A DNA stretch of 64,000 nt. It comes from Oscillospiraceae bacterium (GTDB lineage: Bacteria; Bacillota; Clostridia; Oscillospirales; Oscillospiraceae). The DNA is taken from contig JAFRIV010000023.1 of assembly GCA_017432615.1 (NCBI GenBank), positions 47,403-111,402 on the forward strand, written 5' to 3'. This document shows positions 1 through 64,000 of this stretch, piece by piece. Each line of letters starts with the position of its first letter. The stretch's first letter is position 1. The position numbers were made by a program, and so were the translations under genes. The notes below the pieces were generated by a model. That model saw only the letters and a list, made by a program, of their open reading frames with translations, made no database searches and was not told the DNA's origin.

Positions 1-789
1 CTGAACAGCCAGTTCCTCAAGCTGCTGCTGCTGTTCCTCCGTCAATGTGTCATACCAGGCACGCCCGCAGACAACAGAGCAGGTGAGCAGGAAGTGGTTT
101 GTACGGGAGATATTCTTGCATACTTCGTACATTCTCAGGCTGTAAATGGTCGGGATCTGCCATTCGCCGCCGTCAACTACTTTGGTCTGGATAGCATTAT
201 AGGCTTCGGCCTGGTTCAGTGCAGTTGCAATTGCGCCCATAGCATTGACGGAATTCACGGCAATTGCAGAACCCATGGTGCGGATCTTGAGGCCTGCAAG
301 ATCTTCCGGCTTTACGATTTCCTTATTGGTTACGTAATTCCGGAATCCGGTGATACCGTTGTTTGTCAAAAGGACGAGACCCTTGTCATAGAGAGCCTGC
401 TTCCACTGCGCATAGAGCTCAGTCTCAAGAAGTGTATCGATCTCATCATAGCTGTCGAACATGTAGGGCATCATCAGAATGCCGAACTCCGGCACATAGG
501 ATGCCAGACGGGCGGGGTCCGTTGCGGCAACAACACCGGCGCCGGCCAGCGCCTGCTCCAGAACGTCGTCGGTGGATCCCATTTCGGATGAGACCATTGC
601 AACCGCTTCAAAATTGCCGGTAGCATTCAGTGCTTCTGCAAAGTTCTCGTGTGCGATGGACTGTGTGTCACCCTTGCCGTTGGTTCCGGTGATGATGATC
701 GGCGTTGCCGCATAGGAACATGCGACGCAGGAAAAAACAACGGAGAGGACGATAACGAGTGCCAGGGTCTTAAAGAGTCTTTTTTTCAT
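1..789 (-). CDS. TRAP transporter solute-binding protein (DctP family), C-terminus cut by window edge
   Basis: The minus strand reads open from an ATG at 789 (ribosome site GGAGGTATCT) to the window edge, giving 263 residues. It has a hydrophobic signal peptide with Cys residues near its end (a possible but non-canonical lipobox), then a DctP-type receptor. The segment around KIRTMGSAIAVNSVNAMGA carries the family Arg that normally binds a substrate carboxylate. TRAP receptors deliver organic acids to DctQM membrane subunits, which must lie left of this window if they exist. It is last in a run of co-directional genes (activase, GRE, bicupin, ManA). A TATAAT-like box on the minus strand (846-851) could give it its own promoter. 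The family is clear; the substrate is unknown. Confidence 0.85.
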   Translation of the reverse strand, partial: MKKRLFKTLALVIVLSVVFSCVACSYAATPIIITGTNGKGDTQSIAHENFAEALNATGNFEAVAMVSSEMGSTDDVLEQALAGAGVVAATDPARLASYVPEFGILMMPYMFDSYDEIDTLLETELYAQWKQALYDKGLVLLTNNGITGFRNYVTNKEIVKPEDLAGLKIRTMGSAIAVNSVNAMGAIATALNQAEAYNAIQTKVVDGGEWQIPTIYSLRMYEVCKNISRTNHFLLTCSVVCGRAWYDTLTEEQQQQLEELAVQ

Positions 790-918
790 AGATACCTCCT
801 AAAAAAATATATAGTGCTGCGAGTATGATCGCAGATGCTACCCTTATTATACTGGCCTATGGTCAAATAATTTTGCGATCCTTTTAATTTTTTTTGCGTT
901 TCTTTGGCAACCCGTATT

Positions 919-2007
919 TCAGCTTTTCGGTCCGAAGAATTGGAGAATTCTAAGGCCGTCTCCTCTTGAGGAGGAAATCGTCAGATTGCCGGTTTTAGCG
1001 GGAATGAAAAATTGTGCTGTTTTCTCCAACGGCAATACAGATGATTTGCAGGAAAGTTCCCCATCTCCGTCCAGAACGTAGAGCCCGCAGAAACTGTCGG
1101 ATCCTTCCAGCGTGATGCTGCTGTCCGTCCAAATCTCTTTCAGCATGAAATACGGCGTCCGATCATATCCTATCAGGGTTTTCACCCGTCCCCCTGGCAA
1201 ATTGAGAACGGAGGGGGGGATGAATCCTTTTTTGCGGATCTCCTCTCTGCTCATATCGGTATAATGGAAGACATCCAGCATTTTTTCAAACCCGATACCC
1301 TGATGGCACATACTGTCAGCTACAGGAAATCCGCTTGGAGTCGTTCGCTCGACACGTATGGTAAAGTCTGTCGGTTCCTGTATTTCCACGAGAAAACATC
1401 CGGAGCCGATTGCATGCGGCATCCCGCCTTCAATTAAAATCGTGTCGCCCGATTGAACGGCAAAACGCTGCATGGAAGAAAGCATACCGGGAATATCCTG
1501 CCGGTCAAACAGGTCTTTCCATTTTTCTCTGGTAACGCCCTCTTTGAAGCCATAATAGATGCAGGGTTCTTCCCCGCCGACTTCTCTTGCCTCAAGAATG
1601 TGCCAGCATTCCGTTTTTCCGTAGGGACTGTGGAAAAGCCTCTCTGCTGTCGGCCGGTCAGGATGGACTTGCAGAGTCAGCCTTTCTGCACTGTCGATCA
1701 GCTTGACCAGTACACCGGGGAAGGGCCCGTTTTTCGCAACAAAGGCTTCTCCCAGCATCCCGGAAGGGTCTGCTTCAATCTGCTCTTTCAGGGTTCTGCC
1801 GGTTTCCCGGATGTGGCTCATCCCTTCGTCTTTGATGTCCTCCCGACCTGCATTTCTCGCTGCCACGACGGACATGATCCACTCTTCCGGAAAATGTCCG
1901 TCTTCCCCGGGCAAAACTCCATGCAAGCGATCAAGTCCGGCTCCGCCCAGATAGGTTCGCCATGCCCTGGGATTATCCAGCCGAAGAGGATACTTCATCT
2001 TTTCCAT
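919..2007 (-). CDS. Class I mannose-6-phosphate isomerase family protein (ManA-like)
   Basis: A 362-residue cupin-fold isomerase of the ManA family, which normally interconverts mannose-6-phosphate and fructose-6-phosphate with one zinc ion. The metal ligands are present in the expected order: Gln113 and His115 in LTLQVHPD, Glu133 in GKTECW and His198 in GGMPHAIG. The start follows AAGGAT with 9 nt spacing. It lies 12 nt downstream of the bicupin gene and in the same direction as the GRE, so it is probably part of the GRE operon. Its substrate there may be a sugar phosphate or free sugar other than mannose-6-phosphate. The family call is firm; the exact substrate is inferred only. Confidence 0.85.
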   Translation of the reverse strand: MEKMKYPLRLDNPRAWRTYLGGAGLDRLHGVLPGEDGHFPEEWIMSVVAARNAGREDIKDEGMSHIRETGRTLKEQIEADPSGMLGEAFVAKNGPFPGVLVKLIDSAERLTLQVHPDRPTAERLFHSPYGKTECWHILEAREVGGEEPCIYYGFKEGVTREKWKDLFDRQDIPGMLSSMQRFAVQSGDTILIEGGMPHAIGSGCFLVEIQEPTDFTIRVERTTPSGFPVADSMCHQGIGFEKMLDVFHYTDMSREEIRKKGFIPPSVLNLPGGRVKTLIGYDRTPYFMLKEIWTDSSITLEGSDSFCGLYVLDGDGELSCKSSVLPLEKTAQFFIPAKTGNLTISSSRGDGLRILQFFGPKS

Positions 2008-2019
2008 AATGCAGTATCC

Positions 2020-2805
2020 TTACTCCAGCGTTTGCTTTTCCCCGGTAGGCTTGTGTACTTCGTCGAGGTATTCAACAGCCTGCTGCTTCAACTCCTGCGG
2101 AGTACAATCGATCCACAGATAATGCATTCGCTGGTCTCCGAGAGCAATCACGCCGTGATTGCTCCCCAAGGGAATATGCAGCAGGGTATTGCCCTTCATC
2201 GGACAGATCCGGCAGTCGATCAGAAGATTCATGTCATTTTCCGGGAAGCTGAAAAAGAACTGATCCAACAGGGGATGAGCGTGCATGCCGACAAGATCAT
2301 CACCCTTTGCTTCCACGCTGCCCATGGCAAAACGGGGAATGACAGACTGTTTTAGCAGTGCCCGGCTGATCGTTGTTTCACTTTTGAAAAAATCCCGATA
2401 CTGAAGAGCATCCCGATAAGCTTCACTGATGGGAAATTGGGTCGGGCTTGCATCAAGATCGGCAAGATCCTGCTCGTTTAATTCCCAGCGGATTTCAAGC
2501 AGGACGCTGTCTTCAGCCGCGGAAATTTGAATTCCGCTCTCCGGTTTTGCAACAAAGATGGCCTTTTCCGCGTATCGGAAGGTTTTGCTTTCTGCGGAGA
2601 AGGACAGACTTCCCTCGCAAAGGAAGAATATCCGGATAAATTCTCTCTGGCCCTCGAACGACAGGATATGCCCCTGCGGCAGATGATGGCAGAGCACCAG
2701 GGCCCCGGGAATTTCACCCGGCAGCATTGCACGGACATCGTATCCGCCTTCATGTTTTGGGAGAACTTCCATTTTGATATCGGACAGTTTTACAGGCAGT
2801 GCCAT
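2020..2805 (-). CDS. Uncharacterised bicupin protein
   Basis: A soluble 261-residue protein without a signal peptide. Two cupin-like halves can be seen. The N-terminal half has a weak beta-barrel pattern. The C-terminal half has MHAHPLLDQFFFSFP followed by HIPLGSNHGV, which resembles a cupin metal site with His residues and a later His. Size and layout recall IolB/KduI-type sugar-acid isomerases, but the motifs do not allow that assignment. It sits between the GRE (34 nt upstream) and ManA (12 nt downstream) and starts after a strong AAGGAGACAAACA site. Its function is unknown. A role as an isomerase, mutarotase or sensor of the GRE pathway substrate is inference. Confidence 0.7.
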   Translation of the reverse strand: MALPVKLSDIKMEVLPKHEGGYDVRAMLPGEIPGALVLCHHLPQGHILSFEGQREFIRIFFLCEGSLSFSAESKTFRYAEKAIFVAKPESGIQISAAEDSVLLEIRWELNEQDLADLDASPTQFPISEAYRDALQYRDFFKSETTISRALLKQSVIPRFAMGSVEAKGDDLVGMHAHPLLDQFFFSFPENDMNLLIDCRICPMKGNTLLHIPLGSNHGVIALGDQRMHYLWIDCTPQELKQQAVEYLDEVHKPTGEKQTLE

Positions 2806-2839
2806 TGTTTGTCTCCTTTCTCCTTATGGGTAGCACAGC

Positions 2840-5104
2840 TCAGCAGCCGCTGCTCGCACGCATTTCCGGCATAAGAGGATCGTCCCCGTTTACGGCAAGG
2901 ATCCTATCCACTACAAGCTGACGAAATTCAGGGCTCAGCATAGCAAAATAAGCCGTGAATCCGGTTACACGAACGACGAGATCCGGATATTTTGACGGAT
3001 CCTTGTGGGCTTCCAACACTTTGTGCTGATCTATGATATTGATGTTTAAAAGGGTGTTGCCGGTTTCCAGGATCGTGCGGATCATAGCGACCATCTTCTC
3101 GACGCCTTCCGGCGTGTTGGCGATCTTCGGGTCAAGCTCTAACTGGACAGGAGCACAGTTGCCGTAAAACGGCTGGACACTGGCAATGGAGTTCGCCATT
3201 GCTGTAACGGCACCGTCTTTCCGGAATCCGAAGGTCGGATTTGCCCCATGGTTGATGGCTTCCCCGTTATGTCTGCCGTTCGGTGTTGCACGGACATGGC
3301 TGCCGAATTCCAGCGTATTGGACCAGCTGAACCATCCGGGAATAAACTGAATTTCAGAATAAGCAGGATCAAGTGCCCGGATTTTCGGAACCATACTCCG
3401 GACAAGGTTGCTGAACAGCTCGTTGATCCGGACGGCCCAATGATCTGCAAGCGTATCTCCTCCGCAGTAACGTTCACTGTGGAGCATCATCTGACGGATA
3501 TATTCTCCGTCAATATCGTGCCAGTCGAGATCCATCTGCCGGGTCAGGGCTTCCCAGGTGATTTTTCCTTCTTTTTCGATCCGCTGCTCACAGGCGGCAA
3601 AGCTGTCTGCCACGGTCCCTATTCCGGCGCCATCCATACACATGTTGAAATAACGGGCACTCTTTGTGACGTCTGCTCCCTCCTCAACCGGGCCCCGGCT
3701 CAACAGATTACAGATCAACTCAGGTTCATTCTTGTCCTGATTATGCAGATGGAAGAGGATCCCCCTCGCCGTGGTATCCACCGCACGCTCCAGATGTTTG
3801 GCAAACTTCTGCCAAAGTATTTCCGTGCTTGGAGGTGTCTGGGCGGCCTCCCGCATCATTTCTGTATAGGCGACTTCAAATACCTTTGCAGTATTGATTT
3901 TTACAAGATCGTTCAGGGTATATTCCATGCCGGGAATACTCATCCAATGGCATCCGGCAGCCAGACGTTTTCTTGCAAGATTTTTATCATATCCGAGACG
4001 CATGAAGCCGTTTACCAGGCTGTTGTCTCCGGAAAAACGAGGCCAGGCGTTTTTGTTTTTGAACAGATACCAGACACTCTTGCGGAAGAAGTCCTCATTC
4101 ATGTTGTCGTGAACACGGACGGTCAGGTTGCAGGCAATGTTGATCCAGTCAGCTGCTTCCAGAATCAGATAGCTGATGTGCGTTGCCATATCGTTGCCGT
4201 TGTCATCGGGACCTGCCAGCTGATAATAGCGGGTATCATTCAGGAAGAGACAGGCAATGTAGAATTTTGCCGTCTCATCATCCAGGATCCCTTCGGCGAT
4301 ATCATGCTCATAGAACGGGCGAAGCAGCTCATCCAGCTGCCCGCCGGACGGCCCGCGGTTGTAAAGCCGACTGAAGAAGCTGAACCAGCACATCCATTGG
4401 ATGCATTCGCGCAGAGTTTCCGGCTGACCTTCCGCCATTTTTTCATTGCATGCCGCCATCTCTTTGAGATTTTGCCGGAGATAGGGATTCTGTTCCTCCT
4501 CTGCAAGAGCGGCAATTTCACCGGCAATACGGTGCAGGAAAGAGATAATATGCTCTACGACCATGATTTCGCTTTTGTAGAATTCTTCGTGCTCAGGGCC
4601 GTTGTTGATCTTCCGGTATTTTTTCAGTTTCTCCAGAATGCCTCCCCAGCCCATGGAAAATCCCATCCGAAGATCCGGTGTGAAATGTCCGTCTGAGCCG
4701 ATCCCGCACACAATGTTGTACTCGTCAAACGCTTCTTTCAGGTCGTCATAAGGGAGATCCGGATTCCATATGGCACCTTTCTGCCGCGTCATGAAAAAGA
4801 ATCCTCTTCCGACAAAGGCATCCAACGGATCGCAGTAGAGCGGGTGTTCGTCCAGCAGCTTACAGTAATTGGTGCGCCAGCCTTCATAACCGTAGTAACT
4901 GCCGTTTTTATTGTTGGGGATAAACTCAAAATGAAAATCGTCCGGCGGAACGACCCTTCCGTAATCATCCTCGTCCAGCCCGCCTTCCATTTCAATCTTT
5001 TCTTCCGTCTGACGAAGCTTGCGCGCTTTCAGAAGGCGGATCCTCTTATCCAGCGTGAATTCTTCTTCTGGTGAAAATTCATTGATAAACTGAATCTGTC
5101 CCAT
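2840..5104 (-). CDS. Glycyl radical enzyme of the pyruvate formate-lyase superfamily, non-canonical active site
   Basis: This 754-residue protein has the GRE fold. The C-terminal glycyl radical loop reads RVTGFTAYF, with Gly715 as the radical carrier. The thiyl cysteine is most likely Cys385 in AAGCHWMSIPG. The Cys-to-Gly distance of 330 residues matches the spacing known for choline lyase and hydroxyproline dehydratase types. Those GREs carry GCVE, with Glu as the general base; here the motif is GCHW, so the Glu is missing. Other family blocks are present: DGAGIGTVADSFAA (about 491-504) and ATPNGRHNGEAINHGANP (about 606-623). The activase gene is 14 nt upstream, and a bicupin, a ManA homologue and a TRAP receptor follow. 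The enzyme acts anaerobically in the cytoplasm. The reaction cannot be assigned; it is not a typical pyruvate formate-lyase (no CC pair) nor a GCVE eliminase. Confidence 0.9.
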   Translation of the reverse strand: MGQIQFINEFSPEEEFTLDKRIRLLKARKLRQTEEKIEMEGGLDEDDYGRVVPPDDFHFEFIPNNKNGSYYGYEGWRTNYCKLLDEHPLYCDPLDAFVGRGFFFMTRQKGAIWNPDLPYDDLKEAFDEYNIVCGIGSDGHFTPDLRMGFSMGWGGILEKLKKYRKINNGPEHEEFYKSEIMVVEHIISFLHRIAGEIAALAEEEQNPYLRQNLKEMAACNEKMAEGQPETLRECIQWMCWFSFFSRLYNRGPSGGQLDELLRPFYEHDIAEGILDDETAKFYIACLFLNDTRYYQLAGPDDNGNDMATHISYLILEAADWINIACNLTVRVHDNMNEDFFRKSVWYLFKNKNAWPRFSGDNSLVNGFMRLGYDKNLARKRLAAGCHWMSIPGMEYTLNDLVKINTAKVFEVAYTEMMREAAQTPPSTEILWQKFAKHLERAVDTTARGILFHLHNQDKNEPELICNLLSRGPVEEGADVTKSARYFNMCMDGAGIGTVADSFAACEQRIEKEGKITWEALTRQMDLDWHDIDGEYIRQMMLHSERYCGGDTLADHWAVRINELFSNLVRSMVPKIRALDPAYSEIQFIPGWFSWSNTLEFGSHVRATPNGRHNGEAINHGANPTFGFRKDGAVTAMANSIASVQPFYGNCAPVQLELDPKIANTPEGVEKMVAMIRTILETGNTLLNINIIDQHKVLEAHKDPSKYPDLVVRVTGFTAYFAMLSPEFRQLVVDRILAVNGDDPLMPEMRASSGC

Positions 5105-5118
5105 ATCTGCCTCCTTTT

Positions 5119-6039
5119 TTATTCTTCAGCACGGACAATGATCCCGGCTTTTTCGGCGATTGCTTTTAATTCCTCGACGCGGACCTTCGGGAGCGGCCTT
5201 GCCTCTGCAAAGGGATTCTTTTTCTTCAGGCTCTGATATTTTGTGTCGCCAAGAGGGTTAAAGTTCAGAAGCTCATAGTAAAGCAGGGAACCATTGCTGT
5301 CAACTTCCTTCAGGAAAGCTGCAATAGCGGCAATATTCTCGTTGGAATCCGTCGCACCGGGGATCAGCGGAGTGCGGACGATAAAGGGGGTTCCGCTTTT
5401 TGCAAGGGAAGCAATAGAGGCTTTGATCGTAGTATTATCTGCCCCTGTCCATTTGCGGTGCGATGTGCTGTCATCGATCTTCAGATCGCACATTACAAGG
5501 TCTAATTTACGAATAAAGGATTCGATCTCTTCCCAGGGGAAATTCAGGTTGCTCTCTATAGCCACTTTGATCCCGTTTTCATGGCAGGCGTCTACGATAC
5601 CTTCCGCAAACTCTCTCTGGCAAAGAACTTCTCCGCCGGAAAGAGTCACGCCTCCGCCACTGGTCAGATAATAGGGTTTGTCCTGCAATACTTCATGCAT
5701 GACTTCGGCAACCGTCATCTTTTTGCCGCTGATCGCCATTGCCCCTGCGTAGCAGATTTCCGCACATTTTCCGCACTTTACACACAAATTCGGATAATAC
5801 ATATGAATGTTGTTGATCCGTTTCTGAGCTTTGCAGGGACAGGCATACACACACTTGTAACAACTGATACATTTTGAGGCATAATAATGCAAATCCCGCT
5901 TCATGCTGATGGTTTCAGGATTATGGCACCATGCGCAGTTCATGTTGCAGCCTTTAAAAAAAACTGTCGTGCGAATTCCGGGGCCGTCATTTAAAGCGAA
6001 CCGTTCAATTTCTGTAATCATGCCTTCCGTCGTACTCAT
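5119..6039 (-). CDS. Glycyl radical enzyme activating protein (radical SAM, PflA-like)
   Basis: A 306-residue radical SAM activase that would abstract a hydrogen from Gly715 of the adjacent GRE. The SAM-cluster motif CNMNCAWC has Cys31, Cys35 and Cys38. It is followed by an inserted two-cluster ferredoxin domain (Cys57, 60, 63, 67 and Cys86, 89, 92, 96), as found in activases of the larger GRE group. GGGVTLSGGE is the family's SAM-binding region. The gene is first in the minus-strand operon, 14 nt before the GRE. The start is slightly uncertain: ATG at 6039 directly abuts AAGGAG, and a second ATG seven codons in (MITEIERF) is a possible alternative. Confidence 0.92.
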   Translation of the reverse strand: MSTTEGMITEIERFALNDGPGIRTTVFFKGCNMNCAWCHNPETISMKRDLHYYASKCISCYKCVYACPCKAQKRINNIHMYYPNLCVKCGKCAEICYAGAMAISGKKMTVAEVMHEVLQDKPYYLTSGGGVTLSGGEVLCQREFAEGIVDACHENGIKVAIESNLNFPWEEIESFIRKLDLVMCDLKIDDSTSHRKWTGADNTTIKASIASLAKSGTPFIVRTPLIPGATDSNENIAAIAAFLKEVDSNGSLLYYELLNFNPLGDTKYQSLKKKNPFAEARPLPKVRVEELKAIAEKAGIIVRAEE

Positions 6040-6213
6040 CTCCTTCTGTATCTGTTTCTGCAGTTTTTGATCCTTTTAAACTCAGTATAATTCTAGAGTC
6101 AAAAATTTTTTTATGAAAAGCTTCTGTTTTTTTGCTTTTCTTGGGAAGATGAGAAAAACCATCCCGCGGCACAGCGCTTTGGAATGGCTTTTTGAAAGGC
6201 AAAAAATGCAAAA

Positions 6214-6771
6214 TCACTTTTTCCTGCGGGAGAGCAGATCCCAGAGACCGAAAGAGAGTAAAGAAAACGGCCTTTTCCAGGCCAGTCCGGATTTTTGCGA
6301 AAGCAGGTTCATCAGCCCGTTGATACCGTCTTCCCCCTGTACGGAATCTTTCCGAAACATATAACCGGAAGCTTTGCTGGTAAAGAGAACAAGATACTGC
6401 CCGTCTTCCATCAGACGGTATAACTGATCATAGGGGACAGTGGGGCGCCCCTCGCCATCCGTAAAACCGGAATCGGAAAAGGAATATCGTAACGTCGGGA
6501 ACTGCCCGTGCATGGCTTCTACAACCTGATCGGCAACGGTATTCGCCCGGGCATCCAGGTTGGTAAACAGAATGCAGCCGATAAAAATGCAGAGGATAGT
6601 CAGAAGAGGGGAACCGAAAGAAGGCGCATAAAAGATTCCGAAAAGGATCAGTGCGGCAGAAACGACGATCAGCAGCAGCTTCCGCCACCATTCAAATGTG
6701 TTGTATTGGAGCAGGGTAAACTGCTTTAACGTTTCTTTGCTGTGGCAGATTTCCGCCGAATACAGTTCCAT
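6214..6771 (-). CDS. YcxB-like membrane protein
   Basis: A 185-residue protein with two hydrophobic segments at about 28-70 (LLLIVVSAALILFGIFY and the following stretch), then a soluble tail with the pattern SFSDSGFTDGEGRPTVPYDQLYRLMEDGQY. That layout is typical of the YcxB/bacterial PH-like family of unknown function. The start follows CAGGAGG. It lies 174 nt upstream of the GRE activase and points the same way, but the AT-rich gap suggests a separate transcription unit. No role in the GRE pathway can be seen. Confidence 0.6.
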   Translation of the reverse strand: MELYSAEICHSKETLKQFTLLQYNTFEWWRKLLLIVVSAALILFGIFYAPSFGSPLLTILCIFIGCILFTNLDARANTVADQVVEAMHGQFPTLRYSFSDSGFTDGEGRPTVPYDQLYRLMEDGQYLVLFTSKASGYMFRKDSVQGEDGINGLMNLLSQKSGLAWKRPFSLLSFGLWDLLSRRKK

Positions 6772-6864
6772 GAACGGGCCTCCTGGTTGAAATCTTTATT
6801 TCTATAAATCTTAGCCTGTTCGCTGAAGGAAAGCAAGAAAAACATAAACTATGCGTTCCCCTTT

Positions 6865-6900
6865 GTACAAAATACACAAAAAAAGACGGTTATTTTTGTG
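6865..6900 (+). repeat. Dispersed hairpin repeat, degenerate copy F
   Basis: GTACAAAATACACAAAAA is followed 10 nt later by TTTTTGTG, which can pair with CACAAAAA. The left arm matches the hairpin repeat seen at 33194, 37141, 41237, 50059 and 56659, but the outer right arm is missing. It lies directly upstream of the TRAP operon operator. Confidence 0.5.
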
Positions 6901-6941
6901 CTTGTTTACTAGTAGACAAGACGATAAAAACCGCATATAAT
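6901..6941 (+). promoter_or_regulatory. TRAP/uxuA operon promoter with an overlapping palindromic operator
   Basis: CTTGTTTACTAGTAGACAAG (6901-6920) is a 20-bp palindrome with one mismatched pair. It covers a -35 box TAGACA (6913-6918). A perfect -10 box TATAAT (6936-6941) follows after exactly 17 nt. Palindromes of this TTGT...ACAA type are common for FadR-class GntR repressors, and a gene for such a regulator is in the same operon (10943). Binding would block RNA polymerase directly. The link to that regulator is inference. Confidence 0.75.
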
Positions 6942-6993
6942 ATTCGTATAACTCGGCGCAGGACCGTATTCCTGTAAAACAAAGGAGGAAATT

Positions 6994-7971
6994 ATGAAGA
7001 AAATTTTTGCAATGATCCTCGCACTCTGCATGGTGTTTGCGCTTTGCGCTGCTGCATCGGCAGATAAAACGTATGAGCTCAAGCTCTCCACCACGCAGAC
7101 AGATACCTCCATGATCTATGCAGGTATGAAAGCTGCAGCAGACAAGATTTTTGAAGACACCGATGGCCATGTGAAGGTAACGATCTATCCGTCCAGCCAG
7201 CTTGGCGCAGAGGAAGACATGATCGACCAGGCCCTGCAGGGAATGAACATTGCCGTTCTCACGGATGCAGGCCGTCTTTCCAGCTATGTCCATGATATGG
7301 GCATTATGAATATGGCCTACTTTGTCAACAACTACGATGACGGCTGCAAAGTCATGGCAACGGACACTTTCAAGGGCTGGGATGAAGCGCTTGCAGCAGA
7401 AGGGCTCCGCGGCCTCTGCTACAACTACTATGACGGTGCACGTTCTTTCTGCGGCCATGCCGCATGGACGAAGCCGGAAGATCTCAAAGGCGTTGTGATT
7501 CGGACTCCCGGTGCAGCCCCCTACTCCAAGTCCATTGAAGCTCTCGGTGCAACGGCTTATAACATCGGCTGGGGTGAAGTGTACAACAGCATCCAGACGA
7601 AGGCAATCGACGGCTGTGAAGCCCAGTTTACCTCTCTTGTCTCCAGCAAGATCTATGAAGTCTGTGAATACTGCAGCAAGACCGAGCATATCAACCTCTT
7701 CAACATGGTCGTCTGCGGCGAACAGTGGTTCAATACCCTGCCGGAAGAATATCAGGAGATCGTGAAGAAGGACTTCTATGATTGCGCTTATGAGTCTGCA
7801 AAGGCAGTGGAAGCCGCTCAGGATGAGATGGCACAGATCCTGACCGACAACGGTATGCAGATCGTTGAGGTCGACCGTCCTGCATTTGAAGAGGCTGCAA
7901 AAGTCGCTTACGAACAGCTTGGCTGGACGGAACTCCGCGAACAGCTCTATAAGGAAGCAGGAATCGAATAA
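6994..7971 (+). CDS. dctP: TRAP transporter solute-binding protein, DctP family
   Basis: A 325-residue periplasmic-type receptor with a clear signal peptide (MKKIFAMILALCMVFALCAAASA). The DctP fold includes VVIRTPGAAPYSKSIEALGA; the Arg in this block usually clamps a substrate carboxylate. It is the first gene of dctP-dctQ-dctM-uxuA-gntR, which predicts a hexuronate or aldonate as substrate, since the genes downstream degrade mannonate. The start follows AAAGGAGGAAATT. A strong stem-loop after the stop (8013-8044) may stabilise the dctP message so that the receptor is made in excess over the membrane subunits. Confidence 0.93.
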   Translation: MKKIFAMILALCMVFALCAAASADKTYELKLSTTQTDTSMIYAGMKAAADKIFEDTDGHVKVTIYPSSQLGAEEDMIDQALQGMNIAVLTDAGRLSSYVHDMGIMNMAYFVNNYDDGCKVMATDTFKGWDEALAAEGLRGLCYNYYDGARSFCGHAAWTKPEDLKGVVIRTPGAAPYSKSIEALGATAYNIGWGEVYNSIQTKAIDGCEAQFTSLVSSKIYEVCEYCSKTEHINLFNMVVCGEQWFNTLPEEYQEIVKKDFYDCAYESAKAVEAAQDEMAQILTDNGMQIVEVDRPAFEEAAKVAYEQLGWTELREQLYKEAGIE

Positions 7972-8012
7972 GGACTGACTGGCGGTTTTTGTTGCATCAA
8001 CAATACCAGGAA

Positions 8013-8044
8013 GGGGATATCTCCCGAACAGGGTGATATCCCCC
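8013..8044 (+). terminator. Intercistronic stem-loop between dctP and dctQ
   Basis: GGGGATATC pairs with GATATCCCC, with a smaller inner CCC/GGG stem. No long T-run follows, so it is more likely a partial terminator or 3'-end stabiliser than a full stop. This is common behind binding-protein genes. Confidence 0.6.
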
Positions 8045-8066
8045 TTTAAGAATTGAGGGAAAACCT

Positions 8067-8570
8067 ATGAAAAAAATTTATCGGGCCTTCTGCAAGTTTG
8101 AAGAGGTCCTTGCCATGTGCCTGTTGGGCGGGCTTGCGGCGCTGGTATTTATTTCAGCATTGATGCGCACGCTCAAGCATCCGTTAAACTGGGCACAGGA
8201 TGTGGCATTGGTTGCTTTTGCCTGGCTGATTTTCTTCGGCAGCGACATCGCCGTGCGCGGTTCCGGGCTGATCGGCATTGATATGTTGGTCAAACGCTTT
8301 CCCCCGAAAGTGCAGAAAGCGATCGACATAGTTTTCAAGATCATGATCCTTGTTTTTCTCTGCATTCTGGTCTACTACGGAATCATTATGACAAAAACAG
8401 GCTGGAAGCGTCAGATTACCGCACTGGAGATCAGCTACGGCTGGGTGACAATGGCCGTACCCACCGGGGCCTTTTTCATGATCATTTCTACAGCGATTAA
8501 GCTGATCGAGCGCATCAGAACGCCTGCCGATCAGGAGATCAAGAAAGAAGCGGGGAGGGAGCTTGCCTGA
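8067..8570 (+). CDS. dctQ: TRAP transporter small membrane subunit, DctQ family
   Basis: A 167-residue protein with four hydrophobic segments, as expected for DctQ. The family-typical WAQDVALVAFAWLIFFGSDIAVR lies in the second segment. It would couple the receptor to the DctM channel and help form the sodium-driven importer in the cytoplasmic membrane. Its stop overlaps the dctM start (TGATG), so the two are translationally coupled. The start follows TTGAGGGAAAACCT. Assignment is by family pattern and position between dctP and dctM. Confidence 0.9.
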   Translation: MKKIYRAFCKFEEVLAMCLLGGLAALVFISALMRTLKHPLNWAQDVALVAFAWLIFFGSDIAVRGSGLIGIDMLVKRFPPKVQKAIDIVFKIMILVFLCILVYYGIIMTKTGWKRQITALEISYGWVTMAVPTGAFFMIISTAIKLIERIRTPADQEIKKEAGRELA

Positions 8571-9850
8571 TGTATTACGCAATTCTTGTTTTTCTCGTGC
8601 TGCTGTTTCTCGGTATGCCGGTTGCTTTTTCCATCGGTATCAGCGGCCTTTCTTTCTTCCTGATCCGCGGCCTCCCGCTGACAGTTCTGGTTCAGAAGTC
8701 TATTTCAACTTCCCAGAGTTTCACTATGCTTGCTATTCCGCTTTTTATCCTGGCAGGCAATCTGATGAATTCCTGTGGGATCACCAAACGTCTGACGCGT
8801 TTTTGCAATGCCTGCACCGGGCATATGTGGGGCAACATGGGGCAGGTCTCCTGCCTGCTCAGCACGCTGATGGGAGGCGTCTCCGGCTCAGCAGCAGCTG
8901 ATGCTGCTATGGAAACGCGTATCCTCGGCCCGGAAATGCTGCGTTTGGGATATTCCAGAGGCTGGGCTGCCGCCATTAACGGGCTCTCAGGCCTGATTGT
9001 GGCAACCATTCCGCCCAGCATGGGTCTGATCATCTTCGGTACAGTGGGAGAGGTATCCATCGGGCGTCTGTTCATGGCAGGCTGGGTACCGGGGATCCTG
9101 ATGTGCATACTTCTGATGCTGGCGACTACCTGGAGTGCCCGCCACTTCGGATATAAACCGGAACACGACAGACCGGCTCCGTTCAAAGAGATCCTTTCCT
9201 CCTTCCTCGAGAGCGTCTGGGCCATGCTTTTCCCGATCCTTCTCATTGTGCTGATCCGCTTTGGCGTGATGAGCCCCACGGAATCCGGATCCTTTGCCTG
9301 TGCGTATGCGCTGCTGGTAGGCTGTGTGATCTACAGAGATCTGACCTGGAAGACGTTTATTCAGACATTGCGCGACAGTGTGAAGGACGTGACGGTCATT
9401 ACCATTATCCTCGCATTTTCCGGGGTGTTCGGCTATGGAGTGGTCTATGACGACATTACCGTTTCCATTGCAAATTCTCTGACGGCTATGACTTCCAATC
9501 CGACGATCCTTCTCGTCCTTGTCGTGATTTTCCTGGCTATTTGCGGCATGTTCATGGAAACGACGGTCATTGCTTTGATTCTGACACCGATCCTTCTTCC
9601 GGTCATGCGGAACATCGGGGTAAACGAAGTCGTGTTCGGTATGATCATGATGACGACGGTAACATTCGGGGTAATGACACCTCCTGTCGGAGTTGCACTC
9701 TATTCCGTCTCGGATATCATGGGATGCCCGGTGGAAGAGACCTTCCGCTACGGCTGGCCGTTTTACCTGGCTGTTGTGCTGGTGATCCTGTTCATGATCT
9801 TCTTTCCCAATGCAGTCCTCTGGCTGCCGAATCTGGTCTACGGAGCCTGA
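8570..9850 (+). CDS. dctM: TRAP transporter large membrane subunit, DctM family
   Basis: A 426-residue polytopic protein with about 11-12 hydrophobic segments. It has typical DctM features such as LLSTLMGGVSGSAAADAA and IPPSMGLIIFGTVGEVSIGRLF. It forms the sodium/substrate path of the importer. The start codon overlaps the dctQ stop, and the stop lies 3 nt before uxuA, so uptake and catabolism are co-transcribed. Full length for the family. Confidence 0.93.
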   Translation: MYYAILVFLVLLFLGMPVAFSIGISGLSFFLIRGLPLTVLVQKSISTSQSFTMLAIPLFILAGNLMNSCGITKRLTRFCNACTGHMWGNMGQVSCLLSTLMGGVSGSAAADAAMETRILGPEMLRLGYSRGWAAAINGLSGLIVATIPPSMGLIIFGTVGEVSIGRLFMAGWVPGILMCILLMLATTWSARHFGYKPEHDRPAPFKEILSSFLESVWAMLFPILLIVLIRFGVMSPTESGSFACAYALLVGCVIYRDLTWKTFIQTLRDSVKDVTVITIILAFSGVFGYGVVYDDITVSIANSLTAMTSNPTILLVLVVIFLAICGMFMETTVIALILTPILLPVMRNIGVNEVVFGMIMMTTVTFGVMTPPVGVALYSVSDIMGCPVEETFRYGWPFYLAVVLVILFMIFFPNAVLWLPNLVYGA

Positions 9851-9853
9851 AAA

Positions 9854-10924
9854 ATGAAAATGACTTTTCGCTGGTTCGGGGAAAACAGTGATACGGTTTC
9901 TCTGAAGCAGATTCGACAGATCCCCGGGGTTTCGGGGATTATGGGTTTTCTGGATTACAAGGCAGCCGGTGAGGTCTGGGAGGAAAGCGAGATCAAACGA
10001 TTCGTTGATCAGGTACACCGTGCCGGGCTTGCCTGTGAAGTGATCGAATCGGTGAATGTACACGAAGATATCAAACTCGGGCTCCCGACACGGGACAGGT
10101 ACATTGCAAATTACTGTGAAACGATTCGGAACCTTGCCAAATACGGGATCAAAGTCATCATTTACAATTTCATGCCGGTCTTCGATTGGCTTCGGACGGA
10201 CCTTGCACACGAAATTCCGGAAGACGGTTCTAACAGCATGTATTATGATGAGAAAGAGCTGGCGGGACTTTCCGTGATGGACCTGGTCCGCAGCATGGAG
10301 GGCGGCAGCAACGGTTTTTCTCTCCCGGGCTGGGAACCGGAACGCGTGAAGGAACTGGAAAAGACGCTTTCCCTGTATGACGGGTTAACGCAGGAGGATC
10401 TGCTGACCCATTTTCGGTATTTCCTGGATGGGATCCTGCCTACCTGTGAAGAGTGCGGAGTAAAAATGGCCTGCCATCCGGACGATCCCTGCTGGCCGAT
10501 TTTCGGTCTGCCGCGCGTCGGATACAATCAATACTGGTTCGACAGGATCATGTCGCTCAACTCCTCACCCTGCAATACGATCTGTCTCTGTACAGGGTCA
10601 CTCGGTTCTAATCGGGAAAACGATGTACCCGCCATGATTCGCCATTTTGGAGAACAGAACAGGATCAGCTGTATGCATATCCGGAACATTCGTTTTTACG
10701 GTGAGCGAAAATTCCGAGAGGCAGCACATAACAGCTGTGACGGCGATTTTGACATGTTTGCAATTGTAAAAGCTATGCATGATGTCTGCCCGGATGTATA
10801 TGTCCGTCCGGATCACGGGCGTATGATCTGGGGAGAGACGGGACGCCCGGGCTACGGGCTCTATGATCGGGCCTTAGGCACACAGTATCTGATGGGAATG
10901 TATGAGGCAATTTGTAGAAGCTGA
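9854..10924 (+). CDS. uxuA: Mannonate dehydratase, first copy
   Basis: A 356-residue TIM-barrel enzyme that converts D-mannonate to 2-keto-3-deoxygluconate (KDG) in the cytoplasm. Recognisable family blocks include the N-terminal MTFRWFGENSDTVSLKQIRQ, VIESVNVHEDIKLG, NFMPVFDWLRTDL, the metal-site CHPDDP, CMHIRNI and VRPDHGRMIWGE. It starts 3 nt after dctM behind GGAG. The gntR regulator gene follows 18 nt later. A second copy is at 31991; the two clearly share architecture but differ along their length. Confidence 0.95.
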   Translation: MKMTFRWFGENSDTVSLKQIRQIPGVSGIMGFLDYKAAGEVWEESEIKRFVDQVHRAGLACEVIESVNVHEDIKLGLPTRDRYIANYCETIRNLAKYGIKVIIYNFMPVFDWLRTDLAHEIPEDGSNSMYYDEKELAGLSVMDLVRSMEGGSNGFSLPGWEPERVKELEKTLSLYDGLTQEDLLTHFRYFLDGILPTCEECGVKMACHPDDPCWPIFGLPRVGYNQYWFDRIMSLNSSPCNTICLCTGSLGSNRENDVPAMIRHFGEQNRISCMHIRNIRFYGERKFREAAHNSCDGDFDMFAIVKAMHDVCPDVYVRPDHGRMIWGETGRPGYGLYDRALGTQYLMGMYEAICRS

Positions 10925-10942
10925 AACCCGGAAAGGGGAATA

Positions 10943-11620
10943 ATGCAGATTATCGAAAAATATAAGCATGAAACAGCGAAGGACTATGTGCTTCGCCTGC
11001 TTCAATCCAACATCAGAACGCTGGAACTTGCTCCTGGCAGTCAGATCAGTGAAAATGAACTGTCAGCCGTTCTTGGGATTTCCCGCACACCGATCCGGGA
11101 GGCTTTGGCAGAATTGTCTAAAGTCAGGCTGGTTGAGGTCGTTCCGCAGAAAAAAACAACAGTTGCCTATATTGATTATGATTTGGTAGAAGAGGCGTGT
11201 TACATGCGCAATACGCTGGAGACCGCCCTGATGGAACCTGTCTGCCAACTTGCAACAGAAGAAGATCTCGTCGGGATGGAGGAGAACATCCTTCTGCAAA
11301 AACGGTATCTGGAAACGCATGCCAAAGAAAAACTGATGGAGAAAGATGATGCTTTTCATCGAGCCTTCTTTGAGATATCCAGAAAGATGGAAATTTATCG
11401 GCTGATGCAGAGCCTGATGATTCATTTTGACAGAGTCCGTACCATGTCGATCGACTCGGTGCATGACCTTAAAATCGTGGAGGATCATGAAGCCATTCTG
11501 GCAGCTATCCGAAAGCGGGATTCTAAACAGGCTCAAAAACTTCTGGCGGCACATCTTGCAAGATATCGCGTAGACGCTTCTGCTGTCCAGGAGAAGTATC
11601 CGGAGTTTTTTCCGCAGTGA
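10943..11620 (+). CDS. GntR family transcriptional regulator (FadR/FCD type)
   Basis: A 225-residue regulator with an N-terminal winged helix (about 25-75, with ENELSAVLGISRTPIREALAEL as the recognition region) and a helical C-terminal FCD ligand-binding domain containing DDAFHRAFFEIS. FCD regulators bind small carboxylates and usually repress. It ends the TRAP-uxuA operon and is a good candidate to bind the palindrome at 6901-6920, giving autoregulation. The likely effector is a uronate or aldonate intermediate. The ligand and site pairing are inference. Confidence 0.9.
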   Translation: MQIIEKYKHETAKDYVLRLLQSNIRTLELAPGSQISENELSAVLGISRTPIREALAELSKVRLVEVVPQKKTTVAYIDYDLVEEACYMRNTLETALMEPVCQLATEEDLVGMEENILLQKRYLETHAKEKLMEKDDAFHRAFFEISRKMEIYRLMQSLMIHFDRVRTMSIDSVHDLKIVEDHEAILAAIRKRDSKQAQKLLAAHLARYRVDASAVQEKYPEFFPQ

Positions 11621-11714
11621 GGCATATAAATGACAGAAACAGAGAGGTTCGGAAAGCAATTCCTGTTCTCCCTGCTTTCTGTCTTTTCTTCTGTACAGGG
11701 ATGGTGGGGAAAAA

Positions 11715-11787
11715 ACGTGAGTGGACTTAAATATGACGTGAAACATCCTGCTGCCGGATAGATAAAGCAGGAGAAAACATGTATAAT
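11715..11787 (+). promoter_or_regulatory. kdgK operon promoter with paired ACGTGA sites
   Basis: The perfect -10 TATAAT (11782-11787) has a weak -35 TAGATA (11759-11764) 17 nt upstream. Two direct repeats ACGTGA begin at 11715 and 11736, exactly 21 bp (two helix turns) apart. The whole 75-bp block aligns without gaps to the promoter of the second uxuA (31823-31895). A poor -35 box with upstream direct repeats suggests an activator, for example of the AraC kind; no such gene is in the window. Confidence 0.7.
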
Positions 11788-11842
11788 AGGTTTTAGAAAA
11801 TCGAAGCAATTCCCACGGATGAACAAAAAAAGGAGAGTTATC

Positions 11843-12922
11843 ATGACAACAAAACTCAGGGAAAACTGCAAATATGCGATTGCCTGCGTCACGAGCATGG
11901 GCGTTCGCATCACCCCGGAGGACAGGATGTCCGTGCACAACAGCGATCATTTTTATCTTCAGGCTACAAGCGCAGAGACAAATGTGCTCAACATTGCGTC
12001 TTCTCTCGGCTATCCCTGCCTTTGCATGACGCGCTTTGTGGAAGGAAGCCCGATTGCCGCCTTTATCAAGGCAAAACTTCGGGCAAGAAACATTGCCTTT
12101 GAAGGGCCGGATATCCCGCAGGGCGGTCCCTGGGGATACCGTCATCAGTTCAATATAGCCGACTCCGGCTTTGGGATGCGTGCGCCGCGCGTCTGGAATG
12201 ACAGAGCGGGGGAAATCGGCAGGACGATCTCTCCGGATGATTTTGACCTGGAACGGATCTTTGGCCGGGAAGGTGTAGGGATCCTGCATATCTCCGGTTT
12301 GATTGCCGCAATGAGTGAACAGACAACGAAGACCTGCCTTCGCCTTGCGGAGGTTGCCAAACAGTATGGCACACTTGTCAGTTTTGATCTGAACTACCGT
12401 GCTACCTTCTGGAAAGGGCGGGAAGAGGAGCTGAGCGCAGCATTTCGGAAGATTGCTTCAGCAGCCGATGTGCTGATAGGCAATGAGGAGGATTTTCAGC
12501 TTTGCCTTGGTTTTAAGGGGCCGGAGGCAGGAGGAAAAGACCTCGCTTCCAAAATTGACAGTTTCAAAGGAATGATCGACCAGGTGCGGGCAGCATATCC
12601 GAATGCGATTGCCTATGCCACCTCCCTGCGTCAGGTTATTTCGGCAAATGAGCATCTCTGGGGAGCCATCATGTGGGCAGATGGAGAATGGTTCGTAGAG
12701 GAACCACGGCCTATCCCGGTCATGGATCGCATCGGCGGGGGCGACGGTTTTTCCGGCGGCATTCTTTATGCCATTTACAGAGGCTGGGAGGCTTCCAAGT
12801 GGGTTCAGTTCGGTTGGGCGACGGGTGTGCTGGCCGCCTGCAGCCTGAATGATTATGCCGAGCCGGCGGATGAAAAGCAGGTATGGGATATCTATGCCGG
12901 AAATGCCAGGGTGCAGAGATAA
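11843..12922 (+). CDS. kdgK: PfkB family sugar kinase, probable 2-keto-3-deoxygluconate kinase
   Basis: A 359-residue ribokinase/PfkB-family enzyme. The C-terminal signature DRIGGGDGFSGG holds the catalytic Asp and anion hole, and VSFDLNYRATFW is the family mid-block. In this context (mannonate dehydratases, fructuronate reductase) it would phosphorylate KDG to KDPG for an aldolase that is not in the window. The start at 11843 is chosen for AGGAG with 7 nt spacing; an in-frame ATG 24 nt upstream lacks a site. It heads the kdgK-gnd-larA-uxuB operon. KDG specificity rests on context. Confidence 0.85.
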   Translation: MTTKLRENCKYAIACVTSMGVRITPEDRMSVHNSDHFYLQATSAETNVLNIASSLGYPCLCMTRFVEGSPIAAFIKAKLRARNIAFEGPDIPQGGPWGYRHQFNIADSGFGMRAPRVWNDRAGEIGRTISPDDFDLERIFGREGVGILHISGLIAAMSEQTTKTCLRLAEVAKQYGTLVSFDLNYRATFWKGREEELSAAFRKIASAADVLIGNEEDFQLCLGFKGPEAGGKDLASKIDSFKGMIDQVRAAYPNAIAYATSLRQVISANEHLWGAIMWADGEWFVEEPRPIPVMDRIGGGDGFSGGILYAIYRGWEASKWVQFGWATGVLAACSLNDYAEPADEKQVWDIYAGNARVQR

Positions 12923-12946
12923 GGTACGGCAGGAAAGGAACAGAAC

Positions 12947-14398
12947 ATGAAAAAAGCGGACATCGGTATGATCGGGCTCGCCGTTATGGGCGAAAACCTT
13001 GCAATGAATATGGAATCGAAGGGGTTTACCGTTGCGGTTTACAACAGGACGACGGAAAAGGTAGACTCTTTCCTCCGCGGCAGGGCAGCCGGGAAAAACT
13101 TTATCGGGGCGCATTCTCTGGAAGAACTTGCTGACTCTCTGGAAAAACCCCGCAGGATCTTTATGATGGTCAAAGCCGGAAAAGCGGTGGACGACCTGAT
13201 CGATTCTCTTCTCCCTTATCTGGAAGAGGGGGATATTCTGATCGACGGCGGCAACAGCCACTTCCCGGATACTGCGCGGCGCACAGCCTATGTGGAAAGC
13301 AAAGGACTGCTCTACGTCGGTACTGGCGTTTCCGGCGGTGAAGAAGGTGCGCTGAAAGGACCTTCTATGATGCCTGGCGGATCCCCTGCCGCCTGGCCGT
13401 ATGTCAAACCGATCTTCCAGAGTATCTGCGCAAAAGTTGAGGATGGCTCTCCCTGCTGTGACTGGGTCGGAGAAAATGGTGCCGGACATTTTGTAAAAAT
13501 GGTGCACAACGGCATCGAATACGGAGATATGCAGCTGATTTGTGAAGCATATCAGCTTATGCGGGACGGTCTTGGCATGTCCTGTGAAGAAATGCATGAA
13601 GTTTTTTCGGCATGGAACAAAACAGAACTGGACAGCTATCTCATTGAAATTACTGCAGATATTCTCAGCCATAAAGAAGAGGATGGTTCCTATACCGTAG
13701 ATTGCATCCTCGACCGGGCAGGCCAGAAGGGGACAGGAAAATGGACCAGCATCTCGGCACTTGACGAAGGCATTCCCCTTACCCTGATCAGTGAAGCGGT
13801 TTTCTCCCGCTGCCTTTCTGCACAGAAGGATGAACGTGTTAACTCTGCTGCTCTTTACAATCGCTCTGTTCCGCTCTTTGAAGGGGACAAAAAAGCATTT
13901 GTGGAGAACATCCGCAAAGCACTTTATGCCAGCAAGATCATTTCCTATGCACAAGGGTATGCACTGATGCGTGCTGCTGCAAAAACATATGGCTGGAATC
14001 TGAATTACGGCGGTATCGCGCTTATGTGGCGCGGCGGATGCATCATACGCAGTGTTTTTCTCGGAAAGATCAAAGAAGCTTTTGATAAGAATCCGGAGCT
14101 CGATAATCTTCTGAACGATCCGTACTTCTCTTCTGTGATGAAAGATCTGATCCCTTCCTGGAGGGAGGTCGTGGCATACGCAGTGAAGGCAGGCATCCCG
14201 ATGCCGGCATTTTCCTCTGCACTAAGCTATTTTGACGGTTATACCTGCGCTTCCCTCCCGGCAAATCTGCTGCAGGCGCAAAGAGACTATTTCGGGGCGC
14301 ATACCTATGAACGCGTCGATGCACCTCGCGGGCAGATGTTCCATACCAACTGGACCGGGCACGGAGGCAGCACCGCCTCTTCCAGCTATAACGCGTAA
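12947..14398 (+). CDS. gnd: 6-phosphogluconate dehydrogenase, decarboxylating
   Basis: A 483-residue full-length enzyme. The N-terminal Rossmann domain has GLAVMGENLAMNM and the NADP-preferring NRTTEK. The substrate block GVSGGEEGALKGPSMMPGG and the KMVHNGIEYGDMQLICEAY helix follow. It oxidises 6-phosphogluconate to ribulose-5-phosphate with release of CO2. Its place between kdgK and the LarA homologue implies that gluconate or 6-phosphogluconate enters this pathway too, although no gluconate kinase gene is in the window. It starts 24 nt after kdgK behind AGGAAAGGAACAGAAC. Confidence 0.95.
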   Translation: MKKADIGMIGLAVMGENLAMNMESKGFTVAVYNRTTEKVDSFLRGRAAGKNFIGAHSLEELADSLEKPRRIFMMVKAGKAVDDLIDSLLPYLEEGDILIDGGNSHFPDTARRTAYVESKGLLYVGTGVSGGEEGALKGPSMMPGGSPAAWPYVKPIFQSICAKVEDGSPCCDWVGENGAGHFVKMVHNGIEYGDMQLICEAYQLMRDGLGMSCEEMHEVFSAWNKTELDSYLIEITADILSHKEEDGSYTVDCILDRAGQKGTGKWTSISALDEGIPLTLISEAVFSRCLSAQKDERVNSAALYNRSVPLFEGDKKAFVENIRKALYASKIISYAQGYALMRAAAKTYGWNLNYGGIALMWRGGCIIRSVFLGKIKEAFDKNPELDNLLNDPYFSSVMKDLIPSWREVVAYAVKAGIPMPAFSSALSYFDGYTCASLPANLLQAQRDYFGAHTYERVDAPRGQMFHTNWTGHGGSTASSSYNA

Positions 14399-14408
14399 GG
14401 AAAAGAAT

Positions 14409-15683
14409 ATGGATATTTTTAAAATTTCCGACAGGGAGGAAGGACTCAGCCGGGAAGAAATACGATTTGCTCTCCTGGAAGCGCTGAAAGGCAGGACCCT
14501 GAAAAAAGTGCTGATTCTCCCGCCTGATTTTACCCGCTTTCATTCCAATGCCGGGCTCATTACCAACATCTGCTATCATGAGCTGAAAGAAAAAGGGGTC
14601 CAGGTCGATATTATGCCCGCCCTCGGGACACATGCGCCGATGTCGGAAGAACAGGTACGCACCATGTATGGGGATCTTCCTTTTGATCAGTTTCTGGTCC
14701 ATGACTGGCGGCACGATGTTGTAAAACTCGGCGAGGTTCCGGGGACATATCTGGCTGAAATTACGGAAGGGCTCTGGACGGAGCCCGTGAGTGTAGAAGT
14801 CAATCGCCGCGTGATGGATCCAAGCTATGACCTCATTCTGTCTCCCGGGCAGGTGGTGCCCCATGAAGTGATCGGCATGTCGAATCACGCAAAGAATCTC
14901 TTCGTCGGAGTCGGCGGGAGCGATATGATCAATAAATCACATATGGTCGGCGCAGTTTACGGGATGGAGCGCATGATGGGGAAAGATAACACCCCGGTAC
15001 GAAAAATCTTCGACTATGGGATGGAGCATTTCCTGAAAGACAGGCCGATCCTCTTTGCACTGACCGTTACAACGGCTCCGGGAGGAAGGATCCGCACACA
15101 CGGACTTTTCATCGGAGAAGGCCGGGAGTGCCTTACGCAGGCAGTAAAACTGGCACAGCAGAAGAATATCGATTTTGTTGAGCACGGTCTGAAAAAATGT
15201 GTTGTGTATCTCGATCCGTCGGAATTCAGAAGCACCTGGCTCGGCAATAAAGCCATTTACCGCACGCGTATGGCAATGGCAGATGGAGGAGACCTTGTCA
15301 TCCTTGCTCCCGGGGTGGAACGCTTCGGGGAGGATGATCAATGTGATGCGCTGATCCGTAAATATGGCTACCGCGGACGGATCCATACACTGGAAGAATT
15401 TAAAAAGCCGGAAAACACCGACCTTCGGGAAAATATGGGCGCAGCTGCTCATCTGATCCACGGCTCTTCTGACGGAAGATTTTCCATTACCTATGCGGTG
15501 AAAAACATTTCGAAAGAAGAGATAGCAGGGGTAGGTTTTCTCCCAGAAGATTATGATAAGCTCGCCGCGCGGTATGATCCCGCAAAGCTTGCTTACGGAT
15601 ACAACACCCTTCCGGACGGAGAGGAGATCTACTATATTCCCAATCCGGCACTCGGTCTCTGGATCAACCGGGAAAAGTTCTGA
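14409..15683 (+). CDS. LarA-family nickel-pincer hydroxyacid racemase/epimerase homologue
   Basis: This 424-residue protein keeps the LarA catalytic set. PPDFTR lies at 38-43, and His75 in GTHAPMSEEQ corresponds to LarA His108. His152 in VPHEVIGMS, Lys162 in HAKN and His178 in NKSH have exactly the 10 and 26 residue spacing of LarA His174, Lys184 and His200, which bind the nickel-pincer cofactor. LarA homologues racemise 2-hydroxyacids, and some are reported to be gluconate 2-epimerases. Between gnd and uxuB, interconversion of gluconate and mannonate is the most sensible role. The start at 14409 follows TAAGGAAAAGAAT. larB, larC and larE, needed to make the cofactor, are not in the window. 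Confidence 0.88.
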   Translation: MDIFKISDREEGLSREEIRFALLEALKGRTLKKVLILPPDFTRFHSNAGLITNICYHELKEKGVQVDIMPALGTHAPMSEEQVRTMYGDLPFDQFLVHDWRHDVVKLGEVPGTYLAEITEGLWTEPVSVEVNRRVMDPSYDLILSPGQVVPHEVIGMSNHAKNLFVGVGGSDMINKSHMVGAVYGMERMMGKDNTPVRKIFDYGMEHFLKDRPILFALTVTTAPGGRIRTHGLFIGEGRECLTQAVKLAQQKNIDFVEHGLKKCVVYLDPSEFRSTWLGNKAIYRTRMAMADGGDLVILAPGVERFGEDDQCDALIRKYGYRGRIHTLEEFKKPENTDLRENMGAAAHLIHGSSDGRFSITYAVKNISKEEIAGVGFLPEDYDKLAARYDPAKLAYGYNTLPDGEEIYYIPNPALGLWINREKF

Positions 15684-15710
15684 TAATCTAATAAAGGAGT
15701 CAAAGGAACC

Positions 15711-17255
15711 ATGATTTTAAACGAACAAGGCCTGAAGGAGCGCTCTTCCTGGGAGGAAAAGGGCTACGCCCTCCCGCAGTATGATCGGCAGGCAATGGTG
15801 GAAAAAACGAAAGCTGCCCCGACCTGGCTGCACTTCGGAGCGGGCAACATCTTCAAGGCATTTCAGGCAGATGCCATGCAGCGCCTGCTGAATGCCAATG
15901 AGGCAGAGAAGGGAATCATCGCTGCAGAGCGCCGTGAAAAAAAGCCCATCACGTCTGATAACTATACGATCAAAGTAACCCTGAAAGCCGATGGAACGGT
16001 GGAAAAAACGGTAGTCGGCAGTATTGCGGAAACGGTTTACCTCTATGGCAATGAAGCACGCCTGAAAGAGATCTTTGAAAATCCGTCTCTGCAGATGGTC
16101 AGCTTCACCATCACGGAAAAGGGCTACAGCCTCAAAGACGGCCAGGGGGAATACCTGCCCGATGTGGCAGCGGATCTCGCAGCCGGGCCGGAAAAGGCGA
16201 CAAGCTACATGGGAAAACTCACCGCCCTGCTCTGTGCCCGCTACCTTAAAAACCGCCAACCGCTGGCCATGGTCAGCATGGACAACTGTTCCCACAACGG
16301 GGATAAGCTGAAAGCCGCCGTCACTACATTTGCCCGGGCATGGGGCGGCGAGGGGTTTAATGCCTGGCTGGCGGAAAGCGTTACATTCCCCTGGTCCATG
16401 ATCGACAAGATCACCCCGGGACCGGACGCTTCCGTGGCAGCCATACTGGAGAAAGACGGCCTTGCTCCCGGAACACCCTTTGTCAATGCTGAGGAATGTG
16501 AGTACCTCGTCATTGAGGACAGCTTCCCCAACGGCCGTCCTCCGCTGGAGAAAGCAGGCATTTACTTCACTGATCGGGAGACGGTGGATAAGGTGGAGCG
16601 CATGAAGGTATGCACCTGCCTCAATCCGCTGCATACGTCTCTTGCAGTGTACGGGTGCCTGCTGGGTTACCAGCATATCTGGCAGGAGATGCAGGATGAG
16701 GATCTGAAAAATCTTGTTTATACCATAGGGTATAAGGAAGGCCTCCCCGTGGTTACAGATCCCGGCATTATCCATCCGAAAGATTTTATCGATGCCGTTC
16801 TGCAGATCCGCGTGCCCAACCCCTTCATGCCGGATACACCGCAGCGCATTGCAACCGATACCTCGCAGAAGCTTCCGATCCGTTTCGGAGAAACGATCAA
16901 AGCCTATCAGGCATCCGATACGCTGCAGGTCGGGGATCTGAAGCTGATCCCGCTGGTATTTGCAGGCTGGCTGCGTTATTTGATGGCAGTGGACGATACG
17001 GGCAACTCCTTTGAGCCGAGTCCGGATCCGCTTCTTTCTACCGCACAGCCCTATGTGGCGGCTTTCCGCCTTGGAGAAGTACCTCCGCGGGAGGAGATCT
17101 TTGCAAAAGTGGAAGGTTTGCTGCGCAATGCAACCATCTTCGGCGTGGATCTGGTGCAGGCAGGACTTTCGGAGAAGGTCTGCGGTTACTTTGCGGAGCT
17201 GATTGCCGGCCCTGGTGCCGTACGCGCTACTTTGCACAAATATACAAAAGAATAA
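15711..17255 (+). CDS. uxuB: Fructuronate reductase / mannitol dehydrogenase family oxidoreductase
   Basis: A 514-residue polyol-specific long-chain dehydrogenase. The N-terminal nucleotide domain has LHFGAGNIFKAFQ, and the C-terminal domain has CTCLNPLHTSLAVYGCLLG with the catalytic-region His. In uronate pathways this enzyme reduces D-fructuronate to D-mannonate with NADH, directly feeding UxuA. Altronate (tagaturonate) or mannitol specificity cannot be excluded from sequence alone. It is last in the kdgK operon, starts behind AAAGGAGTCAAAGGAACC, and is followed by a terminator hairpin at 17307-17330. Confidence 0.9.
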   Translation: MILNEQGLKERSSWEEKGYALPQYDRQAMVEKTKAAPTWLHFGAGNIFKAFQADAMQRLLNANEAEKGIIAAERREKKPITSDNYTIKVTLKADGTVEKTVVGSIAETVYLYGNEARLKEIFENPSLQMVSFTITEKGYSLKDGQGEYLPDVAADLAAGPEKATSYMGKLTALLCARYLKNRQPLAMVSMDNCSHNGDKLKAAVTTFARAWGGEGFNAWLAESVTFPWSMIDKITPGPDASVAAILEKDGLAPGTPFVNAEECEYLVIEDSFPNGRPPLEKAGIYFTDRETVDKVERMKVCTCLNPLHTSLAVYGCLLGYQHIWQEMQDEDLKNLVYTIGYKEGLPVVTDPGIIHPKDFIDAVLQIRVPNPFMPDTPQRIATDTSQKLPIRFGETIKAYQASDTLQVGDLKLIPLVFAGWLRYLMAVDDTGNSFEPSPDPLLSTAQPYVAAFRLGEVPPREEIFAKVEGLLRNATIFGVDLVQAGLSEKVCGYFAELIAGPGAVRATLHKYTKE

Positions 17256-17306
17256 AGGACCCTCCTTCCGGAAAGTCCTTGAAGCGAGTTTAAATCTGAA
17301 AAAGAG

Positions 17307-17340
17307 AGCAGGGTGTTGAAATGCCCTGCTTTCTTTGTAA
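17307..17340 (+). terminator. Terminator of the kdgK-gnd-larA-uxuB operon
   Basis: AGCAGGG (17307-17313) pairs with CCCTGCT (17324-17330), followed by a T-rich tract TTCTTTG. It lies about 50 nt after the uxuB stop. Confidence 0.65.
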
Positions 17341-17356
17341 TAAATAAAAAGGTATG

Positions 17357-17393
17357 AAAAGGGGCTGCCTCGAGCTTTAAGGCAGCCCCTTTT
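17357..17393. terminator. Bidirectional terminator
   Basis: AAAAGGGGCTGCCT (17357-17370) and AGGCAGCCCCTTTT (17380-17393) form a perfect 14-bp stem with A and T tracts on the two sides. It can stop transcription from both strands between the convergent uxuB operon and the secreted-protein gene. Confidence 0.85.
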
Positions 17394-17414
17394 CAGGTTG
17401 AAGAGAGAATTCAA

Positions 17415-18089
17415 TTACTCCTCTACACGAACAAAGATATATGCGAAGGCAACGTCGCCGTCTTTCTTCACCATGTTGTCATCGCTGTAGCAGACGATCA
17501 GCTGGCCGCCTTCGTTCATGCCGACATATTTCATATTTTCATCGGAGATGGCTTCATTTTCAACACCGGTCACTTTGGCAAAATAGAGGCTCTTATCATC
17601 AGCGGCAACCTTGCTCAGTTTGCCGACACCCATGTTGAAGTCACCGTCGTCTTCCCCGCGTACGGTGTAAAGCCAGCCGTCCCAGGGCAGCTTCAGGGTC
17701 GCTTCATCGTCAGTGATGTCTTCCGGGAAAGTGATGGTTGCTTCCATATCGTAGACATGAGCGTGCAGGTAGGAACCCTGGTCGACCATAACACCGGCGT
17801 CGGAACCGGTTGCACTGCCGTCAAGAATAGCCTTCACGGTCATTTTTACAGCGCCTTCCGGAACGGCAAGCATACCGACGGTTTCAATGTCATTTTCATC
17901 AGCAAAGTCTTCTCCGATGAATGCGGCTGCGAGGACCCAGTCGCCTTCCCAGTCGGTCACGGGAGATTCCCGATCAAAGGACATGACTTCGTCGGGATCG
18001 GCATTGAGCAGATCGTTGTCAGCAAAGGCGGATACGGTGAGTGCGAATACGAGGAGTGCAGCGAGGAACAGGGAGATCATCTTTTTCAT
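17415..18089 (-). CDS. Secreted protein of unknown function
   Basis: A 224-residue protein with a signal peptide (MKKMISLFLAALLVFALTVSAFA) and an acidic, beta-rich mature part without Cys clusters or enzymatic motifs that I recognise. It ends in a strand-rich segment (GDVAFAYIFVRVEE). It is 70 nt downstream of the GPH transporter gene and in the same direction, so it may belong to the GH2-transporter unit as an extracellular accessory. No function is assigned. Confidence 0.7.
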   Translation of the reverse strand: MKKMISLFLAALLVFALTVSAFADNDLLNADPDEVMSFDRESPVTDWEGDWVLAAAFIGEDFADENDIETVGMLAVPEGAVKMTVKAILDGSATGSDAGVMVDQGSYLHAHVYDMEATITFPEDITDDEATLKLPWDGWLYTVRGEDDGDFNMGVGKLSKVAADDKSLYFAKVTGVENEAISDENMKYVGMNEGGQLIVCYSDDNMVKKDGDVAFAYIFVRVEE

Positions 18090-18157
18090 TTTGCTTGAGT
18101 TTCCTTTCTGTTTTATAATTTTTATTATTTATTTGCCCAGCAGGATAACAAATTGAT

Positions 18158-19744
18158 TTAATCCGCAAGAGAAGGCCATTTCTGCATGGCTTCCTCCATA
18201 GTCATACCGGAGGCAATGCCTGCTTTACGGGATGCATTAACAGCCTGGATCTCTTTCATCTTGGCACCTGTCAGGCTGTATCCGCTCATGGCCCAGAGCG
18301 TTGCGGCCCAGGCCAGCATCGGGATGATACAGAACATGACGATAACGGCTGCCTTGATGCCGGAGGAATACGGCGTGGCGTCTGTCGGCAGTTCAGAAAG
18401 CCCGGCAAAAATCAGGAACAGAAACGCAACAAGAGTCTGTGCCAGCGAGGAGACCAGCTTATCCACCAGAGAAAACAGCGTGCCCATAATACCCGGGATA
18501 TATTTTCCAGAGCGGTATGTTTCATAGTCAGAGCAGTCAGCCACCATAGGGATGGGCATGTCCGCTGTAGCATAATAGGCACCGTAGCCCACACCGAAAA
18601 ACAGGATAAAGAGGATCGTGTACAGGTTGATCGCTCCGCCGCCGCTGAAGGGGAAAGCAAGCATCGTAGCGGGATTTTCATGGTTGGAGAAAATCAGCAG
18701 AACAAGCACGCCAACATAGCAGATCAGCGCCACAGCCACATAACGCGTCAGGGAGGCTTTCTGACCGAGCTTCTGGGAGGTCCTTACAGACAGAAGGAAG
18801 AATGGTACGGCGAATACATAACCAAGGATCATCATCGGCAGGTAAAGGCTGTTGTAGTTGCTCATCATGATCCCGTACAAAGCCAGAAGCACGGTGGTGT
18901 TGGTCGCTATGGCCAGTGCCAGCTTACAGCCGGCTCCTGCGACCATCAGGCGCTTCATGGGCTTGTTGTTTTTAATGATCTCCGCATATTCGGAGAATTT
19001 GACTTTTTCCTGCTGACCGCCGATACCGTAATACTCCGGGCGGTCCTTTTCTGCAATGCCGATGATCGCCAGCACCGTCAGGGCAACAGACACGGCAATG
19101 CCGATGGGAGTGATGATCCGGTAGAGCTCCGGGCGGGCATAGCCGGAAGTAATAACAGTGCCCACAGCGTCTTTGACGTCAAAACGACCTTTGACCAACG
19201 GGATCAGGAACTGCATCACGCCCATGCCCAGCATGGAGCCGATGGTATTGAATATGGTGAACATCGGGCGCTGGTTCGGGTCGTTGGTCAGCACCGTCTG
19301 CCCGGCTCTGGTGCAGGAAGTCTGGAAAGTATAGCCGATGACCCAGATGGCGTAGACGAGGGTAAAGAGGACATAGCGCAGCCACATCATCGTTTCAGGG
19401 ATGAAAGGGGTAAGAATATAAAGTGCCACAACGCTGACAGCCATAATTGCGCTGCCGATCATCATGAATGGGCGGAACTTTCCGATCCTGGTGGAAGTGC
19501 GATCCATCAGTGCGCCGATGATCGGGTCGGTGACGGCATCAAAGACACGCATAATGGTCACCATCAGGGACGCATAGATCCCAAGCTTCAGAACACTGGA
19601 CCCGAACTGTGCCACATAGGAGAGGATCAGAACAAAATAGACGTTGGTTGCTCCGTTATTGAGGGGAAACAGTACCAGCTGGTAAAGCTTGGCACGGTTG
19701 AGCCCGTCAGATGATGCGGCAGATCTCTTTTTTACATCACTCAT
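18158..19744 (-). CDS. Glycoside-pentoside-hexuronide (GPH) family sugar:cation symporter
   Basis: A polytopic MFS transporter of about 528 residues with MelB/UidB-like features: MRVFDAVTDPIIGALMDRT in the second to third helix region and the loop RTRIGKFRPF-like TSTRIGKFRPFMMI. It would import a glycoside or hexuronide with a cation. It directly follows the GH2 glycosidase gene, whose stop overlaps its ribosome site. The start is ambiguous between adjacent ATGs at 19747 and 19744; AAGGAG spacing favours 19744. Substrate is probably the oligosaccharide or glucuronide cut by the GH2 enzyme. Confidence 0.88.
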   Translation of the reverse strand: MSDVKKRSAASSDGLNRAKLYQLVLFPLNNGATNVYFVLILSYVAQFGSSVLKLGIYASLMVTIMRVFDAVTDPIIGALMDRTSTRIGKFRPFMMIGSAIMAVSVVALYILTPFIPETMMWLRYVLFTLVYAIWVIGYTFQTSCTRAGQTVLTNDPNQRPMFTIFNTIGSMLGMGVMQFLIPLVKGRFDVKDAVGTVITSGYARPELYRIITPIGIAVSVALTVLAIIGIAEKDRPEYYGIGGQQEKVKFSEYAEIIKNNKPMKRLMVAGAGCKLALAIATNTTVLLALYGIMMSNYNSLYLPMMILGYVFAVPFFLLSVRTSQKLGQKASLTRYVAVALICYVGVLVLLIFSNHENPATMLAFPFSGGGAINLYTILFILFFGVGYGAYYATADMPIPMVADCSDYETYRSGKYIPGIMGTLFSLVDKLVSSLAQTLVAFLFLIFAGLSELPTDATPYSSGIKAAVIVMFCIIPMLAWAATLWAMSGYSLTGAKMKEIQAVNASRKAGIASGMTMEEAMQKWPSLAD

Positions 19745-19748
19745 CATG

Positions 19749-21671
19749 TTACTCCTTGTTCGTCCAGTTGGCGCCTTTGTCACCGCTGTCTTTCAGCACA
19801 TAGGCGGGATTTGCCTTGGATACTTTATAAAAGACAGCCTCGTCCTTCAGTTCTCCGCTGGTTGCCTTCACTTTTACTTCGGCACACATCGGTACCTGAA
19901 ACTCAAAAACGTGTGCTCCGTATTTCGTTTCCTGCTTTTGCCCGTTGACGTAAAGGGTGATCTCGTTTTGGTTGGAATAGACTTTTACCGGGATCGTGTC
20001 CTCCGTCCGGTCAGAGAAACGCTTGGAACAGATATGCACAAACGGATCTTTGCTCCAGTAAGCCTTGTACAGGTAAAAACTGTCTTTTTTTGTCTTGCGG
20101 TCAAAAGTGATGAGACCTTTGTGATTCATACCGGGCTCTCCGCCCTGGTTCCGTGCGTCAGCGGCAAAATCAAACATATTCCAGACATGAGTTGCCCACA
20201 TCCAGGGATGCCGCTCAAAGCACTTCAGCATATATTCATGATAGAGGGCCTGATACTCTTCCGTATGATCTCCGCGGTACGGATGTGCGGAATGCAGATT
20301 CGGCATTCCTTCACAGCCGTATTCAGAGTAACCCAGGCAGCGGTCCGGATATACCTTGTGGAAAAAGTCCATCCACAGATCATTGAGAAACAGCCCCGGG
20401 ACATACCAGCCGAGATACAGATTCCAGCTCACGGTGTCGGTGATGTGAGCAACCGGATTGAAGGGGCCGCACATGGCATAGCAGGCCAGCGTGGTGAAAC
20501 GGCCGGGATCCATTTTGTGGCAGAGGTCATTGAGTACACGGTGATTGTCCAGCATGTCGGACTTGTCTCTGGTGGAAATGGTGATCTCATTGCTTACTCC
20601 CCAGCAGACGATGGAAGCATGGTTAAAATTCTGAACGATCAGTTCTTTCATCTGGCTGATGGTGTTTTCTCTGCCGTTGGGCATGTGCTCGGAGATATAA
20701 GGGATCTCTGCCCATACGACCATGCCGCGTTCGTCACACAGATCGTAAAAATACTGATCATGCTGATAATGAGCCAGGCGGATCGTGTTGGCACCCATCT
20801 CGCAGATCAGATCCATATCCTCGAGATGTTCCCTGCGGGTAACGGCATTCCCGAGCCCTTTTCTGTCCTGATGGCGGGATACACCGCGCAAAGGATAGCT
20901 TCTGCCGTTGAGATAAAAACCGGTTTTCGCATGATAATGAAAATCTCTCACACCGAAGCGGGCGGAAATCTCATCGCCGGAGGCAAGGCAGGCTTTTGCC
21001 GTGTAGAGATAAGGATCTTCCAGACCGTTCCAAAGATGCACATTTTCGATCGTCAGCTGTACTTCCGGACCTTCTCCGCGGCACACTTCGATCCCGTCAG
21101 CATCCAGAACGGAAACAGAAACTGCTTCATTGCAGTTGGAAAACGTTTTTACCGTGACAGACCCTTTCCGGTACCCTTCCACGGGTTTGGCAGTAATCTG
21201 AATGCCGGAACCGCCGAAATAGTCCAGGTCAAAGTGATTTTTATTGACGATCAGAAGATCGACGTCGCGGTAGATCCCGCCGTAAAAGGTGAAATCCGCT
21301 TTTTGCGGGTATACACGGTCGTTTACACCGTTATCCACCGATACGGACAAGTGATTGTTTTTTTGCAGAAGGGAAGTAATGTCTTTACGGAAAGTAGAAT
21401 ATCCGCCGTCATGGCTCATGACGGCCTTCCCGTTCAGGGAGACTTCTGCCGACGCGTTTACACCGTGGAATTCCAGATAAACGCACTGCGATCCGGCGTC
21501 AAAAGCGGGAATTTCAAAGTCTTTTTCATAAAGGCAGGTGCCGCGGCGATAATCGTTGCCGCCGTCCTGCCCGTCGATATTGTTCCAGGTATGGGGAATA
21601 CTGACAGTGCTTTTTTGCCCGTCGAAATAGGTAAATATCCAATCCCTGTTCAGGAGGATCGTCTGGCGCAT
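19749..21671 (-). CDS. Glycoside hydrolase family 2 (beta-galactosidase or beta-glucuronidase type)
   Basis: A 640-residue cytoplasmic GH2 enzyme with an N-terminal jelly-roll, an Ig-like domain and a TIM barrel. LRGVSRHQDR is the family entry motif. The acid/base is Glu near 361 in GVSNEIT and the nucleophile candidate is Glu near 449 in GYSEYGCEG. Near 515, MNHKGLITFDRK holds an Asn-x-Lys pattern that in beta-glucuronidases contacts the uronate carboxylate, but similar loops occur in beta-galactosidases. The GPH symporter partner and nearby uronate genes make a glucuronidase plausible. The ATG at 21671 is preferred (GAGGTGA site); a GTG lies three codons upstream. Confidence 0.88.
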   Translation of the reverse strand: MRQTILLNRDWIFTYFDGQKSTVSIPHTWNNIDGQDGGNDYRRGTCLYEKDFEIPAFDAGSQCVYLEFHGVNASAEVSLNGKAVMSHDGGYSTFRKDITSLLQKNNHLSVSVDNGVNDRVYPQKADFTFYGGIYRDVDLLIVNKNHFDLDYFGGSGIQITAKPVEGYRKGSVTVKTFSNCNEAVSVSVLDADGIEVCRGEGPEVQLTIENVHLWNGLEDPYLYTAKACLASGDEISARFGVRDFHYHAKTGFYLNGRSYPLRGVSRHQDRKGLGNAVTRREHLEDMDLICEMGANTIRLAHYQHDQYFYDLCDERGMVVWAEIPYISEHMPNGRENTISQMKELIVQNFNHASIVCWGVSNEITISTRDKSDMLDNHRVLNDLCHKMDPGRFTTLACYAMCGPFNPVAHITDTVSWNLYLGWYVPGLFLNDLWMDFFHKVYPDRCLGYSEYGCEGMPNLHSAHPYRGDHTEEYQALYHEYMLKCFERHPWMWATHVWNMFDFAADARNQGGEPGMNHKGLITFDRKTKKDSFYLYKAYWSKDPFVHICSKRFSDRTEDTIPVKVYSNQNEITLYVNGQKQETKYGAHVFEFQVPMCAEVKVKATSGELKDEAVFYKVSKANPAYVLKDSGDKGANWTNKE

Positions 21672-21702
21672 TGATGTCACCTCGTTTCTCGGAGAAGGCG
21701 CC

Positions 21703-22122
21703 TCAGGCGACAGATTTCGTTTTTCTGGCGTAGAGAGCTATCTCTCCCACAAGAAAAGCAGCGGCGAGCAGGGCAACGAAAGTGATGAATCGCGGATCAA
21801 AACCGTGCTTTTCATCAATGCCGACGAAAACATCTACCACATACCAGTAACATTTGTGTACAAAAACGCACAGGGCAATGCCGGGAGCTGCCACGGTAAC
21901 AGCGGAAGCAATGCCGTATTTTTTGAACAGCAAGAGAAGTACGGCAAGCACTGCCCCGCCGATCAGAAAGGCGAGGATTTTGGGGTCGTAACATACACCG
22001 TTATGGGTGCTGTCAAGGCCGAACGTTCCGTGAATGGATGAGAAATAAATGCCTGCAGCCAACGCAAGCGCAGCCGCAACAAGAGTTGCGAAAAACCCGA
22101 AGCTTTTTTTGGACTCGTTCAT
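21703..22122 (-). CDS. Small four-helix membrane protein of unknown function
   Basis: A 139-residue protein with four hydrophobic segments and short loops. One loop has a conserved-looking NGVCYDPK, and there is a KTKSVA basic tail. The start is taken at 22122, nine nt after AAGGAG; an upstream in-frame ATG overlaps that site. It is 31 nt upstream of the GH2 gene in the same direction and so heads the GH2-GPH-secreted protein unit. No family function is known to me; it may be an accessory of uptake. Confidence 0.65.
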   Translation of the reverse strand: MNESKKSFGFFATLVAAALALAAGIYFSSIHGTFGLDSTHNGVCYDPKILAFLIGGAVLAVLLLLFKKYGIASAVTVAAPGIALCVFVHKCYWYVVDVFVGIDEKHGFDPRFITFVALLAAAFLVGEIALYARKTKSVA

Positions 22123-22585
22123 AACAATGTGCTCCTTCATTTGTTAGTTCCCGGTTCCCGGGGAGACGAAGCATCCTTGTGTTTATGCAAAACAGGACCG
22201 CACTCCGTTTTGCTCTTCTATTATGACATAGGGAAACGCCGGATGCAATTGCTTTTCCCGCCCGGCGAACCTGCATCGTCCGTCAAATTCTCCGTCTGCG
22301 TCATTTTCTTGCCGTTTCACGACACCTCTATCCGGAAAACGCCGTTTTCACCGGCGCCATTTGATGCAGAGATCGTTCACGAAAAGCGAAAGGACAAGCG
22401 CGACAAAGCGCTTTCTTTTCCCCCAAAAATGCTTTAAAATCACAGACAACTTTTCATCTGTTTTCAGACTGGCGTTTTTGAAGTATCCTGCGTTTTTCTG
22501 ACAACAGGAAAAACCCCAGACCGCTGCCGCATCAGCAGGAGGGAGACACTACCATTGATCCCTGTTTGTAGAAAGGAGTTTTCCG
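22123..22585. promoter_or_regulatory. Intergenic region between divergent units with palindromic sites
   Basis: No gene is supported here. GAAAACGCCGTTTTC (22335-22349) is a perfect 15-bp palindrome around a central C. AAAGCGCTTT (near 22404-22413) is a perfect palindrome resembling the core of CcpA catabolite (cre) sites. Both lie between the divergent GH2 and GH3 units and could give sugar-specific and catabolite control. Regulator assignment is inference. Confidence 0.4.
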
Positions 22586-25525
22586 ATGAAACCTTCAACA
22601 AGAAGGACCCTGAAAAAAGCGTTTTTAAATGTTACTGCCGGGCTGTTTGCCCTGATTTTTACCGGCAATATGATCGCCGGAGAGAATGCCGGCCAAATCA
22701 ACCAGGTGCTGGGAACGAAAACCAGCATGACGGTCTCTACACTGCCGGAAGGCCAGGAGGAGACCTATGCCCGTTATTTTGACAGCAAGTTTTCTTCCAT
22801 CGCAGAACTGAAAGCGGCCGGAGAGGCAAAGGTGCGCGAAGTGGAAGGCGAAGGGATCGTCCTGCTGAAAAATGAGAAGGATACGCTTCCTCTCGCGGCC
22901 GGAAGCAAAGTGTCGCTTGTGGGTGTTACGGTGATGGATCCGGTCTACGGCGGCACAGGTTCCGGCGCAGTGGATGCTGACGGTGCACCGAACTACTATG
23001 ATGTACTGACAGGTGCAGGGTTTGAGGTTGTCGATAAACCCCTGCTGGACTATTACGTGGAAAACGAAGCGGGGCGCAATACTTATGAGATCGGCGAAGT
23101 CCGCTGGAAGAAAGTCGACAAGAACCATGATGATACCCTCGGGCAGGGAGAAGACGTCATTTATGTAGTCGGCCGTGTCGGCGGCGAAGGGGACGATGTC
23201 ACCGTAGAAAAGGAAGACGCCCTGGACGGCGATTATCTGACGCTCAATGAAGACGAACTGTCTATCCTGGAAGGGTTGAAGGAGCGCAAAGAAGATGGCG
23301 ATATCCGGTCTGTTACTGTGATCATCAACAGCGCCAACCCGATTTCCACCGCATTTCTGTATGATGACGCCTACGATGTGGATGCAGCGCTCTGGGTAGG
23401 CTCGGTAGGCCAGACCGGCCTCTACGCCGTCGGGGATGTACTCAGCGGCAAGGTCAATCCTTCCGGTTCTCTTCCGGACACCTGGTGGATGGATAATCAG
23501 ATGGATCCTGTGATGAATAATTTCGGATCCTATGTTTATGAAGGGGCCAACAGCTACAACTTCACGGCGCTCTCTGCCTATGCAAAATATGTGGTCTACC
23601 AGGAAGGGATTTATCTCGGCTATAAATATACCGAGACGCGTTATGAAGACGTCGTAATGGGAACGCCCAATGCCGGACGTTTCAATTACAACAGCGTAGT
23701 TTCCTATCCCTTCGGTTACGGGCTCAGTTATACGAGCTTTGAGGTATCAGATCTGGATGTTGCCAAAAGCGGGGAAGGCCGGCAGGCAGCCTACACGCTG
23801 ACAGCCAAGGTAACCAATACGGGTTCTCTGGAGGGAAAGAAAACGCTGCAGGTCTATGCTCAGAAACCTTACACGGAATATGACCGGGAAAACGGAATTG
23901 AAAAAGCAGCGGTGGAACTGGTCGGATACAACAAAACGAAGCTCCTCGCTCCCGGAGAAAGCGAAACGCTTTCCGTCACAGTTCCGGAATATTATCTGAC
24001 GAGTTATGATACGTTCGGTACCGGTGCCTATATTCTGGAAGACGGGATCTATTACCTCACCGCGGCTGAAAATGCACATGCGGCAGCAAATAATATCCTT
24101 GCAGCCAAAGGCTTCACCACAGAAGACGGAATGACCTCAGACGGAGAGCCGGCACTGGTATATTCCTTTGAACAGGCATTTGACGGAACGACCTATGCAG
24201 CATCCTACGGCACCGGTGCCGAGATCAGGCCTCTTTTTGCCGCAGCCGATATGAACCGCTATGAAGGCAGAGGCGACAACGAGATCATCTATTATTCCCG
24301 CAGCGACTGGGAAGGCACTGTGACGCCGGGTCCCGTGAAACTCTCTATGACGGATGCCCTTGCTGCTGACGTGGTGCTGGACGATGCAGATCTGCCGGAT
24401 GCCGCCGGTGTGGAATTCCCGAAAATGGGAGTGGAAGCGGATCTGCAGCTGGTCAACATGCTGGATTACGATCCCGAAGATCCTATGTGGGACACTTTCA
24501 TGGATCAGCTCACCTATGAGGAAATGGCCTCCATCACGCTTACCGGCCTTCGGGAGACGGCAGGTGTAAGCACCGTCGGGAAACCGGCAACCATCGATCA
24601 TAACGGGCCTTCCGGCGTGACGCAGAAATACTCTATCGGGGCAAACGGATATGCTTCCGTCAACAATGACCCGGACAAGGAACTGAAAGGTACGTGCTAT
24701 CCCTGCAACGGTATTGTTGCGGCTACCTTTAATGATACCCTCGCGGAAGAGGTCGGGGAATTGATCGGGGAAGACGCCATGTGGGCTGGATATGCCGGAC
24801 TTTACGGAACAGGCCTCAACATCCACCGTTCTCCCTATGCAGGCCGTGTTTTCGAATACTATTCCGAAGACGGCATGCTTACCGGTCTGATCGATACCGC
24901 GGAAACGCGCGGCATACAATCAAAGGGCGTATATGTCTACAACAAGCATTTCGTGCTCAATGACCAGGAAAACAACCGGGCCGGGATCGGCACATGGATT
25001 CCGGAGCAGGCACTTCGCGAAAACTATCTTCGTGCTTTTGAACTGCCTATCGTTCTTGCAGATGCAAAATGTGTGATGACCGGTTATAACCGTCTCGGTG
25101 CAAACTGGTGCGGTGCCTATTCCGCTCTTTTAACAGACTGGCTTCGCGGAGAAGCAGGAATGGACGGGTTCGCTGTAAGCGATATGTATGACGCTTCCTA
25201 TATGGTTCCGGTTCACGAGATCGTAGCCGGGAATGATATCCCTGACGGTGAACTTTCTCTGGACAACCTGAGTGCCTACGGACCGAAGGGAGCAAAAGCC
25301 AATGCGGCTGTTGTCCAGGCAATGCGTACCTCTTCCAAACGCGTTATGGTCACGGTGCTGCACTCCCGCGGCATGGATGGAATCAGCCCGTACACCAAGG
25401 TGGTTTCCGTGACCCCGTGGTGGCAGACGGCACTGAATGCGGCACAGTGGTCGTTCCTCGGCCTGTCTGTTCTGGCAGCTCTCCTGCTGGTGCTGGATAT
25501 TGTGAAAGAGAAGAAAAAAGGCTGA
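22586..25525 (+). CDS. Membrane-anchored GH3 beta-glucosidase-like protein with inverted domain order
   Basis: 979 residues. The part normally C-terminal in GH3 comes first: EGEGIVLLKNEKDTLPL and GGTGSGAVD at about 90-130, then a fibronectin-III-like domain near 385-470. The catalytic TIM barrel follows (about 630-890), with GPSGVTQKYS, GLNIHRSPYAGRVFEYYSED, KHFVLNDQENNR and the nucleophile Asp in GFAVSDMYDAS near 865. The N-terminus has a hydrophobic anchor (about 13-30), and the C-terminus ends in a transmembrane segment plus KEKKKG, so the barrel is held at the cell surface. GH3 enzymes with swapped order are known in some rumen bacteria. Substrate: probably beta-glucosides or xylosides. 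The start follows AGAAAGGAG. Confidence 0.88.
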   Translation: MKPSTRRTLKKAFLNVTAGLFALIFTGNMIAGENAGQINQVLGTKTSMTVSTLPEGQEETYARYFDSKFSSIAELKAAGEAKVREVEGEGIVLLKNEKDTLPLAAGSKVSLVGVTVMDPVYGGTGSGAVDADGAPNYYDVLTGAGFEVVDKPLLDYYVENEAGRNTYEIGEVRWKKVDKNHDDTLGQGEDVIYVVGRVGGEGDDVTVEKEDALDGDYLTLNEDELSILEGLKERKEDGDIRSVTVIINSANPISTAFLYDDAYDVDAALWVGSVGQTGLYAVGDVLSGKVNPSGSLPDTWWMDNQMDPVMNNFGSYVYEGANSYNFTALSAYAKYVVYQEGIYLGYKYTETRYEDVVMGTPNAGRFNYNSVVSYPFGYGLSYTSFEVSDLDVAKSGEGRQAAYTLTAKVTNTGSLEGKKTLQVYAQKPYTEYDRENGIEKAAVELVGYNKTKLLAPGESETLSVTVPEYYLTSYDTFGTGAYILEDGIYYLTAAENAHAAANNILAAKGFTTEDGMTSDGEPALVYSFEQAFDGTTYAASYGTGAEIRPLFAAADMNRYEGRGDNEIIYYSRSDWEGTVTPGPVKLSMTDALAADVVLDDADLPDAAGVEFPKMGVEADLQLVNMLDYDPEDPMWDTFMDQLTYEEMASITLTGLRETAGVSTVGKPATIDHNGPSGVTQKYSIGANGYASVNNDPDKELKGTCYPCNGIVAATFNDTLAEEVGELIGEDAMWAGYAGLYGTGLNIHRSPYAGRVFEYYSEDGMLTGLIDTAETRGIQSKGVYVYNKHFVLNDQENNRAGIGTWIPEQALRENYLRAFELPIVLADAKCVMTGYNRLGANWCGAYSALLTDWLRGEAGMDGFAVSDMYDASYMVPVHEIVAGNDIPDGELSLDNLSAYGPKGAKANAAVVQAMRTSSKRVMVTVLHSRGMDGISPYTKVVSVTPWWQTALNAAQWSFLGLSVLAALLLVLDIVKEKKKG

Positions 25526-25569
25526 GAGCTTTCGTAAAACGGCACGCTTGAAACTGCGCATAAACATAC

Positions 25570-25605
25570 TTGCCCCGGGAAGATCTGCAGATCTTCCCGG
25601 GGCAA
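25570..25605. terminator. Perfect 36-bp palindrome after the GH3 gene
   Basis: The two 18-nt halves (25570-25587 and 25588-25605) are exact reverse complements with the core AGATCTGCAGATCT and GC-rich flanks CCCCGGGA/TCCCGGGG. It starts 45 nt after the GH3 stop and is followed by a T-rich but interrupted tract, so it probably acts as a terminator or mRNA end. Confidence 0.6.
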
Positions 25606-25694
25606 ATTCATATTCTTTTCATTTTTCTTTCAGCTTCTTTTCAGCTGTTTCGGCTATTCTCCTCGACAGTTCAGGAAAAAGAAAGGATAAAATC

Positions 25695-26993
25695 ATGAAA
25701 ACCATGAAACAGTACGGCAAAATTCTTTGGGCATCTGTGCTGATCTTCAGTCTTTGCGCAGCATTTCTTTCCTTCAGTGCACCGGCAGCACACGCTGCTG
25801 CCGGCACCGGCGGAAAACTTTCCGCAGAGGATCTGTTTACCGAGCGGGATCTGGAACAGGAGGCCGATCTTTCAGAGGCTGTCTCCTGTTCCGTGAGCAG
25901 TGGGGCACTGATCTCTATTACGGAGGCAGGGGTTTATCAGCTGTCAGGAACGGGTGACGAGGTGCTGATCCTGGTGGATGCGCCCGAGGATGCCAAGGTT
26001 CAGCTGGTGCTCGACGGGGTCAGTATTTCCAACACCAGCGTTCCCTGTATTTACGTCAGGAGCGCAGACAAGGTTTTTGTCACTACCGTATCTGACAACT
26101 ATCTCAGCGTCTCCGGTACTTTCGCTGCAGACGGCGACACCAATACTGACGGGGTGATCTTCTCACGGGAGGATCTGGTACTCAACGGCATCGGAACGCT
26201 GAGCATTTCTTCTTCCATGCACGGGGTCGTCAGCAAGGATGATCTGAAGATAACCGGAGGCACCTACACGATCAGTGCCGCTTCCCATGCCATCGAGGCA
26301 AAAGACTCCATTCGTATCTCCGACGGAAGCTTTACCCTGCGTGCTGGAAAGGACGGCCTGCATACGGAAAATGAAGAAGATCCTGCACTGGGTTATCTCT
26401 ATGTCGGCGGAGGCAGTTTTACGATCAGTGCCGGGGATGACGGGATCCATGCCGAATCCCTCATACAGATCGACGGGGGATCTTTCAGTATGGATGCGGC
26501 CGAAGGGGTCGAGAGTACGTATGTTCAGATCAATGACGGGGTCTTCAGCATCCAAAGCTGGGATGACGGGATCAACGCAGCTCAGAAATCTTCCGCGTAT
26601 CGGGCCACGGTGGAGATCAATGGCGGGGAGATTGCTATCGTTATGGGTGCAGGGGATACCGATGGGGTCGACTCCAATGGGGAGCTGATCATCAACGGCG
26701 GCACCATCAATGTAACAGGCGGTTCTACCTTTGACTGTGACGGAACGGTTTCCTTTAACGGCGGCACCGTCATTGTCAACGGCCAGCAGGTCAGCACAAT
26801 TCCCAATCAGATGATGGGCGGCCGCGGCGGCATGGGCTTCGGCGGCAGAAACTGGAGCGGTCAGAACAACCGGGAAACCCCGGACATGCAAGACGGCTGG
26901 GAGGAGCCGAACGGACAGACCGGCTGGAACCAACCAAGCGGACAGAATAGTCAGGGCGGCTGGGGCAGCCCGGGAGGACATCACGGATGGTAA
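25695..26993 (+). CDS. Secreted Cthe_2159-like carbohydrate-binding beta-helix protein
   Basis: A 432-residue secreted protein with a signal peptide ending near AAHAAAG. It carries many repeats of the pattern x-IxGGxF/Yx(I/L)xAxxDGIxAE, for example KITGGTYTISAASHAIEAKD and IDGGSFSMDAAEGVEST. This is the right-handed beta-helix seen in Cthe_2159-type proteins, which bind cellulose or pectin and calcium. Asp-rich turns (GDTDGVDSNGE) fit calcium sites. The tail from about 385 is low complexity, rich in Gly, Asn, Gln and Trp. The start at 25695 follows GAAAGGATAA. A role in adhesion to plant polysaccharide next to two GH3 enzymes is inferred. Confidence 0.8.
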   Translation: MKTMKQYGKILWASVLIFSLCAAFLSFSAPAAHAAAGTGGKLSAEDLFTERDLEQEADLSEAVSCSVSSGALISITEAGVYQLSGTGDEVLILVDAPEDAKVQLVLDGVSISNTSVPCIYVRSADKVFVTTVSDNYLSVSGTFAADGDTNTDGVIFSREDLVLNGIGTLSISSSMHGVVSKDDLKITGGTYTISAASHAIEAKDSIRISDGSFTLRAGKDGLHTENEEDPALGYLYVGGGSFTISAGDDGIHAESLIQIDGGSFSMDAAEGVESTYVQINDGVFSIQSWDDGINAAQKSSAYRATVEINGGEIAIVMGAGDTDGVDSNGELIINGGTINVTGGSTFDCDGTVSFNGGTVIVNGQQVSTIPNQMMGGRGGMGFGGRNWSGQNNRETPDMQDGWEEPNGQTGWNQPSGQNSQGGWGSPGGHHGW

Positions 26994-27011
26994 AACGATA
27001 ACAGCGGTTTT

Positions 27012-27056
27012 CTGCGGCCTTTCTGTATGGAGAGAAAGGCTGCAGTTTTTCTTTTT
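27012..27056 (+). terminator. Terminator of the beta-helix protein gene
   Basis: CTGCGGCCTTTCT (27012-27024) pairs with AGAAAGGCTGCAG (27033-27045) with one G-T type pair, followed by TTTTTCTTTTT. Confidence 0.85.
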
Positions 27057-27058
27057 CG

Positions 27059-27087
27059 TTGTCATTTTTTTCGGTTCGTGGTATAAT
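27059..27087 (+). promoter_or_regulatory. Sigma-A promoter of the two-component system
   Basis: -35 TTGTCA (27059-27064), a 17-nt spacer and -10 TATAAT (27082-27087), 33-42 nt before the response regulator start. Confidence 0.75.
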
Positions 27088-27128
27088 AATTTCCCTTAAG
27101 ATAAAAAAATCACAGGGAGATGATCATT

Positions 27129-27833
27129 GTGCTTCTGGTTGCCATAGCGGATGACGATGCACGGGACGCCGCATTGCTGAAAGGCTATGTGGAAGAGTAC
27201 TGCGCGAAAAACAGCATTGCAGTACTGACGCATATCTTCTCCGACGGCCTGGAATTTATCCGCAGCACAGAAAATCATGATATTGTGTTTTTAGATATTC
27301 AGATGGGAAAGCTGGACGGTCTGGAAACAGCGAGGCTGCTTAGAAAGATCGGGAAAGAATCCATTCTGATCTTTGTCACCAACATGGCGCAGTTCGCTAT
27401 TAAAGGATATGAAGTCGATGCGTTGGATTTCATCATCAAACCTGCGAATGCCGCATCGATCACCTATGTGATGGATAAGGCCATGAAACGCCTCTCCGGC
27501 AGCAACAGCACTATGTTCTCTCTGAAAACGGCAAACGGAGCCATCAGCCTCGCTGAAAATGACATCTCCTATGTGGAAGTATTCGACCACAATCTGGTCT
27601 ATCATACGGCAAAAGGGGAATATACCGTTCGCGGCCGCCTTTCCGATGTTCTTGAAAAACTGGATCCGGAGCGTTTTGTGCTATGCAACCGGTCTTTTAT
27701 TGTGAATCTGCGCTATGTTTCCAACATTACTTCGGATTATCTGATGATCGGGAATACGCGCATTTCCATTTCCAAATCCCACCGTAAAGAACTGATGCAG
27801 CGGTTTTCCAGCTTCCTGGGGGACAGCCTATGA
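27129..27833 (+). CDS. LytTR family response regulator
   Basis: An N-terminal receiver domain with the acidic pocket in AIADDDARDA and the phosphorylated Asp in HDIVFLDIQMGKLDG. The conserved Lys lies in FIIKPAN. The C-terminal LytTR DNA-binding domain has ISYVEVFDHNLVYHT and FVLCNRSFIVNLRYV. The protein would bind tandem 9-bp sites upstream of its targets when phosphorylated by the neighbouring kinase. An ATG at 27120 abuts the AGGGAG site with no spacing, so a GTG start at 27129 (9 nt spacing) is preferred. It overlaps the kinase gene by 4 nt. Target genes are unknown, but it sits between polysaccharide genes. Confidence 0.9.
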   Translation: MLLVAIADDDARDAALLKGYVEEYCAKNSIAVLTHIFSDGLEFIRSTENHDIVFLDIQMGKLDGLETARLLRKIGKESILIFVTNMAQFAIKGYEVDALDFIIKPANAASITYVMDKAMKRLSGSNSTMFSLKTANGAISLAENDISYVEVFDHNLVYHTAKGEYTVRGRLSDVLEKLDPERFVLCNRSFIVNLRYVSNITSDYLMIGNTRISISKSHRKELMQRFSSFLGDSL

Positions 27834-29161
27834 TCACAGATCTTGCCTGGATCGGTGAAATTGATCACCGCATTTCGGCTGCGGTTGTATTTTTTGTGCT
27901 GCTCCTGCTGCTGAATACGGCCCCCAAAAAGCCGTACTTTGCTTTTCGGGCCGGCTGTGTGCTGGCACTGATGTGCCTTTTCAGCTGGCTGCTGCGGTAT
28001 GGCTCTGATGTGTTCTTTGCGGAAGTACACTGGAAGGGGCTTGCCTACAGTGTAAGGCTGCTGATCCTGCACCTGCTGTTTCTGTTCGGCTGCTTTTTCT
28101 GCTATAAGGTAGTGCCGGCGGAAGCGGTTTATCATGGTCTTCTGGCGCTGACGATCTTTGGAATCGCCTGGAATGGTTTTAAGACTGTCAGCAGTCTTCT
28201 CCTTCTGGAAAGCGTTTCGACCATCTGGTCCCGTTACAGCATTATGGGATCCCTGGTCTCGTATTTCGCCTATTTTCTGATCTGCGTTTTATGCAGTATA
28301 CTCTATAAAAAGTTCGTGCGGGAACCGCCGGTTCACGCGCCTCCGCGCGTTATGATCATTCTGTCGGGCATCTTCACGTTTTTCCTGATGGCTCTGGAAT
28401 ACTGCGGGCGGGTGTTTACCGGGAATACTGCGGCGCTTTTCCTTTATTATCTCTGTGCGCTGCTGTATTCCACGCTGAACTATTCTGCCCTGCTGATGAT
28501 AGCCATGCTGGACAGCTTTCGCCATGAAAACCGCACCATGCATGACTTTATCAGCAATAAGATGCGTTATTATGAGATGAGCCATGAAGGCATCGTAACG
28601 CTGCAGACCAAATGCCATGACCTGAAACATCAGATTGCGGCGATCCGTTCGGAAGCAGGAAAAGCGGATTTTGAAGAACACCTCACGGAACTGGAGGACT
28701 CGATCAACGAGTATTCCACCGTGATCGAATGCGGAAATCAGACGGTAGATATTGTCCTGACGGAAAAGAATATCCTCTGTCTGCCGCACAAGGTTAAATT
28801 TTCCTATATGATCGACGGTTCCCTTTTTGATTTCCTGACGGAGCGGGAGATCTATTCCCTGTTCGGCAATGCGCTGGACAATGCGCTGGAATCCGCCTCT
28901 AAGGTGTCGGATCCCTCAAACCGGATCATTACCCTGAAAAGCAACGCACGCAGCGGGCTGGTCGTTCTGCAGGTGGAGAACACCTTTGAAGGGGAGAGGA
29001 TGCTGGAAGAAAACGGATTGATGCACACCACAAAATCCGGCACAGGGCACGGATTCGGACTGCGGTCTATTCAGCATATTGCGGAAAAGCACCACGGTTC
29101 CATGTCGGTGCGGACGGAAAACGGGGTGTTCCGTCTCAGCGTGGTCATGCAGCCGGAATAA
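27830..29161 (+). CDS. GHKL-type sensor histidine kinase
   Basis: A 443-residue AgrC-like kinase. About six transmembrane segments fill residues 1-220, then a dimerisation helix with the phospho-accepting His in KCHDLKHQIAAIR. The ATPase domain follows (N box FGNALDNALES, G box GTGHGFGLRSIQ). It is translationally coupled to the LytTR regulator by an ATGA overlap. Such kinases often sense peptides or, with few extracellular loops, membrane signals. Here the context suggests a cue linked to carbohydrate use, which is inference. It ends at a strong terminator. Confidence 0.92.
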   Translation: MITDLAWIGEIDHRISAAVVFFVLLLLLNTAPKKPYFAFRAGCVLALMCLFSWLLRYGSDVFFAEVHWKGLAYSVRLLILHLLFLFGCFFCYKVVPAEAVYHGLLALTIFGIAWNGFKTVSSLLLLESVSTIWSRYSIMGSLVSYFAYFLICVLCSILYKKFVREPPVHAPPRVMIILSGIFTFFLMALEYCGRVFTGNTAALFLYYLCALLYSTLNYSALLMIAMLDSFRHENRTMHDFISNKMRYYEMSHEGIVTLQTKCHDLKHQIAAIRSEAGKADFEEHLTELEDSINEYSTVIECGNQTVDIVLTEKNILCLPHKVKFSYMIDGSLFDFLTEREIYSLFGNALDNALESASKVSDPSNRIITLKSNARSGLVVLQVENTFEGERMLEENGLMHTTKSGTGHGFGLRSIQHIAEKHHGSMSVRTENGVFRLSVVMQPE

Positions 29162-29178
29162 ACAGTACAGAAGGTATT

Positions 29179-29214
29179 CGTGAACGGAGCATTTTCCGTT
29201 CACGTTCTTTTTTT
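29179..29214 (+). terminator. Terminator of the two-component operon
   Basis: CGTGAACGGA (29179-29188) and TCCGTTCACG (29195-29204) form a perfect 10-bp stem followed by TTCTTTTTTT. Confidence 0.9.
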
Positions 29215-29363
29215 GCCGTGAACGGCAGTCAGAATGGTTGGCGTTTCCTCCTTATGCATTCATGCCAAAGCTCTTTTTCTTTTCCCGGTGCTATGATAGA
29301 ATGCTTTCAAATCATCGGGAAAGTAAGGAAGAACCCGATAAAATAAGAAAAGGAGACAAGGAA

Positions 29364-31736
29364 ATGAAACGCATCATCAGCATTCTCGCCGTTCTTGCGC
29401 TGCTGGTATCTCTGTTCCCCGCAGTGCTGGCCGATGGCGACAGCTACATCCCCGCTCCCTATGATCCATCCGAGGTCGACCCGGCTGCGACCTATCTGGA
29501 GCCCGTGTTCTATGAAAATGAGAATGGCCCAACCATCGGGGTCACGACAGTTGGCGTGATTGAGTCCGAAGGTCTGTATTTCAAAGATCTGAACAACAGT
29601 AAGGAACTTGATCCGTTTGAAGACTGGCGCCTTGATGCCAAGACCCGTGCAACGGATATGGTCAGCCGTATGGCACTGGAAGATCAGGCCGGCTTTGTGT
29701 TCAACGCACTGGCGATCACGCCGGTCGTGCCAAAGCTCGACATGGCCAGAAATGAGGACGGCACCATCAATCCTGCAGCCATCGTTGCGATTCTCGGCGA
29801 GGGCGAGGAATCCAAAAACGCTTTTTCCAGCGGATTTGCAGGGCTGGACTCTTTCGTCATCAATACCCAGAAGGTCCGCGCCGGCGTGTATCGCGGCGGT
29901 CTGAATTTTGATGCCTCCACCGTAGCGCTTTACAACAACGTTGTGACGGAGATGGCTGAGGCAGACGCTGCTCTGCGTGCTGTGCCGGCCATTCCTATGA
30001 CGATCATCTCCAATCCGATTTCTGCCGGCTTCCCCGATTCCCAGGGGCTGGCTGCCGCTGCCATGGGCGACGGCAACTATGATGCGATCCGCGAGTATGC
30101 TGAAGTTGACCGCCAGATGTGGATAGCCCAGGGCATCAATGCCATGTACGGGCCTCAGATCGACCTTGTGACGGATCCCCGCTGGCCGCGTAACTTTGAA
30201 ACCCTCTCTGAACGGCCTGACGTTACTGCCGGTATTATCACTGCTCTGGTCGAAGGGTATCAGAACGGTGAAGGCGGCCTAAAGGAAGGCGCGGTAGCCC
30301 TCTCCGTTAAGCACTTCCCCGGTGACGGCGCTTCCGAGAACGGATTTGAATCCCACACCTATCAGGGTCAGTGGAGACTGTATCCGACGGAAGGCTCCCT
30401 TGAAAAATACCAGCTCGTCGGCTTCCAGGCAGCAATCGATGCCGGCTGCGGCTCCATCATGCCCTGCTACTCCCGCGATGCCGCTGATGCACGTTCTGCT
30501 GTGCAGACGTATCGCGGCCATGAAGTACAGGTCAATCAGCTTGGCTCTGCTTACAACAAGGAAATCATCACCACGCTTCTGCGTGATGTCATGGGCTTTG
30601 ACGGCTACGTCAATACAGACTCCGGCATCGTCACCGGCCAGACCTTCGGCGTTGAAGAACTGACTCCGACGGAGCGTTATGCACAGCTCATCTCTGCCGG
30701 CAGCGATGCCATCGGTTCCGGACTGCGTACCGATCTCGTGATCGAAGCTGTTGAAACGGGCGTTCTTCCCAAGGAGGATCTGGACCGCGCCAACATCAAC
30801 CGCGCTACCGCTATCTTCAAGCAGGGCCGCTTTGACAATCCGTATCTGGACTATAACCATGCCGACGAGGTCCGTACCGAAAATCTCCAGACTGCAGCAG
30901 GACAGGCCTATGCGATGCACCAGAAGGCAGTTGTCCTCATGAAGAATCATGAGAATGCTCTTCCGCTGGATGCCAATGCAGGCACCAAGCTCTTTATCGG
31001 CTCTTACACCGGCAACGGCGAGGATGAGGATATGGTCGCTGCGCTGACCGAGATCTTCGAAGCACAGGGCTTTGAAATTGTTGACAAGGCAAAGGACGCA
31101 GAAGTGGCTTATTTCTATGTTGTGCCCAAGCCCACCACTTCCACCAACGGCACCACGGCAGAAGGTATTCTGGGTCTGGTCGAAGAGTATGAGGTTGATG
31201 AGCGCGAAATGTCCGGCGGCGAAGGCAACTTCGGGATCGGTGTTGTAGCTTCTCAGAACAAGACCGGTGACAAAGTGGAGGTTACCACGCTGGAAGATGT
31301 GGACAAGCTCATCAAGGCAGCCGACACGGTCCATGAAAACGGCGGCAAGGTCATTGCCACCATCGTCTGCACTTCTCCCTGGATCCTGACGAACCTCGAG
31401 CCGTACTGCGATGCGCTTCTTGCACAGTACACCACTTCCGCAGCATCTCTTGACAATGCCCGCAGGGCTCAGGTGGACGTGATCACCGGCGCCTACAATC
31501 CGACCGGCAAACTCGCTGTGACGATGGTTTCCTCCGAGGATGTCATTGCTCTCACCGAAACGACGCTGGAAGACGGTACGGTAGCGGAGATCTGCGCTTC
31601 CCCGAATGATGTTCCGGGTTATGACAAGGATCAGTATATCGATCCTGCAGTCCTGGCAAATGTCAACGGCGGCAGTTACGCATACATGGATGCCGACGGC
31701 AACTACTATGTATCCGGCTTCGGTCTGAGCTTCTAA
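29364..31736 (+). CDS. Secreted GH3 family beta-glucosidase-like protein
   Basis: A 790-residue GH3 protein with a signal peptide (ends PAVLADGDS). Here the domain order is conventional: the TIM barrel comes first, with GPQIDLVTDPRWPRNFETLSE, SVKHFPGDGASENGFESH and the nucleophile Asp near 418 in GFDGYVNTDSGIVTG. The alpha/beta sandwich follows, with AVVLMKNHENALPL. The usual SDW after the nucleophile strand is TDS here. There is no C-terminal anchor, so it is likely released. The start follows AAAAGGAGACAAGGAA. A perfect hairpin (31760-31787) lies after the stop. Probable exo-acting glucosidase or xylosidase; substrate unproven. Confidence 0.88.
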   Translation: MKRIISILAVLALLVSLFPAVLADGDSYIPAPYDPSEVDPAATYLEPVFYENENGPTIGVTTVGVIESEGLYFKDLNNSKELDPFEDWRLDAKTRATDMVSRMALEDQAGFVFNALAITPVVPKLDMARNEDGTINPAAIVAILGEGEESKNAFSSGFAGLDSFVINTQKVRAGVYRGGLNFDASTVALYNNVVTEMAEADAALRAVPAIPMTIISNPISAGFPDSQGLAAAAMGDGNYDAIREYAEVDRQMWIAQGINAMYGPQIDLVTDPRWPRNFETLSERPDVTAGIITALVEGYQNGEGGLKEGAVALSVKHFPGDGASENGFESHTYQGQWRLYPTEGSLEKYQLVGFQAAIDAGCGSIMPCYSRDAADARSAVQTYRGHEVQVNQLGSAYNKEIITTLLRDVMGFDGYVNTDSGIVTGQTFGVEELTPTERYAQLISAGSDAIGSGLRTDLVIEAVETGVLPKEDLDRANINRATAIFKQGRFDNPYLDYNHADEVRTENLQTAAGQAYAMHQKAVVLMKNHENALPLDANAGTKLFIGSYTGNGEDEDMVAALTEIFEAQGFEIVDKAKDAEVAYFYVVPKPTTSTNGTTAEGILGLVEEYEVDEREMSGGEGNFGIGVVASQNKTGDKVEVTTLEDVDKLIKAADTVHENGGKVIATIVCTSPWILTNLEPYCDALLAQYTTSAASLDNARRAQVDVITGAYNPTGKLAVTMVSSEDVIALTETTLEDGTVAEICASPNDVPGYDKDQYIDPAVLANVNGGSYAYMDADGNYYVSGFGLSF

Positions 31737-31759
31737 AGGAACATAAATAACCATTGCAT

Positions 31760-31787
31760 GGAAAGCAGGGCTTCGGCCCTGCTTTCC
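31760..31787. terminator. Hairpin after the second GH3 gene
   Basis: GGAAAGCAGGGC and GCCCTGCTTTCC form a perfect 12-bp stem with a TTCG tetraloop. No clean T-run follows. Confidence 0.65.
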
Positions 31788-31822
31788 TGTATGTGTGCCG
31801 GACAGGACCGGTCTTGCCGATA

Positions 31823-31895
31823 ACGTGAGTAGGCGGAATTATGACGTGAAACAGCGGCCATATCGGTAGATAATTCAGCTTAAAAAAGGTATAAT
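31823..31895 (+). promoter_or_regulatory. Promoter of the second uxuA, sharing the kdgK promoter block
   Basis: -10 TATAAT (31890-31895) and weak -35 TAGATA (31867-31872), 17 nt apart. ACGTGA repeats begin at 31823 and 31844, 21 bp apart. The repeat-to-minus-10 distance of 67 nt equals that at 11715-11782. Identical stretches include ACGTGAGT, ATGACGTGAAACA, TAGATAA and TATAATAG. A third ACGTGA lies at 31939-31944 in the leader. Confidence 0.7.
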
Positions 31896-31990
31896 AGAAT
31901 CAACAGACAACCAGGCAACAATGAACCGGATGAAAATGACGTGAACTGGAAAGCGCAGGGTTGTAAAGTATAAAACAAGGAGAATGATTT

Positions 31991-33082
31991 ATGCCAATGC
32001 AAATGGGTTTTCGCTGGTACGGCGAAGGGAATGACCACATTACACTTTCAGACATCCGCCAGATCCCCGGTGTCAGCACGATTGTCTGGGCGCTGCACCA
32101 CAAGCTGCCGGGAGAGATCTGGGAAACGGAAGAAATCGCCGAGGTCCACCGCCAGGTGGAGAAATACGGTTTCAACATGGATGTGGTGGAATCCGTCAAC
32201 GTGCATGACGATATAAAAATCGGGCTGCCCACAAGAGATAACTATATCCGGAACTATATTCAGACCATTCGCAATCTTGCTCCGTTCGGGGTAAAGGTGA
32301 TCTGCTACAACTTTATGCCGGTTTTTGACTGGACGCGGACAGATCTTTTTCATCCGATGGGGGACGGCTCAACGGCTCTGTACTATGAGGCGGAAGTCAT
32401 CAAGGAAGATCCGAAAGAAATGGCCCGGTATATCGTAGCGGAAGAAGAGCGGAACGGCATGACTTTCCCCGGGTGGGAACCGGAAAGAATGTCTCATCTC
32501 GGGCAGCTGTTTCGTGCTTACCGCGGTGTGACGAAGGAAAAACTATGGGACAACCTGAAGTACTTCCTGGAAAGCCTGATGCCGGTCTGCCATGAGTGTG
32601 ATATTAAAATGGCCATTCACATGGATGATCCCCCCTGGGATATTTTCGGTCTGCCCCGCCTGATGACAGATGAGGAAGCGGTCGGTCATCTTCTGCAGAT
32701 GGTGGATGATCCCTATAACTGTGTAACTCTCTGTTCCGGCAGCCTCAATGCAAATCCGGAAAACAATGTGGCGCAGATCGTGCGTAAATACTGTGACAGG
32801 ATTGCGTTTGCCCATATCCGCAACATCAAACATTTTCCGAACGGAGACTTTTCGGAAGCATCTCACCGTGACTGCGACGGGGAGACCGGCATTCTGGATA
32901 TTCTTCGTGCATATCATGACTGCGGCTACGAGGGATATATCCGCCCGGACCACGGCCGCCATTTGTGGGGAGAAGGGCCGGATAACTGCCGCCCGGGTTA
33001 CGGCCTGTATGACCGGGCATTGGGTATCATGTATATGCTCGGTGCATGGGACCTGATGGACAAGGAAGAAAAAAACAGATAA
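31991..33082 (+). CDS. uxuA: Mannonate dehydratase, second copy
   Basis: A 363-residue paralogue of the enzyme at 9854, with the same blocks: MGFRWYGEGNDHITLSDIRQ, VVESVNVHDDIKIGLPTRD, NFMPVFDWTRTDLF, AIHMDDPPWD where the other copy has ACHPDDPCW, FAHIRNI and IRPDHGRHLWGE. It would dehydrate mannonate to KDG. It is a single-gene unit sharing its promoter block with kdgK, so it is likely co-induced with the distal part of the pathway. The start at 31991 follows AAGGAG by 8 nt; an ATG two codons later is also possible. Confidence 0.95.
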   Translation: MPMQMGFRWYGEGNDHITLSDIRQIPGVSTIVWALHHKLPGEIWETEEIAEVHRQVEKYGFNMDVVESVNVHDDIKIGLPTRDNYIRNYIQTIRNLAPFGVKVICYNFMPVFDWTRTDLFHPMGDGSTALYYEAEVIKEDPKEMARYIVAEEERNGMTFPGWEPERMSHLGQLFRAYRGVTKEKLWDNLKYFLESLMPVCHECDIKMAIHMDDPPWDIFGLPRLMTDEEAVGHLLQMVDDPYNCVTLCSGSLNANPENNVAQIVRKYCDRIAFAHIRNIKHFPNGDFSEASHRDCDGETGILDILRAYHDCGYEGYIRPDHGRHLWGEGPDNCRPGYGLYDRALGIMYMLGAWDLMDKEEKNR

Positions 33083-33148
33083 TTTTGAACAGACGAAGGC
33101 AGAAAAGCCGCTCTTTCTGAGAGAAATTCAAAGAAGCGATCAAAGCCC

Positions 33149-33180
33149 GGCAGGCATCCGGTTTAAGCCGGATGCCTGCT
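33149..33180. terminator. Hairpin after the second uxuA
   Basis: GCAGGCATCCGG and CCGGATGCCTGC form a 12-bp stem around a short loop, 70 nt after the stop. No T-run follows directly; the repeat hairpin at 33194 lies just beyond. Confidence 0.5.
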
Positions 33181-33193
33181 GCAGTCTAATCAG

Positions 33194-33257
33194 AAAACCG
33201 GTACAAAATACACGAAACTCCTTCCGGAAGAATATCGTGTATATTGTACCGGTTTTT
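33194..33257. repeat. Dispersed hairpin repeat, copy A
   Basis: Arms AAAACCGGTACA (33194-33205) and TGTACCGGTTTT (33245-33256) pair outside an ATACACGA/TCGTGTAT inner stem. The core CTCCTTCCGGAAGAATA resembles copies B and C. A T-run follows, so it can also terminate transcription between convergent genes. Confidence 0.7.
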
Positions 33258-33268
33258 AATGAATTTCT

Positions 33269-33463
33269 TTATCCTTCCCAGAAAAGTTCATCCAGGGTCT
33301 TGCCGAGGGCTTTGCAGATGGCAATGCATAAATTGATCGTGGGATTATAATCTCCTTTTTCGATTGCGCTGATCGTCTGGCGGGAGACATTGCACAGTGC
33401 AGCCAGTTGCTCCTGAGAGAGATCTTTTGCGGCGCGTGCCGCTTTCAGCCGAAGGTTTTTCAT
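33269..33463 (-). CDS. XRE-type helix-turn-helix regulator
   Basis: A 64-residue Cro/C1-like protein that is one complete HTH domain (LSQEQLAALCNVSRQTISAIEKGDYNP), ending in ALGKTLDELFWEG as in the YozG group. It is translationally coupled (ATGA overlap) to the membrane protein gene upstream. Pairs of a mini-XRE regulator with a small membrane protein are common in Bacillota; the regulator usually controls the pair. The signal is unknown. Confidence 0.85.
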   Translation of the reverse strand: MKNLRLKAARAAKDLSQEQLAALCNVSRQTISAIEKGDYNPTINLCIAICKALGKTLDELFWEG

Positions 33464-33978
33464 TCTTCTGCCCCGCGCTTTTCAAGCTGAGCCTTGATCA
33501 GCAGCTCTGCCCCGGTTACCACCAGCATGATCAGGACACCGAGATTGATGGCCGGCGTGGCAAGTTTTCCGTTTTCCAGCATCCCGCCGCGGGCAAGAGA
33601 ACCGATGACCGGGATCGCATTGAGAATGCCGAGAGCGAGAAAGATCAGTCCGTAGCGTTTCCGGTTGTTGTTCAGCCCCCAGTAGGCGTCATGCCAGATG
33701 CAGTAGGTGGCAAGCACCATGGCGCCCACCAGCATTCCGGTAAAGTGCAGCACATAGCTTTCAACCGGCAGAGCAACCTCACCGATCGACAGGATCAGCA
33801 GGATCGCCTCATAGATCATCATGGCGTAGTATGCATACCGATATCCTTTACCGCGCACGTCTTTCTGCCGTTCGTCATACTGCGTCTCCATTTTGTGGTT
33901 CCGGTTGGAGTATTTGAAAATTACCAGAGCAAGCCCAATCCCTGCAGCAATGCCAATGAGAATACTTAACGCTTTCAT
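33460..33978 (-). CDS. Membrane protein paired with the XRE regulator
   Basis: A 172-residue protein with four to five hydrophobic segments and the short soluble block METQYDERQKDVRGKGYRYAY after the first helix, a pattern of the DUF-type membrane partners of YozG-like regulators. The start at 33978 follows AAGGAGGACAACAGGA; longer in-frame starts lack a site. Its function is unknown. It may sense membrane state and titrate or signal to the regulator. Confidence 0.65.
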   Translation of the reverse strand: MKALSILIGIAAGIGLALVIFKYSNRNHKMETQYDERQKDVRGKGYRYAYYAMMIYEAILLILSIGEVALPVESYVLHFTGMLVGAMVLATYCIWHDAYWGLNNNRKRYGLIFLALGILNAIPVIGSLARGGMLENGKLATPAINLGVLIMLVVTGAELLIKAQLEKRGAEE

Positions 33979-34075
33979 TCCTGTTGTCCTCCTTTTTAAG
34001 TACAGCAGGAATATAACATATATCGGATAGAATGTCAAGAATATTTTACAAAAATCATTTAATAAAAGAATATTG

Positions 34076-35284
34076 CTATTTTAGGATATCTGCCTGCCTG
34101 TCGGGTTCTCCTTTTGTTTCCATCCCCAGCAAAGCAATGGCGGAACCGCAAGCACAGATCGCGCAGGAGATCCAGAGCGTACTTCCCACACCGGCCCGGT
34201 CATAGAGGATCCCGCCGATCATACTGGCGAGGACAGACCCCACCGTCGTCATCGTAAAGGCAAGGCTTTGCGCCTTTGCGGAATCCTCATAGCGGATTGC
34301 CTGATCGACATACGGCACAATGGCGGCCGCCTCCAGTGCAAAGGAAGGCGCCTGGAGGAGAAAAGCGGCCGAAAGGGTTGGGATCGTCCGGCTGAGAGCA
34401 ATGGCGATGCTTTTGAAGAAGAAGAATACAAAGGCGATGCGCAACAGCTTTGCGGGGTCTTTTCCGGAAAACAGCCGCTCGTACAGCAGCAGCACCGGGA
34501 TCTCAACGGCAGCCATGAAGCCGTTGATCAGGCCCATGGTGCTGGTATCGCCTCCCACAAAACGGGTAATGTTGATCAGAAAATTCACCACAATGTTGTG
34601 CGCAAAAAACAAAAGTGCGATCCCGCACAGCAGCACGGTAAACTTCCTGTTTTTGCCCACAAAAACCGGGAGAGAGACTCCGCGCTGATCTGTTTTACCG
34701 GGGGAGGAAGCATCGGCAGGGAGTTTTCGCCGGATCAGGGAAAAGGCGAGCATCTGCAGCAGGCCGAGCAGCAGCCCGAACAGCGGCACACTCCGGATGG
34801 AGGTACCCTCGATGATCACACCGAGCAGCATGGAAAGCAGCACATAGGCAGAGGAACCGAGACCGCGCGCAAACCCGTAATCGATCCTGCAGCCGTGGTG
34901 CAGGGCATCGGTATAAAGCTTCAGGTTCAGGGAGTTGACGGCGATCGTGAAACAGATATACAACGTGTAAGAGACGACGGTAGCAGCAGATTTCACAGGA
35001 AAAAGGAGAAGCGGCAGGACAGCGGCACATTGCAGGATCAGCAGCGGAAGCATCAGCGAGGAGGCAGTCAGCTTTTCCGAGCGATCGATCTGGGAGGAAA
35101 GCTCTGTTCCAAGGACTGCACCCAGCAGATTGCCGGCAGCAAGCACGATCCCGAGAGACGAATTGCTGTAACCGAGGCCCAGCAGATAAACCGATGCAAA
35201 ACTGACGGCAGTGCAGAAGTTCATCCAGAAGGAAGACTGAACCAGAGAATAGAACGCGGTAAGAGAGGGCTGCGGCTGTTTCAT
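34076..35284 (-). CDS. Major facilitator superfamily transporter
   Basis: A 402-residue, 12-helix MFS protein without a large central loop. N-terminal YSNSSLGIVLAAGNLLGAVLGTELSSQIDR resembles the helix 2-3 region of the nucleoside/sugar-type or drug-type MFS subgroup. The start at 35284 follows AAGGAGAATTCC. The upstream leader contains a short peptide ORF and tandem hairpins with T-runs (35297-35352), which points to attenuation. That arrangement is typical of inducible antibiotic efflux genes, so drug export is a reasonable guess. The substrate is not identifiable. Confidence 0.8.
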   Translation of the reverse strand: MKQPQPSLTAFYSLVQSSFWMNFCTAVSFASVYLLGLGYSNSSLGIVLAAGNLLGAVLGTELSSQIDRSEKLTASSLMLPLLILQCAAVLPLLLFPVKSAATVVSYTLYICFTIAVNSLNLKLYTDALHHGCRIDYGFARGLGSSAYVLLSMLLGVIIEGTSIRSVPLFGLLLGLLQMLAFSLIRRKLPADASSPGKTDQRGVSLPVFVGKNRKFTVLLCGIALLFFAHNIVVNFLINITRFVGGDTSTMGLINGFMAAVEIPVLLLYERLFSGKDPAKLLRIAFVFFFFKSIAIALSRTIPTLSAAFLLQAPSFALEAAAIVPYVDQAIRYEDSAKAQSLAFTMTTVGSVLASMIGGILYDRAGVGSTLWISCAICACGSAIALLGMETKGEPDRQADILK

Positions 35285-35296
35285 GGAATTCTCCTT

Positions 35297-35352
35297 AAAA
35301 AAGGCATCCGCATCAGCGGATGCCGATATAAAAAGGGGTGTATCAGACCCCG
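35297..35352 (-). promoter_or_regulatory. Tandem terminator-like hairpins (attenuator) in the MFS leader
   Basis: Read on the minus strand, GGGGT...ACCCC (35352-35334 region) is followed by TTTTT. Then GGCATCCGC (from 35324) pairs with GCGGATGCC (to 35303) and is followed by TTTTTT (35302-35297), just before the MFS ribosome site. The stop codon of the leader peptide lies in the loop of the first hairpin, so a stalled ribosome would prevent that hairpin from forming. Confidence 0.6.
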
Positions 35353-35384
35353 AAAGGAATGAATATGGCTGCAAGTCTTTGCAT
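35343..35384 (-). CDS. Short leader peptide upstream of the MFS gene
   Basis: The minus strand reads ATG at 35384 (13 codons, MQRLAAIFIPFGV, then TGA), with GGAGG about 9 nt upstream. An in-frame ATG at 35390 would add two residues but is too close to the site. The ORF ends inside the first leader hairpin. This arrangement fits ribosome-stalling attenuation of the downstream transporter. The evidence is position, ribosome site and structure; no homologue is claimed. Confidence 0.5.
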   Translation of the reverse strand: MQRLAAIFIPFGV

Positions 35385-35456
35385 GATCATGCACCTCCAT
35401 ATCAATTCTGCGGGGGATTTTATCACATTTATCCAGGCTGTGCAAGTTTTCTTTTG

Positions 35457-35516
35457 CTGACCTTATAAAAAAGAATCAATCTGACCATTTTTACAAGGTC
35501 AGAATTGTGCTATAAT
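35457..35516 (+). promoter_or_regulatory. ECF S-component promoter with a long inverted repeat
   Basis: CTGACCTTATAAAAA (35457-35471) and TTTTTACAAGGTCAG (35488-35502) are inverted arms with one mismatch in 15 and a 16-nt spacer. A third half-site CTGACC begins at 35481. TATAAT (35511-35516) is the -10 box and the right arm covers the -35 region (TTTACA, 15-nt spacing). It is probably a repressor operator controlled by the vitamin or cofactor transported. Confidence 0.55.
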
Positions 35517-35545
35517 CCGTCGCATCCGGAGAGGAGGGTCTTCTT

Positions 35546-36070
35546 ATGAAGGAACGTAGAATTTCCACCATAAAACTGACAACCACAGCGATCCTCATGG
35601 CAATGAATATTATTATGAGCACCAGTCTTCTCAGCGTGCCGGTACCCGGCGGGCACATGTACCTCAATGATGTGATCATCGTCACGGCAGCAGTCCTGCT
35701 GGAACCGTTCTATGCTTTCCTGGTGGGCGGTGTCGGGGCTTTTATCGGGGATCTGCTCTTTTATCCGACGCCGATGTTTGTCTCCCTCGTTACACACGGG
35801 CTGCAGGCTGTGGCGATCTCCCTTTTCGTCCATCGCATTTACAAAAACAATCCGGTCACGGGATCCATCGTCGGGGCAGTGGTCGGCTGGGTCATTACGT
35901 TTACGGGTTATACCCTGGGGCGAGCTTTTATTTACAGCACACCCGCTTATGCGGTAGCAAAATTCCCCTTCCAGGTACTGCAGACGGCGGTCGGCTCTGT
36001 GCTGGCGCTTCTTCTGTGCTGGAAGGCCGGCATTGTGAAGATCTTTCACCGGCAGATCAAGGAGATATAA
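35546..36070 (+). CDS. ECF transporter S component
   Basis: A 174-residue membrane protein with about six helices, of the DUF1393-like group of S components, which capture a vitamin or similar micronutrient for the shared ECF energising module. It starts TIKLTTTAILMAMNIIMST and has GGVGAFIGDLLFYPTPMFVSLVTHGLQ, a typical helix 3 pattern. No ECF ATPase genes are nearby, so it would use a shared module. The start follows GGAGAGGAGGG. Substrate is not identifiable; the long inverted repeat upstream may help identify the regulator and thus the ligand. Confidence 0.82.
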   Translation: MKERRISTIKLTTTAILMAMNIIMSTSLLSVPVPGGHMYLNDVIIVTAAVLLEPFYAFLVGGVGAFIGDLLFYPTPMFVSLVTHGLQAVAISLFVHRIYKNNPVTGSIVGAVVGWVITFTGYTLGRAFIYSTPAYAVAKFPFQVLQTAVGSVLALLLCWKAGIVKIFHRQIKEI

Positions 36071-36138
36071 AATACGCTGTACTATCAGTTATGCGGCAAT
36101 GTTTCATTGCCGCATGACTCATTTATAGGGGGTTTCGG

Positions 36139-36702
36139 TCAGGACCCGGCTTCGATCTTCTGCAGAGTATCCCGGAGGATCTCCTGCCGCAATGCTTTCA
36201 GCCAGGGGGAGAATTCCACCACGTCAAAAGCATACGTCCGGTTGAGAGCGTATTCATGGTCTGCCCAGGTACTGATGGGGGATTCATTGTGCTGGATCAG
36301 CGCTTCCAGCTTGTCGAGGGCTTTATAAAGCTTTGCTTCCGCTGTTTCCTGGGCGTCCATCTCCCGGTAAAGGGCATCCATCTCTTCAGATACCTCCTGC
36401 GGGAGCGTGCGGACCCAGCGGTTTAAAAGGGAGTCCTCCACTTCGCGGTCGCCGTCCGTCTTGAGGAAGGTGGGAATGTCTCCCGTAAAGCATTCTCCCA
36501 GGTCGTGGATCAGGCACATCCTTGTGACCTTCTCCATATCCAGTTCCGGGAATTCTCCCCGGAGCAGAAACGCCATCAGGGAAATACGCCAGCTGTGTTC
36601 TGCCACGCTCTCCACCCGGCCTTTTGAGGTGGTGCAGTGCCTGGGGGTATCCTTCAGGCGCTCAGCAACATGCAAAATCTCAAGAAATTCCCGTGCAGTC
36701 AT
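36139..36702 (-). CDS. HD domain phosphohydrolase (YfbR/HDDC2-like)
   Basis: A 187-residue HD-family protein with metal ligands in SVAEHSWRISLMAFLL and CLIHDLGECFTGDIP. The layout (His, then HD about 34 residues later, then an Asp later) resembles the 5'-deoxynucleotidase YfbR and HDDC2 group. It would hydrolyse nucleoside monophosphates in the cytoplasm. It overlaps the upstream small gene by 4 nt (ATGA), so the two are coupled. Substrate choice is from family only. Confidence 0.85.
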   Translation of the reverse strand: MTAREFLEILHVAERLKDTPRHCTTSKGRVESVAEHSWRISLMAFLLRGEFPELDMEKVTRMCLIHDLGECFTGDIPTFLKTDGDREVEDSLLNRWVRTLPQEVSEEMDALYREMDAQETAEAKLYKALDKLEALIQHNESPISTWADHEYALNRTYAFDVVEFSPWLKALRQEILRDTLQKIEAGS

Positions 36703-37031
36703 GCCTCCGTCTCCTTCCGGTCAAGATAGGCCATTATTTTCTGCAGGCTTTCCTGTTTCTCCAGGCTGATGTGGACAGTGCCGGCAGAAGTGAATACGTC
36801 GATCTCCGGTCGCCTTTCCCGAACAGGCACACAGTGCCCGGCACTGATTACGCGGAAGGATTCCTCCGCTTTTTCAATTTCCGACAACGGGATATACTTC
36901 CACCGGAGGCCTTCGGGCAGATAAAGTGCCCGGCTGCTGATGCGGTACTGTTCCACACGCAGCGCTTCTTTAAAATCTTCTTTGGCATTGGGGAGGCCAT
37001 TTCCCTCCACCATGCAGGTAAGCAGCGGCAT
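36699..37031 (-). CDS. Small PH-like domain protein of unknown function
   Basis: A 110-residue soluble protein, beta-rich with a final helix (KQESLQKIMAYLD), looking like a single bacterial PH-like fold. The start at 37031 follows AAGGAG by 8 nt; the longer reading frame upstream runs into the hairpin repeat B region and lacks a site. It is coupled to the HD gene by ATGA. No function is known. Confidence 0.55.
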   Translation of the reverse strand: MPLLTCMVEGNGLPNAKEDFKEALRVEQYRISSRALYLPEGLRWKYIPLSEIEKAEESFRVISAGHCVPVRERRPEIDVFTSAGTVHISLEKQESLQKIMAYLDRKETEA

Positions 37032-37140
37032 CGTGTAATCTCCTTCCATATTGAACAGGGTGTACGGTTCATTATGACGATAACAGCATCCGCTGTCAAG
37101 GGCTTTCTTTTTTTCGCCATGATCCGTGTTTTTAAAATTG

Positions 37141-37199
37141 CGGTACAAAATACACAAAACTCCTGTCGGAAGAATATCGTGGTTTTTGTACCGTTTTTT
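37141..37199. repeat. Dispersed hairpin repeat, copy B
   Basis: This 53-nt element begins CGGTACAAAATACAC and ends GTGGTTTTTGTACCG, followed by TTTTTT. The middle reads AAAACTCCTGTCGGAAGAAT. It matches copy C (41237-41289) at 48 of 53 positions. It lies upstream of the replication-like module. Confidence 0.8.
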
Positions 37200-37221
37200 G
37201 CAGAAAAAATCGAAAACGCTA

Positions 37222-37250
37222 TTGACAGCATAAAAGTGTTGCGTTACAAT
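37222..37250 (+). promoter_or_regulatory. Sigma-A promoter of the replication-like module
   Basis: -35 TTGACA (37222-37227), 17-nt spacer, -10 TACAAT (37245-37250), 25 nt before the first gene of the module. Confidence 0.8.
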
Positions 37251-37274
37251 ACAGATAAAAGGAGATGATGCTTT

Positions 37275-38327
37275 ATGAAATCACTGCCAAAGCAGATCAA
37301 AGAAACAGAGGCGCAGATCACCCTTCTGCGGGAGAAGCTGGACAAGCTGGCAAATGACCCTTTTTACGCCGGTCGCCCGGAACTCTGGGAAGCGGACCGG
37401 AATCAATATTTTGACCTGCTGGACAGGGTACAGGCTTTATATGAGGAAAAAATCCGTCTTTCGGAGGATATGAAGAACGACCCGGCTTATGACGGAAGTT
37501 CTCCTTCCCTGACGCCGGAGGAGGAGCTTGCCTTTTTCCAAAGCCATGCCATTCGCAGCCGTGAAGATGTGCTTGCTTCTGTGGAGAAGATTAAAGAACA
37601 CTATTCCCGGAATGCGAAGAAAGACAAATACCCGGTGGCGCGGCTGATCCCTCTGCTTGACAGGTTTGCCGGAGAGATTTCAGCCTGCCGGCTGATGGAG
37701 CTTACACAGCCCTGGTGGCAATATGAGATCACTGTGCGGGAGACCGAGATCACCCTTTCTCTCGTCCCGACGGAGGTTCTCTATGACCGAGGGAGAAGCT
37801 GGGGTGAGAAAAACAGACCCTTCCTGCTTCCGGTTCAGGAGGCATTCCCGATTCTTACCGCAAAGGCTGCGCTGCTGTCTCCGGAGGATTTCGGAAAGCT
37901 GTACGGGGTTTCCGGCGGAACGGTACGCCAGTGGATCCGAAGAGGGAAGATCCGCAGTGCGTCCAAGTTCGGGCGGGAATGGCGGATCCCGGAGCTGACG
38001 ATCGTCCCGAACTGGAAGCATTACATCGACGGCAATTACCTCTGGCATCAGGAACTTCCGGACGTCCCGGAGGAATTTTCCTGTCTCAACGCTTATCGCC
38101 AGATCGCACTCTCCTCTGTAAAAGGGAAAAAAGATTTGTGGCACGTCAGCCTTTCGGATGGGGTGAAGGAGGATGCGGAAACAGCCTCTTTTGATCTGGA
38201 CGGGAAGGCAAAAGAGCGGCTGGAACTGTACCTGCTTGCACAGCCACTGGTGGAGTGTATCAACAATTATCTGGGAGATTTTTTTGATAAAACACTGCAG
38301 GAATGGGCAGAAGAGGAGGATGAATGA
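37275..38327 (+). CDS. Helix-turn-helix protein of the mobile-type module
   Basis: A 350-residue protein. The N-terminal 110 residues are helical and charged (a possible coiled coil near 5-80). Around 200-240 is a MerR/excisionase-like HTH: SPEDFGKLYGVSGGTVRQWIRRGKI followed by FGREWRIPE. It may be a DNA-binding organiser or excisionase-like factor. The start follows AAGGAGATGATGCTTT. It overlaps the next gene by 4 nt and is the first gene of three between hairpin repeats B and C. I recognise no named family for the full length. Confidence 0.65.
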   Translation: MKSLPKQIKETEAQITLLREKLDKLANDPFYAGRPELWEADRNQYFDLLDRVQALYEEKIRLSEDMKNDPAYDGSSPSLTPEEELAFFQSHAIRSREDVLASVEKIKEHYSRNAKKDKYPVARLIPLLDRFAGEISACRLMELTQPWWQYEITVRETEITLSLVPTEVLYDRGRSWGEKNRPFLLPVQEAFPILTAKAALLSPEDFGKLYGVSGGTVRQWIRRGKIRSASKFGREWRIPELTIVPNWKHYIDGNYLWHQELPDVPEEFSCLNAYRQIALSSVKGKKDLWHVSLSDGVKEDAETASFDLDGKAKERLELYLLAQPLVECINNYLGDFFDKTLQEWAEEEDE

Positions 38328-38758
38328 GCATCGGTAAAGATTTTAAAGCCTTCTTAGAACGGCCCAAAAACCTCTCTCTGGCAATCTTAAAAGAAGAAGA
38401 GGGGCTGAAAGCTTTTCGCTCTTCGGCTTCTCTCTGTATGTCCAGGGTCAGCAAAGTTGCCTCTCCCGCGCATGACATCTCTTCCAAACTGGAGCGGGAC
38501 ACACTGAAGATCCTGGAGTCTGAAAAGCGGCTGAATGAACTGAAGGATGCCTATGCTGCCAGTGTTTCCGATCTTACCGACTTGCTGACGCAGCTGGAAA
38601 ATGTGTCCTGTATGAGGATCCTGCTCCGCCGATATATCGATGGTATGCCGTTTGAAAAGATCGCTCAGGAACTCGGCTACAGCATACAGAGTGTTTTTCG
38701 TCTCCACAGGAGCGGTCAGATGGAAGCTGAAAAGCTGTATTTGAAAAGTCGAGAGTGA
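38324..38758 (+). CDS. Phage/ICE-type sigma-70-region-4-like protein (DUF1492-like)
   Basis: A 144-residue protein with a long helical N-terminus and a C-terminal HTH (about 105-140, MPFEKIAQELGYSIQSVFRLHRSGQ) like sigma factor region 4. Such proteins occur in prophages and integrative elements, often controlling late genes. Its start overlaps the stop of the preceding gene. Together with the primase-like gene downstream it marks this segment as of mobile origin. Confidence 0.7.
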   Translation: MSIGKDFKAFLERPKNLSLAILKEEEGLKAFRSSASLCMSRVSKVASPAHDISSKLERDTLKILESEKRLNELKDAYAASVSDLTDLLTQLENVSCMRILLRRYIDGMPFEKIAQELGYSIQSVFRLHRSGQMEAEKLYLKSRE

Positions 38759-38926
38759 ATGAGAGTTCATAAGAGTCGGATGACAGATTGCAGGAGTAGC
38801 CCCTAATGTGGTATGGTATACTCGCGGCAGGTTGGAATGATAAGCCGGAGGTCTGGATAGAGACCCCCGGCTTTTTCACGCGCAAAACGCCTGCAGAAAA
38901 ATATTTTTTTATTCATAGGAGGTTTT

Positions 38927-41200
38927 ATGAACAACAATCCTCGCATCACCCTTTACCGCGCAGACACCACAGGCAATGCCCAGAACTGCCTGTACAGGCA
39001 TGAAGTGCATGCGGAAACGGAACAGCAGCTTTCCGATGCCCTTCGTTTTGACCACGTTTTCGTAAAGTTTGAAGGCAACAGGCGGCGCAACGGGAACTTT
39101 CTCTATGCCGATCTTCTGGTGCTGGACTACGACAACGATCACTCCGACCGCCGGGCAGACTGGGTCTCTCCGGAAGATCTGGCAGAATTTCTGCCGGACG
39201 TCTCTTTTGTCACCTATTCCAGCAGGCATGACAATCTCCCTAAAGGGAGCCGATGCGCACGGCCCCGCTTTCATGCCATTTTTCCCATCGGGCGGATCGA
39301 AGATGCTTCCGCGTATGCAGGGCTGAAACAGCAGGCAGCGGATCTCCTGCCATTTTTTGACCGGAATGCACTGGATGCAGGCCGATTTTTCTTCGGCGTG
39401 GAGAAGGCGAAAGTCTGTTTCCACGAGGGCAGCAAACTCCTTACGGAATGGCTGAAAGACGAGCGAAGCGACTGCCCTCCCGCGGATGCAATCCCGGAAG
39501 GACAGCGCAACAGGACGCTCTATCGCTTTGCAGTAAAGACCCTGAAGCATCTAGGGAACGCGGAAACTGCTGCCAGTGCTTTCTGGGAGGAAGCAAAAAA
39601 ATGCTCGCCGCCCCTGGACGAGGAAGAGCTCGGCAGAATCTGGGGCAGTGCCTGCAAGTTTTATCAGGTTATTCGCTCTCGGCCGGAGTATATCCCCCCG
39701 GAGGAGTATCATTCGACTTCGGAGCCGAAATGGGCCGAGCCGATCGCTCTTACACAGCCTGATCTGGAGACCTTCCCGGTGGATGCTCTTCCCAAAACCA
39801 TTGCAGATATTGTTGAGGCAGCAGCGGAGTCCCTTCAGGTCTCCCCGGATATGCCGGCAGTCTGTGCACTCGGTGCTCTTTCTGTCTGCGTACAGAAAAA
39901 ATACGCTGTCCGTATCCATGACGACTGGGTGGAACCTGTTAATCTCTATCTGCTGGTGGTGGCAAAACCGTCGGAGCGAAAATCCCCCTGCCTCAAACTG
40001 ATGACCGACCCGATCGACCGATTTGAAGCAGAATGGAACCGGGAACATGCTGCAGAGATCGAGGCCAGCAGGAGAGAGAAAAATGCCCTGATCCGCAGGG
40101 TGAATACGCTGGAGAAAAAATATGCAGACGGCAAAGCGGAGCGGGAGGAACTTGAAAAAGCCGTTCGGGAAGAGCAGCGTTATACGGCTTCAGAACCTCT
40201 CCGGCTGTTCCTGGATGATGTAACGCCGGAAAAGCTTGCTGCACAGATGGCTGCCAATGACGGTGTGTGTGCGATCAAGTCGACAGAAGGCGGGATCTTT
40301 GAGATCCTGGCAGGGCGTTACAGCGGCGATGCGAATTTTGATGTGGCGCTCAAGGCGTACTCCGCCGATACCATCCGTGTTGACCGCGCCACAAAGCCGT
40401 GCATCACCATTGACAAACCTGCCCTGACACTCCTGCTGATGGTTCAGCCCGATGTCCTCACCGGGATCATGAGCAATCAGGCCTTTCGCGGAAGGGGACT
40501 CACGGCGAGGATCCTGTACAGCATCCCGAAGTCTCTTGTGGGCACAAGAGATATCAATCCGAAGCCCGTTCCGCCGGAGCTGAAACAGAATTATGAAGAT
40601 CTTCTCTACCGCCTGCTTTGTATAGAGCAGGGGCAGACAGAGGAGATCCTTCTCTCTCCCGGAGCGGAGCACCTTCGGCAGTGCTTTGCCCGGGAAGTGG
40701 AAAAAGCACTTCTGAAAGAATATGCCGACATGGAAGACTGGGCCGGGAAGATCGTCGGAACGACGATGCGTATTGCCGCACTGCTCTGCATAGCGGAAGC
40801 CGGACCGGAGGATCTTGTGGAGTCATGGGAATTGCTCCCGCATTACGAGATCACCCAACTGCAGATGGCCAAAGCCATCACCATAGCTGCCTATTTTATC
40901 GATCACGCAAAAGCAGCCTACTATGCCATGAGCGATGAATCCCTGCTTGGGCAGGGCAGGCGCGTCCTTGAAGTGGTGAAAGAGAAAAAACTCACCGTTA
41001 TTACAAGGAGAGATATTATGCAGATGTGCCGCTTCCTGCGGAAAGCGGAGGCTGCACAGAAAGTGATCGACCTGCTGGAAGACTACGGATATCTGGTCAT
41101 CAAAAATGCGGATGAGCGGCCGAAGATCGGGCGGCCGGGAAATCCGCTCTATTACGTCAATCCTCTGATCTATACAAAAAAGCTTCCGGGTGCCGCCTGA
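38927..41200 (+). CDS. Primase-like DUF3987 protein (mobile element replication protein)
   Basis: 757 residues. The N-terminal region (about 1-230) resembles an archaeo-eukaryotic type primase: the acidic pair in LLVLDYDNDHSD, SRCARPRFHAIFPI and the DAGRFFFGV motif. A linker to about 300 leads to a DUF3987 helicase-like domain (about 300-720), with the atypical nucleotide loop VVAKPSERKSPCLKL at about 345 and a coiled stretch near 375-420. Such primase-helicase fusions replicate integrative elements and prophages. The start follows AGGAGGTTTT. No integrase, relaxase or capsid genes accompany it, so the element is reduced or mobilised by another. Confidence 0.78.
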   Translation: MNNNPRITLYRADTTGNAQNCLYRHEVHAETEQQLSDALRFDHVFVKFEGNRRRNGNFLYADLLVLDYDNDHSDRRADWVSPEDLAEFLPDVSFVTYSSRHDNLPKGSRCARPRFHAIFPIGRIEDASAYAGLKQQAADLLPFFDRNALDAGRFFFGVEKAKVCFHEGSKLLTEWLKDERSDCPPADAIPEGQRNRTLYRFAVKTLKHLGNAETAASAFWEEAKKCSPPLDEEELGRIWGSACKFYQVIRSRPEYIPPEEYHSTSEPKWAEPIALTQPDLETFPVDALPKTIADIVEAAAESLQVSPDMPAVCALGALSVCVQKKYAVRIHDDWVEPVNLYLLVVAKPSERKSPCLKLMTDPIDRFEAEWNREHAAEIEASRREKNALIRRVNTLEKKYADGKAEREELEKAVREEQRYTASEPLRLFLDDVTPEKLAAQMAANDGVCAIKSTEGGIFEILAGRYSGDANFDVALKAYSADTIRVDRATKPCITIDKPALTLLLMVQPDVLTGIMSNQAFRGRGLTARILYSIPKSLVGTRDINPKPVPPELKQNYEDLLYRLLCIEQGQTEEILLSPGAEHLRQCFAREVEKALLKEYADMEDWAGKIVGTTMRIAALLCIAEAGPEDLVESWELLPHYEITQLQMAKAITIAAYFIDHAKAAYYAMSDESLLGQGRRVLEVVKEKKLTVITRRDIMQMCRFLRKAEAAQKVIDLLEDYGYLVIKNADERPKIGRPGNPLYYVNPLIYTKKLPGAA

Positions 41201-41236
41201 GCATCCGGAGCTTTTTTTAAAAAGTCCTCGCAATAG

Positions 41237-41294
41237 CGGTACAGAAACCACAAAACTCCTGTCGGAAGAATACTGTGGTTTTTGTACCGATTTT
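41237..41294. repeat. Dispersed hairpin repeat, copy C
   Basis: CGGTACAGAAACCACA (left) pairs with TGTGGTTTTTGTACCG (right, ending 41289) with one mismatch; an ATTTTTT tract follows. The middle is nearly identical to copy B. It lies 36 nt after the primase-like gene. Confidence 0.8.
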
Positions 41295-41350
41295 TTGGAA
41301 ATATAACGAAACCCTGTTTTTTCTCAGCGATAACGTTGATGCTGTTTTGC

Positions 41351-41431
41351 CATGGTCTGAACGGGAATCACCCGCCCATCGTGGGCATTGATCACCGTGC
41401 GCATGAATATGGTCTGACCGATCAGCTCACC
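41351..41431 (-). pseudogene. Fragment of a GNAT acetyltransferase gene
   Basis: The minus strand encodes GELIGQTIFMRTVINAHD and then GRVIPVQTMA, closely matching GELIGQNMFMRTVINADD then GRVIPVLTMG inside the intact acetyltransferase at 47637. No start, upstream half or downstream half is present. The fragment is fused directly to the 3' end of the acetyltransferase at 41427, overlapping its stop codon, which marks a recombination or deletion junction. Confidence 0.7.
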
Positions 41432-41978
41432 TGTCCAGTTCCAGCCGCATGAGCACCAGTTCCTGCCAGCCGGACGACCGGGAGAGGAAGCCCTTCGGGT
41501 TTCTGCCGTACTCCACAAAGCCCACACTCTTGTACAGGGCAAGGGCATTTTTGTTATCTGCGACGGCCTCCAGTTCCAGCTGGGCATAGCCTGCTCTTTC
41601 AGCACACTCGATACAGCCTTCCGTCAGCACCCTTCCGATACCGAGACCCCAGTATCCCTTGTCCACGTTGATCCCGAATGTCGCGCGGTGTCGGGTCTTT
41701 TCCCTCCTGCCGACGCAGCCGATGCCGGCCGAGCCTACGACCTTTCCGTCCAGCTCCGCGAGAAGCTCGATCTCGTCATCGCTGTCCGTTTTTCCCTTCA
41801 GATAATCCTCTTCCTGCTGGAGAGTATAGGTGAATTCGTCCGGGTAGGTCAGCAGATAATCCGTCTGTGCATGGGTGAGGTTGAAAATGTCAAGGAGCGC
41901 CTGCCCGTCCTCTGCGGTCCCGTTTCGGAGAGTGCAGGTTCTGCCGTCTTTCAGCGGTACGATTTTATGATACTGCAA
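41427..41978 (-). CDS. GNAT family N-acetyltransferase
   Basis: A 183-residue acetyl-CoA-dependent transferase. The acetyl-CoA loop is GINVDKGYWGLGIGRVLTEG, in which the usual Q/RxxGxG/A core reads YWGLGIGR. The C-terminal block NKNALALYKSVGFVEYGRNPKGF is typical of the RimI/ribosomal or small-molecule type. The TTG start at 41978 follows GGGAGAGATACCTG. Substrate unknown. Its 3' end is abutted by a fragment of another acetyltransferase gene. Confidence 0.85.
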   Translation of the reverse strand: MQYHKIVPLKDGRTCTLRNGTAEDGQALLDIFNLTHAQTDYLLTYPDEFTYTLQQEEDYLKGKTDSDDEIELLAELDGKVVGSAGIGCVGRREKTRHRATFGINVDKGYWGLGIGRVLTEGCIECAERAGYAQLELEAVADNKNALALYKSVGFVEYGRNPKGFLSRSSGWQELVLMRLELDR

Positions 41979-41998
41979 CAGGTATCTCTCCCTTCCGT

Positions 41999-42346
41999 TT
42001 ATTGATCTGCCTGGTCTGCTTTCAGGCGTTTCAAAGCATCGGCGTTGTTTTCGATGATTGCCCCCAGCTTTCTGCAGGTTTCCATTTCACTGCAGTTCCC
42101 ACAGGTTTCCATCTGTCTGCTCCGGGCACACTGGCGAATCGGGCAGATCGACTCACAGAAAGGCGTTTTGACGCCGGAAATCCGGCAGCCGGTGCAGTTG
42201 ATCATTTCCGGTGTGATTTCCACGCCGTTCAGTTCCGACCAAAGCCCGGCAACCTTTTCCCGCAGCGCGTCATCGTTATGGATCGTTGCAATTCGGGCTT
42301 CGCAGGTTTCACAGTCCAGCCCGCAATAAGCAATAAAGTTTTTCAT
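41999..42346 (-). CDS. DUF3795 cysteine-rich protein
   Basis: A 115-residue protein with eleven or so cysteines in pairs: AYCGLDCETCEA at the N-terminus, INCTGCR, FCESICPIRQCA and TCGNCSEMETC. This is the DUF3795 pattern, thought to bind metal (zinc or an iron-sulfur cluster); its biochemical role is not known. The ATG at 42346 has GGAGG nine nt upstream; a GTG two codons earlier is less likely. It is 21 nt upstream of the acetyltransferase, in the same direction. Confidence 0.8.
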   Translation of the reverse strand: MKNFIAYCGLDCETCEARIATIHNDDALREKVAGLWSELNGVEITPEMINCTGCRISGVKTPFCESICPIRQCARSRQMETCGNCSEMETCRKLGAIIENNADALKRLKADQADQ

Positions 42347-42382
42347 TTTCACATTCCTCCGTTCACGATGGTTTCTTCTCTG

Positions 42383-43054
42383 TCACCACACAAATGGGAT
42401 TACTTTATATTTGACCCGCTTCTTATATTCGGCGTATCCCTCCAGCCCGCTTTCCAGCACCTGTTCTTCATTGCGGATGCGTTTTGCGATGATCGGGATA
42501 TATGCCAGCATGATCACAAAAGAAATGGCAGACCCCAGAATCAGCGGCATCGAAAGGAACAGCAAAAGCGTGGTCATGTACATCGGGTGCCGGACAACAC
42601 CATAAAGCCCTGTGTCGATGACCTTCTGGTTTTCCTGCACCTCAACCGTCCGGGAAAGCCAGACATTCTCCCGAAGGACCTCAGCATAGAGCGCATAGGC
42701 AAGCAGGAAAACAGCTGCTGACACATAGGAAACCCAATCGGGAAGCACGATCCAGCCGAATCTGAAATTCAGCCCGGCAACAACAAACGATGCAAGAAAC
42801 ATCAGCCCGCTGAGGGCGATCACCGTCTTCTGCTCGGTCTGTTCCTCTTTGGCATCCAGCCTCTTCTGCAGAAGGTCAGGAGATTTCTTCATCATGATCA
42901 GCCCCGCAACAAACATGGGGATAAAAAGGATCCCTATGAGCAGCCATGCCTGCCGGTATGCAAATGTACCCGCCGGCAGAAACAGAAGCAGGCCTACGAT
43001 CAGCAGACCGCTCAGAAATTTCATGATTTCCTGTGAAAACAATTCCGTATTCAT
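42383..43054 (-). CDS. Isoprenylcysteine carboxyl methyltransferase (ICMT)-like membrane methyltransferase
   Basis: A 223-residue membrane protein with five to six hydrophobic segments. The C-terminal SAM-binding region is GLYGVVRHPMYMTTLLL followed by RIRNEEQVLESGLEGYAEYKKRVKY, characteristic of the ICMT/PEMT superfamily. In bacteria these methylate lipids or small molecules; prenylated proteins are unlikely. The start follows GGGAGGATGACGTAGA. It lies next to the TetR regulator gene (38 nt) and is probably its target. Confidence 0.85.
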   Translation of the reverse strand: MNTELFSQEIMKFLSGLLIVGLLLFLPAGTFAYRQAWLLIGILFIPMFVAGLIMMKKSPDLLQKRLDAKEEQTEQKTVIALSGLMFLASFVVAGLNFRFGWIVLPDWVSYVSAAVFLLAYALYAEVLRENVWLSRTVEVQENQKVIDTGLYGVVRHPMYMTTLLLFLSMPLILGSAISFVIMLAYIPIIAKRIRNEEQVLESGLEGYAEYKKRVKYKVIPFVW

Positions 43055-43091
43055 TCTACGTCATCCTCCCGCATTATCTTTCCGTATCCAT

Positions 43092-43700
43092 TCATTCAGG
43101 AATCACATCTGTTCCTCCGTATGTTTTAATGAAATGTCGGCTGAAGGTTTCGATTTGTGCAATCGCTTCGTTGGCTTTTTCCGGTTCCCGGTCGCACAGG
43201 TGGATAAGGGCAGAAATCGGCGCAGTATAGGCAAAGGCCAGCATCTTGGGATCCTCCCTCCGGAGCAGCCCCTTGTCCATCATCCCAAGAAATACCTGCG
43301 TGAACATATCGGTAAGTCCGGTGAGGAAGTGTTTTGTTGCCAGTTCCCGTGCGCGTACGTCCCGAAACTGTTCAAGCGTCAGCACCTTTCGCGTCATGAT
43401 GATCCTTTTATCATGGACAGTAAAGTCCACCATCTGCATCGTCATCTGAATCAGCCCTTCCAGCGAATCCGGCACGGAAGGTAAGTGCTCAGGGGAACCA
43501 AAATGTTCCTCATAATAGGCTATCATCTCATCCAGCAGGGCATTCCAGATCGCTTCCTTGCTCTCATAGTGTTTATAGACCCCGGACTTGACAAGGCCGA
43601 GTGATGCACTCAGTTCACGGATGTTTGTCCCTGCATAGCCGTTTTGCGAGAACATCTCGAGTGCGGCAGCAAGGATCCTTTCTTTCGTATCGTTCGCCAT
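43092..43700 (-). CDS. TetR family transcriptional regulator
   Basis: A 202-residue repressor with an N-terminal HTH (ILAAALEMFSQNGYAGTNIRELSASLG then VKSGVYKHYESKEAIWNALL) and a helical ligand-binding C-terminus. The start at 43700 follows GGAGGTACTT. Its own promoter carries two identical-type operators GTGA-N8-TCAC, so it probably represses itself and the methyltransferase and downstream genes. The ligand is unknown. Confidence 0.9.
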   Translation of the reverse strand: MANDTKERILAAALEMFSQNGYAGTNIRELSASLGLVKSGVYKHYESKEAIWNALLDEMIAYYEEHFGSPEHLPSVPDSLEGLIQMTMQMVDFTVHDKRIIMTRKVLTLEQFRDVRARELATKHFLTGLTDMFTQVFLGMMDKGLLRREDPKMLAFAYTAPISALIHLCDREPEKANEAIAQIETFSRHFIKTYGGTDVIPE

Positions 43701-43723
43701 AAGTACCTCCATCAAAGAGCTGA

Positions 43724-43770
43724 GTGACCTGTCGCTCACCCATTATAGTGAACGAAAGGTCACCTGTCAA
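43724..43770 (-). promoter_or_regulatory. TetR promoter with two GTGA-N8-TCAC operators
   Basis: On the minus strand, -35 TTGACA (43770-43765) and -10 TATAAT (43747-43742) are 17 nt apart. One GTGA-N8-TCAC palindrome (43748-43763) fills the spacer, and a second (43724-43739) lies just downstream of the -10 box. Both would block polymerase when bound. Confidence 0.8.
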
Positions 43771-43848
43771 GCGCTATTTGAAAAATCAATTCGTTATTCG
43801 ATCTCCATCCCGCAAGTCAGCCTGTCAGATTTTTTGTAAACGGATAAC

Positions 43849-43877
43849 TTGCACAGAAATAGCAACTGTGGTAGAAT
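43849..43877 (+). promoter_or_regulatory. azlCD promoter
   Basis: -35 TTGCAC (43849-43854), 17-nt spacer, -10 TAGAAT (43872-43877), about 90 nt before azlC. Confidence 0.6.
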
Positions 43878-43968
43878 CCCCCAATAACCGGAAAGTCGTA
43901 CACGAGTGTTATACAATTGGCATGGTATATTTGCCGACAGCTTCTGCCTTGGGAAATGGAAGGAAAAC

Positions 43969-44661
43969 ATGAAAAAACCGGAAATCCTCAAGCTCTCTTT
44001 GATAAAATCTCTGCCCATTCTGTGCAGCTATCTCTTTATCGGGACGGCCTATGGCATTCTAATGCAGCAGGCGGGCTTTCCCTGGCTATCCGTGCTGCTT
44101 GCGAGCACGTGTATCTATACAGGCGCGTTACAGTTCGTGCTGACGACACTGATGGCATCCGGAGCGTCCCTGCTTACGATTGCGGTCACCACTTTTTTCA
44201 TGAACAGCCGCCAGACCTTCTATACCCTGACCTTTCTGGACGACATTTCAAAAACAGGTCGGCGCAGACTATTCATGATCCACTCTCTGACGGATGAGAC
44301 CTATGCCGTCAACTGCACGCTTGAGCTCCCTCCGAAGGAGAAGCGCGAGGTCATGTTTTATGTAGCTGCTTTCTCCCATGTCTATTGGATCACGGGCTCG
44401 CTGCTCGGTGCCGTTGTCGGGCAGCTGCTTCCTTTTTCCACAGACGGGATCGACTTTTGTATGACCGCACTCTTTGTCACTATTTTCCTCGACCAATGGG
44501 AGAAATCGAATCGGCACTTCCCGGCGCTGCTCGGGCTCACGGTCGGGATCGTGTGTCTGCTGATCTTCGGCGAAGGGCAGTTCATGCTGCCGGCCCTGCT
44601 TCTGGTCTCGGCTGCGCTGGTCTATGACAACAGCCGCAGCAGGAAGGAGGAGAAAGCATGA
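43969..44661 (+). CDS. azlC: AzlC family branched-chain amino acid exporter, large subunit
   Basis: A 230-residue membrane protein of the AzlC family, with the family-typical LPILCSYLFIGTAYGILMQQAGF, ALQFVLTTLMASGAS and FFMNSRQTFYTLTF. AzlC and AzlD together export branched-chain amino acids or analogues. The start at 43969 follows GGAAGGAAAAC; the reading frame upstream lacks a site. It overlaps azlD by 4 nt. A terminator follows azlD. Confidence 0.92.
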   Translation: MKKPEILKLSLIKSLPILCSYLFIGTAYGILMQQAGFPWLSVLLASTCIYTGALQFVLTTLMASGASLLTIAVTTFFMNSRQTFYTLTFLDDISKTGRRRLFMIHSLTDETYAVNCTLELPPKEKREVMFYVAAFSHVYWITGSLLGAVVGQLLPFSTDGIDFCMTALFVTIFLDQWEKSNRHFPALLGLTVGIVCLLIFGEGQFMLPALLLVSAALVYDNSRSRKEEKA

Positions 44662-44978
44662 GTCTCTATGTTATTCTGGCCATTTTCATTGCGGCAGTTG
44701 TGACCTTTTCGCTTCGTGCCCTCCCTTTCCTGCTCTTTTCCGGCAACCGGAAGATGCCGGATTGGCTCTCGCGTCTCGGGGCTGTGCTGCCATCGGCCAT
44801 CATGGCGGTACTGATCGTCTATTGCCTCAAGGGTGTAAAGTCTGATATGATCGGAACAGGCGTCCCCTCAGCTATCGCTGTGCTCGTCGTCGCACTCAGC
44901 TACAAGTGGAAGCACAATACCTTCCTGAGCATCCTTTTCGGGACGGCCGTCTATATGCTTCTGCTCCGGATTCTCTGA
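44658..44978 (+). CDS. azlD: AzlD family branched-chain amino acid exporter, small subunit
   Basis: A 106-residue, four-helix protein with the AzlD pattern ALPFLLFSGNRKMPDWLSRLG and LPSAIMAVLIVYCLKG. It works with AzlC as a two-component exporter. The start overlaps the azlC stop (ATGA) behind GGAGGAGAAAGC. Confidence 0.92.
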   Translation: MSLYVILAIFIAAVVTFSLRALPFLLFSGNRKMPDWLSRLGAVLPSAIMAVLIVYCLKGVKSDMIGTGVPSAIAVLVVALSYKWKHNTFLSILFGTAVYMLLLRIL

Positions 44979-45011
44979 GCAACGAGGATTTCAACATATT
45001 CCGATCAGCCA

Positions 45012-45046
45012 CAGCCTTGGACGAATTACCTGAGGCTGTTTTTTAT
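45012..45046 (+). terminator. azlCD terminator
   Basis: CAGCCT (45012-45017) pairs with AGGCTG (45033-45038), followed by TTTTTTATT. Confidence 0.65.
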
Positions 45047-45568
45047 TCCGAACAGACCGTCAGGTATGATAAATATAACGGACAAAAACGCTCTAAAATA
45101 TTTACTGCCAAAAATCGTGGTGCAACCGGTTTTCCCTGTGGCAGGGATTGAACGATTACACGGTTTATCGTGTGCCTGTATATACTCGACCTCCGAACGT
45201 ACGATTATCACCGGCTGGAAAAGAGCAAAACAGAGTTGCCGGAAGGCATAAAAAATCAGGCCACTTCGGAAAAGTGCCTGATTTCAAAGGCTTTTCAGCC
45301 TGTATACGCTTTCATGTGATTGTATCAATTCGCTGTATAAATTTTCCCATTGAGAGGCTTTTTGATACCATCACATTTTGCATCCTGAAAGGCCGATTCT
45401 GCACCCTTCAGGGTGTACCTATGATTGATAGCGCGCCCATGGATCATCGTCAGGGTCCGGAACTCTTTTATTATTGATGCATTTTGGCGGTACCCTGTTA
45501 TCTATATCGAGAGATAGCTTCGCAGGCACATTTTCAATGTGCAAATCAGCTATTAGCCTGCAGATTGC
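45047..45568. other. Gene-poor stretch after azlCD
   Basis: I see no supported gene. It holds a terminator-like hairpin at about 45251-45282 (AAATCAGG...CCTGATTT with a CACTT/AAGTG inner stem) and a small hairpin GCACATTTTCAATGTGC near 45527-45543. The rest may be decayed coding sequence that I cannot identify. Confidence 0.4.
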
Positions 45569-46411
45569 TTAATGCTTCGGCTGATATTGCCTTACGCCGA
45601 TGTCCGTGCCGTCGTCGCTGTCAGCAAGATCCCACTTGTTCTGCCAGACCGCTTCGATCTTCTCCCTGACAGCCGGGCGGATCAGCCAAAGCCCCACAGC
45701 ACTCATCGAGAGGTCGACGATGCACGAGATGATGACGGCGGCTGTGACGCCCATATTCGCCATCTCACCGTTTTGAAGGGCAGGATTCGTGACAAAATAC
45801 ATCCAGTCGATCAAAAAATGCATGGCAACGGTGACCATAATACTGCCGGTTCTCAGGAATACCGCGGCGTAAAGCAAGCCGCTGCCTATGGTTGCGACAG
45901 CCTGTACGATCCCTATGACGTTGCCCCCCTTGGCGTTGCCCAGGTGCGACAAGGCGAAAACGACGGAAGTAACAAGGGCTGTGATGAGAATTCTGTTTCT
46001 TCCCCTGAGGTATCGCATGCCGATCGGAACGGCGAGTCCCCTGAACATGGCCTCCTCGCCGAAGCCCGCGGAGAGCGCCATGACGACACTCAGTGCCGTT
46101 GCGCGGAAAAACAGGCCGTGATCCATTACATTCAGCAGCCAGGACAGGAGTAACTGGATCAGAAACGGAACGCAGAGCAAGCCAATTTCCCGAAGCGGAA
46201 CCTCTGCCCGGAAGACGCCCTTGAACGCCGGGGCAAACCACCACTTTTGTGCCAGCATACACAGGATTCCCGCGGCGCTGATAAGCAGATACTGGACAAG
46301 CTCGGAGGAACTGAAGCTTGCGGCCAGAGCGCAGACAAGAGATGTCGCGGCAATCGAGAGCAGCATGGAGAGCAGGGGAAGCTTTTCACTCAGAGCATGA
46401 TTTCTTTTCAT
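45569..46411 (-). CDS. CPBP family intramembrane metalloprotease
   Basis: A 280-residue protein with about eight hydrophobic segments. The CPBP (Abi) motifs are present: GFGEEAMFRGLAVP (the EExxxR motif), ALSHLGNAKGG (His) and AMHFLIDWMYF (HxxxD). Members act as CAAX-like proteases or bacteriocin self-immunity proteins. It lies 40 nt downstream of a second membrane protease homologue in the same direction, hinting at a joint role. No bacteriocin gene is seen nearby. Confidence 0.85.
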   Translation of the reverse strand: MKRNHALSEKLPLLSMLLSIAATSLVCALAASFSSSELVQYLLISAAGILCMLAQKWWFAPAFKGVFRAEVPLREIGLLCVPFLIQLLLSWLLNVMDHGLFFRATALSVVMALSAGFGEEAMFRGLAVPIGMRYLRGRNRILITALVTSVVFALSHLGNAKGGNVIGIVQAVATIGSGLLYAAVFLRTGSIMVTVAMHFLIDWMYFVTNPALQNGEMANMGVTAAVIISCIVDLSMSAVGLWLIRPAVREKIEAVWQNKWDLADSDDGTDIGVRQYQPKH

Positions 46412-46451
46412 AACGCGCCTTTCATTTTTTTCTGCCGGAAACGGGGAGGGT

Positions 46452-47225
46452 TTACGCTGCGGGCTCTGCCGCGGATATACGCATGCCGCAGAACTTCTCC
46501 GTGTTCTTCCTGAACCGGATCAGAACGACGAGCTCAAAAATCAGCAGGCTTACATAGCCTCCAAGCGCTATCACGATGCCGCTCATCTCTCCGGCCATCA
46601 GCTTGCTGTTGAAGATCGTGCAGGCGTCAAACAATGTGTGGACGCCCACCGGGATCAGAACCGCCAGCACGCAGTCCAGAGCCGGAGAGCCCTTCCCTGT
46701 CAGCCTGTTGAATCTGGCTCTGCCCAGAAACTCGCCCATGAGCATGTTGAATGTCATGTGCGCCGGAACCGAGATCATTCTTCCGACGAATGCAACGTAA
46801 TCAGCGGCGCTTGATTCGGCGCCGGAGTTGCCGTAATAGAATTCCTCCACTACAGCAAAGCCAAAGCCGACAGCCGCGCCAATCAGGACGTATTCATAGA
46901 CGTTTTTGACCCTGGACTTCAGGATTACAAGCGCAAGGAGAATCATAAGCAGCTTTGCAATTTCTTCCGTCCCGCCGGCCATGAGGAAGGAATGCAGCAG
47001 CGAGCCGCCGAAACCTGTGTTTCCCGCCGTCATATTCGCCATGCCCCCGAGAGACTTGGCAAGCAGAACGGTAACAAGCACCCCGATAAACATAGAGACG
47101 ACGCCGAGCGCGAGCGGGAGCAGAGCCTGAAACGCTCCGATCCGCTCCGGGGTTTCTCTTTTGATCATGCGCCAATACAGGAAACCCAGAATAACGATTG
47201 TGAGTACCGCAGATAATATATCCAT
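46452..47225 (-). CDS. PrsW family intramembrane protease homologue
   Basis: A 257-residue polytopic protein with the PrsW motif set: GGTEEIAKLLMILL, GFGFAVVEEFYYG, MISVPAHMTFNMLMGEFLG (His) and VGVHTLFDA (HxxxD). PrsW proteases cut membrane anti-sigma factors; other members are of unknown role. The start follows AGGAGGATATAATAT. It forms a probable two-gene unit with the CPBP gene. Confidence 0.82.
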   Translation of the reverse strand: MDILSAVLTIVILGFLYWRMIKRETPERIGAFQALLPLALGVVSMFIGVLVTVLLAKSLGGMANMTAGNTGFGGSLLHSFLMAGGTEEIAKLLMILLALVILKSRVKNVYEYVLIGAAVGFGFAVVEEFYYGNSGAESSAADYVAFVGRMISVPAHMTFNMLMGEFLGRARFNRLTGKGSPALDCVLAVLIPVGVHTLFDACTIFNSKLMAGEMSGIVIALGGYVSLLIFELVVLIRFRKNTEKFCGMRISAAEPAA

Positions 47226-47636
47226 ATATTATATCCTCCTCAGAATAAATCTATAATATTATAATTATAAATGGAACTGCGTTGAAAAGCAACAAGTATT
47301 ATCGGTCCAGTTTCAAAAGCGGCAATCTTTCATCTGAGTGCGTACTTCTTCTGCTGATGGATGCTCTATTATAAGTTGGGCGTTTAATATAACCAAACCA
47401 ATGTTCCGGAAAATACTATGTTGAATTATAATCTTATGCTCTGTTTTCGTCAAGGAAACAGAACAGCCCCGCCATTACACATCCGGCAGGGCTGCTTTGT
47501 TTTGCTCAGGCTTCGATCTCCATTCCGCAGGTCATGGTGAAGGTGATCCGATCCTTGGCGTGGACCGTCATGTCTTCCCGCAACCCATCAGGCAATTATT
47601 CATAATTGATCGGGTGGTCGAGTGTAAATCATTGTT
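47226..47636. other. Gap of 411 nt without a supported gene
   Basis: It is AT-rich near 47230-47460, then has a terminator-like hairpin at about 47470-47492 (CAGCCCCGCC...GGCAGGGCTG then CTTTGTTTTG). At 47505-47570 the minus strand reads KDRITFTMTCGMEIEA and stop, which resembles a short 3' gene remnant (a similar DRLTCGMEIE-stop lies near 43797-43830). No start or ribosome site is present. Confidence 0.4.
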
Positions 47637-48266
47637 TCAATCAAAAATCTGCCCCGGGAGTTTCAGCTTTTCCTTGGGCGGAAATGCCTTGTCGAATTCC
47701 TCCACGTCCGCATCATCTACGTAATAGCCCTGAGGCGTCTGATAAACGCCTGTGATCCCGTCAAGATATCCGGGTATCAGTTCTTTGCAGAGGAAGAAAG
47801 AATCATCCGCGCCCTCCGGCAGATCGTGATAGCGGATACCGAAGTTCCTGGCATAAGTAAAGCCGCAATGTCCGTAAAAGCCGATGTTGCCCTCGAAGAG
47901 CACCGCGCCAAAGCCCTTGTCGGTTGCCTTTTCAAGGCAGTAGTCCAGCAGCTTCTTGCCGTAGCCCCGGCGCTTGAGCTCCGGGGTGATGCCGATGGGG
48001 CCCATGGTCAGCACGGGGATCACCCGGCCGTCGTCGGCATTGATGACGGTACGCATGAACATGTTCTGCCCGATCAGTTCACCGTCTTTTTCCATTACAA
48101 AATCCAGATCCTTCACAAAAGCCGGATCATCCCGGAGCACATGGATCACAAAGTGCTCGCTGCAGCCCGGGCGGTATACATTCCAGAATGATTCTCGGAC
48201 AAGGTTTTCAACTTTTCTGTATTCATCCTTCTTTTCCGGACGAATGAAATAATTATTTGTACTCAT
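47637..48266 (-). CDS. GNAT family N-acetyltransferase
   Basis: A 209-residue acetyltransferase. The acetyl-CoA block is GPIGITPELKRRGYGKKLLDY (RRGYGK loop), and the C-terminus carries GFGAVLFEGNIGFYGHCGFTYA, typical of the YhbS-like group. The start follows GAGGTAAAAACA. A fragment of a sister gene lies at 41351. It is the probable neighbour of an XRE regulator gene upstream (5 nt gap), so they may be co-transcribed. Substrate unknown. Confidence 0.85.
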   Translation of the reverse strand: MSTNNYFIRPEKKDEYRKVENLVRESFWNVYRPGCSEHFVIHVLRDDPAFVKDLDFVMEKDGELIGQNMFMRTVINADDGRVIPVLTMGPIGITPELKRRGYGKKLLDYCLEKATDKGFGAVLFEGNIGFYGHCGFTYARNFGIRYHDLPEGADDSFFLCKELIPGYLDGITGVYQTPQGYYVDDADVEEFDKAFPPKEKLKLPGQIFD

Positions 48267-48271
48267 TGTTT

Positions 48272-48874
48272 TTACCTCAATTTCATCATTACCAGTGTTT
48301 TGATTACCAACAGCGCGAAACTGAAGATCCCGGCATAGGGTTGTCTTGCCGCAATAAAAACGGCAACGGCCAAAACGGACAGCACCATGCCCGTGACAAG
48401 GCGGTGCCTGTTCCAGACCGGTCGGTCAAAATGAATCAGGATCAAACCGCAAAGGCCGTTTAAGGCTGAAAGCACGATCACCGCCAAAAAGACGATCCTC
48501 ACCCAGGAATGGACGCCGGTCAGCCCGAACAGGCTTACCGCTGCCGGGGAAGCTTTTCCGTTTCCAAACACCGGCAAAAACAGCAGAAACACCGTAAGGA
48601 AGTCCAGCGTATTGCATATGAAAGAGAGTGTCCTTCCGGCAAAAGCCTGCTTTTCCTCCTCCGCAGCAGAGAGGATCTCCTCCGGGCAGATCAGTTCGTC
48701 GATCGTCACGGAGAAATAACGAGATATTTCTTTTAATGAGTCGATGCTGGGATACCCTCTGCCAGATTCCCATTTGGAGATAGCTGTTCTGGAAACGAAC
48801 AGTTTCTCGGCAAGTTCTTCCTGGGTAAGCCCCTTGCCCTTTCGTAACTCCTGCAGTTTTTCATTGAATTCCAT
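48272..48874 (-). CDS. XRE regulator with C-terminal membrane domain
   Basis: A 200-residue protein. An N-terminal Cro/C1 HTH (LTQEELAEKLFVSRTAISKWESGRG) is followed by DELICPEE and then four hydrophobic segments. Membrane-bound XRE regulators of this layout are frequent in Clostridia. The start at 48874 follows GGGAGGACAGGA. It overlaps the end of the PAP2 gene upstream by 14 nt. Signal and targets are unknown. Confidence 0.85.
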   Translation of the reverse strand: MEFNEKLQELRKGKGLTQEELAEKLFVSRTAISKWESGRGYPSIDSLKEISRYFSVTIDELICPEEILSAAEEEKQAFAGRTLSFICNTLDFLTVFLLFLPVFGNGKASPAAVSLFGLTGVHSWVRIVFLAVIVLSALNGLCGLILIHFDRPVWNRHRLVTGMVLSVLAVAVFIAARQPYAGIFSFALLVIKTLVMMKLR

Positions 48875-49541
48875 TCCTGTCCTCCCTGCGGCGATCCGCC
48901 GCATCGACAGCATATCGGTAGAGCAAAAACAGTCCCGTGCTCAGGAAAACAGCGCCGATAATATCCGTTGCCCAATGAACGCCCGAGATCAGTCTCCCGA
49001 TCACCATAAACGCTGAAAATGCGAAGATAAAACTGCCGGTACCGTTTCGAACAAGTGAGTTATTCGTTCTTCGGCCGATCTGGAACATCATTGTCGGCAT
49101 CACACTCAGAACCAGAAGTGTCGTAGATGAGGGATAAGATGCCTCCAAAACTCCGTTGATCAAAACCGGCCTGTAGTTGATCGGGATCATCTCAAAGGCC
49201 AGATAGGCGAGAATCACAAGAATATAATACAGGCCCAGAAGAATAATGTCCGGATCGACCCGGAGAAGATTCCTCCTCCGGATGAGTTGAAAGACACCGA
49301 CCATCCCAAAGCCCAGGCAGACGGCAATGGGGACAAGGCCCAGCCAATCTGTAATCGTATATAGGGTCATATGAACGCCTGTTCGTTTATGAAACCAAAG
49401 GTTGAACGCTGCAAAGCCGACCCTTGTTCGGTTCGGGCCAACTACCTGTACATCCACACATCGAATCAGTACCGTCCACAGCAGGAATACAAACAGAAAA
49501 CCAATTCCTGCCCGCAAATACGTCTTTTCATTTCGCTTCAT
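48861..49541 (-). CDS. PAP2 family membrane phosphatase
   Basis: A 226-residue protein with six hydrophobic segments. The phosphatase motifs are partly altered: YPSSTT stands for the usual PSGH motif, in which the catalytic His is replaced, and GRLISGVHWATDIIG matches the third motif SRxxxGxHxxxD. The first motif KxxxxxxRP appears as INYRPVL. Loss of the PSGH His makes classic activity uncertain. The start at 49541 follows GGAGTGAAT; a GTG two codons upstream overlaps that site. Confidence 0.75.
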   Translation of the reverse strand: MKRNEKTYLRAGIGFLFVFLLWTVLIRCVDVQVVGPNRTRVGFAAFNLWFHKRTGVHMTLYTITDWLGLVPIAVCLGFGMVGVFQLIRRRNLLRVDPDIILLGLYYILVILAYLAFEMIPINYRPVLINGVLEASYPSSTTLLVLSVMPTMMFQIGRRTNNSLVRNGTGSFIFAFSAFMVIGRLISGVHWATDIIGAVFLSTGLFLLYRYAVDAADRRREDRNGIQ

Positions 49542-49621
49542 ATTCACTCCGCCCTTTCTGTCTGCACATCTGACGGAATGAATGGTACCGAGTGTCTATG
49601 AATTCCACAAGAAACGGTCTT

Positions 49622-49834
49622 TCACATCCGTGATACGAAGCGTGTCATGCCTGATTCAGCGATGATACTGGGAATCCTTCCGGAATCGCAGCTGCAGTCG
49701 CAACCATACAGACAACAGCGGCACTGTACTTCTTTTTCATAAAAGAAGAGCATACCAACCGGTCCGCTTGCTATGCCCACAACGCATATGATCAGCAAGG
49801 CAAAGCACATTGCGACCCCTTCCAATACAGCCAT
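49622..49834 (-). CDS. Small single-helix membrane protein, possibly frameshifted
   Basis: A 70-residue reading frame: one N-terminal membrane segment (CFALLIICVVGIASGPVGMLFF) then YEKEVQ. The rest (CRCCLYGCDCSCDSG onward) is Cys-rich and unlike a normal cytoplasmic tail. Small clostridial proteins that start this way usually continue with a charged helix, so a frameshift after EKEVQ is likely. It follows AAGGACTGACA. Function unknown. Confidence 0.5.
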   Translation of the reverse strand: MAVLEGVAMCFALLIICVVGIASGPVGMLFFYEKEVQCRCCLYGCDCSCDSGRIPSIIAESGMTRFVSRM

Positions 49835-50165
49835 TGTCAGTCCTTATATTCCTTCCTCCCAGCAGTTCTGTAAGCTGGAATTTAACCATATGAAAGTTCA
49901 ATCTCATCAAGCCCATCGGTGATTGCGTGAATTCTGTCTGTCTCCTGAAATCCCAGTTTATCGAGATGGAGTATACCATAAATCCCCGGCTTTCGGTAGA
50001 TACTTTGTTTTGCGGCAGATCATTCTATCAAATCAGCCTGCATGATTTCGCAATTGCAGTACAAAATACACAAAACTCCGAAAAGAGAGTTTTGTGTATT
50101 CTGTACGCGTTTTTAGAAGCAATAATTATTTTTGCACGGGGCAAAACTTATTTTTATATGTACGT
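49835..50165. other. Intergenic region containing hairpin repeat D
   Basis: I see no gene. The main content is the hairpin repeat at 50059-50106; the rest is unremarkable AT-rich sequence between the small membrane protein start and the rbsD stop. Confidence 0.5.
50059..50106. repeat. Dispersed hairpin repeat, copy D
   Basis: GTACAAAATACACAAAACTC (50059-50078) pairs with GAGTTTTGTGTATTCTGTAC (50087-50106) with a single mismatch in 20 bp; a GCGTTTTTA tract follows. The left arm is the shared family sequence; the loop CGAAAAGA differs from copies A-C. Confidence 0.8.
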
Positions 50166-50567
50166 TCAGCCAAAAAAGGCACATCCCGCGGTCAGAATAA
50201 TGTTGGGATATGGAGTATCCTCCCCGGTCCGGATAACGAACTTAAGAGTATCCATTCTCTTTTTTAATTCAGCATGCGGGATTTCTTCACGGGGAAGATC
50301 CGGCAGAGCCTTTTCAATATAGTTCAGCAGTGTTTGGTTGTATTGCGTTATTTCCTCTGCGATGATGTAATGTTCTACACATACTTCTTTTAAAACAGCG
50401 TCCATGACCTGCGGGAAAGTAGGGATGCCGTACGTCAAAACAAGATCAACAATCGGAACCCCTTTTGGAATGGGCATTCCGGCGTCTGCAATCATAAAGG
50501 TGTCTTTATGCCCCAGCCCGGCAAGAAAGCCTGCCAATTGAATATTAATTATGCCGTTTTTCTTCAT
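50166..50567 (-). CDS. rbsD: D-ribose pyranase / RbsD-FucU family mutarotase
   Basis: A 133-residue RbsD-family protein that interconverts pyranose forms of ribose or related sugars. MKKNGIINIQLAGFLAGLGHKDTFMIADAGMPIP holds the catalytic His20 and Asp28 of the family, and the C-terminal YPNIILTAGCAFFG matches the family end. It is the last gene of the ABC transporter-phosphatase operon (24 nt after the phosphatase gene). This indicates that a free reducing sugar is formed or imported. Substrate may be ribose or a similar sugar. Confidence 0.92.
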   Translation of the reverse strand: MKKNGIINIQLAGFLAGLGHKDTFMIADAGMPIPKGVPIVDLVLTYGIPTFPQVMDAVLKEVCVEHYIIAEEITQYNQTLLNYIEKALPDLPREEIPHAELKKRMDTLKFVIRTGEDTPYPNIILTAGCAFFG

Positions 50568-50591
50568 AATTCTGCCCTTTCTGCTGCCCGT

Positions 50592-51371
50592 CTATGCGTG
50601 TATCCGCCGCAGCATTTCATCGTGAAGAATGCCGTTTGTTACAAGAATTGTTCCGGAATGCGTGTGGTCAAGGGGAGAGCCATCCCATCTGGTCGCTTTG
50701 CCGCCTGCTTCATTAAGAATTGTCAGGGCAGCGGCATAATCCCAGATGCTGATCAGTTCCGAGAAAAAGACGGAAACCTTTCCGCTGGCAACATAACAGA
50801 TATCCATTGCCGAGCATCCTGAAACCCGATAATCAATACAATCGCGGAATACCTCTTTCAATGGGGCAAAGGTTGCGTTTTCTTCTCGCGGATTGCAGGA
50901 TCCCGTCTCCAGCATAACCATGGTTTGGGAAACAGCGGTATTCTGATTCACCTGTATTCTTTTCCCGTTCCACCAAGCTCCTTTTCCGCGGATTCCGGTA
51001 TAAACTTCATCTCTGTAGGGATTGTATATTACCCCCAGAGAAGGAATTCCGTCAGAAAACAAGCCTATTGATATTACAGACAGCCCTAATTCATAGATGA
51101 AATTATTGGTTCCGTCGATCGGATCCAGTACCCAGACATATCCTTCATCGTATCTGGCATTATGCTTGCTTTCTTCCGAGATTATTTTGGAGCCTGCGAG
51201 GATTTTAGGCAATTCTTCAGAAAGAAAATTACTGATGGCTATATCTGTCGGTGTTACAAAATTTGCCACGCCGTCTTTCTCAATAATTTTAGTATTTTCT
51301 CTGTTTAATACCATTTTCCCGGCTTCTCTTGCCAGATTTACTACTTTTTCCAACAGTTCCTTATTTAACAT
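50592..51371 (-). CDS. Inositol monophosphatase family phosphatase
   Basis: A 259-residue metal-dependent phosphatase. The motifs are complete: VTPTDIAISNFL, the ISEES metal Glu, VLDPIDGTNNFIYELGLS (DPxDGTxNF) and the C-terminal WDYAAALTILNEAGG (WD). The family hydrolyses inositol phosphates, sugar phosphates, fructose-1,6-bisphosphate or PAP. The neighbours (an FbpABC/AfuABC-like importer and RbsD) suggest a sugar phosphate. The start at 51371 is chosen by family alignment (MLNKELLEKV); the ribosome site is weak. Confidence 0.88.
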   Translation of the reverse strand: MLNKELLEKVVNLAREAGKMVLNRENTKIIEKDGVANFVTPTDIAISNFLSEELPKILAGSKIISEESKHNARYDEGYVWVLDPIDGTNNFIYELGLSVISIGLFSDGIPSLGVIYNPYRDEVYTGIRGKGAWWNGKRIQVNQNTAVSQTMVMLETGSCNPREENATFAPLKEVFRDCIDYRVSGCSAMDICYVASGKVSVFFSELISIWDYAAALTILNEAGGKATRWDGSPLDHTHSGTILVTNGILHDEMLRRIHA

Positions 51372-51402
51372 ATCGCACCACTCTACCTTTCCGTTTTGCG
51401 CT

Positions 51403-52530
51403 TTATATTCCGCCTGTCTTTTTTTCTTTTTCAAGGATCCTGACACAATTGGTATTCAATTCCAGAGCTACTTCGTCCCCTACAGCGTACCGCTTCGTGT
51501 TTTGCGGATTGCTGATTTTGACGGCAATTTTACTTTCATCTTTCAGTACGATCTCATAATCCATTTCAGACCCATAATAGGTTGCTTTGACCACTTTTCC
51601 CGGCATTCCTTCCTTGCTGTCTGTGATAACAGCGGATTCGGGATGAAAGGTGACAACACATTCAGAACCAATGGGGAGCCGTTCGCTTCCGGGAGAGGAG
51701 AAATGATACGGTTTCCCCATAATCTCTGCTGTTGCCCCGCCATCATTCCAGGAGACGATCTTCCCGTCAATGAAGTTTGCATGACCGATAAAATTCGCCA
51801 CGAACTGATTCTTTGGATATTCGTAGATTTCCTGAGGGGTTCCGCACTGTTCGATAATGCCGGCACGCATAATGACAATTTTATCGGCAACTGCCATTGC
51901 CTCAGACTGATCGTGTGTCACATACAGACTTGTAATTTTCAATCTCTGTTGTAAATCTCGCAGTTCATCTCTCATCGTGATGCGAAGCTTTGCATCAAGA
52001 TTTGACAAGGGTTCATCAAAAAGCAGCACCTGAGGTTCAATTACAATTGCTCTGGCCAGCGCAACTCTTTGCTGCTGGCCTCCGGATAACTGATTGGGGA
52101 ATCGGTTTTCCATTCCGTTAAGCTGCATCATTTCTATGACTTTATATGTCCTCTGGTGGACTTCTTCCCGGGATAGTCTTTTTACCTGAAGACCATAGGC
52201 AATATTTTCCGCAACAGACATGTGAGGGAATAGAGCATAGCTTTGAAAAACCATAGAAATATTACGCTTATTTGGCGGAATATTGGCAACATTTTTTTCC
52301 CCGAAGAATATATCTCCGCTCGTTGGATATTCAAATCCCGAAATCATTCTTAAGGTCGTGGTTTTTCCGCATCCTGATGGCCCGAGAAGGGTTACGAGCT
52401 CTCCGTCCTGAATATCCAGGCTGATATCGTCTACTGCTTTGAATTCTCCCTTCCCATCGAGAGAAGGGAATATTTTTGTAACATTCCTCAGAACAACGCC
52501 TTTGCTTTTTTTATTGTATTCGTTTTCCAT
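51403..52530 (-). CDS. ABC transporter ATP-binding protein (FbpC/PotA-like)
   Basis: A 375-residue ATPase. Walker A is GPSGCGKTT, the signature LSGGQQQRVALARA and Walker B VLLFDEPLSNLDAK, followed by the switch His in VTHDQSEAM. A C-terminal TOBE-type regulatory domain follows (about 240-375). It powers the two-domain permease next to it. The ATG at 52530 has GAGGA nine nt upstream; an ATG three codons earlier abuts that site. The FbpC/AfuC group handles iron(III), polyamines, phosphonates or sugar phosphates. Confidence 0.93.
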   Translation of the reverse strand: MENEYNKKSKGVVLRNVTKIFPSLDGKGEFKAVDDISLDIQDGELVTLLGPSGCGKTTTLRMISGFEYPTSGDIFFGEKNVANIPPNKRNISMVFQSYALFPHMSVAENIAYGLQVKRLSREEVHQRTYKVIEMMQLNGMENRFPNQLSGGQQQRVALARAIVIEPQVLLFDEPLSNLDAKLRITMRDELRDLQQRLKITSLYVTHDQSEAMAVADKIVIMRAGIIEQCGTPQEIYEYPKNQFVANFIGHANFIDGKIVSWNDGGATAEIMGKPYHFSSPGSERLPIGSECVVTFHPESAVITDSKEGMPGKVVKATYYGSEMDYEIVLKDESKIAVKISNPQNTKRYAVGDEVALELNTNCVRILEKEKKTGGI

Positions 52531-52567
52531 AGAATTCATTCCTCAACAGCCCTTTCCATTCTTTCAC

Positions 52568-54265
52568 TCAGATTTTGTGAATACGCGGCTTCAGAATTAT
52601 ATTCACAGCAAAGTTAATTACCGCGATAGCAATCAATATCACAACGATCATTAATGTCACAAACGCTGCCGCATCAGAATATTTGCTGATTTCAAACAAT
52701 CCGAATATTTTGGATGTGGCAAGCGGCCATTTTGGAGAGACAAGAAACACCACGGTACTTACAGCGGTTACACTTCTCACGAAAGAAAAAACAATTCCTG
52801 TGAAAAAAGGCTGTTTCAGTAACGGGAGTGTGATTCTCCTGAAAGTTGTTCCTGCACTTGCCCCGAGGATTGTTGAAGCTTCTTCAATAGACTGATCGAT
52901 CTGCAGAAGAGTCGAAGATCCGGATTCAATGGCTACAGAGATGTTTCTGAAAACGAAAGCGGCAATAAGGATTGTTGCTGTGCCGGTAAGGAGGATCGGT
53001 TTTGTGTTGAAAGCACTGATATATCCAATACCCAGAACGGTACCGGGGATTGCAAAAGTCAGAAGAGAGGATACTTTCATAATTCCTCTTCCGGGGAATC
53101 TTTTCCTTGAAGTCAGATAAGCGATTCCAATTCCGAGAATACCGGTAATAGGGGCTGCGATGCACGCCAGGGTAAGCGATTTCCTCAGGGCATCTTTTCC
53201 GTATCCCCATACATATTTGAAATGAGAAAATCCCAGAGTATAGTCTACTCCCCACGTTTTGCAGAAAGCACCGACAAATACTGTGCCGTAAAGCAGCAAT
53301 ATGAAAAGAACTACCACTGAGCAGAACAACAGCAGCGGAGGGATCGCTCCGTTATTCATTCTGCGGGTTTTTTGCGTCGGTTTTCCGGTGACAGTAACAA
53401 AGCTTTTATGTCCAAGCCAGTATCTCTGAAGCATAAAGGCACAGACTGTCGGCAGCATCAGCATAAGCGCAAGGGCTGCACCGCCATTAAAATCATAGAG
53501 ACCTGTTATGATTCGATAGGCTTCTGTTGCAAGAACGGCATAATCTCCGCCAATTACTGCCGGATTTGAGAAATCCTCCAGTGACTGGACAAAAGTAAGC
53601 AAAAAAGCACTTATAACACCAGGCATGGAAAGCGGGAATGTCACTGTCCGGAAAGTATGCCAATTGCTTGCACCGGCATTTAATGCGGCATCTTCCACGG
53701 ACGAATCAATGGCACCTAAGATCCCTGACAGGGTCATAAAGGCGACAGGGAAGTAGGAGATGACCTGAATCAGGATAAGACTGTGCATTCCATAAACATT
53801 ATGATTTTTAATACCCAGCAGACCTCTTGTAATCAGACCCTGACGGCCGAATAAAAAAATAACGGCCAGTGCAAGAATAAAAGGAGGTGAAACAATGGGG
53901 AGCTGAATAATCAGATTAAAAAACTTTTTTCCCGGCAGATCCGTTCTGTTCAGTGCATAAGCAAAAATATAGGCAACAAAAGTAGCCAGAAAGGCAACCG
54001 TTATGGCAAGCTTCAAGCTGTTGAAAAAAGTAATCCTATAGCTTAGGGATGTAAAAACATTGATCAGGTTTGCAACCGTAAGGTGGCCGGCCTGATCTGT
54101 CAGGCTCAGCTTTGCAATTTTGTAAAGTGGAAAAAGAATAAAAATGACCAGCGAGGTTAGAATCAAGAGGATCGTAATAGATAACACAGGCTGACGGATC
54201 AGCATACGCATCTCCTGCAGCGTCGTACTCCGCCTTTTAAGAAGTGGTTTTCCCTGCTCAGGCAT
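52568..54265 (-). CDS. ABC transporter permease with two fused domains (FbpB/AfuB-like)
   Basis: A 565-residue permease with about 12 membrane segments. Two BPD_transp_1 domains each carry an EAA loop: EDAALNAGASNWHTFRTVTFPLSMPG in the first half and EEASTILGASAGTTFRRITLPLLK in the second. This fused form is usual in the Fbp/Afu group. The start follows AAGGAGACTGTCAAT. A terminator-like hairpin separates it from the binding-protein gene (54297-54326), so the receptor will be made in excess. Confidence 0.93.
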   Translation of the reverse strand: MPEQGKPLLKRRSTTLQEMRMLIRQPVLSITILLILTSLVIFILFPLYKIAKLSLTDQAGHLTVANLINVFTSLSYRITFFNSLKLAITVAFLATFVAYIFAYALNRTDLPGKKFFNLIIQLPIVSPPFILALAVIFLFGRQGLITRGLLGIKNHNVYGMHSLILIQVISYFPVAFMTLSGILGAIDSSVEDAALNAGASNWHTFRTVTFPLSMPGVISAFLLTFVQSLEDFSNPAVIGGDYAVLATEAYRIITGLYDFNGGAALALMLMLPTVCAFMLQRYWLGHKSFVTVTGKPTQKTRRMNNGAIPPLLLFCSVVVLFILLLYGTVFVGAFCKTWGVDYTLGFSHFKYVWGYGKDALRKSLTLACIAAPITGILGIGIAYLTSRKRFPGRGIMKVSSLLTFAIPGTVLGIGYISAFNTKPILLTGTATILIAAFVFRNISVAIESGSSTLLQIDQSIEEASTILGASAGTTFRRITLPLLKQPFFTGIVFSFVRSVTAVSTVVFLVSPKWPLATSKIFGLFEISKYSDAAAFVTLMIVVILIAIAVINFAVNIILKPRIHKI

Positions 54266-54282
54266 ATTGACAGTCTCCTTCT

Positions 54283-54326
54283 CTCAAAAATAAAAAGTTC
54301 TGCCGATTGCAATGAATCGGCAGAAC
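54283..54326 (-). terminator. Intercistronic attenuating terminator between receptor and permease genes
   Basis: GTTCTGCCGATT (54297-54308) and AATCGGCAGAAC (54315-54326) form a perfect 12-bp stem. On the minus strand it is followed by TTTTTATTTTT. Confidence 0.85.
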
Positions 54327-54342
54327 CCGGATAAACTGATTT

Positions 54343-55365
54343 TTATTTGAGAGCTGCCGCGTTGTCAATTTTATCCATGAATTCTTTGATCAGATCACTC
54401 TGAATGGCTGCGGCTGCAACTTTATCACAGGCAAAAGCCTTGACATCGCTAATAGCTTTCATACCTTCTGCTGCTGTTGCATTTACATTTACCGGGCAAC
54501 GGCAGGCACCGGATTCTATGTACTGATTCTGGCCGCGCTCAGAAATCATCCAGTCGATGAAGGCTTTGGCATTTTCCGCTTCATCAGCAGGACCGTTTTT
54601 AACGATTGCTGCGCAGTTTACGTCAACAAAAGTGGTTTCCGGGTATACAATGCTGACATCATAGCCCTGATTCTTGTACTTCAGTGCATCGGAGTCAAGC
54701 GTCAGTGCCACTGCCGCTTCGCCAAGACAAACAGCTGCCGGACCTGCAGAGCTGGCTTTGTTGAAGTACGGAAGGATATCTTTCAGCTGCTCGAAGTATT
54801 CCCAGCATCCTTCTTCGCCCTTATACTGATACATGTTTACCAGCATACTGGATGCGACACCGGAAGAAGAGGGGTGTGCCATCATGACCATGCCCTTCAG
54901 GCTCGGATCGAGAAGTGCTTCCCAGCTGTCCGGAACAGTGGCATTCTCTTCTTCAAACCACTCATTGTTGACCAGGAAAACGTGGGCTGCTACAGTTACC
55001 GGCGTCCAGAATCCGTCAGGATCGTGAAATTCTTCGGGAACTTCCGCCAGGACCGGGGATTCATATTTCTCCAGGAGGCCCTGCTGGGCGGCACCTGTTG
55101 CGAGCATGCAGTTTCCTCCGCAAATAACACTTGCCTGCGGATTATCCTTTTCTGCAATCAGGCGGGCAATAATATCTCCGGCTGACATGCGGACGTAGTT
55201 GATCTGAATGCCGGTGTCCTGTTTGAAAGCTTCAACGTAGGTTGGGATTTCATCGTCAGTAAACGCAAAGTAGATGGTGAGTTCTTTTGACCCATCTGCA
55301 AATGCTCCGCTGCAAATACTGAGGATGATTGCGAGTACAAAGACGAGTGACAACAGTTTTTTCAT
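54343..55365 (-). CDS. ABC transporter extracellular solute-binding protein (FbpA/AfuA-like)
   Basis: A 340-residue receptor with a signal peptide (ends SGAFADGSKE) and the family-1-like fold. ELTIYFAFTDDEIPTYVEAFKQDTGIQINYV is the N-terminal domain, and GVASSMLVNMYQYKGEEGCWEYF and FNKASSAGPAAVCLGEAAVALT follow. In this group receptors bind iron(III), phosphonates or hexose phosphates. The linked phosphatase and RbsD favour a phosphorylated sugar, which is inference. Promoter on the minus strand: TTGACA (55527-55522), 17 nt, TATTAT (55504-55499). Confidence 0.9.
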   Translation of the reverse strand: MKKLLSLVFVLAIILSICSGAFADGSKELTIYFAFTDDEIPTYVEAFKQDTGIQINYVRMSAGDIIARLIAEKDNPQASVICGGNCMLATGAAQQGLLEKYESPVLAEVPEEFHDPDGFWTPVTVAAHVFLVNNEWFEEENATVPDSWEALLDPSLKGMVMMAHPSSSGVASSMLVNMYQYKGEEGCWEYFEQLKDILPYFNKASSAGPAAVCLGEAAVALTLDSDALKYKNQGYDVSIVYPETTFVDVNCAAIVKNGPADEAENAKAFIDWMISERGQNQYIESGACRCPVNVNATAAEGMKAISDVKAFACDKVAAAAIQSDLIKEFMDKIDNAAALK

Positions 55366-55442
55366 GATTTTTCCTTCTTTCTTTGTTTTTTTATCAGACA
55401 GCCTGCGGCTGTAGATTACAGAATATGGAGGACTATTTATAA

Positions 55443-55606
55443 TTAAAACGCTTTAATAATTAAAAAATAAAAAAGAATGAATATTCTCCTTCACCGTTAT
55501 AATAGCCAAATTTTGACAGTTTGTCAATGATAATTTCTTGAAAATTTGTTTACAAAAACAATCTTTGACAAAAAATTTTTTTCATGATATCATTTAATCG
55601 TTTTAT
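55443..55606. promoter_or_regulatory. Divergent promoters and LacI-type operators between the ABC operon and its regulator
   Basis: Minus-strand promoter: TTGACA (55527-55522) and TATTAT (55504-55499), 17-nt spacing. Plus-strand promoter: TTGACA (55565-55570) and TATCAT (55588-55593), 17-nt spacing. TTAAAACGCTTTAA (55443-55456) is a near-palindrome with a central CG, typical of LacI-family operators, and lies downstream of the ABC start site. A weaker CG-centred site is at 55593-55606, over the lacI start site. Confidence 0.65.
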
Positions 55607-55632
55607 TATTGCTGTATTGAGGAACAGAAATT

Positions 55633-56652
55633 ATGAGAACCACTATAAAAGATGTTGCCAGAGAAGCCGGAGTTTCCCCGGCAACGGTATCTCTCGTTTT
55701 GAATAACAGTTCCCTTCCGATTTCAAGTGAGACGAAAAATCGCGTCCTGCAGGCAGCAAACAGGCTGAATTACAGGCCGAACATGCTTGCAGTCAGTCTG
55801 GCTACGAAACGGTCCAGTTCTATTGGCCTGATTTTGCCGGATGTCGGCAATCCGTTTTTCTCCTCCATCTCCAAACATATTCAACAGGCAGCAATGAAAA
55901 ACAATTATGCGGTTGTTGCCTGCAGTACAGATGATGATTGTACAAGCACCTGCAATTATCTGCGCTTTTTTTCCGATCGCGGCGTTGACGGCATTATACT
56001 GACGCAATCGGACTTCCAGTCAGAGGAGGAGACGGCAACGCTCCTCAGTGTGATAGAGGACATTCAGATCCCGATCGTTCTGATCGACCGAGTGTATGAA
56101 ACATCCCATTTGCCGGCAGTTCTGGTAGATCAGGAAAAAGCGGGATATCTCGCGACGCAGGATCTCCTTGAAGCCGGACACAGGCGAATCGGCTGTGTAA
56201 CCGGGCCTCTTGGAATCTACGGGACAAGAAAAAGACTGGAAGGATATCAAAAAGCTCTTTCAGAATATGATCTCCAATATGACCCTTCTTTAATCTTTGA
56301 GGGGAAATATGATATTCAGACCGGGATAGCCTCGGTCCCTTATCTGTTAGGAAAGAAAGTAACCGGCGTATTTTGCTTTGCTGATTATATTGCGACCGGT
56401 TTATATCAGGGTATACGTAATCTCGGCAGGAAAATCCCGGAAGATTTGTCTGTAGTCAGCATTGACGATACGATTCTTGCAGAGGCTGTACAGCCCTCGC
56501 TGACCTCTGTTGCGCAGCCGATAGAAGCGATTGCGGCTGCCGCAGTGGAAACACTGATTCAAATTATCAACAGCGGCGGAAAAAGCAGCCCCAAAATTCA
56601 AACGTTGGAGCCTGCTTTAAAAGTTCGGGCGAGCGTAAAAAATATAACTTAG
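55633..56652 (+). CDS. LacI family transcriptional regulator
   Basis: A 339-residue regulator. The N-terminal HTH (TIKDVAREAGVSPATVSLVLNN) and hinge helix (SSETKNRVLQAANRLNYRPN) precede a periplasmic-binding-protein-like effector domain (from about 60, SIGLILPDVGNPFFSSISKHIQQA; FCFADYIATGLYQG near 245). It is divergent from the ABC-phosphatase-RbsD operon and probably represses it until the sugar or its phosphate is present. It also has an operator-like site over its own start site. Confidence 0.92.
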   Translation: MRTTIKDVAREAGVSPATVSLVLNNSSLPISSETKNRVLQAANRLNYRPNMLAVSLATKRSSSIGLILPDVGNPFFSSISKHIQQAAMKNNYAVVACSTDDDCTSTCNYLRFFSDRGVDGIILTQSDFQSEEETATLLSVIEDIQIPIVLIDRVYETSHLPAVLVDQEKAGYLATQDLLEAGHRRIGCVTGPLGIYGTRKRLEGYQKALSEYDLQYDPSLIFEGKYDIQTGIASVPYLLGKKVTGVFCFADYIATGLYQGIRNLGRKIPEDLSVVSIDDTILAEAVQPSLTSVAQPIEAIAAAAVETLIQIINSGGKSSPKIQTLEPALKVRASVKNIT

Positions 56653-56658
56653 CAAATG

Positions 56659-56690
56659 CGGTACAAAATACACAAAATTCCGAAAAAGGG
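56659..56690. repeat. Dispersed hairpin repeat, half copy E
   Basis: CGGTACAAAATACACAAAAT then TCCGAAAAAGGG matches the left arm and loop start of copy D, but no right arm follows. It sits 7 nt after the lacI stop. Confidence 0.6.
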
Positions 56691-56725
56691 CCTGCTGAAG
56701 GTACAGGATAAAAGAGAGGTCCGAA

Positions 56726-57262
56726 ATGATTTATACAAATGATTATGAATCCCCTTTGGGAAACATTTTGCTTGCCGGGGATGAACAGGGATTGACGGGG
56801 CTTTGGTTTACGGAAGGCGGCAGGTATATTGGGCTTGGGCTGAAAAAAGGAGCCGATCGGCGCGAAACGGACTATTTTGATCAGGCGAAAAAATGGCTGG
56901 ATATTTATTTTTCAGGCCACGATCCGGGGTTCTTCCCGCAAATCCATTTGACAGGCTCCACTTTCCGCAACCGTGTCGGAGAGATCATGTGCGAGATCCC
57001 TTTTGGAAAAACAGTCACGTACGGTTGGATCGCCGGCCAAATTGCAAAGGAGCGCGGGCTTGAAAAAATGTCCGCACAAGCCGTCGGCGGTGCAGTCGGC
57101 CATAATCCGATCTGCATCATCGTGCCGTGCCACCGGGTAGTCGGAGCAAGCGGGAGCCTGACCGGATACGGCGGGGGTATCTTGCGAAAAAAAGCCCTTC
57201 TCAAGCTGGAAGGGAACGATATGAGCCGGTTTACAACCCCGACTCAGGGCACTGCGCTTTAA
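56726..57262 (+). CDS. ogt: Methylated-DNA-protein cysteine methyltransferase
   Basis: A 178-residue DNA repair protein that removes methyl groups from O6-methylguanine onto its own cysteine. The active-site motif IVPCHRVVGASG is intact, preceded by the helix-turn-helix SAQAVGGAVGHNP and the Tyr-region TVTYGWIAGQIA. It is a full-length single-domain enzyme. The start follows AGAGGTCCGAA. Not linked in function to its neighbours. Confidence 0.94.
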   Translation: MIYTNDYESPLGNILLAGDEQGLTGLWFTEGGRYIGLGLKKGADRRETDYFDQAKKWLDIYFSGHDPGFFPQIHLTGSTFRNRVGEIMCEIPFGKTVTYGWIAGQIAKERGLEKMSAQAVGGAVGHNPICIIVPCHRVVGASGSLTGYGGGILRKKALLKLEGNDMSRFTTPTQGTAL

Positions 57263-57435
57263 ATCCCGCATTTTCAAGAGGATACCCGGCGATGTTCGCC
57301 CGAATTCGTTGACAAGCGATCTCGATGCATATTAAAATAAGGTAGGTTTTTAGCGTGCTTCAGAGGCTTCCGGGAGGGCAGACCATGGCTGTAAGCCTCA
57401 GAAAACGGAGAGGTAAGAATGGTGGAGAAAGAGTT

Positions 57436-58503
57436 ATGAACAAACAGGATTATCGTATGGTTGTGTTTTTTCTTATTCTGACGTTGTTTCTCGCCGGCTG
57501 TCCGGCATCTGCTGAGACGGCTATGGAACCAGCGGTCCTCCGCTTTTCCTCTTTTTCCGGAGGAGGATACGAGTACTCTGTTGAAGTGGACGATCCCACA
57601 ATCGTCAAATGCGAAGCGCAATATGAATTTGAGGCGCATGCCGAAGAAATCGACGGTGCGGCTTATGATTATATTGTCTCCTTTTCAGGGCTTAAGCCGG
57701 GAACCACGACCGCCGCGATTTACGGGCGTTCCCCCATTTTGGACAACGAAAACCGCATCTACACGGTCTCCGTGGATGAGGCGCTTCATGTTACGCTGTC
57801 ACCGGTCCGGGCACTGTCCACATTCTATGTGCACCGTAACGGGGAGATCCGATACGACTCCTATCAGATCACGCTGGGTCCGGATGGCTACCAGGTGTCC
57901 GTAAACGAAGAACAAGAGCAGCCTGTCAGCGCAGACGATATCAATGCCATCATGAACGTGATCGATACCTACAATGTGGCTTCGTGGGACGGATTCAGTG
58001 AATCCAGGAGCTTTGTTCTGGATGGAGAGGGATTTTGGCTTGACATTACCCTGACTGACGGAACTGAAGTCCATGCCCGCGGGGATAACGCTTTCCCGGA
58101 ACACTACTTTGAAGTGATAGGAGAGATCTGGGATATCCTGGTTCAGATGACGGAGGAAAATACCGGCATGAAGCTATATATCGGAGAGACCCCGGTTCCT
58201 GTGACCTGGGAGAAGAATGCTTCTGCGGAAGCATTGAGAGAACTGCTCCCGCTGAGCGTTCCGATGTCCATGTACGGGGGCTTTGAACAGGTCGGACCCA
58301 TCGGGCAGAGCATTGTGCGGGACGATGAGCAAACGATTACGGACAGCGGAGACATCGTTCTCTATTCCGGCAATCAAATCGTGATTTTCTACGGCTCCAA
58401 CTCCTGGGCATACACAAGGCTGGGGCATGTGAATCTCGCCCGGCAGGAAATGACCGACCTGCTCAGCCATGGGGATGTGACGATCACGATCACGGCGGAT
58501 TGA
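57436..58503 (+). CDS. Lipoprotein with C-terminal cyclophilin-like domain
   Basis: A 355-residue exported lipoprotein: the lipobox LFLAGC lies at about 20. A beta-rich middle domain (about 35-235) is unassigned. The C-terminus (about 240-355) has MKLYIGETPVPVTWEKN, YGGFEQVGPIGQSI and DIVLYSGNQIVIFYGSNSWAYTRLG, the pattern of the small cyclophilin-like domain family. That family is not known to have classical prolyl isomerase activity. The start at 57436 follows GGAGAAAGAGTT. Function unknown; it would sit on the outer face of the membrane. Confidence 0.72.
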   Translation: MNKQDYRMVVFFLILTLFLAGCPASAETAMEPAVLRFSSFSGGGYEYSVEVDDPTIVKCEAQYEFEAHAEEIDGAAYDYIVSFSGLKPGTTTAAIYGRSPILDNENRIYTVSVDEALHVTLSPVRALSTFYVHRNGEIRYDSYQITLGPDGYQVSVNEEQEQPVSADDINAIMNVIDTYNVASWDGFSESRSFVLDGEGFWLDITLTDGTEVHARGDNAFPEHYFEVIGEIWDILVQMTEENTGMKLYIGETPVPVTWEKNASAEALRELLPLSVPMSMYGGFEQVGPIGQSIVRDDEQTITDSGDIVLYSGNQIVIFYGSNSWAYTRLGHVNLARQEMTDLLSHGDVTITITAD

Positions 58504-58688
58504 GCAGGAAACCCGCTGTCATTAATTATTCCAATCGCAGTCAGCAGGAGAAAGAGCTGACGGATGGAGCGGATCCTTCCTGGTATTTTGCTGTTTGGTA
58601 TTTTCCTTGCTTTTTCAGGGGAATCATGATATAGTAGCACGCACTGTTTTCGGGAAGCATCCCCTGAATGCAGGACATCAAACTGATC

Positions 58689-58730
58689 CGTGAGTTCGAA
58701 ACCATCCTCACGTAAAACAAAACTAAGGAG
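58689..58730 (+). promoter_or_regulatory. Candidate preQ1-I riboswitch upstream of queT
   Basis: CGTGAG (58689-58694) pairs with CTCACG (58707-58712) around the loop TTCGAAACCATC. An A-rich tail TAAAACAAAACTAAGGAG follows and overlaps the ribosome site. The size, stem, loop and tail match the small preQ1 class I layout, and the gene downstream is a queuosine-precursor transporter. The loop does not match the consensus at every position. Confidence 0.5.
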
Positions 58731-58741
58731 AAAACCAGGGA

Positions 58742-59230
58742 ATGACCAACAAAAAAACACTGCTTCTGGCGCAGGCTGCCATAATTGCCGCCATGTATGT
58801 AGCACTCACTTATGCGTTTGCGCCCATCTCGTTTAAAGAAGTCCAGGTGCGGATCTCCGAAGCCTTGACGATTCTGCCGGTGTTCACGCCGGCGGCGATC
58901 CCGGGGCTGTTCATCGGCTGTGTGATTGGAAACTTTTTTGGCGGGGCCATTTTGCCGGATATCCTTTTCGGCAGCCTTGCTACACTGGCTGGGGCATTTT
59001 TTACCTGGAAGCTGCGCAATGCAACCCCCTTCCTCGCCCCTGTCCCGCCGATCATTGCCAATATGCTGGTGGTGCCGTTTGTGCTTAGGTATGCCTACGG
59101 TGTGCCGCTGCCGATCCCGCTGATGATGCTGACGGTCGGTTTGGGTGAAGTGATTTCCTGCGGCGTGCTGGGAATGCTGCTCTATTTTGCCCTGCGCAGC
59201 CACAAAGAAGTAATTTTCAGAAACTTATGA
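58742..59230 (+). CDS. queT: QueT family queuosine-precursor ECF S component
   Basis: A 162-residue membrane protein with five to six helices. ALTYAFAPISFKEVQVRISEALTILPVFTPAAIPGLFIGCVIGNFFGGAILPDILFGSLATLAGAF-type blocks (near 20-85) identify QueT. It would import preQ1 or a queuosine precursor using the shared ECF module. The start follows AAGGAG. It overlaps the patatin gene by 4 nt. Confidence 0.92.
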   Translation: MTNKKTLLLAQAAIIAAMYVALTYAFAPISFKEVQVRISEALTILPVFTPAAIPGLFIGCVIGNFFGGAILPDILFGSLATLAGAFFTWKLRNATPFLAPVPPIIANMLVVPFVLRYAYGVPLPIPLMMLTVGLGEVISCGVLGMLLYFALRSHKEVIFRNL

Positions 59231-60072
59231 AAAAAGGGCTTGTTCTGGAAGGCGGTGCGATGCGCGGCCTGTTTTCCTGCGGTGTGCTGGACGTGCTTTT
59301 GGAAAACGGCATCTCGTTTGACGGCGCGGCGGGTATTTCCGCCGGGGCGGTTTTCGGATGCAATTTTAAGTCCAGACAGATCGGACGGGCAATCCGGTAT
59401 AATAAAAAATACTGCAGGGATGCCAGATACTGCAGTATTCGCTCTCTCCTGACAACAGGAGATCTGTACGGGGCTGACTTCTGCTACCGCGTTCTTCCGA
59501 ATGAGCTGGATGTATTTGACAGAGAAACGTTTGCGGCTAATCCGCTTGCTTTCTATATCGGCGCGACGAGCGTGAAAACCGGAAAGCCGGCCTATCATCT
59601 TTGCAAAGACGGTGGAGAAGAGGATCTTTTATGGATGCAGGCCTCTGCCTCCATGCCGATCGTGTCGAGGCCGGTGAAGATCGGAGAAGACAGCTATCTG
59701 GACGGCGGGATCTCCGATGCGGTGCCATACCGTTTCCTGGAAAAACAGGGATATACTCGCAATGTGATTCTTCTTACACAGCCAAAGGGCTATCGGAAAC
59801 AGAAAAGCGCCTCTTCGGGGATCATGCAGTTTCTGCTGCGCAGGCAGCCCATGATTGCCCGGGCGATGAAAATACGGCATGAAATGTATAATCACCAGAT
59901 GGATGAAATCGATGCAAGAGAGCAGAGCGGAGAAAATCTTGTGATCCGTCCCGGCAGGGCTCTGGGGATCCGACGCACGGAAAATGATCCCAAGGAGTTG
60001 GAGCGCGTTTATCAGATGGGCCGGCAGACCGGGATCGATCAGCTGGAAGCCGTCAGGCGCTTCCTGACATAA
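59227..60072 (+). CDS. Patatin-like phospholipase family protein
   Basis: A 281-residue alpha/beta hydrolase of the patatin type. The oxyanion region is LEGGAMRGLFSCGVLDVLL. The nucleophile Ser lies in GISAGAVFG (GxSxG), and the catalytic Asp in DGGISDAVPY. Patatins hydrolyse acyl lipids in the cytoplasm or at the membrane. It is translationally coupled to queT (ATGA), and a bidirectional terminator follows. No link with queuosine is known. Confidence 0.92.
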   Translation: MKKGLVLEGGAMRGLFSCGVLDVLLENGISFDGAAGISAGAVFGCNFKSRQIGRAIRYNKKYCRDARYCSIRSLLTTGDLYGADFCYRVLPNELDVFDRETFAANPLAFYIGATSVKTGKPAYHLCKDGGEEDLLWMQASASMPIVSRPVKIGEDSYLDGGISDAVPYRFLEKQGYTRNVILLTQPKGYRKQKSASSGIMQFLLRRQPMIARAMKIRHEMYNHQMDEIDAREQSGENLVIRPGRALGIRRTENDPKELERVYQMGRQTGIDQLEAVRRFLT

Positions 60073-60091
60073 AGAATTGCAGATATGAGAA

Positions 60092-60122
60092 AACCCGGAG
60101 CCGATAAGTGCTCCGGGTTATT
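60092..60122. terminator. Bidirectional terminator after the patatin gene
   Basis: AACCCGGAGC (60092-60101) and GCTCCGGGTT (60110-60119) form a perfect 10-bp stem between convergent genes. Confidence 0.75.
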
Positions 60123-60168
60123 CATGGAATAATCTTCAGAAAGACAGATTTTTTTGAGAAAGATAAGA

Positions 60169-61365
60169 TTATGCTTTCTGTGCCCTGGCACGCTCGGCGG
60201 CTTCGGCACGTTCCTTACAGACTTCTTCCCATTTCTTATGGCCGTCCATAAGGGCAGAGAGCTTTTTCATTTCTTCCGGGATGTTGATCTTCTGCGGGCA
60301 GGCGCGTACACACTGGCCGCAGCCGATACAGGCGCCTGCGTTTTTATCACTGCCAAGCCCGGTGTAGCGGGCGACGGTGTTAAACCCGGGGTTAAAGGCC
60401 ATATCATTGGCCATCCCCAGCAGGGTGGGGATATTCAGCTTCTTCGGGCAGCCGGCGCAGCAGTAACGGCAGCCGGTGCAGGGAATAAAGCCGGCAAGCT
60501 GTGCAGCAATTTCGCCGAGAAGGGCAAGTTCTTCTTTGTTGAGAGGCTTGTCGGAGGAGAAGGTCTTCAAATTGTCTTCCATCTGCGCCAGGCTGGACAT
60601 CCCGCTTAAAATCATGGTGGGATGCGGAACGGTCCGCAGCCAGCGGAAAGCCCAGGAAGGAATGCTCTCATCCGGCCGCAGGGCACGCATTTTTGCCTCG
60701 GTCTCTGCATTAAATGATGCCAGCTTGCCGCCGCGCACCGGCTCCATCACCCAGATGGGAATACCGGCGCTTCGCAGGATCTCACATTTGCGGCTGGCCT
60801 CCTGCAAGGTCCAGTCAAGATAGTTGAGCTGGATCTGACAGAATTCCAGAGAGCTGCCGTAGAGGGAAAGAAACTGTTCCAGCGCTTCGGGACCGGCGTG
60901 GCAGGAAAAACCGAGGTGACGGATGCGGCCCTTTTCTTTTTGCTCAAGAAAATAGTCCATGAAATGATTGTCCGGATTGCCGTAGTAAAACATGGAATTT
61001 TCATTGACGTTGTGAAGCAGATAGAAATCAAAATAGTCTACGCCGCATCGCTGCAGCTGCTCTTCAAAGACTTCCTCCGGAAGAAGAGGTTTCACCCCGC
61101 GTACATTTTGATGCCCGGGGAATTTATCGGCAAGGTTCCAGCTTTCTCTGGGATAACGGGACAGGGATTTTCCGAGAAATACTTCGGAAAGACCGCCGTG
61201 GTAGGGATGGGCTGTGTCGTAATAATTGATGCCGGAAGCCATGGCAAGATCGATCATCGCGTCAAGCTGAGCGCCGTCGATGGATCCGTCCGGCAAAAGA
61301 GGCAGACGCATTGCTCCAAATCCGAGAGCGGAGAGTTTCAGATCCTGAAAATCATTGTACAGCAT
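60169..61365 (-). CDS. Aldo/keto reductase with C-terminal 4Fe-4S ferredoxin domain
   Basis: A 398-residue protein. An N-terminal AKR barrel (about 1-270) carries INYYDTAHPYHGG and LADKFPGH (the Asp, Tyr and Lys of the catalytic set) and DFYLLHNV (the His region). A C-terminal domain (about 290-375) binds two iron-sulfur clusters: CTGCRYCCAGCP and CIGCGQCVRACP. This fused form is common in Clostridia and presumably couples ferredoxin to reduction of an aldehyde or ketone. The start at 61365 follows AAAGGAGCCCCC. Confidence 0.92.
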   Translation of the reverse strand: MLYNDFQDLKLSALGFGAMRLPLLPDGSIDGAQLDAMIDLAMASGINYYDTAHPYHGGLSEVFLGKSLSRYPRESWNLADKFPGHQNVRGVKPLLPEEVFEEQLQRCGVDYFDFYLLHNVNENSMFYYGNPDNHFMDYFLEQKEKGRIRHLGFSCHAGPEALEQFLSLYGSSLEFCQIQLNYLDWTLQEASRKCEILRSAGIPIWVMEPVRGGKLASFNAETEAKMRALRPDESIPSWAFRWLRTVPHPTMILSGMSSLAQMEDNLKTFSSDKPLNKEELALLGEIAAQLAGFIPCTGCRYCCAGCPKKLNIPTLLGMANDMAFNPGFNTVARYTGLGSDKNAGACIGCGQCVRACPQKINIPEEMKKLSALMDGHKKWEEVCKERAEAAERARAQKA

Positions 61366-61416
61366 GGGGGCTCCTTTCATAATAATGGTAAAATTAGACG
61401 GGACGGGATCAGGGCG

Positions 61417-62061
61417 TCAGTGTTTTTCGGCAATACGCATGCGCATTGCCTTTTCTTTTCCGACGCCGCAGCCGGGATTGGAAAGAAAACAGTTGTGACC
61501 ACAGCCGCCGCAGTGTTCTTCTCTTCTGGAGGCAACCATGCGTTCCAGCGGTTCAATCTGCAGAAGCCCGCTTCGCTGCACGACGTATCCTGCAGAGCGC
61601 AGCCGATCCAGGAATTCCGCAAGAAAGAGGGGATAGGAGATCAGGATGCAATCCTCGCCGGTGCGCTCTATTTTGCTGATCAGCTCATCGGCGCGCTGCC
61701 TGGCCTTCTGCCTGCTCTCCGCCTGCCTGGCATCGCCGGACTTCCGCTGGGCGGCTGCTTTCCGTTTCCAGACAGCGGCGGAATATCGCTTTTCCGTATC
61801 GGTAAAGGAACGCAGAGGGATCTCATTGAGCAGCGGCTCGGAGATCATCTCACAGGGAAGGAGAAGCTGTTCTGCAGTGGCGCGGGCAAGAGGACCTTCC
61901 GCAAGATATACTTTCCGCCCGGAGGGAGCGGTCTTTCGCCCGTTGTAAGGCTCAATTCCGGTATTTTGTTCAGCAGCTACAGCCAGGTCAAATTCTGCGG
62001 AATTATAATCGCCGTCCAGAGAAGAAAGCGGTTTTCCGGTGCAGAGGATCAGCATACTCAT
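61417..62061 (-). CDS. Degenerate histidine-phosphatase-like protein with Cys-rich tail
   Basis: A 214-residue protein. The layout is that of the phosphoglycerate-mutase-like phosphatases: MLILCTGKP stands where RHG normally lies, GPLARATAEQLL matches the SPLxRAxxTA motif and ILISYPLFLAEFL matches the V(S)HG block. The catalytic RHG and the later His are both lost, so phosphatase activity is unlikely. A C-terminal CGGCGHNCFLSNPGC (about 190-204) resembles a metal or Fe-S site. The start at 62061 follows GAGGGAATCCCT. It lies 51 nt upstream of the aldo/keto reductase in the same direction, so a redox or regulatory partnership is possible. Confidence 0.62.
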   Translation of the reverse strand: MSMLILCTGKPLSSLDGDYNSAEFDLAVAAEQNTGIEPYNGRKTAPSGRKVYLAEGPLARATAEQLLLPCEMISEPLLNEIPLRSFTDTEKRYSAAVWKRKAAAQRKSGDARQAESRQKARQRADELISKIERTGEDCILISYPLFLAEFLDRLRSAGYVVQRSGLLQIEPLERMVASRREEHCGGCGHNCFLSNPGCGVGKEKAMRMRIAEKH

Positions 62062-62203
62062 AGGGATTCCCTCATATTCTGGTTTATTTGCTTCATAGTA
62101 TAGAAAAAAGAGCAGAATGTCAACGAAAAGGTTGTATTTCCCTTGAACAGGAGACAATATTTTGATAGAATAGGCACAGAAACGGTTTCTCGGAGGGCCT
62201 GCC

Positions 62204-62680
62204 GTGAAGAACAATGAAAAGACCAATGTTATGCGTGTGCTGGACAGCAAAAAGATCCCTTATGAGAGCCATACTTACGTGCCGGATGCGACCATGACAG
62301 GGGAAGAGATCGCTGCACTTCTCGGGGAAGAGGCGGATAAAGTATTTAAAACGCTGGTGACCAGCGGAAAAAGCGGAAAGAACTATGTTTTTGTGATCCC
62401 GGTGAAGGAAGAGCTGGATCTTAAAAAAGCGGCAGCGGCAGCGGGAGAGAAAAATATTGCAATGATCAAGCAGAAGGAACTTCTTCCGCTGACGGGGTAT
62501 GTGCACGGCGGATGCTCTCCTGTCGGGATGAAAAAACAGTTCCCGACGTATCTGCATGAGACGGCTCTTCTCTATGAAAAAATCTTTGTCAGCGCAGGGA
62601 GAGTGGGAGCACAGGTGGAACTTGCCCCAAAGGATCTGATTGCGGTGTGCCAGATCAAAACGGCGTACCTGACTGCCTAG
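62204..62680 (+). CDS. ybaK: Cys-tRNA(Pro) deacylase (YbaK family)
   Basis: A 158-residue editing enzyme that hydrolyses cysteine wrongly attached to tRNA-Pro. VFKTLVTSGKSGKNYVFVIPV (with the Lys of the active site region), MIKQKELLPLTGYVHGGCSPVG and the C-terminal VGAQVELAPKDLI match the family. It starts with GTG at 62204 after GGAGGGCCTGCC. It precedes pfkA by 58 nt. Confidence 0.93.
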   Translation: MKNNEKTNVMRVLDSKKIPYESHTYVPDATMTGEEIAALLGEEADKVFKTLVTSGKSGKNYVFVIPVKEELDLKKAAAAAGEKNIAMIKQKELLPLTGYVHGGCSPVGMKKQFPTYLHETALLYEKIFVSAGRVGAQVELAPKDLIAVCQIKTAYLTA

Positions 62681-62738
62681 AAAGCGTAATCCGTCGAATT
62701 GAAAAAATACCGGATATATATTAAAAAGGAGAGTTTTT

Positions 62739-63725
62739 ATGGGGACAATCAAAAGAATCGGCGTGTTGACCAGTGGAGGGGATGCGCCGGGGATGAATGC
62801 TGCGGTACGTGCTGTGGTTCGTACGGCAATTTCCAGGGGGATGGAGTGCATCGGGATCCGCAGAGGATGGCAGGGGCTGATCACCAGCGATTTCGTCAGA
62901 CTCAGCAGTGAAAGCGTCGGCCACACGCTGTCACGCGGCGGTACGATCCTTTTCACAGCCAGAAGCGAAGACTTTTTGACGGAGCGCGGCAGAGAAAAAG
63001 CAGTTGCGACCTGTAAAATGCTGGGGCTGGACGGTATTGTGGCCATCGGCGGCGACGGAACGTTTCGGGGAGCGCTGGAGCTTTCCAGGCTTGGGGTTCC
63101 CGTTGTGGGGGTCCCGGCAACGATTGACAATGATATAGGATGCACCAACTACACCATCGGCTTTGACACGGCCTGCAACACAGCCATTGACTGTATCGAT
63201 AAGCTTCGCGATACGATGCAGTCACATGAACGCTGCTCAGTGGTGGAAGTGATGGGGCGCAATGCAGGATTTTTAGCGCTGTACGTCGGAATTTCTGTGG
63301 GCGCAACAGCCGTTCTGGTGCCGGAGCATCAGCTGGATATTCAAAAGGATGTAGTGGAGCGGATCCGTGAGTCTCGCCTCGCAGGGAATACACATTTCAT
63401 GATCGTTGTGGCAGAAGGAGCCGGCAGTGCGGTGGAGATCAGCAAACAGATCCACGAAGCACTGGGCATGGATCCGCGGGTGACGGTCCTTGGCCATATC
63501 CAGCGCGGCGGGGCTCCGAATGCCCGGGACAGAGAAACAGCGACGCGGATGGGGTATTATGCGGTAAATGCGTTTGCGGAAGGCCGCGGGAACTGCATTA
63601 TTGCGACGCAGGAAGGCGGAATCGTTGAGATCCCGATCGAGGAAGCGCTTGTTATGAAGAAACATCTGCAGATGGATCGATATCGCATTATGGAAGCCAT
63701 GCAGGTCGGCGGAGACAGAAAATAA
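62739..63725 (+). CDS. pfkA: ATP-dependent 6-phosphofructokinase
   Basis: A 328-residue glycolytic enzyme that phosphorylates fructose-6-phosphate. GVLTSGGDAPGMNAAVRAVV holds the ATP site; GGDGTFRGA has the Gly that marks ATP rather than pyrophosphate use. The catalytic block is PATIDNDIGCTNYTIGFDTA, and MGRNAGFLALYVGIS is the substrate block. The start follows AAAAAGGAGAGTTTTT. A terminator follows, then the rRNA promoter. Confidence 0.96.
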   Translation: MGTIKRIGVLTSGGDAPGMNAAVRAVVRTAISRGMECIGIRRGWQGLITSDFVRLSSESVGHTLSRGGTILFTARSEDFLTERGREKAVATCKMLGLDGIVAIGGDGTFRGALELSRLGVPVVGVPATIDNDIGCTNYTIGFDTACNTAIDCIDKLRDTMQSHERCSVVEVMGRNAGFLALYVGISVGATAVLVPEHQLDIQKDVVERIRESRLAGNTHFMIVVAEGAGSAVEISKQIHEALGMDPRVTVLGHIQRGGAPNARDRETATRMGYYAVNAFAEGRGNCIIATQEGGIVEIPIEEALVMKKHLQMDRYRIMEAMQVGGDRK

Positions 63726-63749
63726 AAAAACATTTTTTTCCGTATTCTC

Positions 63750-63792
63750 ACTGCTGCAGGTTCACAATGTTCTGACCTGCAGCAGTTTTTAT
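63750..63792 (+). terminator. pfkA terminator
   Basis: ACTGCTGCAGGTTCA and TGACCTGCAGCAGT form a long stem (one bulge), followed by TTTTTATG. Confidence 0.8.
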
Positions 63793-63872
63793 GAGTAAAA
63801 ACAGGAAAAAAGCGCTGTTTCAGGGTGCTTTTTTGACCGAAAAAATTTTTTTCAATTTTTTGAAAAAAACAG

Positions 63873-64000
63873 TTGACAAGGAGAAGGAGAAGTGGTATAT
63901 TAATCAAGCTGTCGCCGAGGGGCACAGCGATGTACCTTGAAAATTGAACAATGAAGAACAGCTTATGCAAATAAGCACCAAAGAAAAGGGTTCTTTAAAA
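63873..64000 (+). promoter_or_regulatory. Ribosomal RNA operon promoter and pre-rRNA leader
   Basis: -35 TTGACA (63873-63878), 17-nt spacer, -10 TATATT (63896-63901) preceded by an A/T-rich UP-like tract (63840-63870). The transcribed part contains GTACCTTGAAAATTGAACAA, the box-type sequence that clostridial pre-16S leaders carry, and continues to the window edge. The 16S gene should begin shortly to the right. No rRNA is visible inside the window. Confidence 0.7.

Follow-up and report, generated by a model that had tools for sequence, protein, structure and literature searches.

Glycyl radical enzymes (GREs) carry out chemistry that determines the diet of anaerobic bacteria in the gut and rumen. 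In the mechanism proposed for GRE eliminases in the available portions of two studies (PMC8473560, PMC7077986), a cysteine thiyl radical carries out hydrogen abstraction, the glutamate of a Cys-x-Glu motif deprotonates a hydroxyl group, and the resulting ketyl radical expels the leaving group. The characterised eliminases treated in these portions have the Cys-x-Glu base in common, and no activity was detected for the E470Q variant of IslA (PMC8473560) or the E436Q variant of HypD (PMC7077986), an enzyme in which His160 is proposed to tune the Cys-x-Glu glutamate. According to the available part of a review (PMC12441222), PflD cleaves 1,5-anhydromannitol-6-phosphate and YbiW cleaves the glucitol analogue. 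Aminoacyl radical enzymes, as presented in the available part of PMC11528403, are non-canonical GRE homologues of unknown reaction that carry Ala, Ser or Thr in place of the radical Gly.

Here we describe a GRE encoded in the window (the whole 64,000-nucleotide stretch of Oscillospiraceae DNA that was analysed) and the conserved family to which it belongs, in which a Trp occupies the position of the Cys-x-Glu glutamate. A conserved family lacking Cys-x-Glu is a direct test of whether the base is movable or dispensable, and the operon points to an anaerobic sugar-acid route that we did not find described. The family is testable, since members occur in Clostridium citroniae, Chakrabartyella piscis, Flammeovirga kamogawensis and Persicobacter psychrovividus.

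The window encodes a glycyl radical enzyme

The minus-strand open reading frame at 2840-5104 (Table 1) has 754 codons, an ATG start and no internal stop; the one plus-strand frame translated over the same interval contains five stops. Its product matches the Pfam PFL-like domain at 285.4 bits (cut-off 24.3) and the Gly_radical domain at 54.1 bits (cut-off 22.2). Cys385 lies within RKRLAAGCHWMSIPGMEY and Gly715, a glycine in 17/17 family rows at this column, within RVTGFTAYF. The two residues are 330 positions apart, as the earlier note had counted, with a spacing of 320-330 over the 17 family rows and of 311-345 when all 52 measured rows are included (three carry Thr at the radical-Gly column). 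Judged by both domains, the Cys/Gly spacing and the adjacent activase gene, the predicted membership of this product in the GRE superfamily is confirmed, and the interval given in the earlier note is exact. It is the sole PFL-like match found in its own genome, which is 87% complete.

An AlphaFold model of the GRE built from A1, an alignment of 10 near relatives including the window GRE, has a mean pLDDT of 47.5, with values below 50 over the Cys loop (residues 339-402), too poor to place Trp387, Glu394 and His619 relative to a substrate.

Table 1 Features of the GRE locus and its neighbours in the window
Feature	Position	Strand	Basis
Glycyl radical enzyme (GRE), 754 aa, Cys-x-Trp subfamily	2840..5104	minus	ORF, Pfam, alignments
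Codons Gly384-Cys385-His386-Trp387 (catalytic Cys and Trp at Cys+2)	3944..3955	minus	computed position, alignments
Glu394 codon (Cys+9; candidate relocated base; invariant in 17 family rows)	3923..3925	minus	alignments
Asp399 codon (Cys+14; candidate substrate contact; invariant in 17 family rows)	3908..3910	minus	alignments
His619 codon (invariant in 17 family rows)	3248..3250	minus	alignment
Gly715 codon, predicted glycyl radical site	2960..2962	minus	translation, spacing
GRE-activating radical SAM enzyme with ferredoxin-type domains	5119..6039	minus	TIGR02494, 317.9 bits
Bicupin, conserved partner, H-x-H-x4-Q...H pattern	2020..2805	minus	
Class I mannose-6-phosphate-isomerase-like (ManA-like) protein	919..2007	minus	below TIGR00218 cut-off
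TRAP solute-binding protein DctP, runs off left edge	1..789	minus	
Second TRAP transporter DctP-DctQ-DctM, divergent neighbour	6994..9850	plus	
UxuA mannonate dehydratase, neighbour	9854..10924	plus	NF003027, TIGR00695
PfkB-family kinase, distantly 2-keto-3-deoxygluconate-kinase-like, below curated cut-offs	11819..12922	plus	
Mannitol-dehydrogenase-family protein, 49% identical to the UxuB-like protein of L036	15711..17255	plus	

A tryptophan replaces the Cys-x-Glu glutamate

The window GRE and 16 relatives from Bacillota, Spirochaetota and Bacteroidota, 25-86% identical to it, were aligned with 35 other GREs. The comparison set is non-random, consisting of nine named records and 26 high-scoring matches from genomes of one family. 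The latter represent 25 of 39 candidate loci plus L045 (omitted as near-copies or partials: L007, L010, L014, L015, L016, L018, L019, L023, L028, L057, L059, L062, L065 and L066), and the set holds 34 different sequences because L025 and L064 are identical. Position Cys+2 is Trp in 17/17 family rows versus 0/35 of the other GREs, where it is Glu (17), Asp (10), Ile (3), Ser (2), Val (2) or Gly (1). In profile alignments with CutC and PflD, the family Cys coincides with theirs and the Trp with the Glu of the Cys-x-Glu motif, so the catalytic Cys lies where the earlier note had put it. The Cys loop aligns with that of PflD without gaps (GCxWxSIPGxEYTLND type versus GCVELSIPGRTYGLHD in PflD).

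The same note had described the deviation as GCHW in place of GCVE. The Trp at the Glu position stands, but the residue preceding it varies in the family (His, Ser, Asn or Gln), and the motif is therefore Cys-x-Trp; a special role for the His was rejected for the same reason, and the weight formerly given to it falls away. One further relative, L035, has a split reading frame and was therefore excluded when the GREs were aligned; the visible piece of its GRE reads GCSW. The Cys-x-Glu motif of GRE eliminases, as defined in the available portions of PMC8473560 and PMC7077986, is absent from the window GRE. Also absent is the adjacent Cys-Cys pair of pyruvate formate-lyase, present in the PflB row and represented here by Gly384-Cys385.

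Further residues distinguish the family. Glu394, at Cys+9, is found in 17/17 family rows and, by alignment column, in 1/35 other GREs, 16 of which are gapped there; counted plainly along the chain, Glu occurs at Cys+9 in 17/17 versus 2/35. One of these two exceptions is HypD, and both also have Glu at Cys+2. Asp399, at Cys+14, is present in 17/17 family rows versus 5/35 others, and we take it to be the counterpart of Asp447 of glycerol dehydratase. Glu462 and His619 are each found in 17/17 versus 0/35, the His619 column being Asp or Glu in 31/35 of the other GREs. The invariant set in A1 includes Trp387, Glu394 and Asp399.

His140 is present in 17/17 family rows and in 18/35 other GREs. The window family thus keeps a His at the HypD-aligned column while the Glu partner of that His is a Trp. 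The HypD residue in this column is presumably His160 of the enzyme in PMC7077986.

The Cys-x-Trp proteins stand apart from curated GRE families

The columns of residues 385-399 were removed before phylogenetic tree building, so that the motif itself contributes nothing to the grouping. PflB was dropped from both trees, and the more careful one also lacks nine further near-copies, two of them Cys-x-Trp proteins. A branch with SH-aLRT 96 separates all 17 Cys-x-Trp rows from the rest of the quick tree (51 rows), and in the careful tree (42 rows) the 15 rows kept lie together with bootstrap 100 and SH-aLRT 97, a grouping recovered in 100% of 200 bootstrap trees. CutC, HypD, PflD and YbiW fall on the opposite side of this branch in both trees; the family thus clusters with none of the GREs of known reaction included, a sampling that leaves out glycerol dehydratase, IslA, the decarboxylases and the succinate synthases among many characterised GREs. 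Since the trees are unrooted, the term clade assumes a root outside the family. Three proteins from G021 and G242 are set apart from the other 14 family rows in the quick tree.

Curated models give a concordant picture. Twelve NCBIfam GRE families match the window GRE at E <= 0.001, all below their curated cut-offs and no equivalog model near its own. The best match is the subfamily model TIGR01774 (216.9 bits, cut-off 678.2), and the HypD and PflB (TIGR01255) models reach 159.1 bits (cut-off 1100) and 53.2 bits (cut-off 994.2), respectively. Within open-licence PMC literature, where subscription papers are mostly missing, titles and the beginnings of abstracts yielded no recognised Cys-x-Trp GRE. 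The earlier suggestion of an uncharacterised GRE class thus gains support: the Cys-x-Trp proteins almost certainly constitute a new GRE subfamily, and a rare, apparently uncharacterised one.

The family is rare and scattered among the genomes searched

Scanning one genome from each of 84,980 species with short peptide patterns, which detect close relatives only, gave 10 proteins 75-86% identical to the window GRE over the best segment. They come from Lachnospiraceae and other Clostridia, including Clostridium citroniae and Chakrabartyella piscis, and from two Spirochaetota bins. Deeper relatives are found in G653 (58% identity), G622 (47%) and two Bacteroidota, Flammeovirga kamogawensis (51%) and Persicobacter psychrovividus (49%), in both of which the gene lies on a plasmid-labelled replicon; the far relatives are two copies in G021 (25-26%) and one in G242 (25%).

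The P0001 query has some match in 154/300 genomes of the window's family. The top scores beyond the window's own gene (222, 208 and 186 bits) all belong to Cys-x-Trp proteins, and the remainder score at most 155. Searching 398 genomes of the phylum with the narrow profile A1 added two members (1130.7 and 778.0 bits, E <= 1e-80), which were found again at E <= 1e-130 by the wider profile A2; this profile contains five of the deeper members that it re-finds. All genome-search counts are lower bounds, as just the best two or three candidates per genome were scored. Among viral contigs, 22 pattern matches included no GRE relative by tblastn. The family is accordingly rare and scattered among the genomes searched.

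The window GRE is 75-77% identical to those of the two Spirochaetota bins and has the same gene order (the ManA-like gene is present in one of the two), which suggests horizontal transfer.

The GRE operon includes an activase and cupins, often with TRAP transporter genes

The activase gene, 14 bases upstream of the GRE gene, scores above the TIGR02494 cut-off of 174.35 (Table 1), and an activase adjoins 16/17 aligned family members, the exception lying on the 12.4-kb contig L043. Fold searches with the bicupin returned generic cupins, with KduI and IolB among the matches without distinction from the rest. The ManA-like protein reaches 83.6 bits against the TIGR00218 cut-off of 116.2, and its best solved relative is 1qwr (56.5 bits). 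From the ManA-like gene onward the minus-strand genes continue past the left window edge as DctP, DctQ, DctM, AraC and Gfo/Idh genes.

Across the 11 window-clade loci (the window and L032-L041) the gene order is activase-GRE-cupin-ManA, with activase in 11/11, cupin in 11/11 and a ManA-like gene in 10/11 (none seen in L039; in L035 cupin and ManA are separated by a Gfo/Idh-like piece). The earlier note had proposed, as a check, to look for conservation of the motif in a clade with the same neighbours; in the form Cys-x-Trp it is so conserved. TRAP genes accompany the window locus and 7/10 others, or 8/11 in all (7 kb away in L037), an AraC-family gene lies near the GRE gene in the window locus and 8/10 others, and a Gfo/Idh-type oxidoreductase gene in the window locus and 6/10 others (weakly in L037, 76 bits). 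Distant genes cannot be judged on the short contigs L033 (7.5 kb) and L040 (4.9 kb). Since carboxylates are the usual cargo of TRAP transporters, an acid is the natural reading of the substrate in these loci.

Uronate genes occur in part of the clade. UxuA is encoded in 3/11 loci; the window copy scores 441.3 bits with NF003027 (cut-off 191) and 342.4 bits with TIGR00695 (cut-off 199.55). The divergent window cluster further encodes a GntR-type regulator, a 6-phosphogluconate-dehydrogenase-type protein and a LarA-domain protein. In 2/10 relatives' loci (L036 and L038) the operon is preceded by TRAP genes and by genes for UxuA, Gfo/Idh, a mannitol-dehydrogenase-family protein that is UxuB-like but below curated cut-offs, and glucuronate isomerase UxaC. 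UxaC of L036 scores 642.5 bits with Pfam UxaC and 570.1 bits with NF002794 (cut-off 387), and that of L038 was assigned by similarity.

The deeper members have other neighbours. In G622 the GRE gene adjoins a GH130 gene scoring 492.8 bits with the model for beta-1,2-mannobiose phosphorylase (cut-off 450). The Flammeovirga locus includes genes annotated as GH92 (18 kb away), SusC/D, sodium symporter, sulfatase, GH130 (6 kb before the GRE gene) and GH47, and a trio of activase, GRE and a 136-residue protein with similarity to PDB 3d0j (60 bits) and weak similarity to a cupin (E 0.005). Persicobacter has GH130 (8 kb before), a GH5-type protein, a symporter, GH47 and then the same trio. GH130 is therefore adjacent to the GRE gene or within 9 kb of it for 3/4 members at 47-58% identity, and GH47 is at most two genes away in both Bacteroidota loci. 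G653 has an activase near the GRE gene and ORFs that look like a ribose-type ABC transporter; G242 has TRAP, ribokinase (336.8 bits, cut-off 299.65) and activase genes; and in G021 a GH28 protein is encoded two genes upstream of one GRE copy. The neighbours of the deeper members thus point to sugars, to which the window clade would add an acid. The sugar context differs between branches (TRAP and uronate genes, mannoside genes, ribokinase), and with UxuA in 3/11 and UxaC in 2/11 window-clade loci one common reaction for the whole family is not assured.

A radical reaction on a sugar acid is proposed

A gene neighbourhood does not by itself show a reaction. The contexts described above nevertheless make a sugar or sugar acid the probable substrate, and our best explanation, held with slightly less than even confidence, is an oxygen-sensitive Cys-x-Trp GRE that opens or trims a sugar acid. 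In the proposed pathway the TRAP transporter would import a hexuronate-like or aldonate-like acid and the activase would generate the glycyl radical on Gly715, which would pass to a thiyl radical on Cys385 able to abstract a hydrogen atom from a sugar C-H. Trp387 may stack on the sugar ring, and Glu394 in the same loop and/or His619 may replace the lost Cys-x-Glu glutamate in accepting the hydroxyl proton, upon which the neighbouring C-O bond would break. The cupin and ManA-like partners would then isomerise the carbonyl product, which in some hosts would enter the fructuronate-mannonate-KDG route. Alternatively, no base would be required and the reaction would be other than an elimination.

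The gapless match to the PflD loop, the C-O chemistry of PflD and the mannoside neighbours together make C-O cleavage the best single guess, if one that falls a little short of an even chance, with epimerisation or C-C cleavage as further possibilities. Known eliminases cannot do without the Cys-x-Glu glutamate, and its loss argues against an ordinary elimination; the invariance of Glu394 and His619 makes an elimination with a relocated base possible. We regard relocation of the base to Glu394 or His619 as a minority prospect. The claim of the earlier note that the reaction should differ from those of both the Cys-x-Glu and the Cys-Cys enzymes is not established, as Glu394 or His619 (each 17/17) could stand in for the Glu. 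At a similarly guarded level, a Trp-lined pocket with Glu394/His619 and no Cys-x-Glu base may carry out, on an unphosphorylated sugar acid, a radical reaction new among GREs (e.g. uronate epimerisation or C-C cleavage) in a dedicated anaerobic pathway of gut, termite-type and marine bacteria.

The principal rival, which we consider rather unlikely though not by much, is a non-eliminating enzyme that would act on a sugar acid without a base, as a radical isomerase, epimerase or C-C lyase. Once the thiyl radical had taken a hydrogen atom, the carbon radical would invert, rearrange or split a C-C bond, and the hydrogen would be returned, making a Glu base unnecessary. The absence of the Cys-x-Glu base in 17/17 family rows agrees with such a mechanism, as do the two cupin partners, possible sugar isomerases, that follow in the operon as in an isomerisation series. 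Against it, no GRE epimerase is known to us, and a base could come from the invariant Glu394 and His619. In addition, PflD, whose solved structure ranks second by profile, is described as cleaving a C-O bond in the available part of the review (PMC12441222).

A further rival is a lyase of the ordinary PflD/YbiW type, acting on a cyclic polyol or its phosphate, in which the loop change is cosmetic. The PG and the Asp at Cys+14 are common to both gapless loops, and the mannose-related neighbours of three deeper members recall the anhydromannitol-phosphate substrate of PflD. Yet PflD and YbiW group with other GREs outside the Cys-x-Trp branch, the transporter genes seen near the window clade are of the TRAP type and the Cys-x-Glu glutamate is missing, making this reading improbable. 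Loss of a residue essential in relatives might instead mark a catalytically dead or structural paralogue; preservation of Cys385, Gly715, the activase and 75-86% identity over two phyla, and the finding of no second PFL-like protein in the 87%-complete window genome, render that very improbable indeed. Two specific activities were set aside. A 4-O-methylglucuronate lyase suits the plant-fibre hosts as well as the TRAP and uronate genes but does not fit the mannoside neighbours, and a mannose-1-phosphate lyase beside GH130 has nothing beyond the neighbourhood in its favour.

Comparison with known systems

Among solved structures the family profile best matches choline TMA-lyase CutC (PDB 9f3w, 354.4 bits), a Cys-x-Glu eliminase whose Cys aligns with that of the family and which is 22% identical to the window GRE. 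E. coli PflD (PDB 8yjo) is second at 346.2 bits, B12-independent glycerol dehydratase (PDB 1r8w) fourth at 330.5 bits, and E. coli YbiW (PDB 8yjn, 8id7) scores 322 bits. Glycerol dehydratase, which is not in the trees, is likewise an eliminase with Cys-x-Glu. The X-succinate synthases and arylacetate decarboxylases, a group absent from the trees, match less well (BSS-annotated 8iof at 273.4 bits, 7e7l at 253.0 bits, MasD at 210.6 bits and TutD at 182.1 bits).

PflD shares SIPG and the Asp at Cys+14 with the window family in a Cys loop that aligns without gaps, and the sugar-type substrates given for PflD and YbiW in the available part of PMC12441222 resemble the one proposed here; both enzymes, each 21% identical to the window GRE, have Cys-x-Glu, whereas the window GRE has Cys-x-Trp with Glu at Cys+9. 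Trans-4-hydroxy-L-proline dehydratase HypD (Enterococcus gilvus row) has the His at the His140 column and the Glu at Cys+9, but depends on an essential Cys434-Val435-Glu436 (numbering of the available portion of PMC7077986) where the window GRE has Cys-x-Trp. Pyruvate formate-lyase PflB belongs to the same superfamily and differs by its Cys-Cys pair. Aminoacyl radical enzymes, finally, alter the radical Gly to Ala, Ser or Thr, whereas the window GRE keeps Gly715 and deviates at Cys+2.

Sugar-related genes in the window and in related loci

The UxuA cluster, which is divergent from the GRE operon, includes a LarA-type protein, matched at 51.1 bits by the N-terminal domain of lactate racemase. 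Because LarA-type homologues include sugar-acid 2-epimerases, this protein may produce mannonate for UxuA. The window encodes another mannonate dehydratase of the UxuA type, scoring 493.1 bits and lying far from the first, and an MFS_2 sugar transporter adjoins a GH2-family glycosidase, a pair that is possibly glucuronide-related. In three loci of close Cys-x-Trp relatives, a glucosamine-6-phosphate-isomerase/6-phosphogluconolactonase-like gene lies close to the GRE operon.

Positions of sugar-related genes
Feature	Location	Coordinates	Strand
LarA-type protein	window	14430-15683	+
Second UxuA-type mannonate dehydratase	window	31991-33082	+
MFS_2 transporter and GH2 glycosidase	window	18158-21680	-
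Isomerase/lactonase-like gene	L036	15091-15900	
Isomerase/lactonase-like gene	L037	8015-8767	
Isomerase/lactonase-like gene	L038	17028-17768	

GREs with other residues at Cys+2 or the radical position

Asp rather than Glu occupies Cys+2 (GCLD, GCVD) in a group of GREs that makes up 10 of the 35 comparison rows (loci L006, L009, L011, L017, L020, L026, L030, L056, L058 and L061). Further GREs have no acid at this position, carrying GCVVPH in L021 and L079, which fall together with CutC in the GRE tree, GCVIPG in L027 and GCAGSI in L063. In three GRE loci from the window's taxonomic family (L022, L024 and L060), Thr replaces the radical Gly and the Cys motif is GCFIHT or GCNSPS; these homologues resemble the threonyl radical enzymes of PMC11528403.
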